From positions 1-27,123 of IMG/VR virus record IMGVR_UViG_3300045963_000407: a stretch of DNA of 27,123 nucleotides; one strand, given 5' to 3'. Source of the stretch: a virus. How positions within the stretch are numbered: position 1 is the first letter of the stretch; each line of letters begins with the position of its first letter. The translations under genes and the position numbers were made by a program. The notes under the pieces are model-generated. The model saw only the letters and a list, made by a program, of their open reading frames with translations. It did not search any database and had not been told where the DNA came from. Shown here piece after piece: positions 1 through 27,123 of this stretch.

Positions 1-651
1 CACCCGATCACGCTGCTGCAGGCATTCAAGCAGTACCAGGCTGGCCATGGCGAGAAGGGTTCCCTGACCTGGAACGCTGACCAGCGCGTGCTCGACGCCA
101 TCAACGACGCCTTCTACGCCTCGTTCGCGACGCAGGAGAAGACGAGCGACAACTACCTGATGGGTGTGGACTGCTCCGGCTCGATGTTCGGCGCGCATGT
201 CAACGGTTCCCCGAACCTGACGGCTGCTGAAGTCGCTGGTGTCATGGCCCTCGCGGTCGTGAAGAACCAGCCGAACTACTGGATCGGTGGTTTCAACACC
301 AAGATGGGTGAGCTGAAGATCACGCCGAACATGCGTCTCGACGCGGTGCTGAAGGTGATGGAGCGCTTCTCGTGGGGCGGCACCGACTGCGCCCTGCCGA
401 TGCTGCACGCAGCACAGCACGGGATGGAGGTGGACAAGTTCGTCACCATCACCGACAACGAGACGTGGGCTGGTCGTGTCCAGCCGGTGGAGGCGCTGCG
501 TGACTACCGTCGCAAGTTCAACCGCGCTTCCAAGTGCATCGTGATCGGCACCTCGGTGTCGGAGTTCACGATCGCTGATCCAAAGGACAGCGGCATGCTC
601 GACATTTCCGGCTTCGACAGCGCTGCACCGCAGCTGATCGCTCAGCTCTAA
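1..651 (+). CDS. rsr: Ro60/TROVE-family RNA-binding protein, C-terminal part (5' end outside window)
   Basis: The reading frame is open from base 1, so the gene starts upstream; 216 residues are visible. The first visible residues (HPITLLQAFKQYQAGHG) match the end of the Ro60 HEAT-repeat ring. They are followed by a von Willebrand A domain with a complete metal site: D57-x-S-x-S (VDCSGSM), Thr128 in WGGTDCALPM and Asp152 in ITDNETW. The GGTDCA and TDNETW blocks are characteristic of Ro60 rather than generic VWA proteins. Ro60 family members bind Y RNAs and misfolded RNAs and, in bacteria, can tether RNA to polynucleotide phosphorylase. Ro homologues are already known in some mycobacteriophages such as Bxz1. 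The gene ends 12 bases before a co-directional small gene, and a structured non-coding stretch follows that gene. The N-terminal RNA-binding ring cannot be assessed here. Confidence 0.9.
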   Translation, partial: HPITLLQAFKQYQAGHGEKGSLTWNADQRVLDAINDAFYASFATQEKTSDNYLMGVDCSGSMFGAHVNGSPNLTAAEVAGVMALAVVKNQPNYWIGGFNTKMGELKITPNMRLDAVLKVMERFSWGGTDCALPMLHAAQHGMEVDKFVTITDNETWAGRVQPVEALRDYRRKFNRASKCIVIGTSVSEFTIADPKDSGMLDISGFDSAAPQLIAQL

Positions 652-663
652 CAAGGTGATAAC

Positions 664-1089
664 ATGGAGCCTCTCAATCAACCGAGCGGCTCCTTCAAGT
701 CGCCTCTCCAGCTCTCTAGGTGTCCAGTAGCCAAGCAGCTTGGCTATCTACGCTACCGTCAGTGCCTCTTCAAGTGCAAGGATCGGGTTGATCGTCATGG
801 CAACCCGATCCGCATGCTTCTCACCTTTGATGAATGGTGGACTATCTGGGAAGATAGCGGCAGGTGGCCGGAGCGGGGCACCAAGCTAGGCCAGTACTTC
901 ATGATGCGCAAGGACTACCTGGGCAGCTACGAGCTCGGTAACGTCTCCATCGCGGCCCACACCGCCTGCACCCTGAAGATCAAGCAGACAAAGGGCTTCC
1001 TCTTGCAGGTCACCTGCCCCCACTGCGCTAAGACCGGCAACGCAGCCGCCATGGCACGCTGGCACTTTGACGCCTGCATCAAGCTTTGA
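664..1089 (+). CDS. Small phage protein with C-terminal CxxC...HxxxC zinc-finger module
   Basis: A 141-residue protein whose ATG follows an AAGGTGA ribosome site, 12 bases after the Ro60-like gene; the two probably share a transcript. The middle (about residues 57-97: LTFDEWWTIWEDSGRW, then RG, then YELGNVSI) is a pattern seen in many small phage proteins and in N-terminal parts of phage HNH-type endonucleases. The C-terminus has CPHC and then WHFDAC, a likely zinc knuckle that often ends phage homing-type nucleases. No HNH or GIY-YIG catalytic core is visible, so it may be a DNA-binding remnant or a stand-alone nucleic-acid-binding protein. The function is unknown. Confidence 0.75.
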   Translation: MEPLNQPSGSFKSPLQLSRCPVAKQLGYLRYRQCLFKCKDRVDRHGNPIRMLLTFDEWWTIWEDSGRWPERGTKLGQYFMMRKDYLGSYELGNVSIAAHTACTLKIKQTKGFLLQVTCPHCAKTGNAAAMARWHFDACIKL

Positions 1090-1118
1090 TCTGTATCAAC
1101 CTGTGATGCATCGCTATG

Positions 1119-1127
1119 TGCTACACT
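1119..1127 (+). promoter_or_regulatory. Candidate extended -10 promoter (TGCTACACT)
   Basis: A TGn extension followed by TACACT lies 30 bases after the zinc-finger gene, in the sequence GTGCTACACT. The same decamer with two changes (GTGATACAAT) occurs at 2913 and 4795, each time just upstream of a gene run. No convincing -35 hexamer is present at the usual spacing. It would transcribe the structured leader and the gene at 1390. Confidence 0.4.
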
Positions 1128-1178
1128 GCACACAGCAGGTTGAAGGCCCCCGGTCGCTGTACACCTGAGCGTGCGCTA

Positions 1179-1186
1179 GTAAATAC
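1179..1186 (+). promoter_or_regulatory. Candidate late promoter motif GTAAATAC
   Basis: The T4 late promoter is a single TATAAATA box. GTAAATAC here, GTAAATAC at 7326 and GTAAATAT at 24944 are the copies I found on the + strand, and all three lie in or at the edge of non-coding DNA upstream of genes. Initiation near 1191 would give the gene at 1390 a leader of about 200 bases containing the stem-loops at 1196-1211 and 1229-1319. Confidence 0.35.
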
Positions 1187-1228
1187 ATTCACGAGAGAGG
1201 CAGAGACCTCTTACAGATTGCGGGAACC

Positions 1229-1319
1229 CACCCACAACGGTAACGGCGACGTATCACCGCTAGTCTTCACGTGCAAGCATGGAGCATATCAGCGGCTGAT
1301 ACGTCTCTCTACCGGGGTG
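1229..1319 (+). ncRNA. Long bulged stem-loop; candidate Y-like RNA or structured 5' leader
   Basis: This sits in the 300-base gene-free stretch 1090-1389. Bases 1248-1261 pair with 1291-1305 over 14 base pairs, leaving one bulged C at 1296. Outside that helix, CGGTA (1238-1242) pairs with TACCG (1310-1314), and CACCC (1229-1233) pairs with GGGTG (1315-1319) across a four-base bulge ACAA. The result is a 91-base rod with a 29-base loop. A smaller hairpin (1196-1200 with 1207-1211) precedes it. Y RNAs bound by Ro60 have paired ends, a bulged helix and a large loop, and often lie near the ro gene; here the Ro-like gene ends about 580 bases upstream. It could equally be a translation-controlling leader for the gene at 1390. 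No U-rich terminator follows and no clear tRNA-like module is visible. Confidence 0.4.
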
Positions 1320-1389
1320 TGTCAGCCAAAATGTCAAAATAGCGATAAGGCCACAACAAGAGGGTCTAAGTCGCAAAAAGGAGATAAAC

Positions 1390-2091
1390 ATGGCAGATAT
1401 CGTCACCGGCACCGTTACGGGCCAACTCGACACCACCGCCCTCATGCAAAACCACGCAGACATCCGTCGCGAACAAGAGAGCATCGGCGCCGACATCCGT
1501 CGCGAAAATGCGAAGGAAGCAAGCGACGTCATCGACAGCGTCAAGACCTCCGCATGGGCAAATTCGGACCGCACTGGTACCGAAGCTGACCGTGTCGTCG
1601 CTCAAGACACCGCGTACTTCATCGCTGGTCAGCAGTACTCATTCAGCAACGCTACCGCCCTGGCAGCACTGAAGGCATCAACTGACGCGCAGTTCGCTGC
1701 AACTCAGGCAGCCATCGCTCTCGCTGCTCAGCAAACCGCTGCTGCTGCAACTCTCGCTGGCGCAAAGGCAGAATCTGCCACCGCTCTGGGTCAAGCCCTG
1801 ATCGGCCAGCAACTCGTCGCTGATGGCAACACCACCCGTGCCCTCATCAACGGCCTGAAGATGGAGCAGCTGAACCGTGAACTCATCGAACGCAACTCGG
1901 CCCTGGTCGAAGCGCGTGGTGATGCACGTCACTGGCAGTCGGGCTACAGCAACGCTCAGTTCGCTGCGGTCACCAGCCAGGTCAATGCGCTGAACAGCCA
2001 GTTCCAGGAAGCACGTCAAGGTACGGTCAACTTTGGTACGATGTCGGGTTCTGCCGGCAGCCAAAGCGCCGCCAACAACACCGTGCGATAA
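1390..2091 (+). CDS. Ala/Gln-rich helical coiled-coil protein, unknown function
   Basis: A 233-residue protein whose ATG follows a strong ribosome site (AAAAAGGAGATAAAC). The N-terminal 15 residues are Thr/Val-rich. From about residue 20 to 210 it is almost uninterrupted predicted helix, with a charged segment (DIRREQESIGADIRREN, containing the repeat ADIRRE), a long Ala-rich stretch (about residues 90-150) and a heptad-like stretch (LIERNSALVEARGD). The C-terminus is low-complexity Gly/Ser/Asn. No cysteine, signal peptide or enzyme motif is evident. The strong ribosome site and structured leader suggest high expression, as for a virion or scaffold-like protein, but this is inference. Confidence 0.75.
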   Translation: MADIVTGTVTGQLDTTALMQNHADIRREQESIGADIRRENAKEASDVIDSVKTSAWANSDRTGTEADRVVAQDTAYFIAGQQYSFSNATALAALKASTDAQFAATQAAIALAAQQTAAAATLAGAKAESATALGQALIGQQLVADGNTTRALINGLKMEQLNRELIERNSALVEARGDARHWQSGYSNAQFAAVTSQVNALNSQFQEARQGTVNFGTMSGSAGSQSAANNTVR

Positions 2092-2152
2092 GCGTCATTG
2101 GGGCGGAAGTCCAATCAACTCCCGCTCGATAAACGCCAGAACCATAACCAGA

Positions 2153-2177
2153 ACAGGCTGCTCACGAGGCGGCCTGT
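2153..2177 (+). other. Intergenic hairpin ACAGGC/GCCTGT
   Basis: Six base pairs (2153-2158 with 2172-2177) around a 13-base loop, within the 108-base gap between the coiled-coil gene and the collagen-like gene. No T-run follows, so it is not a standard terminator. It could be a processing site or chance. Confidence 0.2.
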
Positions 2178-2199
2178 CTCCTGCCAGAACGGGTAACGC

Positions 2200-2694
2200 A
2201 TGCTTGATGATGCCCAACGTAGGCTTATGCAGATGAACGACCTCATCTTGAGGCATCGTTCCGGCAGGCCCCTTTCGGCCCAAACAATGGCTGAAACAGA
2301 AGCTCTGCTCCAGGAGCTGGCCCTTCTCCAGGGCATTGGTGGTTGGGGAGACGACAACATCAGCATCACTACTTCCTCAGCCCCAGGTCCACAAGGACCG
2401 CCGGGACCACCTGGACCCCCAGGCCCGGTCGGGGCCGAGGGGCCTCCCGGCCCGGCAGGACCGCCTGGTCCGCCCGGTCCTCCGGGACCACAAGGAGAAT
2501 GCTGTGGAAGATGCACCGAAGCCGAAGCGACCGAGATGGCGGCGAGCCCCTCCCCTGGTACTGAAGTGGAGACCAGCGAGCCTGTCGAGCCTGAGACGCC
2601 TCAAGAAGAAGATACTCCAGATCCTAGAGACACCCCAAACAACGCCACCCTCGTGCGTTGGTCCCGTAAGCGTACAAAGAGGAACAAACCATGA
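2200..2694 (+). CDS. Collagen-like (Gly-X-Y) repeat protein
   Basis: A 164-residue protein in three parts. Residues 1-60 are a helical, Leu-rich head ([14 protein letters not shown] onward). Residues 63-99 are an uninterrupted run of about twelve Gly-X-Y triplets ([16 protein letters not shown] onward), a collagen triple-helix sequence. The tail begins with a Cys cluster (ECCGRCTE), then an acidic Pro/Thr/Glu-rich stretch and a basic end ([12 protein letters not shown]). Collagen-like segments are common in phage fibres and head decorations and make trimers; the cysteines after the repeat could lock the trimer. The ribosome site is weak (ACGGGTAAC). The stop overlaps the next ATG by four bases (ATGA). 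Confidence 0.8.
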
Positions 2695-2876
2695 ACACCC
2701 CCACTCTGACCCCTGAGGCCGTGCTACGTCTGGCCGATGACATGGCCGGCTATGTCGCCTGCTGCGCCACCAACTTCAACTCGCACAACTACGACAGCTA
2801 CCTGCAGGCTCGAACCAACCTGGAAGATGCGATCGCCTCCTTCTTTGAGAAGATGACGCCTCTGGTGGGGTCCTAA
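2691..2876 (+). CDS. Small hypothetical protein (61 aa)
   Basis: The ATG overlaps the stop of the collagen-like gene (ATGA), with a ribosome site in AAAGAGGAACAAACC. The product is a soluble, mostly helical 61-residue protein with a CC pair (VACCATNFN) and no recognised motif. It is probably the last gene of the transcript that starts upstream of 1390, because a new promoter follows immediately. Confidence 0.65.
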
Positions 2877-2891
2877 AGAGTTACACTCTTG

Positions 2892-2922
2892 TTGTGTACA
2901 ACTGGACCCGGTGTGATACAAT
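2892..2922 (+). promoter_or_regulatory. Host-type extended -10 promoter (TTGTGT, TGATACAAT)
   Basis: TGA-TACAAT at 2914-2922 is an extended -10 element. TTGTGT at 2892-2897 lies 19 bases upstream, which is long for a -35. A GTTACA box at 2880-2885 also recurs at almost the same offset in the promoter at 4775 (37 versus 36 bases before TACAAT). Transcription would begin near 2929, giving a short leader before the ATG at 2953. Confidence 0.6.
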
Positions 2923-2952
2923 ACTTCTATCGCATCTTACCAAGGGTCCAAA

Positions 2953-3204
2953 ATGATCACCAGCACCATCTTCGTCCGCACCGTCAATGCTGACAAGGGC
3001 CGCGGCTTCGTTCTCTTGGTCGGTTACGATGCCAAGATCGTCCAGAGCAACGCCATCCAGCAGATCAGCCTGACGACCGGTACCGAAGCCGAATATGCCG
3101 CCGCCATCGCTCGGGTCAAGGCCAACTACAACGCCTCCGAGATCCGGGATGTCACCAACGACGGCATCAAGCGCAAGATGGAAAAGCAGCGGCTCGGCGC
3201 CTAA
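2953..3204 (+). CDS. Hypothetical protein (83 aa)
   Basis: First gene of a run of seven small genes behind the 2892 promoter; an AAGGG ribosome site sits eight bases before the ATG. The product begins with a beta-rich half (TSTIFVRTV, GFVLLVGYDAKIV), followed by a helical, basic C-terminus (IKRKMEKQRLG). No known domain was recognised. The position right behind an apparently host-type promoter suggests early expression. Confidence 0.7.
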   Translation: MITSTIFVRTVNADKGRGFVLLVGYDAKIVQSNAIQQISLTTGTEAEYAAAIARVKANYNASEIRDVTNDGIKRKMEKQRLGA

Positions 3205-3214
3205 GGAGCACACC

Positions 3215-3415
3215 ATGTCCTGCCAGTGCTACCACATCGGTGGTCCCTTCATCGCTGAGGACCCCGACTGCCCTGTTCATGGCCGTGAAGCCCAGCAGGA
3301 AGCCGTGAAGCGTGATAGGGTCATCAAGGACCTGGATGCCGCCCTCGACAGCGAGGAGCCTGAGCGCATCGAGGCCGAGGCCCGTAACGCCCTCTACTAC
3401 CTTCGCAGTCTCTAG
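3215..3415 (+). CDS. Small protein with N-terminal Cys/His metal-binding knuckle (66 aa)
   Basis: The ATG at 3215 follows AAGGAG with good spacing. The N-terminus carries CQCYH and DCPVHG, a CxC...CxxH arrangement seen in many short phage proteins and likely to bind zinc. The rest is a charged helix (QEAVKRDRVIKDLDAALDSE onward). It begins 11 bases after the previous stop and ends 10 bases before the next start, so it is one unit of the operon. Function unknown; nucleic-acid or host-protein binding is possible. Confidence 0.7.
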   Translation: MSCQCYHIGGPFIAEDPDCPVHGREAQQEAVKRDRVIKDLDAALDSEEPERIEAEARNALYYLRSL

Positions 3416-3424
3416 GAGCCCCGC

Positions 3425-3640
3425 ATGAAGACCCGTGGATTTACCCTCATCGAACTCTTGGTTGTCCTGGTGGCCATCGCCATCGCCACCACGATCTTCT
3501 ATCAGCTGGGCTACGGTCACAGCACCGAACATGCCCGAGCCGGCCACTTCGAGTGCAAGGGCGGCTTCACCTTCAAGGTGGAGGAGAACGGCGACGCCCG
3601 GCCTGCCACCAACACCGAGGTCGCTCAAGCGAAGTGCTGA
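3425..3640 (+). CDS. Pilin-like membrane microprotein with class III prepilin signal (71 aa)
   Basis: The ATG follows AGGAG. The N-terminus MKTRGFTLIELLVVLVAIAI is a complete type IV prepilin signal: short basic leader, Gly5/Phe6 cleavage site, Glu at +5 of the mature protein (Glu10), then about 20 hydrophobic residues. In bacteria, PilD-type peptidases cut and methylate such proteins, which then enter pili or type II secretion pseudopili. The soluble part is only about 40 residues (FECKGGFTFKVEENG then RPAT then EVAQAKC), far shorter than a real pilin. The same C-terminal unit recurs in the next gene. Two cysteines (44 and 71) could form a periplasmic disulfide. A plausible role is interference with host pili or secretion, but this is inference. 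Confidence 0.8.
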   Translation: MKTRGFTLIELLVVLVAIAIATTIFYQLGYGHSTEHARAGHFECKGGFTFKVEENGDARPATNTEVAQAKC

Positions 3641-3647
3641 GGTCTAC

Positions 3648-3860
3648 ATGAACAAGTACATCCCTACATCCGCTGAAGTGCTGATCATTGTCGCGCTTGC
3701 AGCCGGTGCTGCCGTTGCCATCATACGGGCAGCGATACCTACCATGACCGTCCCCAAGGCAAAACTCGAGTTTCAGTGCAAGAACGGGGTGGCCTTCGTG
3801 CTGGATGAGGATGGCGTACGCCCTGCCACCGACCGCGAGGTGGCTTCGGCCAAGTGCTGA
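3648..3860 (+). CDS. Membrane microprotein, paralogue of the preceding pilin-like protein (70 aa)
   Basis: The ATG at 3648 lies eight bases after the pilin-like gene. Residues 10-31 form one transmembrane helix (EVLIIVALAAGAAVAIIRAA) without a prepilin motif. The C-terminal half aligns with its neighbour: FQCKNGVAF, then DEDGVRPATDREVASAKC, against FECKGGFTF, ENG.ARPATNTEVAQAKC. Both keep the two cysteines and the RPAT..EVA.AKC ending. This points to a tandem duplication in which only the first copy has, or has kept, the pilin-type signal. The topology is probably N-in with a periplasmic C-terminal unit. Confidence 0.75.
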   Translation: MNKYIPTSAEVLIIVALAAGAAVAIIRAAIPTMTVPKAKLEFQCKNGVAFVLDEDGVRPATDREVASAKC

Positions 3861-4105
3861 TGGTTTCCAACCCCTCTGAGTTCCGCACCCTCCTGCAGGA
3901 GATCTTTGAGGCCTCGCCCCTTCGGGTAGGTGGCACCACCTTCGACGCCGCCGTCACCGACGAGGCCATCGAGGAGTTCATCGCCTCCATGGTCAGGTCC
4001 TACATGAACGAAGGAGGACCGACCGCCTGCGAGAAGATCGTCGGCGCCTTCTTCGTCGGTCTCATCGAGAAGCAAGCCAAGGAGAACGCAAATGAAGCCG
4101 CTTGA
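3860..4105 (+). CDS. Hypothetical protein (81 aa)
   Basis: The start is taken as the ATG at 3860, which overlaps the upstream stop (TGATG); a GTG at 3854 in the same frame would add two residues. The product is an acidic helical protein (FRTLLQEIFEAS, EEFIASMVRSYMNE, EKIVGAFFVGLIEKQAKENAN) with no recognised family. Its end overlaps the next gene by 14 bases, which carries that gene's AAGGAGAA ribosome site inside this one. Confidence 0.65.
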   Translation: MVSNPSEFRTLLQEIFEASPLRVGGTTFDAAVTDEAIEEFIASMVRSYMNEGGPTACEKIVGAFFVGLIEKQAKENANEAA

Positions 4106-4484
4106 GTACTACATCACCGTCAATGTCAAGATGCCGACCCGTGACGAGTTCACCGACGTCTTCGTTTACAGCCGGGGCAAGGTCGTCTTCCAAGGTCCCT
4201 TCCTCGAGTACAAGCCGCAGGCCGAAGGCAACTTCAAGGGCATGCTTGTTGAGAAGTTCCTCAACGAGGAAGGCTTTAAGAACCAGCGGATTGCCTACGG
4301 CGCCGAGGAAGCACGTCTCCGTGCCGAGTTCAAGGCTGACCTCTTTGAGGAGTACGGTGTCACTCGGAACCCAAAGTCAGAGCTTGCCTACTCCATGGCA
4401 ATGGACCATTACAACGGATACGGCTGCAAGCTTCAAGACGCCGTCGACCACTTCGAGCAACTTGTTCCCCTCTTCAAGGACTGA
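4092..4484 (+). CDS. Hypothetical protein (130 aa)
   Basis: The ATG is preceded by AAGGAGAACGCAA. The N-terminal half is beta-rich (EYYITVNVKMP, DVFVYSRGKVVFQGPF) and the C-terminal half helical (EEARLRAEFKADLFEEYG, LQDAVDHFEQLVPLFKD). No cleavage signal, membrane segment or catalytic motif is visible. It shares an operon with flanking small proteins of unknown function. Confidence 0.65.
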   Translation: MKPLEYYITVNVKMPTRDEFTDVFVYSRGKVVFQGPFLEYKPQAEGNFKGMLVEKFLNEEGFKNQRIAYGAEEARLRAEFKADLFEEYGVTRNPKSELAYSMAMDHYNGYGCKLQDAVDHFEQLVPLFKD

Positions 4485-4488
4485 CACC

Positions 4489-4758
4489 ATGACTCCCTTC
4501 AACATCTTCATCAAGATCCAACGCCCTGACATCTCGGTGGCCGGCCACCTTCTGAAGGAGCCGATGGAAGGTACGATGGAGGACATCCAGGGCGCCTTCG
4601 ACGAGATGCAGGAACTGCTCGCCAAGGCCGCCGTCAACCACTTCGTCCTCCACAACGCCGATGACCGCAGCGCCACCGGCAGCAACGAGGTCCTCATCTG
4701 CAAGGCCTTCTACTCCGCCGAGAGCGCCCTCGTTACGATGCGCATCGAGAAGTTCTGA
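4489..4758 (+). CDS. Hypothetical protein (89 aa)
   Basis: The ATG at 4489 comes four bases after the previous stop and is served by AAGGAC. The product looks like an alpha/beta domain (FNIFIKIQRPDISVAGHLL, a helix around EDIQGAFDEMQELLAKAA, then FVLHNADDR and a strand VLICKAFYS). Its opening, like that of the preceding protein (YYITVNVKMP), is a strand rich in Ile/Val followed by a charged turn, so the two may be distant relatives. It is the last gene of the 2892 transcript, and a new promoter follows within 40 bases. Confidence 0.65.
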   Translation: MTPFNIFIKIQRPDISVAGHLLKEPMEGTMEDIQGAFDEMQELLAKAAVNHFVLHNADDRSATGSNEVLICKAFYSAESALVTMRIEKF

Positions 4759-4774
4759 GCAGGTTACAACTTCG

Positions 4775-4804
4775 TTGACACGCCATCCACCAGCGTGATA
4801 CAAT
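4775..4804 (+). promoter_or_regulatory. Strong host-type promoter (TTGACA, 18 bp, TGATACAAT)
   Basis: A perfect -35 hexamer TTGACA (4775-4780), an 18-base spacer and extended -10 TGA-TACAAT (4796-4804). A GTTACA box lies at 4763-4768. The layout matches the promoter at 2892. Transcription would start at about 4811, essentially on the ATG of the next gene, so that mRNA may be leaderless. Confidence 0.75.
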
Positions 4805-4810
4805 GAAGTC

Positions 4811-5470
4811 ATGAACACCCCACACCGCTTCGACAAGCTGCTCATCTCGGCACGGTACTGGCTGCTCGGTATGGCCGAACATGATCCAGAATACTTCAAG
4901 GTCATCGAGGCACTGGAGCTGGGATTGGTCCACCATGATGGCCACCGCAACGGTGGTGATCCCGAGTTCATCCACCAGCTCGGCATCTTCCACTACCTGC
5001 GGACGCTACACAAGCACATCAAGAACCCGAAGACGGTGTACAAGCTCGTGTTTCTGCACGATGCCCTGGAAGATCCGAACCAGAAGACGAAGGCCTTCAT
5101 CACGCCGGCAGAGATCGAGGAAGCTTTCGGTACCGCCTTCCTCGTCAAGCTGAAGAAGATGTCGAAGGAGATCCTCGGTCAGAAGAACCCCGACTTTTCG
5201 CTCGATGCAGTCTTCGATGACGAGGACACCAGCGTCGCCAAGGGCGGTGACCGTGTCGACAATGTCACCAGCATGGTCGGCGTCTTCAAGCGGTCTCGGT
5301 TGGAACGCTACGTCAAGGAGACGATGGAGGAGTTCCTACCCAGGCTGAAGAAGGCCCGTCGGAAGTTTGCCTCGCAGGAAGCCATCTACGAGAACATCAA
5401 GATGGAGCTCATCGGCACCATCACCCTGATCGGCCACATCCTGGAAGGATACGAACCACATGAAGCTTGA
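4811..5470 (+). CDS. RelA/SpoT-type HD-domain hydrolase (candidate (p)ppGpp hydrolase)
   Basis: A 219-residue stand-alone HD domain with the signature of the RelA/SpoT/MESH1 hydrolase family: HRNGGDPEFIHQLG (Arg46, His55), FLHDALED (His83-Asp84 plus Glu87-Asp88), FG then LVKLKKMSKE, and KGGDRVDNV (Asp147, Asn151). All metal- and substrate-site positions of that family appear to be kept, and no synthetase or TGS domain is attached. Known relatives remove the 3'-pyrophosphate of (p)ppGpp using Mn2+; other HD substrates cannot be excluded. The 4775 promoter places transcription start at the ATG, with no ribosome site; Met21 (4871) is an alternative start but also lacks an obvious one. The last 11 bases overlap the next gene. 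Confidence 0.8.
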   Translation: MNTPHRFDKLLISARYWLLGMAEHDPEYFKVIEALELGLVHHDGHRNGGDPEFIHQLGIFHYLRTLHKHIKNPKTVYKLVFLHDALEDPNQKTKAFITPAEIEEAFGTAFLVKLKKMSKEILGQKNPDFSLDAVFDDEDTSVAKGGDRVDNVTSMVGVFKRSRLERYVKETMEEFLPRLKKARRKFASQEAIYENIKMELIGTITLIGHILEGYEPHEA

Positions 5471-5672
5471 TCCCATCTGTACGGCACCTTGCGTGCCGCC
5501 TTGCCAGAACCTGGCGACCTTCAAGCTCCTGAACTTCCGGTCACGGTCGTTCCTCGGTGAGAACTGCGACCTGCACCTCTCGACCCTGCTGAGCAAGGCC
5601 TACAACGGCGATTATGACAAGGCACCCCTCGATGTGCCGGTGGAGGAGACCCCTGATGCCACAAACCCCTGA
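5460..5672 (+). CDS. Small Cys-containing hypothetical protein (70 aa)
   Basis: The ATG lies inside the end of the HD hydrolase gene, with GGAAGGA about ten bases upstream. The N-terminus contains three closely spaced cysteines (ICTAPCVPPCQN), then a basic patch (LLNFRSRSFLGENCDL) and an acidic tail. The cysteine spacing could bind metal, but no family is recognised. The end overlaps the next gene by 17 bases. Confidence 0.6.
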   Translation: MKLDPICTAPCVPPCQNLATFKLLNFRSRSFLGENCDLHLSTLLSKAYNGDYDKAPLDVPVEETPDATNP

Positions 5673-5844
5673 GCAGACCGCCGTCGAGTTCGAGAAGCTC
5701 TTCTCTCGGCCCCGCTTCTACTTCCACACCTCTGACGAGCGGCAGTGGGAGATCGACAAGGAGCTTGGTATTCTCGATGTCGAGGTGGATTCCAACAACT
5801 TGACGCAGGCCATGATTCGTCGCTACTCGGAGTACTTCAAGTGA
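5656..5844 (+). CDS. Small hypothetical protein (62 aa)
   Basis: The start is placed at the ATG at 5656, served by GGAGGAG inside the preceding gene; a further in-frame ATG at 5614 lacks a ribosome site and would overlap much more. The product is a soluble, charged helical protein (EQTAVEFEKLFSRPRFYF, DERQWEIDKELGI, MIRRYSEYFK). The stop codon overlaps the next gene's GTG start. Confidence 0.6.
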   Translation: MPQTPEQTAVEFEKLFSRPRFYFHTSDERQWEIDKELGILDVEVDSNNLTQAMIRRYSEYFK

Positions 5845-6152
5845 GCTCAGATGCTCAATGGGCCCAGCGCCCCTTCTCAGTGGTGGTGTTGATCGACAGC
5901 CAAAAGTACTGGACCACCGAGGAGCCGACGATGCTGACGCCCGAGGCCGCTCAGGGGCTACTGGATAGGACGCGCGGCATGATCGATGAGAAGGTCATGC
6001 TGTACCAGATCGGTGGCTACAAGGTGCCGGGGCTCTCGCTCTACCGCCGGTGGCCGCAGGCCCAATACATCGATGCGCAGGCCATTATCTCGGCACATGC
6101 TCTTTCACGTAACGTCGTCACCGTTGCCTTGGTACCGGAGCAGGTCAAGTGA
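5841..6152 (+). CDS. Hypothetical protein (103 aa), GTG start
   Basis: The start is assigned to GTG at 5841, forming a GTGA overlap with the upstream stop. The same arrangement recurs at 6149, 6727 and 9491, which supports the choice over upstream in-frame ATGs that lie entirely inside the previous gene. The protein appears beta/alpha (FSVVVLIDSQKYW, a helix over EAAQGLLDRTRGMIDEKVM, then LYQIGGYKVPGLSLYRRW, and a C-terminal NVVTVALVPEQ strand). No family is recognised. Confidence 0.6.
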   Translation: MSSDAQWAQRPFSVVVLIDSQKYWTTEEPTMLTPEAAQGLLDRTRGMIDEKVMLYQIGGYKVPGLSLYRRWPQAQYIDAQAIISAHALSRNVVTVALVPEQVK

Positions 6153-6730
6153 TCAACCTCATCATAGCCGTCGATCAAGGCAACGCCATCGGTTGGTCTG
6201 ACGGCCGTCTTGCCTACCCAGGTCTCAAGCAGGACATGGCCCGCTTCAAGGAGCTAACTACCAACTCAACGGTGGTTATGGGTCGCAGCACCTACCTCTC
6301 GCTTGGTCGTCCTGCCGGCCTGCCCAACCGCCGCAACATCGTCCTTACCCGCAAGCCCTACAGTGAGGTGCGTGGCACCATTTCCAGCGAGGTCGAGATT
6401 ATTTCCAGCCTGGACTGGGTGGCCCAACATGCCGCCGCCTCCAAGCTCACCACCTCCATCATTGGCCGCCAGACAGGTGACATCTGGATCATCGGTGGCG
6501 CCAGCGTCTACGACGAGGCCCTGAAGAAGGGTATCGTTGACGAGATCTACCTGACGCTGGTTCACGCCGTCAGCGAGGCCGATGTGCGGATGGAGACGGA
6601 CCTGGCCTCCTGGCGCCACTTCATCATCACCGAGAAGAAGCAAGGTCGCATCTGGGCCGGCATCCCCACCTCTCGCCAGTGGGACGGTGAGGTCGAGACT
6701 TCCTACGTCAACCTCATCAAGCACCCGTGA
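6149..6730 (+). CDS. folA: Dihydrofolate reductase
   Basis: A 193-residue enzyme that reduces dihydrofolate to tetrahydrofolate with NADPH, supporting phage thymidylate and purine synthesis. The landmarks of the family are in order: INLIIAVDQGNAIGW (Met20-loop region), PGLKQDMARFKELT with the active-site acid as Asp, VVMGRSTYLSLGRP (NADPH-binding GRxTxxSxGRP), RNIVLTR and IWIIGGASVYDEAL (GGxxxY). It is somewhat longer than the roughly 160 residues of E. coli FolA, with extra sequence around residues 70-110. It starts with GTG overlapping the previous stop (GTGA) and ends with the same arrangement. No thymidylate synthase gene is in the window. Confidence 0.93.
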   Translation: MINLIIAVDQGNAIGWSDGRLAYPGLKQDMARFKELTTNSTVVMGRSTYLSLGRPAGLPNRRNIVLTRKPYSEVRGTISSEVEIISSLDWVAQHAAASKLTTSIIGRQTGDIWIIGGASVYDEALKKGIVDEIYLTLVHAVSEADVRMETDLASWRHFIITEKKQGRIWAGIPTSRQWDGEVETSYVNLIKHP

Positions 6731-6870
6731 AGATACTTCCACTGCTGCTGTCGGTCTCCTTCGGCACCTACCTTTCCATGCAGTTCGAGGACCCCGTCCT
6801 TTCGATGGTCTTCTGTGCCGTCGTCGGCCTGCTGACCGGCTTCCTCTTCTACACATCACCACGCAAATGA
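6727..6870 (+). CDS. Membrane microprotein (47 aa), GTG start
   Basis: This short frame fills the gap between folA and the bactofilin gene. Its GTG overlaps the folA stop (GTGA), and its TGA overlaps the next ATG (ATGA). The peptide has two hydrophobic segments (ILPLLLSVSFGTYLSM and MVFCAVVGLLTGFLFY) separated by a short acidic turn (FEDP), so a two-helix hairpin in the inner membrane is likely. The coupling on both sides supports real translation. It might anchor or regulate the neighbouring bactofilin, but that is inference. Confidence 0.6.
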   Translation: MKILPLLLSVSFGTYLSMQFEDPVLSMVFCAVVGLLTGFLFYTSPRK

Positions 6871-7271
6871 AGCTCTTCAAGTCCAAAGGCTTTGACACCA
6901 TCATCGGTGCCAACCTCGTTGTCAACGGCGATGTCATCCTGCACGGCACGACCGTCGTTGACGGCTTCATCGACGGCTGCATGGTCCACAAGGACCCCAA
7001 CGCCGCAGCCGAGAGCACGACGATCCTCATCGTCAACAAGAAGGCTACCGTCAGGGTTACCCATGATGTCACCACGGATGTCCTGGAGGTCGCTGGTGAC
7101 CTCATTGCCGGCACGGTGGATGCCCATACCCTCGTCGTCAAGGACGGTGGCAGCATCACCGCTGCAGAGATCGCATACGGTACCCTTCGGGTAGAAGGTG
7201 CGGGCAAGGTGGAAGGCAGCCTCAGGCAGCGTGACACGCCTCAGACCAAGGCCGCCGGAGGCCCATTGTAA
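6867..7271 (+). CDS. Bactofilin-like polymer-forming protein
   Basis: A 134-residue protein with the ATG at 6867 coupled to the preceding stop. After a short basic head (MKLFKSKGF) comes the bactofilin pattern of short beta rungs: DTIIGANLVVNGDVILHG, TTVVDGFIDGCMV, TTDVLEVAGDLIAG, then VDAHTLVVKDGGSI, AAEIAYGTLRVE and KVEGSL. Bactofilins (PF04519) fold as a right-handed beta-helix and polymerise end to end, without nucleotide, into filaments at the bacterial membrane. An insertion-like stretch (about residues 44-70) interrupts the rungs. The C-terminus (RQRDTPQTKAAGG) is disordered, as is usual. A phage copy might organise a membrane or intracellular site. It is the last gene of its operon. 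Confidence 0.75.
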   Translation: MKLFKSKGFDTIIGANLVVNGDVILHGTTVVDGFIDGCMVHKDPNAAAESTTILIVNKKATVRVTHDVTTDVLEVAGDLIAGTVDAHTLVVKDGGSITAAEIAYGTLRVEGAGKVEGSLRQRDTPQTKAAGGPL

Positions 7272-7305
7272 CCTACAACATCTCACAACTTCTCTCACCG
7301 GGTAG

Positions 7306-7333
7306 TAGAATGACTATCTGGCAGCGTAAATAC
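7306..7333 (+). promoter_or_regulatory. Tandem promoter motifs before prkA (TAGAAT and GTAAATAC)
   Basis: The 97-base gap before prkA contains a -10-like TAGAAT (7306-7311), with no convincing -35, and a late-type GTAAATAC (7326-7333). The latter would initiate near 7339, about 30 bases before the ATG. The same two-motif order occurs upstream of the gene at 1390. A ribosome site AAGGAAG lies at 7355-7361. Confidence 0.35.
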
Positions 7334-7368
7334 ACCGTAACATCCAGCACCCATAAGGAAGCAACCAG

Positions 7369-9327
7369 ATGAACGCCCTCTCCGCACTTTCGGCCACTTT
7401 CGCCAGTCGCTTTGCACAACCGGAGATCATGTCTCTGGAAGACTACCTGCAGCGCTGCAAGGCCGACCCGCTGGCCTACGCTACTGCCGCCGAGCGCATG
7501 GTCGCCGCCATTGGTCAGCCCATCGTCATCGACACCAGCGAAGATGCCCGACTGTCACGCATCCACTCCAACAAGAAGATCCGGGTCTACCCGTCCTTCA
7601 GCGACTTCTTTGGTGCTGAAGATGCCGTCGAGCGCATCGCCGCCTACTTCCGCAACAGCGCCGCGGGTCTCGAAGAGAGCAAGCAGATCCTGTACCTCAA
7701 GGGCCCCGTCGGTGGTGGCAAGTCCTCCCTGGCAGAGCGCCTGAAGGCGCTGATGCAGAATGCCGCCATCTATGTCCTCTACGACGACAGCGAGAAGGAC
7801 CCCGAGCGCAAGATGTCGCCGGTGTTGGACAGTCCGCTGGGCCTCTTCAACGCCTTTGAGCACGCCGACCTGCTCGAGACGACCTACGGCATCCCCCGCC
7901 GCTACCTCAGCACCGTCATGTCTGGCTGGGCCCAGCAGAAGCTGCAGGAGTTCGGCGGCGACATCACCAAGTTCAAGGTCATCAAGGTCTTCCCGAACAA
8001 GGACAGCCAGCTCGGCATCATGAAGGTTGAGCCGGGCGACGAGAACAACCAGGACGTCTCGGTGCTCATCGGCAAGACCGACATCCGCAAGCTCGAGAAG
8101 TTCCCGCAGAACCACCCGTACTCGTACAGCTACAGCGGCGGCCTGAACCGCACCAACCAGGGCCTGATGGACTTTGCCGAGATGTTCAAGGCCAACATCA
8201 AGACGCTGAACCCGCTGCTGATGGCCACCCAGGAACACAACTACCAGGGCACCGAAGCCATCCCCGCCATGCCGTACACCGGCATCATCATGGCCCACTC
8301 CAACGAGAGCGAGTGGTTCAACTTCCGCAACAACAAGACCAACGAGGCCTTCCTGGACCGGGTCTACATCGTCGATGTGCCGTATTGCCTGCGCACCGAT
8401 GAAGAGATCCGCATCTACGAGAAGATGCTGGGCGGCTCCAGCCTGTCGACGGCGCCGTGCGCCCCTGGCACCCTGAAGATGCTGGCGCAGTGGTCGATCC
8501 TGACCCGCCTGAAGAAGCCCGACAACAGCACGATCTATGCCAAGCTGCGGGTCTACAACGGCGACAATGTCAAGGACACGATGCCCAACGCCAAGCCGTT
8601 CGAGGAGTACAAGGCCCTGGCCGGCAACGACGAAGGCATGAAGGGCATGTCCACCCGCTTCGCCTTCAAGGTCCTCTCGGCCACCTTCGACCTTCGCCCT
8701 GAAGAGCGTCAGGCCAACCCGATCGACCTGATGTATGTCATCGAGGAGGCCGTCCGCAAGGAGAACCTGCCGAAGGAGATGACGGACGAGTACCTGGCCT
8801 TCATCAAGGACCACCTGCAGCCGAAGTACTTCGAGTTCCTGGAGAAGGAGCTGCGCACGGCGTACCTCGAGAGCTACAGCTCGTTCGGCCAGAACATGTT
8901 CGACCGCTACGTCCTCTTCGCTGCCAGCTGGATCGACGACGAGCAGTGTCGTGACCCTGAGACCCACACCCTGCTGGACCGTGACAACCTCAATCGCAAG
9001 CTCGAGGAGATCGAGAAGGCGGCCGGCATCACCAATGCCAAGGACTTCCGGAACGAGATCGTCCACTATGTCCTGCGCCACAAGGCCAAGCACGAGGGCA
9101 AGTCGCCCCGTTGGGACCAGTACGAGAAGATGAAGACGGTCATCGAGAAGCGCATGTTCTCGGCCACCGAGCAGATCATGCCGGTCATCGCCTTCGGCCC
9201 GAAGCAGGACAAGGACACGGAAGAGAAGCACCGTGGCTTCGTCGAGCGCATGGTCGCCAAGGGCTACACGGAAGCCCAGATCAAGATCCTCGTCAGCTGG
9301 TTCACCTCGAACCGTAAGAGCAGCTGA
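7369..9327 (+). CDS. prkA: PrkA-family serine protein kinase (YeaG-like), full length
   Basis: A 652-residue protein close in length to bacterial PrkA/YeaG (about 640). It has the PrkA N-terminal AAA domain: IRVYPSFSDFFGAEDAVERI, then the Walker A GPVGGGKS at residues 112-119, with DSPLGLF, a GLNRTNQGLMDFAEMFK block, and the MPYTGIIMAHSNESEW, FLDRV and PYCLR motifs typical of the family. The C-terminal kinase-like region follows. In E. coli, yeaG lies next to yeaH, and together with ycgB (SpoVR) these respond to nitrogen starvation and stationary phase; here all three are within 5.6 kb on one strand. The gene is complete with no frameshift, and its codon use is strongly GC-biased. It probably acts in the cytoplasm on host or phage targets. 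Confidence 0.95.
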   Translation: MNALSALSATFASRFAQPEIMSLEDYLQRCKADPLAYATAAERMVAAIGQPIVIDTSEDARLSRIHSNKKIRVYPSFSDFFGAEDAVERIAAYFRNSAAGLEESKQILYLKGPVGGGKSSLAERLKALMQNAAIYVLYDDSEKDPERKMSPVLDSPLGLFNAFEHADLLETTYGIPRRYLSTVMSGWAQQKLQEFGGDITKFKVIKVFPNKDSQLGIMKVEPGDENNQDVSVLIGKTDIRKLEKFPQNHPYSYSYSGGLNRTNQGLMDFAEMFKANIKTLNPLLMATQEHNYQGTEAIPAMPYTGIIMAHSNESEWFNFRNNKTNEAFLDRVYIVDVPYCLRTDEEIRIYEKMLGGSSLSTAPCAPGTLKMLAQWSILTRLKKPDNSTIYAKLRVYNGDNVKDTMPNAKPFEEYKALAGNDEGMKGMSTRFAFKVLSATFDLRPEERQANPIDLMYVIEEAVRKENLPKEMTDEYLAFIKDHLQPKYFEFLEKELRTAYLESYSSFGQNMFDRYVLFAASWIDDEQCRDPETHTLLDRDNLNRKLEEIEKAAGITNAKDFRNEIVHYVLRHKAKHEGKSPRWDQYEKMKTVIEKRMFSATEQIMPVIAFGPKQDKDTEEKHRGFVERMVAKGYTEAQIKILVSWFTSNRKSS

Positions 9328-9329
9328 TC

Positions 9330-9494
9330 ATGACGGCAGGCCTTCTAGCAGCGGCGGCCTTCCTCCTGGTTATCGTGTCGGTGCTGTTTCAAACCGGCCC
9401 GTTCCACTCAACCGGGAAGATGACTGCGACGCTCATCTGTGCTGTATTTGCAGTCTTCTTCCTGCTCTACTCGGTCAAGGTCTACACTCCGTGA
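9330..9494 (+). CDS. Two-helix membrane microprotein (54 aa)
   Basis: This frame starts two bases after the prkA stop (ATG at 9330) and ends in a GTGA overlap with the next gene. The peptide has two strong hydrophobic segments, LLAAAAFLLVIVSVLF and ATLICAVFAVFFLLYSV, joined by a short polar loop (QTGPFHSTGKM). A helical hairpin in the inner membrane is predicted. Its placement inside the prkA-yeaH-spoVR operon suggests a role in tethering or regulating the module. Nothing in the sequence identifies a family. Confidence 0.65.
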   Translation: MTAGLLAAAAFLLVIVSVLFQTGPFHSTGKMTATLICAVFAVFFLLYSVKVYTP

Positions 9495-10045
9495 AGCTTC
9501 GCGATCTCATACTTTGTAATAGCCACAACGATGGGACCAGATCTCTCTTTGAGAGTATCCTTGTTCCTGAAGTTGAGGCAGCTTTCAAAGATTGGAATCG
9601 CGCAGCCCCAAACGCAAGATGCGTCCTGATAGGCGGTATCGCGCTGTCGTTCTATGTCAAGCCGCGAATGACCACCGACGCTGACCAGCTCTTTCTGTCG
9701 GCAGCCGACATTCCCACCGCTGCAGATGGTTTCAAGCGCACGAGACCGGGTGCGTTTATCCACAAAAAGACGCATGTTGAGATTGAGGTCCTGGTTCCAT
9801 CAGCAATCAACATGACCGTAGAGCTTGCTCAAGTCATATTTGATCGTGCGCAGATTCATGATGAAATCCGTGTGGCAGAGCCCAGCGGCATCGTGGCCGC
9901 AAAACTTGGACGCTTCAAGCTTCGTGACCAGGCTGACATAGAAGAACTGTTAGAGCATTTCAAGATTGACCTTGACCCTTATCCTCTGTCAGCAACCGAG
10001 CTTGCACGCTACGAGCAGCTTCGTCTACAACTGAGTAACCCATGA
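9491..10045 (+). CDS. Nucleotidyltransferase-fold protein (AbiEii/DUF6036-like)
   Basis: The 184-residue product starts at GTG 9491, overlapping the upstream stop; in-frame ATGs further upstream lie inside prkA. It has a minimal nucleotidyltransferase signature: CVLIGGIALSFY (Gly48-Gly49), PRMTTDAD (Asp63, Asp65) and a third acidic strand HVEIEVLV, where Glu replaces the usual Asp. A downstream helix (GIVAAKLGRF then RDQADIEELL) matches the AKL.A...R...D..DI pattern of AbiEii-like and DUF6036 proteins. Relatives act in toxin-antitoxin or abortive-infection systems. The gene looks more AT-rich and uses rarer codons than prkA and yeaH, suggesting later acquisition. It overlaps yeaH by four bases. 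Confidence 0.75.
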   Translation: MKLRDLILCNSHNDGTRSLFESILVPEVEAAFKDWNRAAPNARCVLIGGIALSFYVKPRMTTDADQLFLSAADIPTAADGFKRTRPGAFIHKKTHVEIEVLVPSAINMTVELAQVIFDRAQIHDEIRVAEPSGIVAAKLGRFKLRDQADIEELLEHFKIDLDPYPLSATELARYEQLRLQLSNP

Positions 10046-11427
10046 CGACAAAGCCACCAGTCTCAGCGACCTTCATCTTCGTCGATCGGCGCAAGACCGC
10101 CCGAGGCAAGTCCCTCGGCAACCGCAGCAAGCTCCTTGACCGCATCAAGGAGAGCATCCGCCAATCCAAGCCTGAGGACATAGATGCCGGCGGTGTAAAG
10201 GCGGCAACCGGCGGGGCAGCCGGCGCCAAGACCTTCACCAATCCTGTGAAGATCGCCCGCAATGCCCTACACGAGCCGACCTACCACTACGACCCCAACA
10301 GCGGCGAGCGCGATATCGTGTTGGTGGGTAACGACACCTGGGAGCGCGGTGACGAGTTCCCGGTCAGCAGTGAGGGTGGCGGTAAGGGCGGTAAGGGTAA
10401 AGGCAAGGGTGAAGGCAACGGCCCCGGTGAGGATGGTGAGGATGACTTCATCATCAACATCTCCCGTGATGAGTTCTACAACGTCTTCTTCGAGGACTGC
10501 GAGCTGCCCGATCTGCAGGAGACCTCCGAGAAGGAGCTGCCCGAAGCCGTCATGAAGCCGGCCGGCTACCAGCGTGAAGGTAGCGCCGCTCAGCTCTCAG
10601 TCGTTCGCTCGTACCGCAACTCCATCGGCCGCCGCCACGCCTTGACCGCGGATTCAAGGTCTGAGCTGGAAGAGCTGGAAGAGGAGCTGGCGCTGCTCGA
10701 TGAGCGGCTGGCAGGCAATCCCCTTGATAGTGCTGCCAACACCCGTTGGGTGGTAGTTGCTGCCCGTATCGAGGAGCTGAAGGCCAAGATTGCTGCCACG
10801 CCCTTCTTTGAGCGGTTGGACCTACGCTACCGCAAGAGTGAGCGAGTGCAGGTAAAGTCGGCCGACGCTGTCCTCTTCATGCTGATGGACATCAGCGGCT
10901 CGATGGACGAGGACAAGAAGCGGGCCGCCCGCAAGTTCTTCTCGCTGCAGTACGCCTTCATCGCCAAGAAGTACCCGAACACCGACCTCGTCTTCATCCC
11001 CCATACCGACAGCGCCGAAGAGGTCGACGAGGAGGAGTTCTTTACGACTCGCAAGAGTGGTGGCACCGTCGTCTCTCCCGCCTTTGCTCTGGCCCACCAG
11101 ATCATCAAGGCCCGCTACGACACCAACCAGACCAATATCTACCTCTCCTATGCCGGTGACGGTGACAACTGGGACTCCGACAATCCCGAGGTCATCTCCG
11201 AGCTGGAGGAGAAGGGACTGCTGGGCAAGCTGAGGCATGCCGTCTATGTCCAGGTCGGTCACACCGCCGGTGGTGGCTTCTCCTACGGTACCAGCGTCTC
11301 GCTGTGGAACATAATGCAGTCGATCGCCAAGGGCAACCCGAAGCTGCACACCGTCAAGATCGCCGACGACAGCGCTGTCTTCAGTGCCTTCCGGTCAATC
11401 TACTCAAAGGCCAAGGTCAAGGCATGA
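10042..11427 (+). CDS. yeaH: DUF444/YeaH-like VWA-domain protein
   Basis: A 461-residue protein; bacterial YeaH is about 430. The opening FIFVDRRKTARGKSLGNRSKLL is the family's conserved start. It is followed by EPTYHYDPNSGERDIVLVGN, a Gly/Lys low-complexity loop (about residues 111-130), INISRDEFYNVFFEDCELPDL, and a C-terminal VWA domain with MIDAS D283-ISGSM, KSGGTVVSPA and a YAGDGDNWDSDN block. Bacterial YeaH is encoded directly beside PrkA and is thought to be its partner, though its biochemistry is not settled. An extra helical stretch with a Glu-rich run (ELEELEEELALLDERL) is visible. The start overlaps the upstream gene (ATGA), as does the stop with the next frame. Confidence 0.93.
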   Translation: MTTKPPVSATFIFVDRRKTARGKSLGNRSKLLDRIKESIRQSKPEDIDAGGVKAATGGAAGAKTFTNPVKIARNALHEPTYHYDPNSGERDIVLVGNDTWERGDEFPVSSEGGGKGGKGKGKGEGNGPGEDGEDDFIINISRDEFYNVFFEDCELPDLQETSEKELPEAVMKPAGYQREGSAAQLSVVRSYRNSIGRRHALTADSRSELEELEEELALLDERLAGNPLDSAANTRWVVVAARIEELKAKIAATPFFERLDLRYRKSERVQVKSADAVLFMLMDISGSMDEDKKRAARKFFSLQYAFIAKKYPNTDLVFIPHTDSAEEVDEEEFFTTRKSGGTVVSPAFALAHQIIKARYDTNQTNIYLSYAGDGDNWDSDNPEVISELEEKGLLGKLRHAVYVQVGHTAGGGFSYGTSVSLWNIMQSIAKGNPKLHTVKIADDSAVFSAFRSIYSKAKVKA

Positions 11428-11543
11428 ACATCACCAAAGAAACAGGTGCCGTTATCGGTGTATCAGTCATGCTCTTGGCGGGCATGGCGTGTCTTGGCGC
11501 GGTAATCGCCTTCCTCTGCTACATCCCGGAGTTCTTCAAATGA
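11424..11543 (+). CDS. Single-helix membrane microprotein (39 aa)
   Basis: The ATG at 11424 overlaps the yeaH stop (ATGA), and the TGA overlaps the spoVR ATG at 11540 (ATGA). The peptide has one hydrophobic helix (AVIGVSVMLLAGMACLGAVI onward, ending AFLCY) between a short polar head (MNITKETG) and tail (IPEFFK). Perfect coupling on both sides argues for translation. It is the second membrane peptide inserted between members of the prkA-yeaH-spoVR set. Confidence 0.6.
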   Translation: MNITKETGAVIGVSVMLLAGMACLGAVIAFLCYIPEFFK

Positions 11544-13006
11544 GCGACCTGTACATCACCTCTCGCACCGACTGGACCCCTGCCCTCATCGAGCAGGCCT
11601 ACCGTGAAATCGAGAAGATCGCCCACGAGGAGCTGGAGCTGGAAGGGCTGCTCTATCCGAACCAGATCGAGATCATCGGTTCCGAGCAGATGCTGGATGC
11701 CTACGCCTCCATCGGCATGCCGGTGCACTACAGTCACTGGTCCTACGGCAAGGAGTTCCTGAAGAACGAGAAGGCCTATAACGGCGGCCGCATGGGCCTG
11801 GCCTACGAGATCGTCATCAACAGCGACCCATGCATCTCCTACCTCATGGAGGAGAACAGCATGCTGGCGCAGACGATGGTCATCGCCCACGCAGCCATTG
11901 GCCACAACGCCGTCTTCAAGAACAACGAGACCTTCAAGCAGTGGACCAACGCTGGCTCGATCATCGACTACATGATCTTTGCCCGCGACTACATTCGCAC
12001 CTGCGAGCACCGCTACGGCCCGCAGGAGGTGGAAGCCGTCCTCGACGCGGCACACGCCCTGGCACCGCATGGCGTCGACAAGTTCAAGCGAAAGCACAAG
12101 CCTCGCATGACCGAAGAGACCCGTCTGAAGAAGCTTCTTGAGCAGGAAGAGCGCCGGCAGCGCGAGCTCGACATCATCATGAAGAAGACGAGCATGATGC
12201 CAGCAGCCGACTTCATCGAAGAAGACGAGCACATGGAAGAAGAAGAGAACCTGCTCTACTTCATCATGAAGAAGTCGCCGGCGCTGGAACCGTGGAAGCG
12301 GGAGATTATCCGCATCGTCTACAAGATCAACCAGTACTTCTACCCGCAGTCGCAGACACAGTACCTCAACGAGGGCTACGCCTCCTTCTGCCACTACTAT
12401 ATCATGACACGGCTGGAAGAGAAGGGCATCCTCTCTCCCGACGCCTACATGGCGTTCCTCGATCACCATGCCGGCGTCATCTACCAACCGACCTATGGTT
12501 CGCGCCACTACAGCGGCTTCAACCCGTACGCCATCGGCTTCGCCATCCTGATGGATGTCAAGCGCATCTGCGAGGCACCGACCGATGAGGATCGCGAGTG
12601 GTTCCCCCAGCTCATCGGGCGCAAGTGGCAGGATGCCGTCAAGGAAGCTGCCTTCGAGCACCGCGATGACAGCTTCATCCAGCAGTACCTCTCCCCGAAG
12701 GTCATGCGCGACCTGCGCCTCTTCAGTATCAAGATGGAAGTTGACGACGGTGATGCCTCAGCCATCGTCTCTGAGATCCATGATGAGATCGGCTACAAGA
12801 ACATCCGCGTCGCCTTGGCTCGGAGCAGAGAGCGCATTAACTTCGTGCCGCAGATCCGCGTTGTTGGTGCCGACCTTGAAGGCGACCGCATCTTGAAACT
12901 GAAGTACGAATCCTTCATGGGTCGTGAGATCGAGGTCGAGGACGCCAACTCTGTCACTGATATGGTTGACTTCCTTTGGGGACATCCAGTCGAACTTGAT
13001 TGCTGA
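11540..13006 (+). CDS. spoVR: SpoVR/YcgB-family protein
   Basis: A 488-residue protein, slightly shorter than E. coli YcgB (510). It has the SpoVR N-terminal layout: DWTPALIEQAYREIEKIA, LDAYASIGMPVHYSHWSYGK, YEIVINSDPCISYLMEEN, and the His-rich stretch HAAIGHNAVFKNNETF. Next comes QTQYLNEGYASFCHYYIM, YSGFNPYAIGFAILMDVKR, and a C-terminal beta-rich region. Members co-occur with PrkA and YeaH in bacteria; the B. subtilis namesake affects spore cortex, and the biochemical activity is not known. The ATG at 11540 is coupled to the 39-aa frame. A mid-protein charged helical insert (about residues 186-232, EEDEHMEEEEN) is present. Confidence 0.93.
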   Translation: MSDLYITSRTDWTPALIEQAYREIEKIAHEELELEGLLYPNQIEIIGSEQMLDAYASIGMPVHYSHWSYGKEFLKNEKAYNGGRMGLAYEIVINSDPCISYLMEENSMLAQTMVIAHAAIGHNAVFKNNETFKQWTNAGSIIDYMIFARDYIRTCEHRYGPQEVEAVLDAAHALAPHGVDKFKRKHKPRMTEETRLKKLLEQEERRQRELDIIMKKTSMMPAADFIEEDEHMEEEENLLYFIMKKSPALEPWKREIIRIVYKINQYFYPQSQTQYLNEGYASFCHYYIMTRLEEKGILSPDAYMAFLDHHAGVIYQPTYGSRHYSGFNPYAIGFAILMDVKRICEAPTDEDREWFPQLIGRKWQDAVKEAAFEHRDDSFIQQYLSPKVMRDLRLFSIKMEVDDGDASAIVSEIHDEIGYKNIRVALARSRERINFVPQIRVVGADLEGDRILKLKYESFMGREIEVEDANSVTDMVDFLWGHPVELDC

Positions 13007-13012
13007 GCCGCT

Positions 13013-13318
13013 ATGACACTACCATCAGTTGAACACCTCTTCTGGCTCCGTCACGATCCAGAGCGCTTTGAGTGGGCGCGCAACGCACTCATCAGTGACT
13101 ACATCAAGAGCCTGCCAGAAGATCGCAGACACGCCGCCTATGCCATGCAGTGCAAGATCGACGTAGCCCGGATGAAGCTGAGCCCAGAAGAGTTCCTGGT
13201 CTGGATGCAGCGAGAGGCTGTTGAGCTGGGCGACAACCTGGCTGACCAGTTCTCCTTCATCAAGCACAAGATCGAAGATCTCAATGCCAGCGTGAAAGAG
13301 CTTGGATCAGGCGGATGA
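13013..13318 (+). CDS. Small helical protein, possibly DUF3135-like (101 aa)
   Basis: Six bases after spoVR and last in the operon. The sequence LPSVEHLFWLRHDPERFEWARNAL, with DYIKSLPEDRRHAAYAMQCKID and MKLSPEEFLVWM, resembles the compact helical pattern of DUF3135 proteins, in which a (L/M)Q.(K/R)ID motif follows an 'R.....L' helix. The match is from memory and tentative. The function is unknown. Its last 38 bases overlap the 3' end of the convergent desaturase gene. Confidence 0.6.
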   Translation: MTLPSVEHLFWLRHDPERFEWARNALISDYIKSLPEDRRHAAYAMQCKIDVARMKLSPEEFLVWMQREAVELGDNLADQFSFIKHKIEDLNASVKELGSGG

Positions 13319-14024
13319 AGAGGTAGCCGCCGTCGAAGGATCCAAAGCGTGGATCCTTGGGACGATCGTGATGATGTCCGTGAAACCACTCGCCGCCGGT
13401 GAACATCAGCAGCTCCATCAGCGGTAGATCTCGAGGTCCCTTCTTACCATGCGCAAAGACATGGTGAAAGGAGCTTGCCAGGTGCAGCCAACCGACCGGT
13501 ATTAGGTACCCAAAGATCAGCGCCATTGGCGATATCAGCCAGAAGAGCAGCGCCGTTGCAAGCACGACCAGCGTGTAGTATCGATGCATAAATCTATGCA
13601 GCGGGTCACGATAAAGACGTATCAGAACACGTCGATCAAAGATCGTTGGGTTGTTTCTCTTCCACAGCAGGTACCACAAACCTGAGTAGTGTGGGTCTTT
13701 CTCGGTGTCGTAGTAGCGATGGTGTGAGGCATGCATCGCCGCCCATTGCACCGTTGATCCATAGACACCGATCGTGCCAAGATAGGCAAGAATAAGGTGC
13801 CAATATCTTGGCACCCTGAAGGCGCGATGGCAGAAGAGGCGATGCATGCCAACAGTGACACCCATCAACACCAAGAACGAGTTTACGGCGGCTAGTACCA
13901 ACCACCAAGCGCTGATGGCGCCGACGCTGATGGAGTAACCCGCATATGCCATTGCCACCAAGCCGACATACGACATGATCGGTGTTAGCACCAGTTGGTG
14001 GGTGAAAATGCGCGAGAGCTTCAT
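13281..14024 (-). CDS. Membrane fatty-acid (acyl-CoA/acyl-lipid) desaturase
   Basis: A 247-residue integral membrane di-iron enzyme of the stearoyl-CoA/delta-9 desaturase family. The three histidine boxes are intact: H61RLFCH66 (HX4H), H98ASHH102 (HXXHH) and H215GHHH219 (HXXHH, in GEWFHGHHHD). An extra His181 lies in GWLHLASSFHHV, where family members carry a fourth ligand region. Four hydrophobic segments (about 12-30, 40-60, 75-93 and 152-185) fit the family. Such enzymes insert a cis double bond into acyl chains using O2 and electrons from a host donor. The ATG overlaps the upstream stop (ATGA), so it is translated with a gene series that starts at a tail adhesin. At under 250 residues it is a compact version. 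A likely effect is to change host membrane fluidity. Confidence 0.9.
   Translation of the reverse strand: MKLSRIFTHQLVLTPIMSYVGLVAMAYAGYSISVGAISAWWLVLAAVNSFLVLMGVTVGMHRLFCHRAFRVPRYWHLILAYLGTIGVYGSTVQWAAMHASHHRYYDTEKDPHYSGLWYLLWKRNNPTIFDRRVLIRLYRDPLHRFMHRYYTLVVLATALLFWLISPMALIFGYLIPVGWLHLASSFHHVFAHGKKGPRDLPLMELLMFTGGEWFHGHHHDRPKDPRFGSFDGGYLFIRLIQALSRWH
13336..13358. terminator. Perfect 9-bp hairpin at the convergent gene junction
   Basis: AAGGATCCA (13336-13344), loop AAGCG, TGGATCCTT (13350-13358). It starts 17 bases after the + strand operon stops and lies inside the 3' coding end of the convergent desaturase. There is no T-run on either strand, so any termination would be weak or Rho-assisted. 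It could also stabilise mRNA 3' ends. Confidence 0.3.
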
Positions 14025-14563
14025 TTCGGTCGGGTGCTTTGTGCAAAGTCCAATAGGAGAACTCGAAGCGACATGGCGGTAAGTACCACTCCTGGTCTAT
14101 CGACGCTGAAACACTGCTCTTCGTCGAAGAGCTTCTCTCCCACCTTGACCTGACCAAGACATACCAGTCCTCTGAATACGGACGGTAGCTCCATGGTCTC
14201 ACCTTCCTTGAGGTCAAACTGGGTGACCTTTGGAATGCGGTGTGAGTTCATGCCTTCAGTTCCAGGAATGCAGAGCCTTGTTGTTGGCTCAAGGTATCTG
14301 ATAGTAAAGGTACCTTTGAGCCCGATAGGATCGTGATCGCATGATAGGATGCCTGGCACTCGGTCTGGATGACGATCACCGTCAAGATAAAACTCGGCTC
14401 TACCCTTGGTGAAGTAGGTGACCGCCTCCGTCATCATCGTATCGCCTTTGACAGTCTGCCACGAGCCAGCAGGAAAGTCTCGAAAGGTAATGACCCAGCC
14501 AAAGGCACGCTTGAGACGGGTTCTATCCCGCCCTTCAGCATCGTGAAGGGTCTCGTAGATCAT
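14021..14563 (-). CDS. Hypothetical beta-rich protein (180 aa)
   Basis: The ATG overlaps the stop of the upstream gene (ATGA), and its own stop overlaps the desaturase ATG the same way. The sequence is rich in predicted strands (WVITFRDFPAGSW, AVTYFTKGRAEFYLDG, GTFTIRYLEPTTRL, VTQFDLKEGETMELP, GLVCLGQVKVGEKLF), suggesting a jelly-roll or cupin-like fold, but no metal-binding cupin signature can be pointed to. Tight coupling between a phage adhesin series and a desaturase hints at a shared transcript rather than a shared function. No family is recognised. Confidence 0.65.
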   Translation of the reverse strand: MIYETLHDAEGRDRTRLKRAFGWVITFRDFPAGSWQTVKGDTMMTEAVTYFTKGRAEFYLDGDRHPDRVPGILSCDHDPIGLKGTFTIRYLEPTTRLCIPGTEGMNSHRIPKVTQFDLKEGETMELPSVFRGLVCLGQVKVGEKLFDEEQCFSVDRPGVVLTAMSLRVLLLDFAQSTRPK

Positions 14564-14922
14564 ACGCTACTTTCTTTGATCTCCTCGAGGACCTGATAGA
14601 CGATTGCTCTGAGGTATTCCTCGTTCATGTCACCGGCAATGTTGGAGCCCTCAGTTGGAAACACGTGCTCTGGTTCTGCATCTACCATGGCAAACGTACC
14701 GCTACCCGTTTCACCGACGGTAATAGTTCTTGTGGCTGGTGTCTTAGCGCGAAGCCAGGTAGATGTCGGTGCATGAAGGTTGACCCACTCCGCAAGGTCC
14801 TTCCTAGCGGGCGGCTGATGCAGGTTGAGCGACAGCGCCTGTCCCTCATGAGTGTAAGCAACAACCATTGTTGCCTGATCTTCGTCAATGCTCTCAATCT
14901 TCCATGTATAGTCGTATGCCAT
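14560..14922 (-). CDS. Small hypothetical protein downstream of tail adhesins (120 aa)
   Basis: It starts 21 bases after the first glycine-rich adhesin gene ends. The N-terminus (DYTWKIESIDEDQATMVVAY) is a strand pair resembling small phage proteins that follow tail-fibre genes. The C-terminus is a helix (EEYLRAIVYQVLEEIKES). In many phages this position holds a fibre-assembly chaperone or a small baseplate/fibre adaptor. That is inferred from position only; there is no recognised chaperone motif. The stop overlaps the next ATG (ATGA). Confidence 0.6.
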   Translation of the reverse strand: MAYDYTWKIESIDEDQATMVVAYTHEGQALSLNLHQPPARKDLAEWVNLHAPTSTWLRAKTPATRTITVGETGSGTFAMVDAEPEHVFPTEGSNIAGDMNEEYLRAIVYQVLEEIKESSV

Positions 14923-14943
14923 GATGTTTCTCAGGTATGTTGA

Positions 14944-15984
14944 TTAGCCAAGTGTGCCAAGACGGGTGCCAGTGACCACCCATGTGATGTTGGAGTTGCC
15001 AGAGGTTGCTGCTCCAGCAGCGCCGCCAGCAGCGCCGTTGACAAAGCCAAGGTTGTAGAAAGCAGCTGATGAGGTAGCTGGTGCGCCACCCGTTGCACCA
15101 CCGGAGCCAAGGGCTCCACCCGTGCCACCCGCACCGCCTGCACAGATGCCGGTTGCGTTACTGGCAAAGCCACCGGCACCCACAGCTGCCAGAGTTCCAG
15201 TCGTACCCGTACCGGCTGCGAGATTCTGGCCGGTCGTGCCGCCCGCACCTGTAGATCCAGCACCGCCCGTTGAGACGCCGATACCACCGCGACCACCGCC
15301 ACCGCCACCGCCAGGTGCCGTGTAGTAATCGGTGCTGATCGTCTTGCCAGTGCCTGAGCTGTAGGTGTAAGACCGCTTCTCTGCGCCACCGCCACCGCCA
15401 CCGCCACCGCCACCGGCTACGGTGCCATTGTTGGTGATGCTGATGGCAAACTGAGCTCGTAGGCCAGCGCCGCCTGCAGAGCCGGCAACAGCGGCAACGA
15501 AGGAGTTAGCGACGATGTTGGGTACCTGAGCTCCAGCACCGCCTGCACCGCCTGCACCAACGATGAGACCGTTGTTGACCAGCGTCAGCGTTGAGCCAGT
15601 TGGAATGGAGCCGGTATCAAAGCCGTAGCCCGCGGTAGTTGTCCCATAGAGGTAGATGCCGCTGTTGACGGTGACTGTAGCGTTGAGCGCCGAGGTGCCG
15701 TTCCAGCCCGCCGCTATCGCGGCGGTACGCAGGTTGTAGTTTGCCGTATTGCTGGAGATGGTTGCCGTAAAGGTGAAGGTCTTTGAGGTACCGCGAAACA
15801 TGCCCATCCGAATGGTGCTGCTCGTTGAGATCGGCGTTCCATCGGTAGCAGAGGTTGCCGTGGTTGATGGCACATAACCGGTGGCACCACCACGATAATA
15901 CTCTGATAGCGAGATGGGATTTACACCACCCGTAAACTCGGTTTGAATATCTGATAGCTTGAGAGCTGTGATTGGGACGGTCAT
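14944..15984 (-). CDS. Glycine-rich tail adhesin, short paralogue (346 aa)
   Basis: The N-terminal module of about 65 residues (ALKLSDIQTEFTGG, SLSEYYRGG, TIRMGMFRGTSK) is a recurrent phage virion-attachment module. It is followed by a beta region (TVNSGIYLYG) and, from about residue 140 to 320, glycine-rich runs (GAGGAGGAG, an 11-Gly tract, GGGGGGRGG, GAGGTGGALGSGGATGG). These resemble the polyglycine-II bundles of T-even gp38-type receptor-binding adhesins. It ends at ITWVVTGTRLG plus three residues. The neighbouring 450-aa paralogue has the same module order but continues past this point, so this copy lacks the extra C-terminal domain. Receptor recognition through variable loops at the glycine bundle tip is likely, by analogy. 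Confidence 0.75.
   Translation of the reverse strand: MTVPITALKLSDIQTEFTGGVNPISLSEYYRGGATGYVPSTTATSATDGTPISTSSTIRMGMFRGTSKTFTFTATISSNTANYNLRTAAIAAGWNGTSALNATVTVNSGIYLYGTTTAGYGFDTGSIPTGSTLTLVNNGLIVGAGGAGGAGAQVPNIVANSFVAAVAGSAGGAGLRAQFAISITNNGTVAGGGGGGGGGGAEKRSYTYSSGTGKTISTDYYTAPGGGGGGGRGGIGVSTGGAGSTGAGGTTGQNLAAGTGTTGTLAAVGAGGFASNATGICAGGAGGTGGALGSGGATGGAPATSSAAFYNLGFVNGAAGGAAGAATSGNSNITWVVTGTRLGTLG
15385..15414 (-). repeat. Hexanucleotide tandem repeat (GCCACC)5 within adhesin
   Basis: Five perfect copies of GCCACC on the + strand encode Gly-Gly pairs of the 11-glycine tract in the 346-aa adhesin. A related but imperfect tract lies near 15292-15314. Copy-number change by replication slippage would add or remove two glycines without breaking the frame. 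Confidence 0.8.
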
Positions 15985-16008
15985 TGAACTTGCTCCATTG
16001 CTGGCAGG

Positions 16009-17361
16009 TTAGGTACGGATTGCGTTGAGCACGACGGTGCCAGAGTTAACTACTGGGGAACCCGTGGCACTAGTAGAAAACTCGAACAGTATCGTGCTGG
16101 TGGTATTACCGACGCCGGATGTTTGAGGACGAAGGTTTTGCCACAACAAGGTTGACGAGATCTGTAGCCAGGTACCCATACCTGGGTTTGATGTTGGTGT
16201 GGTACCAGACTGAAGGGTAGCCCGCACCCAATGTGAGTTGCCGATGGTGAAGTTCTTCTGGGCATACCAGCACCAGGTCTTGGCAGTGATAGTCGCGCCG
16301 GTGTGAGAACCTGTTTGGTAGAACACCGTACCATCTGTCAAGATTGAAATCTGTGCCTGCGATTGTGACGCTGATGAGGTGCTGACCAGAGTGTCGTTGA
16401 CGTTGCCGCCCAGATTTACCAGGTAGTTGCCGTTGTCAGCCGTGCCGAGGCGCGTGCCCGTTACTGCCCAGGTAATGTTAGAGCTACCGGTGTATGCAGC
16501 TCCGGCTTTACCGCTAGAACCGCCGGCGCTGGTAGATGCAGTTCCACCGATACCACCGGGGTGACCCCAATATCCACCGCCACCACCACCACCTCCACCA
16601 GTGGTGCTACCGCTGCCACCATCGTTACCATATCTGAGAGTGCTTCCGAGAGCATTACCGCCAGCCCCGGCGCCGGTGGCATTTGTGAGACCCTGCGATC
16701 CTGCTCCAGTAGTGGTATTGCCGCCACCACCATCACCACCATCACCGCTGCTGCCGTTGCTACCACCGCCTCTACCACCACCAGAACCACCACCACCACC
16801 ACCACCAGCAATGATGCCGTTGTTGGTGATGGTAATCGGGGTTTGTGCAGCTAGACCGATATAGCCTGTGCCTCCTGGGTTTCCTGCTGATACCGCAGAC
16901 ACGCCGCCCGCACCAAATCCTGGTTGTCCAGAGATGGTGCCGTTGTTGATGAGGGTGATGGTTGAGCCACTAGCCCAACCTGTTCCCGTATCCATTGCAG
17001 TATAGTACGAAAGCGTCGTGGTATTGAAACCTGACCCATAAACGACGACGCCGGAGTTGACCGTGACCGTGACGTTGGCGACGCCTGATGGGCTGCCTGC
17101 GGCGGTGAAGATGTTGTAGTTGGCGGTGTTAGCTGCAATAGTCAAGTTGACAGTGGTAGCCTTTGAGACGCCCCGGAACATGCCCATTCGAATGGTAGTG
17201 CCACCGGTTGGGGTGATAGCCGTGCCATCAGTAGCGGAGGTAGTAGTGCCTGATGGCACGTAGGTACCGCCCCGATAGTACTCAGACAGAGAGGTGGGTA
17301 CTACCCCACCGAACTCTGTCTGGATATCAGTCAGCTTGAGGCTGGTGGTCGGCGTCGTCAT
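16009..17361 (-). CDS. Glycine-rich tail adhesin with C-terminal extension (450 aa)
   Basis: A paralogue of the 346-aa protein 24 bases downstream: the N-terminal module SLKLTDIQTEFGGVVPTSLS, then EYYRGG and TIRMGMFRGVSK, is nearly the same. A beta region with FNTTTLSYYTAMDTGTGW follows, then a glycine-rich bundle (about residues 175-300: GGGGGGGSGGGRGGGS, GGGGGGGGGYWGHPGG) and the shared junction ITWAVTGTRLG. Unlike its neighbour it continues for about 135 residues into a Ser/Thr-rich beta domain (QISILTDGTVFYQTG, TWCWYAQKNF, STILFEFSTSATG), which may be the receptor-contacting or tip-capping part. It lies directly after the giant fibre gene, as adhesins do in T-even phages. Confidence 0.78.
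   Translation of the reverse strand: MTTPTTSLKLTDIQTEFGGVVPTSLSEYYRGGTYVPSGTTTSATDGTAITPTGGTTIRMGMFRGVSKATTVNLTIAANTANYNIFTAAGSPSGVANVTVTVNSGVVVYGSGFNTTTLSYYTAMDTGTGWASGSTITLINNGTISGQPGFGAGGVSAVSAGNPGGTGYIGLAAQTPITITNNGIIAGGGGGGGSGGGRGGGSNGSSGDGGDGGGGNTTTGAGSQGLTNATGAGAGGNALGSTLRYGNDGGSGSTTGGGGGGGGGYWGHPGGIGGTASTSAGGSSGKAGAAYTGSSNITWAVTGTRLGTADNGNYLVNLGGNVNDTLVSTSSASQSQAQISILTDGTVFYQTGSHTGATITAKTWCWYAQKNFTIGNSHWVRATLQSGTTPTSNPGMGTWLQISSTLLWQNLRPQTSGVGNTTSTILFEFSTSATGSPVVNSGTVVLNAIRT
16786..16806 (-). repeat. Trinucleotide tandem repeat (ACC)7 within adhesin
   Basis: Seven perfect ACC units on the + strand encode a run of glycines (GGT codons on the - strand) in the 450-aa adhesin. A shorter CCACCACCACC-type run lies near 16577. 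Slippage would change the glycine count by whole residues. Confidence 0.8.
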
Positions 17362-17377
17362 CGAGTGCTCTTAGCGG

Positions 17378-20300
17378 TTATTTGCCTTCCAGCGCTTCCA
17401 GACGAGCCATCAGCACCTTGTTCTGGGCAGAGAGTTCCTTGACGGCTTCGATGAGCAGACCGACCATGTTGCCATAGGCGACCGTCTTCATACCTTCTGT
17501 GTTGGTGCTGACGACTTCTGGCAGAACCTCCTCAACCTCTTGAGCGATGACACCGGCGTGACGCTTCTTGGTATCCTCGGTGTCGGTGCGGGTAAAGGTG
17601 ACACCACGGATGGCTTCCACCTTTGCCAGCGCATCAGGGATGGTCTCGACGTTGTCCTTGATGCGTGCATCAGAGAAGGCGGTAACGTCACCTCGGAAGG
17701 TAACAGCACCTGCAGTGGTCAGCTCCATCCGGTAGGTGTTGAGACCATCAGACCATCCGCCGATACGGAAGACGTTGTCTGTATCCATGCCCATGTTAAT
17801 GGCATAGACGCCTGAACGGTGGAAGCCCATCACGGCGCTACCGGTGCCGGCGCTGTTGTAGACGTTCAGGTAGCCGCTGTTGGCGTTGTTGCCAACGGTG
17901 CCGAAGGAGTTGAGGTACTGAATGCCTGACCAGGTGTAAGAACCACCGACGGCGCTGGAGATGCTGGAAGCATTACCTGCCGTCAGGGAGCCGGCGGTGC
18001 CGGTAAGACCAGAGCCCGAGCCGCTGAAGGTGGTAGCGCTGAGGGTACCGGTGCTGGACTGGATGGTAACTGCATTGCAAGAGAAGTTTGCAGACGTACC
18101 ACCCGTGGTGTTCCAGACAACCGGATATGCCGTGGTGTCGGTGCGAGCAGCATTCGACGTGACGGTTGCGGCATTACCCGTGATGCTGCCAGTCAGGGTA
18201 CCAGTGAAGTTGCCATTGACCTGACCAGTACCAAAGTTGAAGTTGGTACCGTCAAAGTAGAGATACGCTGACGTGTTGTCACCAAAGTACACCGTACCAG
18301 TGGATGCTGAACGACGGGTGATGAGGTCACCGGCTTGACCCGAGCCTGATGCTGCCTGGTTGAAGGAAGCAACGATCCTATCACGAGAAATGATCTGACC
18401 GTCAGCACGTACCTGGAAGTTGGTGACGGCGTTGGTAGTGCCCTGGAAGTACCAGTTGCTGGAGCCGGTTGGGTTGTCGATCTTGGCAAGGTAAGCGCCG
18501 GTGCCGTCAGCGTATGATGCACCGATCTTGTAGGCGGTGATCATCGAGCCACCGGCGGTGGTGCCAACGGTGATCTGCGATGTCGTCGATGTGCCACGAC
18601 CGGTAACGGTGGCAAACGTCTCGCTTGCTGCCAGACCGGTAATGCTGATAGATGCCGTGCCAGTCAGCGCCGTCGTCAATGCCGCAACCGATGCCTTACG
18701 TAGGTAGTTGTCACTGCCGTTGGTGACCATTACCTGGCTGATAGTCGGGTTCTCGCTGTTGCTAGATGACTGGTTGAAGTACCGAGCAAAGATGTCACCG
18801 TTGCTATCGCGAACTGCGGCGGTGCTTGCCGTGTTTGCCTGGCTTGGAACAAAGCCACCCACCTGAGCTGCCGAGCCCGAGATGCTGATGCCCCAGGTAC
18901 CCGAAGCGCCGGTGCCGCTCAGCGTCGGAGCATACGAGTTGTAGTTGCTGGAGTGCAGGATGTTGCTGAAGGAGCCCCAGGTGGTGTCGATACCTGCCCG
19001 GATCTGCAGCGTCGGCGCAGCGGTGCTGTTGGCAGCCGCCGGCGAGAAGAGCAGCTGGTAGGACGGGTCACCGGTAGATGCCGTCGTGCCAAGCCAGTTG
19101 GCGTAGGTGATGAGACCGGAGTAGGAACCTGCGGTACCAAACAGCGAGGCGCTCTTGAACTCACTGAAGAGACCATACGAGTAGGTATTTGGTGCCAGGC
19201 TGACCGTGCGCGAGCCTGAAGAACCACGAGGATCTACTGGCGTCAGGTATGTGGTAGCATCTGTCTGACGCAGCACGTTTGCGGACGACGCCGCAGTTGC
19301 ACTGCCAGCACTACCCGTGATGTTCATCGTGTAGGTGCCACCGTTGACCGTGCTGTTAGGCAGCGTGCCGCTGGTGATGTTGCTGGCGTTCAGGCTGGTC
19401 AGTGCAGCGCCGCTGCCGCTATGCGTGCCGCTGATGGTTCCTGTAGAGGTGATGCTACCGACCGAGGTGATGGCACCGGAGATGGACATCGAACCTGTGA
19501 AGGCGTGAGCACCTGCAACGTAGTTGAGGGAGCCGGTATCGGTCGTGCCGGTAGTTGAAGAGTTGCCAATGTAGCCCTGGCGGTTGCCGTTGCCAGCGTA
19601 GAACTCAAAGTAGCCTGCGTTAGTGGAGGTACCGTTATGAGCGGTCACGTAGCCGGTGCTGGCAGTCGTCGACTTGACAAACAAGGTGCCCGTGATGTTG
19701 GTTGAACCATCGCTGGCAATGGTCAATGCATTGCGGAAGACGCTGTTGTCAGACGATGCCTGGTAGAACTCGTAGGTACCTGGTGTCGTTGTCGCCGAGC
19801 CAAAGGAGAGCATACGAGCGGTGCCAGAGACGTAGCTGTCCATCTTGAAGGCAGGACCGGTTGCCGAAGCAATCGATGAAGGACCCGGAATGGAGATGCC
19901 ACCGGCAACGTTGAGCTTCTCGGTCGTGGTTGCAGTGTTGATGCCAATGTTACCAGCGGTGCTGATAGTCATCGCATTGGTACCGCCTGCGGTACCAGCC
20001 GAGAAGTTGTAGTTGCTGGCAGTTACCTGCAGCGGCTGATAGGCAACCAGCGTGTCGTTGTAGGCATTGATAAAGGCGGAGGTCGAGTTGACATAGAAGT
20101 CAGCACGGTAGCCAACACCCGCCTGCGCCTGCGTCCGGATGCCATTGAGTACGTTCAGCTGTAGCGTGTTGGTGGTGGTGCCAATCAGGACCTTGCCAGA
20201 GCTGTCGATACGCATGCGCTCCGTTGCACTGGTAATGAACCTCATCGGCACAGCTGCCGTCGTGTACACGAATGAACCCGTAGTGTCCGCGCCGATTTGG

Positions 20301-23300
20301 ATATCAGCAGTCGAGTTCTGAACGATGAAGTTGGCTTGAGCGGTGGAAGACGTAGTCACTCGGGCTGTAACGGCGGCACTGGAGATGACATCCAGCTTGT
20401 AGGTAGGTGTTCCACCAATGCCAACGTTGCCGCTTGTGTCAATCCGCATCCGCTCGGCACCAACCGTCGTGAAGACAAGCGGATATGCTGATTGGTTACC
20501 AATGAAGGAGGTGCTGGCTGGTGCACCCCATGCATTAGAAGATGCGCTGCTGTTAGTACCAAAGGCGGTCGATACCGTGTTGGAGGAAGCCTCGATCGAC
20601 ACATCGGCTGAGGTCTTGTAAGCAACGATGACGCCGGTGCCGGTTGAAGCAAGGCTACCAACAACCAGTCGAGCACCCGCTGTCGACATGCTGGTGTTGC
20701 CAGCGCTGTCGATGCGCATGCGCTCAAGCGTGGCGCCACCGTCGGTGGTGTCAGTCGTCAAGAACGTCATGTACGACGGCGTCTTCAGGCCCGCCTGTGG
20801 ACCATCAGAGTAGACAGAAATGGCGGCGGCATTCTGTGGGGAGCCCGAGGTAGGCTGCGAGAACTGCCAGACGATCTGACCGGCAAGTGTGCTGCCGGTG
20901 CGGGCGGTATTGGCAGCGTGACTGTTGATGAGATAGAGGGCGCCACCGGACTGGTTGGCGGTGCCGCTGTCGGTCTTGTTGATGCTGAGGATTGGGTTGC
21001 TAGCGGTAGAGCTGCTGATGGAAGCGTTGCCACGAACATCCAACTTGGCACCTGCGGTCTGACCACCAAGAACCAGGTTGCCTTGGCTGTCAAGACGGCT
21101 GAAGTAGTTGGTGACGGCGGTAGAACCTCCTGGGGTCAATGAAGCCGTCAGGAGACCCGAGTAGAGGAAGCCGCCGATGCCGATGGTCAGCGCCGATGCC
21201 GTCAGGACATCGATGACCAGGTAGGTCGTAGAACCGGCAACGTTGGTGACGATGCGCGGATTGCTGAGAACCAGCGTGTTGAGGTAGGCGTTCTCAGAGA
21301 TGATGTTGACGGTAGCGTAGCCAAACTGCTGCGCCGTTACCGAGATCGCCATCCGGTGGACGATGTTGGAACCGACCGCCTGTACATAGACGATACCGTT
21401 CAGTTCACTGGTACCGCCGGCGATCTGGATGGTGGTGATTGAGGAGGTCGAGAGCGAGGTGCCATTGGAGAAGAGGGCGCCACCTGAGGTAGAGAGCGAG
21501 CCGGTGACGGTAGCACCGGCTGTAGAGAGACGCAGCCGCTCGCCGGCGCTGGTCGTGAAGACGAGCGGGAAGCCTTGTGCCGTACCGAAGTATGCCATCT
21601 GCGGTGGAGCGCCGTAGGCATTGGTTGAAGCGGTGTTGTTGAAGCCCATCGCTACCGAGGCGACGCTGGTGACGTTGACGGCGTGGCTGATGTCAATGGC
21701 ACCTGCCTTGGTGCTGCTGATGTTGTCACCGGTGTTGAGGACGCCGGTAACCGTAAGTGAGGTCAGCGTACCGACGGACGTCAGCGATGAAGCAACGACG
21801 TTGGAAGCCAGTGTCGTGCCCGTCAGCGTGCCTGCGGCTGCAGACCCAGCGGTAACCGTTGTCCAGGTAGGTGTAGCGCCGGCACCAGCGGAAGTCAGCA
21901 CCTGACCGGAAGTGCCAGCAGATCCTTGCACCTGCAGCGGTGATGTAGTACCCGCCAGGTTGATGGTACCCGTCTGAGTGGTGGTACCTGTGACTGCTAG
22001 CGAGGAGCTTGCCAGCGAGGCAATAGTGGTAATGCCAGTTGCGCGGTTGATGGTAAGTGGAACACTGAGGAAAGTGCCTGTGTCATCGTAGCGGTTGATG
22101 GCAAGGTTAGAGCCAGCGCTTGAACCAGATTCAGCGGTGTTGTCCTTGGCGATGACCCAACGGTTCAGGTTGCCCGTCTTGAGACTGATGAGAGCAAAGT
22201 TGCCAGAGGTGGCGGTGTTGACGGTGAAGTTGGCATCGCCAGAAGCCGGGCTGACAGACAGGGCACCCGTGACTGTACCACCGGTCAGCGGCAGGTTGCC
22301 AGAGGCAGTACCCGTGACGTTGACGGTAATCGTTGAGGGCAGCGACAGGGTGACAGCACCGGTAGAAGCCGAAGCCGTGATCTGGTTGGCGGTACCAGTG
22401 ACCGACAGAACGCCGGTGTTGCTGATGACGTTGCTGGCGATGGAGATGCCGGAGCCGCCGGTGTAGGCACCAGCACCCGAGAACTGGGTGAAGGAAACGG
22501 CGTCGGTACCAGGCTGGACGTAGTTGTAGGCAAGACCGGTAACGGGCGAGGTGCCCGTGCCCGTACCGATAGAGGTCTGCACCCATTGGGTACCAGCCAG
22601 CGTGCCGTTGACGACGTAGGTCAGGTCACCCGCCTCGATCTCAGTGGTTGGTGTGCCGTCAAAGTCAGAAGCCCGTGTCAGCACCCAAGCGGCGCCAGCA
22701 GAACCCAGGTTGGTGACGACGTAGATACCGTTCTGAATGCCAGACGCCTGGTCCTTGACAAGAACCCGGTTGCCGGTAGCCAGTGAGGCATAGCCGCCGA
22801 CGGTACCAAGGGCGCCATTGGCGGTAGCCGTCAGAGTAGCGCCAACACCAGAGGTACCGTTGCTGTAGGTCGCGGTCAGAGCCGCCGTGGTGGCGGTGTG
22901 GCACGCGGTGTGAACCAGCACGCCAGTGGCGACGTTGTCAACGTACTGCTTGGTAGCAGCGTGCAGCGCGGAGGTCGGGTCGGTTGACAGCGTCAGGAAA
23001 CCTAACATCGTGTCACCTGCCTTGTTGACAGGTGTGTAGCCGAGGGTTGTCGTGAGGTCAGACGACGTGACAGGGGTGGTGGCGGTGACCAGACCCTTGC
23101 CATTCGTTGTCAGCTTGGAGAAGGATGCAGTAACTGGAGAGGCATTGACAGTTGCCAGGGTCAGTGCCAGGCTGGCACCAGAGGTGGTACCAGAGACATC
23201 ACCCGTTACTGCCAGGTTAGCACCTGCTGTAGCCAGACCCTTGGCGTTGATGGTGACTGCCGAGAAGGTACCGACGTTGGAGTTGACGGTAGCCAGAGTG

Positions 23301-24868
23301 GCAACACCTGAGACGTTGGCGGAGCCATCAAAGGCGGCGGTCGTGGCGGTAACATCACCGGTCAGGGAGATGGTGCGAGCCGTTGCCAGGGCGGTGGCAG
23401 TGGTTGCCGTGGTGGCTGTCGAAGCGGTACCAGCAAGGGTGCCAACGATAGGGTTGGTGACTGTCAGGTTGGTCAGCGTGCCGACCGACGTCAGCGATGA
23501 GTTGACGACGTTGGATGCCAGCGTTGCACCGGTCAGGGTACCCGCAGCGGCAGGCACGGTGATGTTGGCGGTGCCGTCGAAGGCGACGCCGTTGATGGTG
23601 CGAGCCGTTGCCAGGGCAGTAGCGGTTGCTGCCAGCGTGGCAGTAGAAGCCGTAGTCGCCGTAGTAGCACTGGTGGCGGTAGTGGCGTTACCTGCCAGGT
23701 TGGCAGTGATGGTGGTGGCAGAGAAGTTGCCAGACGCATCACGAGCAACGATGGCAGAAGGTGTGTTGGCAGAGGTAGCCGTTGAGCCCAGCGTCAGCGT
23801 GTTGGCAGCATCAGCATAGGTAGCCGTGATGCCACCGCCGTTGACGATGAAGCCCAGACCGACGACGTCCTGTACGGCTTCAGTGAAGTCAGAAACTGCA
23901 GTCGAGGTGACAGAGATCGGGGTGCTAGAAGCAGCGGTGACCAGTCCCTTGGCATTGACGGTGAAGGTACCGACGTTGGTTGCCGAGCCAAAGGAGCCGA
24001 CGTTGCTGTTGACGGTAGCCAGGGTTAGCGCCGTCGAGGAGCCGGTGCTGCCTGAACCCGTGACGTCACCGGTGAAGGCAACCGTGCCTGAGATGGTGGC
24101 GGTAGAGACCGAGGTGACCAGACCTTTGGCATTGACGGTAATGACCGGAATGGTCGTTGTCGAGCCGAAGGAGCCGACGTTGGCGTTGACGGATGCCAGC
24201 GTCAGGATGTCGGTGCCGCCGTCGATGGTGCCGGTGACATCACCCGAAACCGTAAAGGAGGTCGTGATGGCAGATGTGGAGACCGAGGTCACCAGACCCT
24301 TGGCGTTGACGGTGATGACAGGAACGGTGGCAGATGAGCCGTAGGTGCCTGGAGCCGAGTTGACCGTAGCCAGGGTCGTCGTGATGGCGGTAGTGCCGGT
24401 ACCTGAGACGTCGCCGGTGACAGCAATGGTCTGGTTGGCGGTGAGGTAGGTGCTAGTATCGAGGACCCAGGTGTTGGCTGCCATCTTCTTCAGAAGACCA
24501 GAGGTGCCAGAAAGGCTGGCGATGGCTGCCAGGTCAGCATCATAGACCTGGATGTCCATCCCCGGGGTCAGACCAAAGGTCGACTGGAAGGAGGCGATGG
24601 AAGTAGAACCCGTGCCGCCGTTGGCGATTGCCAGCACGCCGGTGGCGTTAGCATTGTCAAGGTAGTAGGAGCCTGGGTGACCGTTGAGCGAGTTGGATGA
24701 CAGACCGACCTGGGTCCACTGCGAGCCGTCATAGACGTAGAGCAGGCTGAGGTCGCTGCGGAAGAAGAGTTCACCAGTCGAAGGTGTGCCCGGGAAGGAT
24801 GTGCCATTGGCGACGACCGGGTTGATGATGTCTGAGCCTTCAAGAAGGCGGAGGCCGTCGGTAAGCAT
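17378..24868 (-). CDS. Giant tail fibre/tailspike with C-terminal S74 intramolecular chaperone (2496 aa)
   Basis: The ATG is preceded by CCAGGAGC. Residues 1-100 (DGLRLLEGSDI, GELFFRSDLSLLYVYDGSQW) look like a virion-attachment head. About 130-600 is built of repeats with GDVSGTG/GDVTGS and VNAKGLVTSVST units, interleaved with Ala/Thr-rich stalk (ATALATARTI). About 620-800 is a common fibre domain (ALHAATKQYVDN, LVKDQASGIQNGIYVV). About 1100-1700 has repeated ERMRIDSAGN.GIG-type modules. More Ser/Thr/Gly-rich beta-helix-like sequence leads to the S74 chaperone at the end. The chaperone starts at Ser2399 (FSDARIKDNVE), with the Ser/Lys pair five residues apart needed for self-cleavage; the last 98 residues trimerise the fibre and are then released (IAQEVEEVLPEVV). 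No obvious depolymerase motif was seen. Confidence 0.92.
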   Translation of the reverse strand: MLTDGLRLLEGSDIINPVVANGTSFPGTPSTGELFFRSDLSLLYVYDGSQWTQVGLSSNSLNGHPGSYYLDNANATGVLAIANGGTGSTSIASFQSTFGLTPGMDIQVYDADLAAIASLSGTSGLLKKMAANTWVLDTSTYLTANQTIAVTGDVSGTGTTAITTTLATVNSAPGTYGSSATVPVITVNAKGLVTSVSTSAITTSFTVSGDVTGTIDGGTDILTLASVNANVGSFGSTTTIPVITVNAKGLVTSVSTATISGTVAFTGDVTGSGSTGSSTALTLATVNSNVGSFGSATNVGTFTVNAKGLVTAASSTPISVTSTAVSDFTEAVQDVVGLGFIVNGGGITATYADAANTLTLGSTATSANTPSAIVARDASGNFSATTITANLAGNATTATSATTATTASTATLAATATALATARTINGVAFDGTANITVPAAAGTLTGATLASNVVNSSLTSVGTLTNLTVTNPIVGTLAGTASTATTATTATALATARTISLTGDVTATTAAFDGSANVSGVATLATVNSNVGTFSAVTINAKGLATAGANLAVTGDVSGTTSGASLALTLATVNASPVTASFSKLTTNGKGLVTATTPVTSSDLTTTLGYTPVNKAGDTMLGFLTLSTDPTSALHAATKQYVDNVATGVLVHTACHTATTAALTATYSNGTSGVGATLTATANGALGTVGGYASLATGNRVLVKDQASGIQNGIYVVTNLGSAGAAWVLTRASDFDGTPTTEIEAGDLTYVVNGTLAGTQWVQTSIGTGTGTSPVTGLAYNYVQPGTDAVSFTQFSGAGAYTGGSGISIASNVISNTGVLSVTGTANQITASASTGAVTLSLPSTITVNVTGTASGNLPLTGGTVTGALSVSPASGDANFTVNTATSGNFALISLKTGNLNRWVIAKDNTAESGSSAGSNLAINRYDDTGTFLSVPLTINRATGITTIASLASSSLAVTGTTTQTGTINLAGTTSPLQVQGSAGTSGQVLTSAGAGATPTWTTVTAGSAAAGTLTGTTLASNVVASSLTSVGTLTSLTVTGVLNTGDNISSTKAGAIDISHAVNVTSVASVAMGFNNTASTNAYGAPPQMAYFGTAQGFPLVFTTSAGERLRLSTAGATVTGSLSTSGGALFSNGTSLSTSSITTIQIAGGTSELNGIVYVQAVGSNIVHRMAISVTAQQFGYATVNIISENAYLNTLVLSNPRIVTNVAGSTTYLVIDVLTASALTIGIGGFLYSGLLTASLTPGGSTAVTNYFSRLDSQGNLVLGGQTAGAKLDVRGNASISSSTASNPILSINKTDSGTANQSGGALYLINSHAANTARTGSTLAGQIVWQFSQPTSGSPQNAAAISVYSDGPQAGLKTPSYMTFLTTDTTDGGATLERMRIDSAGNTSMSTAGARLVVGSLASTGTGVIVAYKTSADVSIEASSNTVSTAFGTNSSASSNAWGAPASTSFIGNQSAYPLVFTTVGAERMRIDTSGNVGIGGTPTYKLDVISSAAVTARVTTSSTAQANFIVQNSTADIQIGADTTGSFVYTTAAVPMRFITSATERMRIDSSGKVLIGTTTNTLQLNVLNGIRTQAQAGVGYRADFYVNSTSAFINAYNDTLVAYQPLQVTASNYNFSAGTAGGTNAMTISTAGNIGINTATTTEKLNVAGGISIPGPSSIASATGPAFKMDSYVSGTARMLSFGSATTTPGTYEFYQASSDNSVFRNALTIASDGSTNITGTLFVKSTTASTGYVTAHNGTSTNAGYFEFYAGNGNRQGYIGNSSTTGTTDTGSLNYVAGAHAFTGSMSISGAITSVGSITSTGTISGTHSGSGAALTSLNASNITSGTLPNSTVNGGTYTMNITGSAGSATAASSANVLRQTDATTYLTPVDPRGSSGSRTVSLAPNTYSYGLFSEFKSASLFGTAGSYSGLITYANWLGTTASTGDPSYQLLFSPAAANSTAAPTLQIRAGIDTTWGSFSNILHSSNYNSYAPTLSGTGASGTWGISISGSAAQVGGFVPSQANTASTAAVRDSNGDIFARYFNQSSSNSENPTISQVMVTNGSDNYLRKASVAALTTALTGTASISITGLAASETFATVTGRGTSTTSQITVGTTAGGSMITAYKIGASYADGTGAYLAKIDNPTGSSNWYFQGTTNAVTNFQVRADGQIISRDRIVASFNQAASGSGQAGDLITRRSASTGTVYFGDNTSAYLYFDGTNFNFGTGQVNGNFTGTLTGSITGNAATVTSNAARTDTTAYPVVWNTTGGTSANFSCNAVTIQSSTGTLSATTFSGSGSGLTGTAGSLTAGNASSISSAVGGSYTWSGIQYLNSFGTVGNNANSGYLNVYNSAGTGSAVMGFHRSGVYAINMGMDTDNVFRIGGWSDGLNTYRMELTTAGAVTFRGDVTAFSDARIKDNVETIPDALAKVEAIRGVTFTRTDTEDTKKRHAGVIAQEVEEVLPEVVSTNTEGMKTVAYGNMVGLLIEAVKELSAQNKVLMARLEALEGK

Positions 24869-24906
24869 GGGGTGGTGCTCCTGGAGAGTTACTTGATCGG
24901 GTCCTC

Positions 24907-24914
24907 TATTTATG
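24907..24914 (-). promoter_or_regulatory. Candidate late promoter for the giant fibre (CATAAATA)
   Basis: Read on the - strand, CATAAATA differs from the T4 late consensus TATAAATA at one position. It lies 39 bases upstream of the fibre ATG, leaving room for a short leader with the AGGAG ribosome site. Another TAAATA motif points the opposite way 29 bases further along, at 24943. Confidence 0.45.
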
Positions 24915-24942
24915 GGTTTGACTGCTAGGTGGTCCGGTTGGC

Positions 24943-24951
24943 TGTAAATAT
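24943..24951 (+). promoter_or_regulatory. Candidate late promoter (TGTAAATAT)
   Basis: TGTAAATA differs from TATAAATA at one position and shares GTAAATA with the motifs at 1179 and 7326. It ends four bases before the ATG at 24955, so a transcript starting 6-10 bases downstream would begin at or after that ATG. Either initiation is leaderless at 24961, or the motif is not used. Confidence 0.3.
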
Positions 24952-24954
24952 CGG

Positions 24955-25257
24955 ATGAAGATGACGTTCAAACGCTTCCTCGAAGATCTGGGATCCCTAG
25001 ATGGGCTGGCTCTTGCCCTGAAGATTGCAAAGGACCTGGTAATATCACGGCAGGATGCCGAAATCCTTGCCAACTGGGTCCACAGCAATGGTCAGAAGGC
25101 TGATTTTTGGTCAATGTCGGATGAAGCGGTGCAGCGGGTGCTGGATGCTTTTGAGCTGGAGCACGTTGGTCCGATGGATATGGACAAGCTGATGGATGCC
25201 GTGCAGAAGACCTACCACATTCCATACGACATGGGAGACAGCTTTGCTGACCTTTAG
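24955..25257 (+). CDS. Hypothetical protein with TFKRFL-type N-terminus (100 aa)
   Basis: The start is either ATG 24955 or ATG 24961; the second gives MTFKRFLEDLG, matching the next two genes (MLTFRQFLEGE and MKLTFKQFLDEG). T4 internal head proteins start with a comparable peptide (MKTYQEFIxE), which directs them into the prohead and is cut by the gp21 protease. The rest is a helical protein (ALALKIAKDLVISRQDAEIL, EAVQRVLDAFELEHVG). It shares a pattern with part of the following protein (a helix, DAEILANWV or QAQEILEWF, then W and VQRVLDAF or LQVFDKW), so the two may be paralogues. No ribosome site is evident. Confidence 0.65.
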   Translation: MKMTFKRFLEDLGSLDGLALALKIAKDLVISRQDAEILANWVHSNGQKADFWSMSDEAVQRVLDAFELEHVGPMDMDKLMDAVQKTYHIPYDMGDSFADL

Positions 25258-25855
25258 ACAGTTCCTGGAGGGCGAGACGCTGGGACTGCTGCCCTATGAA
25301 CTCTTCTTCCGGAAGGAAATGGACCTCTCGAAGGTGGCAGCGAAAGCAGCGGTTGAGTGGGCCGTGAAGGCTGGTCAGGCGACTGCGCCGAAGCCAGCCT
25401 CTCTACCTGAAGGAGCCTGGGACCACATCGTGGATTGGGCCATCGCCGAGCAGGAGAAGGCAGGAATGTCTGACCCCTACAAGATCAAGCTGGACCTTGC
25501 ACTGGTTGTCAAGAGCGTCATCGCTAGGGTCATGCGAGAGCGCTACCACCTGGAGCTGATGAACGCTCCAATCAATGAGCACAGCGAGCTTACTGACCTG
25601 CAGTTCCGATTGGCCTTCCAGAAGGTCCTTGACATAAACAAGCAGCAAGCGCAGGAAATCCTTGAGTGGTTTAGGGGTAACAAGAACTGGGAAGACCTTG
25701 ATCATGAAACCATGCTTCAGGTCTTTGATAAGTGGGATCCTGAGATCGTGGAGGACCACAAGCATCCAGGCATGTCCTATGAGGACTACGTGATGGATGA
25801 GATCAGCACCCTGATCAAGAGCAAGTTCAAGCTAGACACACGGGAGCTCGTATGA
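25244..25855 (+). CDS. Hypothetical protein with TFRQFL-type N-terminus, probable TTG start (203 aa)
   Basis: The longest ATG frame begins at 25196, deep inside the previous gene. A TTG at 25244 has GGGAGA five bases upstream and yields MLTFRQFLEGETLG, aligning with the N-termini of both neighbours, so this start is preferred. The product is helical, with two similar halves: residues about 10-90 (VAAKAAVEWAVKAGQA, IVDWAIAEQEKAG) and about 100-200 (LAFQKVLDINKQQAQEILEW, MLQVFDKWDPEIVEDH). The C-terminus ends with a basic helix. No enzyme motif is seen. The stop overlaps the next ATG by four bases. Packaging into the capsid is suggested by the N-terminus only. Confidence 0.65.
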   Translation: MLTFRQFLEGETLGLLPYELFFRKEMDLSKVAAKAAVEWAVKAGQATAPKPASLPEGAWDHIVDWAIAEQEKAGMSDPYKIKLDLALVVKSVIARVMRERYHLELMNAPINEHSELTDLQFRLAFQKVLDINKQQAQEILEWFRGNKNWEDLDHETMLQVFDKWDPEIVEDHKHPGMSYEDYVMDEISTLIKSKFKLDTRELV

Positions 25856-26742
25856 AGCTGACCTTCAAGCAGTTCCTCGATGAGGGTGGTGCCGCCACCG
25901 CCGAGCACCACACCGAGAGAGCCACCCAGCAGGACATCGACACCGCCCTGCGCTTCGTTGAAAAGCACACCGGTGTCGCCTATGACAGGCTGAAGGACAA
26001 CCTTCTTGGCTCAACGGGTCACACCTTGGCTGGACACCGCACCAGCAGCGGTGACATCGACATCGCCATCGAGGAAGGTCGCTACGACAAGGACAAGCTC
26101 GTCTCCGCCATGACCAAGGCTACCGGTCTGGAGAAGGCCAAGTCGGTCGGGGGTAGCACCTACTCCTTCCCTGTCCGGGTCGCTGCTGACAAGAAGGTCC
26201 AGGTTGACCTGATGTTTGTGCCCTCTGAGAAGTGGGCACGCTTCGGCTTCCATGCGGCCCTCAACAGTCAACACAAGGGCATCACCCGCAATCTGCTCCT
26301 CGTCAACCTCATGAAGCGGATGTTTGAGAAGGACAAGGATGTTGTTGTCAAGGGCGACGATGGCGAGGAAATCGTCCGCGTCCGCCGTGGCTTCAAGATG
26401 GACCGCGGTCTCGAGCGTATCTACCGTGTCGCACCGATGCGGAAGGACGGCAAGGGCCGCGTTGCTCTACGAGCCGGCACACCAGTCGAGGTAGAAGCTG
26501 AGCTCAAGAAGCTGGGTCGTCAGGAGAAGTTCTCAAAGGATCCTGATGCCATCCTTGACCCAGACAAGGCCGCCGAGTTCATGTTTGGGCCAGGCGTCAA
26601 GGCCAAGGACATCCTCTCGGCTGAGCAGGTCATCAAGCTCATCTTCAAGCGCCCTGACCACGTTGACATCTTCAAGGACACCATCGAGGACCTTGAGAAG
26701 TCAGATCAGCCGATCCCTGACGAGATCAAGAAGTACGCTTAG
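25852..26742 (+). CDS. Nucleotidyltransferase with TFKQFL capsid-targeting-like N-terminus (296 aa)
   Basis: The first twelve residues, MKLTFKQFLDEG, resemble T4 capsid-targeting peptides; Leu-Asp-Glu before Gly fits the (L/I)-x-E cleavage rule of the T4 prohead protease. The nucleotidyltransferase core is clear: LLGSTGHTLAGHRTSSGDID with Gly53-Ser54 and the metal-binding Asp68 and Asp70, then VQVDLMFV with the third acid Asp119. All three catalytic acids of the Pol-beta fold are present. A FHAALNSQHKGITRNLLLVN stretch and a basic region follow, then a C-terminal helical domain (DPDKAAEFMFGPGVKAKDIL). Substrate unknown: RNA, protein or small molecule are possible. It ends with a four-base overlap with the convergent fibre gene. 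RBS: the upstream GGGAGCTCGT is weak. Confidence 0.8.
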   Translation: MKLTFKQFLDEGGAATAEHHTERATQQDIDTALRFVEKHTGVAYDRLKDNLLGSTGHTLAGHRTSSGDIDIAIEEGRYDKDKLVSAMTKATGLEKAKSVGGSTYSFPVRVAADKKVQVDLMFVPSEKWARFGFHAALNSQHKGITRNLLLVNLMKRMFEKDKDVVVKGDDGEEIVRVRRGFKMDRGLERIYRVAPMRKDGKGRVALRAGTPVEVEAELKKLGRQEKFSKDPDAILDPDKAAEFMFGPGVKAKDILSAEQVIKLIFKRPDHVDIFKDTIEDLEKSDQPIPDEIKKYA

Positions 26743-27123
26743 TAGCTGGAATCCTTGTCCTGGTGATCAACACGCCAGGTAAGATCGGCCACCTGATCAC
26801 TCAGTGATTTGATCTGCTCCTGCTGTGTCTTGACAGCCTCAATGAGCAGCGCCACCAGATTGCCGTACTGGATGCCGTAGATGCCGTCGCCGCCGACGCG
26901 AACAACCTCAGGCACCACCTCTTCTACATCCTGAGCGATGAGACCGATCTCCTGACGACCTGTGTCCTTCATCGTGTAAGAGACGCCCTGCAGTGTTTCA
27001 ATCTTCTCCATCACATCGGTCAGCGGAGCGATATCTTCCTTCATCCGACGGTCAGAGGTGCTGAAAGCCGTGATGTTGCCGTTTGATGAGATGGCACCGG
27101 TTACCAGTAGAGTGCCGGTGATG
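26739..27123 (-). CDS. C-terminal end of a second S74-type fibre protein (5' end outside window)
   Basis: The frame stays open to the window edge, reading upstream of the internal Met at 27044 as ITGTLLVTGAISSNGN then ITAFSTSDRRMKEDI. This is the same stalk-to-chaperone junction as in the giant fibre, with the self-cleavage Ser (TSDRRMK) and its partner Lys five residues later. The chaperone then reads IGLIAQDVEEVVPEVV and YGNLVALLIEAVKTQQEQI, with a final coiled coil. The gene is therefore a second fibre or spike subunit that releases its last roughly 105 residues after trimerisation. Its stop overlaps that of the convergent nucleotidyltransferase gene by four bases. Confidence 0.88.
   Translation of the reverse strand, partial: ITGTLLVTGAISSNGNITAFSTSDRRMKEDIAPLTDVMEKIETLQGVSYTMKDTGRQEIGLIAQDVEEVVPEVVRVGGDGIYGIQYGNLVALLIEAVKTQQEQIKSLSDQVADLTWRVDHQDKDSSY

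What the first reader, a model, noticed from the sequence alone, without database searches (positions are those of the whole stretch)
7369..13318. Complete PrkA-YeaH-SpoVR stress module in a phage, remodelled with extra genes
All three partners of the bacterial prkA/yeaH/ycgB set are full-length, with their key motifs (GPVGGGKS, DISGSM, SpoVR His-rich blocks) and on one strand. They are separated by two membrane microproteins and a nucleotidyltransferase-fold gene, nearly all coupled by stop/start overlaps. In bacteria the trio is linked to starvation responses, so the phage may impose or mimic a host stress state. The added genes suggest a membrane-anchored version not described for bacteria.
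Basis: partly seen in the sequence, partly recalled or inferred. Interest (0 to 1): 0.85.

Follow-up and report, generated by a model that had tools for sequence, protein, structure and literature searches.

The report
Bacterial starvation-brake operon in jumbo phages
A family of giant bacteria-infecting viruses carries a complete copy of a three-gene bacterial machine (PrkA, YeaH, SpoVR) linked to shutting down starving cells; the extra genes wedged into this copy look like unshared cargo, but the core machine is well preserved and appears to be switched on together with virus-particle genes.

Summary
In detail: this 27 kb virus record carries full-length PrkA, YeaH and SpoVR genes on one strand, motifs intact, mostly joined by 4-nt stop/start overlaps. 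It is one case of a widespread arrangement. Of 28 related IMG/VR contigs (eight of 183-368 kb), 27 carry the trio in this order and the 28th ends inside YeaH. Mahaphages and Thermus phages have it too. The jumbo-phage copies form one clade in all three trees.

The "remodelling" reading fails. The nucleotidyltransferase-like gene and first microprotein recur in only one distinct sister contig; the second microprotein in none. The PrkA-YeaH gap is an insertion hotspot: short in 14 of 29 contigs, otherwise filled with unrelated cargo. What is conserved is a bactofilin gene just upstream of PrkA (23 of 28 relatives), and a T4-late-like TAAATA element before PrkA (10 of 21), also found before fibre genes but never before SpoVR. 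The SpoVR model resembles gluzincin peptidases but lacks their catalytic glutamate.

Best reading: a captured bacterial AAA+/vWA/zincin "metabolic brake", expressed late. Identity is near certain, late expression likely, function inferred. The trio in phages is already visible in deposited annotations (phiYS40; in part RsoM2USA), but I found no paper treating it as a phage module.

The parts
6867..7271 (+). bactofilin (polymer-forming cytoskeletal protein), directly upstream of PrkA
   Evidence: PF04519 E 2e-8, 34.8 bits against cut-off 27.9, scanned as 6876-7271; ATG at 6867; same place in 23 of 28 related contigs
7327..7332 (+). TAAATA element, 42 nt before the PrkA start; T4-late-promoter-like
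7369..9327 (+). PrkA/YeaG: AAA+ domain plus kinase-like C-terminal domain
   Evidence: PF08298, PF06798; NF011999 980.7 bits against cut-off 576; Walker A GPVGGGKS; K434 = E. coli YeaG K426
9330..9494 (+). m1, 54-aa hydrophobic microprotein
   Evidence: hydropathy only; 48% identical frame in sister contig L021, dN/dS about 0.6
9491..10045 (+). NT, possible AbiEii/DUF6036-type nucleotidyltransferase (weak)
   Evidence: sub-cut-off Pfam matches; 88% identical in L021, dN/dS about 0.05; third-position G+C 0.52 against 0.79-0.90 in the trio
10042..11427 (+). YeaH/YhbH (DUF444), vWA domain with MIDAS DISGSM at residue 283
   Evidence: PF04285; MIDAS residues
11424..11543 (+). m2, 39-aa hydrophobic frame, not seen in other phages
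11540..13006 (+). SpoVR/YcgB, gluzincin-like fold, HAAIGH (117-122) and LNEG (E278)
   Evidence: PF04293, PF24755; model and structural comparison; conservation
13013..13318 (+). small protein with DUF3135 match, last gene of the run
   Evidence: PF11333 E 9.3e-9; found by BLAST near SpoVR in part of the relatives
6149..6730 (+). dihydrofolate reductase, part of the shared upstream block
   Evidence: PF00186 E 6e-29; DHFR match in 26 of 28 related loci
24907..24912 (-). TAAATA element 44 nt before the giant fibre gene (17378-24868, - strand); comparison site for the PrkA element

Best explanation
The locus is a phage-held copy of the bacterial PrkA-YeaH-SpoVR module, kept by a clade of T4-type jumbo phages. 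PrkA (AAA+ ATPase with a kinase-like C-terminal domain), YeaH (vWA/MIDAS protein) and SpoVR (gluzincin-like, catalytic Glu replaced by Ala) are expected to act as one machine: the ATPase and the vWA protein remodel or gate SpoVR and its targets. PrkA opens a transcription unit with a late-type TAAATA promoter that reads through YeaH and SpoVR. Produced late, the module would do what YeaG/YeaH do in starved E. coli, namely quiet host metabolism, and so hold a long-infected cell intact and economical while particles are assembled. NT, m1 and m2 are cargo in an insertion hotspot, not needed for the core. Shown here: gene identity, order, conservation, clade, intact motifs, purifying selection between two contigs. 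Likely: late co-transcription. Inferred: complex formation, the brake function and its benefit.
For: Families. Same order in 27 of 28 contigs, the 28th cut. Jumbo copies form one clade, SH-aLRT 100, in the PrkA (22 rows), YeaH (21) and SpoVR (22) trees. PrkA keeps the lysine equivalent to E. coli K426 in the window and 21 of 21 jumbo copies tested; the K426A mutant loses the YeaG-dependent lag (PMC10954441 passages). MIDAS and SpoVR site residues kept. dN/dS about 0.18, 0.18 and 0.21 against the sister contig. TAAATA before PrkA in 10 of 21 contigs against 0.6 expected, in fibre rows 11 of 22, YeaH 2 of 24, SpoVR 0 of 23, DHFR 0 of 20, bactofilin 0 of 8; best of the 15 arrangements of the same letters. 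gp23-type capsid gene in 6 of 9 long contigs. E. coli YeaG and YeaH are called a metabolic brake. RsoM2USA, whose table lists PrkA and SpoVR, has a 270-min latent period, said to be the longest then known for a jumbo phage; its relative XacN1 (90 min) is held and gave no PrkA match.
Against: No expression, interaction or phenotype data for any phage copy. TAAATA is absent before PrkA in 11 of 21 contigs, one of the 10 hits lies at -6, and none was seen in the 120 nt before gp23 in the 4 loci where the gp23 frame was picked (the other 2 were not tested). That T4 late promoters read TATAAATA is recalled. The only sigma-70-like site found (7282-7311) also precedes PrkA but is no more than chance (1 found, 1.7 expected). 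PrkA's kinase activity is disputed: none was detected for the B. anthracis protein (PMC13001217 passages). The latent-period contrast is one pair, and the RsoM2USA authors suggest the lack of a phage RNA polymerase as a cause. In Lalka8 the trio lies between a minor-head and a terminase gene, which fits a morphogenesis role as well.
Confidence: 0.42

Rival explanations
1. The trio is a late morphogenesis or envelope machine: AAA+/vWA remodelling with a zincin-like partner helps build or process virion parts or the cell envelope for release, with no role in host quiescence.
For: Late-type TAAATA shared with fibre genes; in Lalka8 the trio sits between minor-head and TerL genes and in phiYS40 two genes before the terminase large subunit; SpoVR is annotated as a spore-cortex protein; bactofilin upstream in 23 of 28 relatives.
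Against: The bacterial homologues are linked to starvation in the E. coli papers seen; in the mahaphage records and in MN1 no structural gene beside the trio was identified here; the core residues match the bacterial form.
Confidence: 0.25
2. NT and m1 are a self-contained moron (toxin-antitoxin or superinfection exclusion pair, AbiEii-like) that landed in the operon and borrows its transcription.
For: Shared only with one distinct sister contig; NT third-position G+C 0.52 against 0.79-0.90; NT under strong purifying selection, dN/dS about 0.05; the site is an insertion hotspot.
Against: Nucleotidyltransferase matches are below cut-off; no PADLOC match; no relatives in plasmids, phages or 398 Pseudomonadota genomes, so nothing is known of the family. 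This explains the inserts, not the trio.
Confidence: 0.15
3. The bactofilin, PrkA, YeaH and SpoVR form a scaffolded, membrane-associated complex, so the first reader's membrane-anchored version is right but for another gene.
For: Bactofilin 18-614 nt upstream of PrkA in 23 of 28 relatives; two bactofilin frames directly upstream of prkA in a Bacillus licheniformis record.
Against: 0 of 80 proteobacterial prkA loci have one; four contigs with sequence upstream lack it; the TAAATA element lies between bactofilin and PrkA, and bactofilin overlaps DHFR in some relatives, so it is probably in the preceding unit.
Confidence: 0.12
4. Passive hitch-hiking: recent host DNA with no function in the phage.
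For: Host gene sets are sometimes picked up; Enterobacter phage LAU1 has yeaG/yeaH at the very end of its record, probably flanking host DNA.
Against: One ancient phage clade in all three trees, low dN/dS, same order in 27 of 28 contigs.
Confidence: 0.02

Closest known systems
Bacterial prkA(yeaG)-yeaH-spoVR(ycgB) operon of Pseudomonadota
   Same: All three families, order and strand; 67 of 80 proteobacterial loci show YeaH then SpoVR downstream of PrkA; 4-nt YeaH/SpoVR overlap in 29 of those 67 and in 8 of 28 phage relatives; PrkA 57-61% identical to the best 80
   Different: Bacterial PrkA-YeaH gaps are 0-192 nt against 714 nt here; phage copies form their own clade; bactofilin upstream; TAAATA element
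RsoM2USA, Ralstonia jumbo phage (PMC8504454, Table 2 seen in part)
   Same: PrkA (ORF30) and SpoVR (ORF28) on one strand, 1,355 nt apart, room for one YeaH-sized ORF29; TROVE and DHFR genes elsewhere in the genome
   Different: ORF29 is not named in the part read; sequence not held here, so gene order and clade were not tested
Thermus phages phiYS40, TMA, phiLo, MN1, Lalka
   Same: YeaH-like, SpoVR and PrkA genes side by side in the four looked at; annotated 'SpoVR' and 'serine kinase' in phiYS40
   Different: Order YeaH-SpoVR-PrkA; about 25% identity; group with the Bacillus/Thermomicrobium side of the PrkA tree; phiYS40 and phiLo lack the K426 lysine
Mahaphages LR745206, LR756502, LR756504 and huge phage LR756511
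   Same: All three genes; same order in LR745206, LR756504 and LR756511
   Different: Separate clade (LR756511 far off); in LR756502 SpoVR lies about 243 kb from PrkA-YeaH
Gluzincin metallopeptidases (LTA4H, M1, M32, ACE, oligoendopeptidase F)
   Same: Fold of the SpoVR model: best Z 12.7; 49 of the 50 rows shown are such peptidases or ACE2; NEG motif
   Different: No HExxH: HAAIGH here, H[V/A]xxH in Thermus phages, Thermomicrobium and LR756511

Membership tests
PrkA/YeaG | AAA_PrkA plus PrkA C-terminal domain | tested here: met
   PF08298 514.9 and PF06798 200.3 bits, cut-offs 25; NF011999 980.7 against 576
PrkA/YeaG | Walker A and the lysine equivalent to E. coli K426 | tested here: met
   GPVGGGKS; K434
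PrkA/YeaG | protein kinase or ATPase activity | not testable with these tools
   activity is disputed even for bacterial PrkA
YeaH/YhbH (DUF444) | PF04285 over cut-off and vWA MIDAS motif | tested here: met
   380.3 bits against 27; DISGSM, SGGT and GD aligned with E. coli
YeaH, NCBIfam equivalog groups PRK05325 | score over the curated cut-off | tested here: not met
   best 382.3 against 396; so filed under the Pfam family only
SpoVR/YcgB | PF04293 and PF24755 over cut-off | tested here: met
   469.6 against 27, 40.9 against 27.6 bits
SpoVR, NCBIfam equivalog NF008737 | score over the curated cut-off | tested here: not met
   630.6 against 679; Pfam family only
PrkA-YeaH-SpoVR operon | three genes, one strand, this order | tested here: met
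PrkA-YeaH-SpoVR operon | one transcript, proteins in one complex | not testable with these tools
   indirect only: overlaps, and TAAATA before PrkA but not before SpoVR
Bactofilin | PF04519 over cut-off | tested here: met
   34.8 against 27.9 bits
AbiEii/DUF6036 nucleotidyltransferase (NT gene) | Pfam score over cut-off | tested here: not met
   17.1 against 22.5 and 18.6 against 23.6
AbiEii/DUF6036 nucleotidyltransferase (NT gene) | nucleotidyltransferase fold | tested here: inconclusive
   model pLDDT 36.9
Gluzincin peptidase (SpoVR) | gluzincin fold | tested here: inconclusive
   VIA-align Z 12.7 to 7.4, 49 of 50 rows gluzincin-type, but Foldseek itself gave nothing at E <= 0.001; model pLDDT 78 with weak stretches 56-74, 82-87
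Gluzincin peptidase (SpoVR) | HExxH with catalytic Glu | tested here: not met
   HAAIGH in the window, Ala or Val at the Glu place in the rows aligned; not filed as a peptidase
T4-type late promoter | TATAAATA core (recalled) and late sigma factor | tested here: inconclusive
   TAAATA enriched before PrkA and fibre genes; late sigma factor not searched; none before gp23 in 4 loci

The most novel reading that the evidence does not exclude
Jumbo phages hold a late-expressed quiescence machine: a PrkA/YeaH ATPase-vWA engine that drives a non-peptidase zincin (SpoVR), perhaps on a bactofilin scaffold, and keeps the host alive but idle through an unusually long latent period. It would be a phage counterpart of starvation dormancy, used to lengthen infection rather than to take over the cell.
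Probability: 0.15. Interest if true: 0.75.

Novelty: new member of a known kind. Interest (0 to 1): 0.5.

Why it matters
PrkA-YeaH-SpoVR is widespread in bacteria, yet no biochemical role for the trio is settled. A phage clade that keeps the whole set with its active-site residues, apparently under a late promoter, shows the trio is portable and useful on its own, gives a small genetic system in which to test it (Thermus phages grow in laboratory strains), and raises the question of phages that slow their host instead of driving it. The SpoVR fold reading, if right, gives the first concrete site to mutate. The finding also warns that neighbouring frames in a phage operon should not be read as parts of a machine before relatives are checked.

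Tried and rejected
Rejected: (a) interleaved genes as conserved parts of the module. (b) A phiYS40 bactofilin near its trio: the weak PF04519 match (E 6.4e-4) lies in YS40_052, annotated as an LpxD-like acyltransferase, so probably a shared beta-helix. (c) Defence system: no PADLOC match for PrkA, NT, YeaH or SpoVR. (d) RNA elements: no Rfam match in the window, L030, L014 or L053 at gathering score, nor in L030:11900-17500 at E <= 0.1, so the split YeaH of 3300033555_000001 is unexplained. (e) NT relatives: none in plasmids, phages (E <= 0.01), PDB sequences, 3 named genomes or 398 Pseudomonadota genomes; the tool warns that an empty answer without a positive control shows little. (f) NT structure: unusable model. 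(g) PDB sequence search: PrkA finds 9xip/9xiq/9xir 'Serine protein kinase' (E 7.6e-49); YeaH and SpoVR find nothing credible. (h) Foldseek for SpoVR: nothing at E <= 0.001; the gluzincin reading comes only from the second look. (i) gp23 as a control for the late promoter: no TAAATA in 4 loci; in 2 more the script picked another frame. (j) Exact TATAAATAC in nine long contigs: 22 sites in 7 of 9, about as many as the reversed control, so the full T4 consensus is not enriched genome-wide; only the TAAATA position relative to starts is informative. (k) Paper searches: SpoVR+PrkA+phage 5 papers, YeaH+YeaG+YcgB 3 (22), SpoVR+jumbo phage 1 (27), SpoVR+YeaH 0 (28), SpoVR+virus+AMG 2 (29), YeaG+nitrogen starvation 30, 20 listed (34), SpoVR+YcgB 3 (35), PrkA/AAA/SpoVR/von Willebrand 29, 20 listed (76), bactofilin+prkA 0 (85), SpoVR/metallopeptidase/zincin 3,237, 20 listed (101). 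None of the listed titles treats the trio as a phage module; subscription journals are missing.

Limits: the related loci were each fetched with one of the three genes, so only the presence of the other two is informative. Trees used 21 of the 28 contigs and 40 of the 80 bacterial loci plus outliers, quick method, SH-aLRT only. The transmembrane calls are hydropathy only; the 66-67 aa frames (2161, 45973 contigs) are borderline. Endonuclease-like labels rest on sub-cut-off Pfam matches or sequence likeness.
Full report
What is there. The window is a whole 27,123-base virus record. Between 7369 and 13318 it holds PrkA, m1, NT, YeaH, m2, SpoVR and a small DUF3135 gene, all on the + strand. Four of the six junctions are 4-nt stop/start overlaps; the other two are gaps of 2 and 6 nt. 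PrkA has GPVGGGKS and scores far over the NCBI PrkA equivalog cut-off; YeaH and SpoVR are over their Pfam cut-offs but slightly under the NCBI equivalog ones.

How widespread. Scans of IMG/VR with SpoVR, PrkA and YeaH gave 28 other contigs, one nearly identical to the window. In 27 of 28 PrkA, YeaH and SpoVR follow in that order on one strand; the 28th ends inside YeaH. In one of the 27 (3300033555_000001) YeaH is split into two frames. Eight contigs are 183-368 kb long. A TROVE/Ro60 match lies in 21 of 28 loci and DHFR in 26 of 28, so the trio sits in a shared block. Six of nine long contigs carry a T4-type gp23 capsid gene. In the phage collection, PrkA finds 16 records: 11 Thermus, 4 uncultured huge phages, 1 Enterobacter phage with yeaG/yeaH at its record end. 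SpoVR finds 6 records and YeaH 16.

Ancestry. The jumbo copies form one clade with SH-aLRT 100 in PrkA (22 rows), YeaH (21) and SpoVR (22) trees. Mahaphage copies form another (99, 84, 80). Thermus-phage copies are far away, near the Bacillus/Thermomicrobium side for PrkA; for YeaH their grouping needs two changes, and long branches make these placements unsure. So phages acquired the trio at least twice; whether jumbo phages and mahaphages share one event is open. Among 80 proteobacterial loci, 67 have YeaH then SpoVR downstream of PrkA; the rest lack one of the two in the stretch held. PrkA-YeaH gaps there are 0-192 nt, and 29 of the 67 have the same 4-nt YeaH/SpoVR overlap.

The inserts. 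PrkA-YeaH gaps are at most 114 nt in 14 of 29 contigs (window included) and 161-1,691 nt in 15. Six of the 15 hold homing-endonuclease-like frames (weak GIY-YIG or HNH matches, or likeness to such frames); nine hold a small hydrophobic frame of one of several kinds, three of them borderline contigs. NT occurs only in the window, its near-copy and one distinct sister. NT is a real gene (dN/dS about 0.05) but its third-position G+C (0.52) stands out from the trio (0.79-0.90). m1 is weakly supported (dN/dS about 0.6), m2 not at all. This is an insertion hotspot, not a designed remodelling.

The bactofilin. A bactofilin gene (6867-7271) lies directly upstream of PrkA and in the same place in 23 of 28 relatives by a profile made here; with Pfam's own model 17 of the 28 match at E <= 0.01. 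One of the five others is cut there. A Bacillus licheniformis record has two bactofilin frames directly upstream of prkA; none of the 80 proteobacterial loci does. It is the conserved neighbour, though probably in the preceding transcription unit.

Promoter. TAAATA occurs before PrkA in 10 of 21 contigs within 130 nt (0.6 expected from its density; nine lie at -34 to -59, one at -6). Per gene row, within 80 nt: fibre 11 of 22, PrkA 10 of 22, o25852 4 of 8, o14560 3 of 4, YeaH 2 of 24, SpoVR 0 of 23, DHFR 0 of 20, Ro60 0 of 15, HD 0 of 14, bactofilin 0 of 8 (rows include one contig held twice). Of the 15 arrangements of these letters TAAATA is the most frequent, 10 of 21 against at most 4. In the window it occurs four times, once 42 nt before PrkA and once 44 nt before the giant fibre gene. 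I read this as a T4-late-type promoter (consensus recalled) that starts the PrkA unit. Against it: none before gp23 in 4 loci, the exact TATAAATAC is not enriched genome-wide over its control, and the one sigma-70-like site found also precedes PrkA but is not above chance.

Function. In E. coli, YeaG and YeaH are needed for survival of long nitrogen starvation, mutants regrow faster, and the authors call them a metabolic brake; the YeaG K426A mutant loses the effect (passages of PMC10954441 and PMC4664914). YeaG phosphorylates AceA in vitro (abstract of PMC8055822), whereas no kinase activity was found for the B. anthracis PrkA (passages of PMC13001217). The K426 lysine is kept in the window, 21 of 21 jumbo copies, 40 of 40 bacteria and 3 of 3 mahaphages, not in phiYS40, phiLo, LR756511 or Bacillus. 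The YeaH MIDAS is intact.

SpoVR. An AlphaFold model from 34 sequences (pLDDT 78.3) gave no Foldseek match at E <= 0.001. The structural second look gave Z 12.7 for a putative lipoprotein and then, in the other 49 rows shown, gluzincin-type enzymes or ACE2: LTA4H and other aminopeptidases, carboxypeptidases, ACE, oligoendopeptidase F. H117, H122 and E278 match the metal-site pattern: H117 and H122 are kept in every aligned row but one gapped row, and so is E278; the place of the catalytic Glu is Ala or Val. Thermus-phage, Thermomicrobium and LR756511 copies have the classical four-residue spacing. A mahaphage SpoVR has an intein-like insert just inside the LNEG motif. I infer a metal site without ordinary peptidase chemistry.

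Mechanism and rivals. Most likely an AAA+ engine with a vWA adaptor acts on SpoVR and its targets, late in infection, to quiet the host. A morphogenesis role is the main rival (Lalka8 context). Support from biology is thin: RsoM2USA, whose table lists PrkA and SpoVR, has a 270-min latent period, XacN1 without a PrkA match has 90 min, one pair only, and the authors offer another cause.

Novelty. phiYS40's record already names SpoVR and a serine kinase beside a conserved protein; RsoM2USA's table lists PrkA and SpoVR (section 19, part 1 read); spoVR is reported among viral genes in a marine oxygen minimum zone (passages of PMC8940887). None of the papers listed by ten searches treats the trio as a phage module. 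I file it as a new member of a known kind.

Noticed in passing
L014 (LR756504) 9950-11857: Mahaphage SpoVR carries an in-frame insert of well over 100 residues right after NEGC of the zinc-ligand motif, starting with Cys and ending HNC: a mini-intein-like element (PF14890 E 0.0095, below cut-off).
   Followed up: partly
L030 / L053 (3300033555_000001): YeaH is split in two frames about 650 bp apart and flanked by about 1.7 kb on each side, one side with a 530-aa DUF7487 frame; no Rfam intron match.
   Followed up: partly
window 1-651: C-terminal part of a Ro60/TROVE protein (PF25045 E 2.2e-52); 339 phage records in the collection hold a relative.
   Followed up: no
window 3425-3640: Small protein with a type IV pilin N-methylation motif (PF07963 E 3.2e-7), odd in a phage.
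   Followed up: no
window 13281-14024 (-): Fatty-acid-desaturase-like protein (PF00487 29.6 bits, just under the 29.7 cut-off) beside the fibre genes; found near SpoVR in several relatives.
   Followed up: no
MN688132 (L057) 1-3308: Enterobacter phage LAU1 record begins with yeaG/yeaH, probably host DNA at a prophage end.
   Followed up: no
L021 14005-14604: A 199-aa frame, acetyltransferase-like by eye but without a Pfam match, sits between YeaH and SpoVR in the sister contig.
   Followed up: partly
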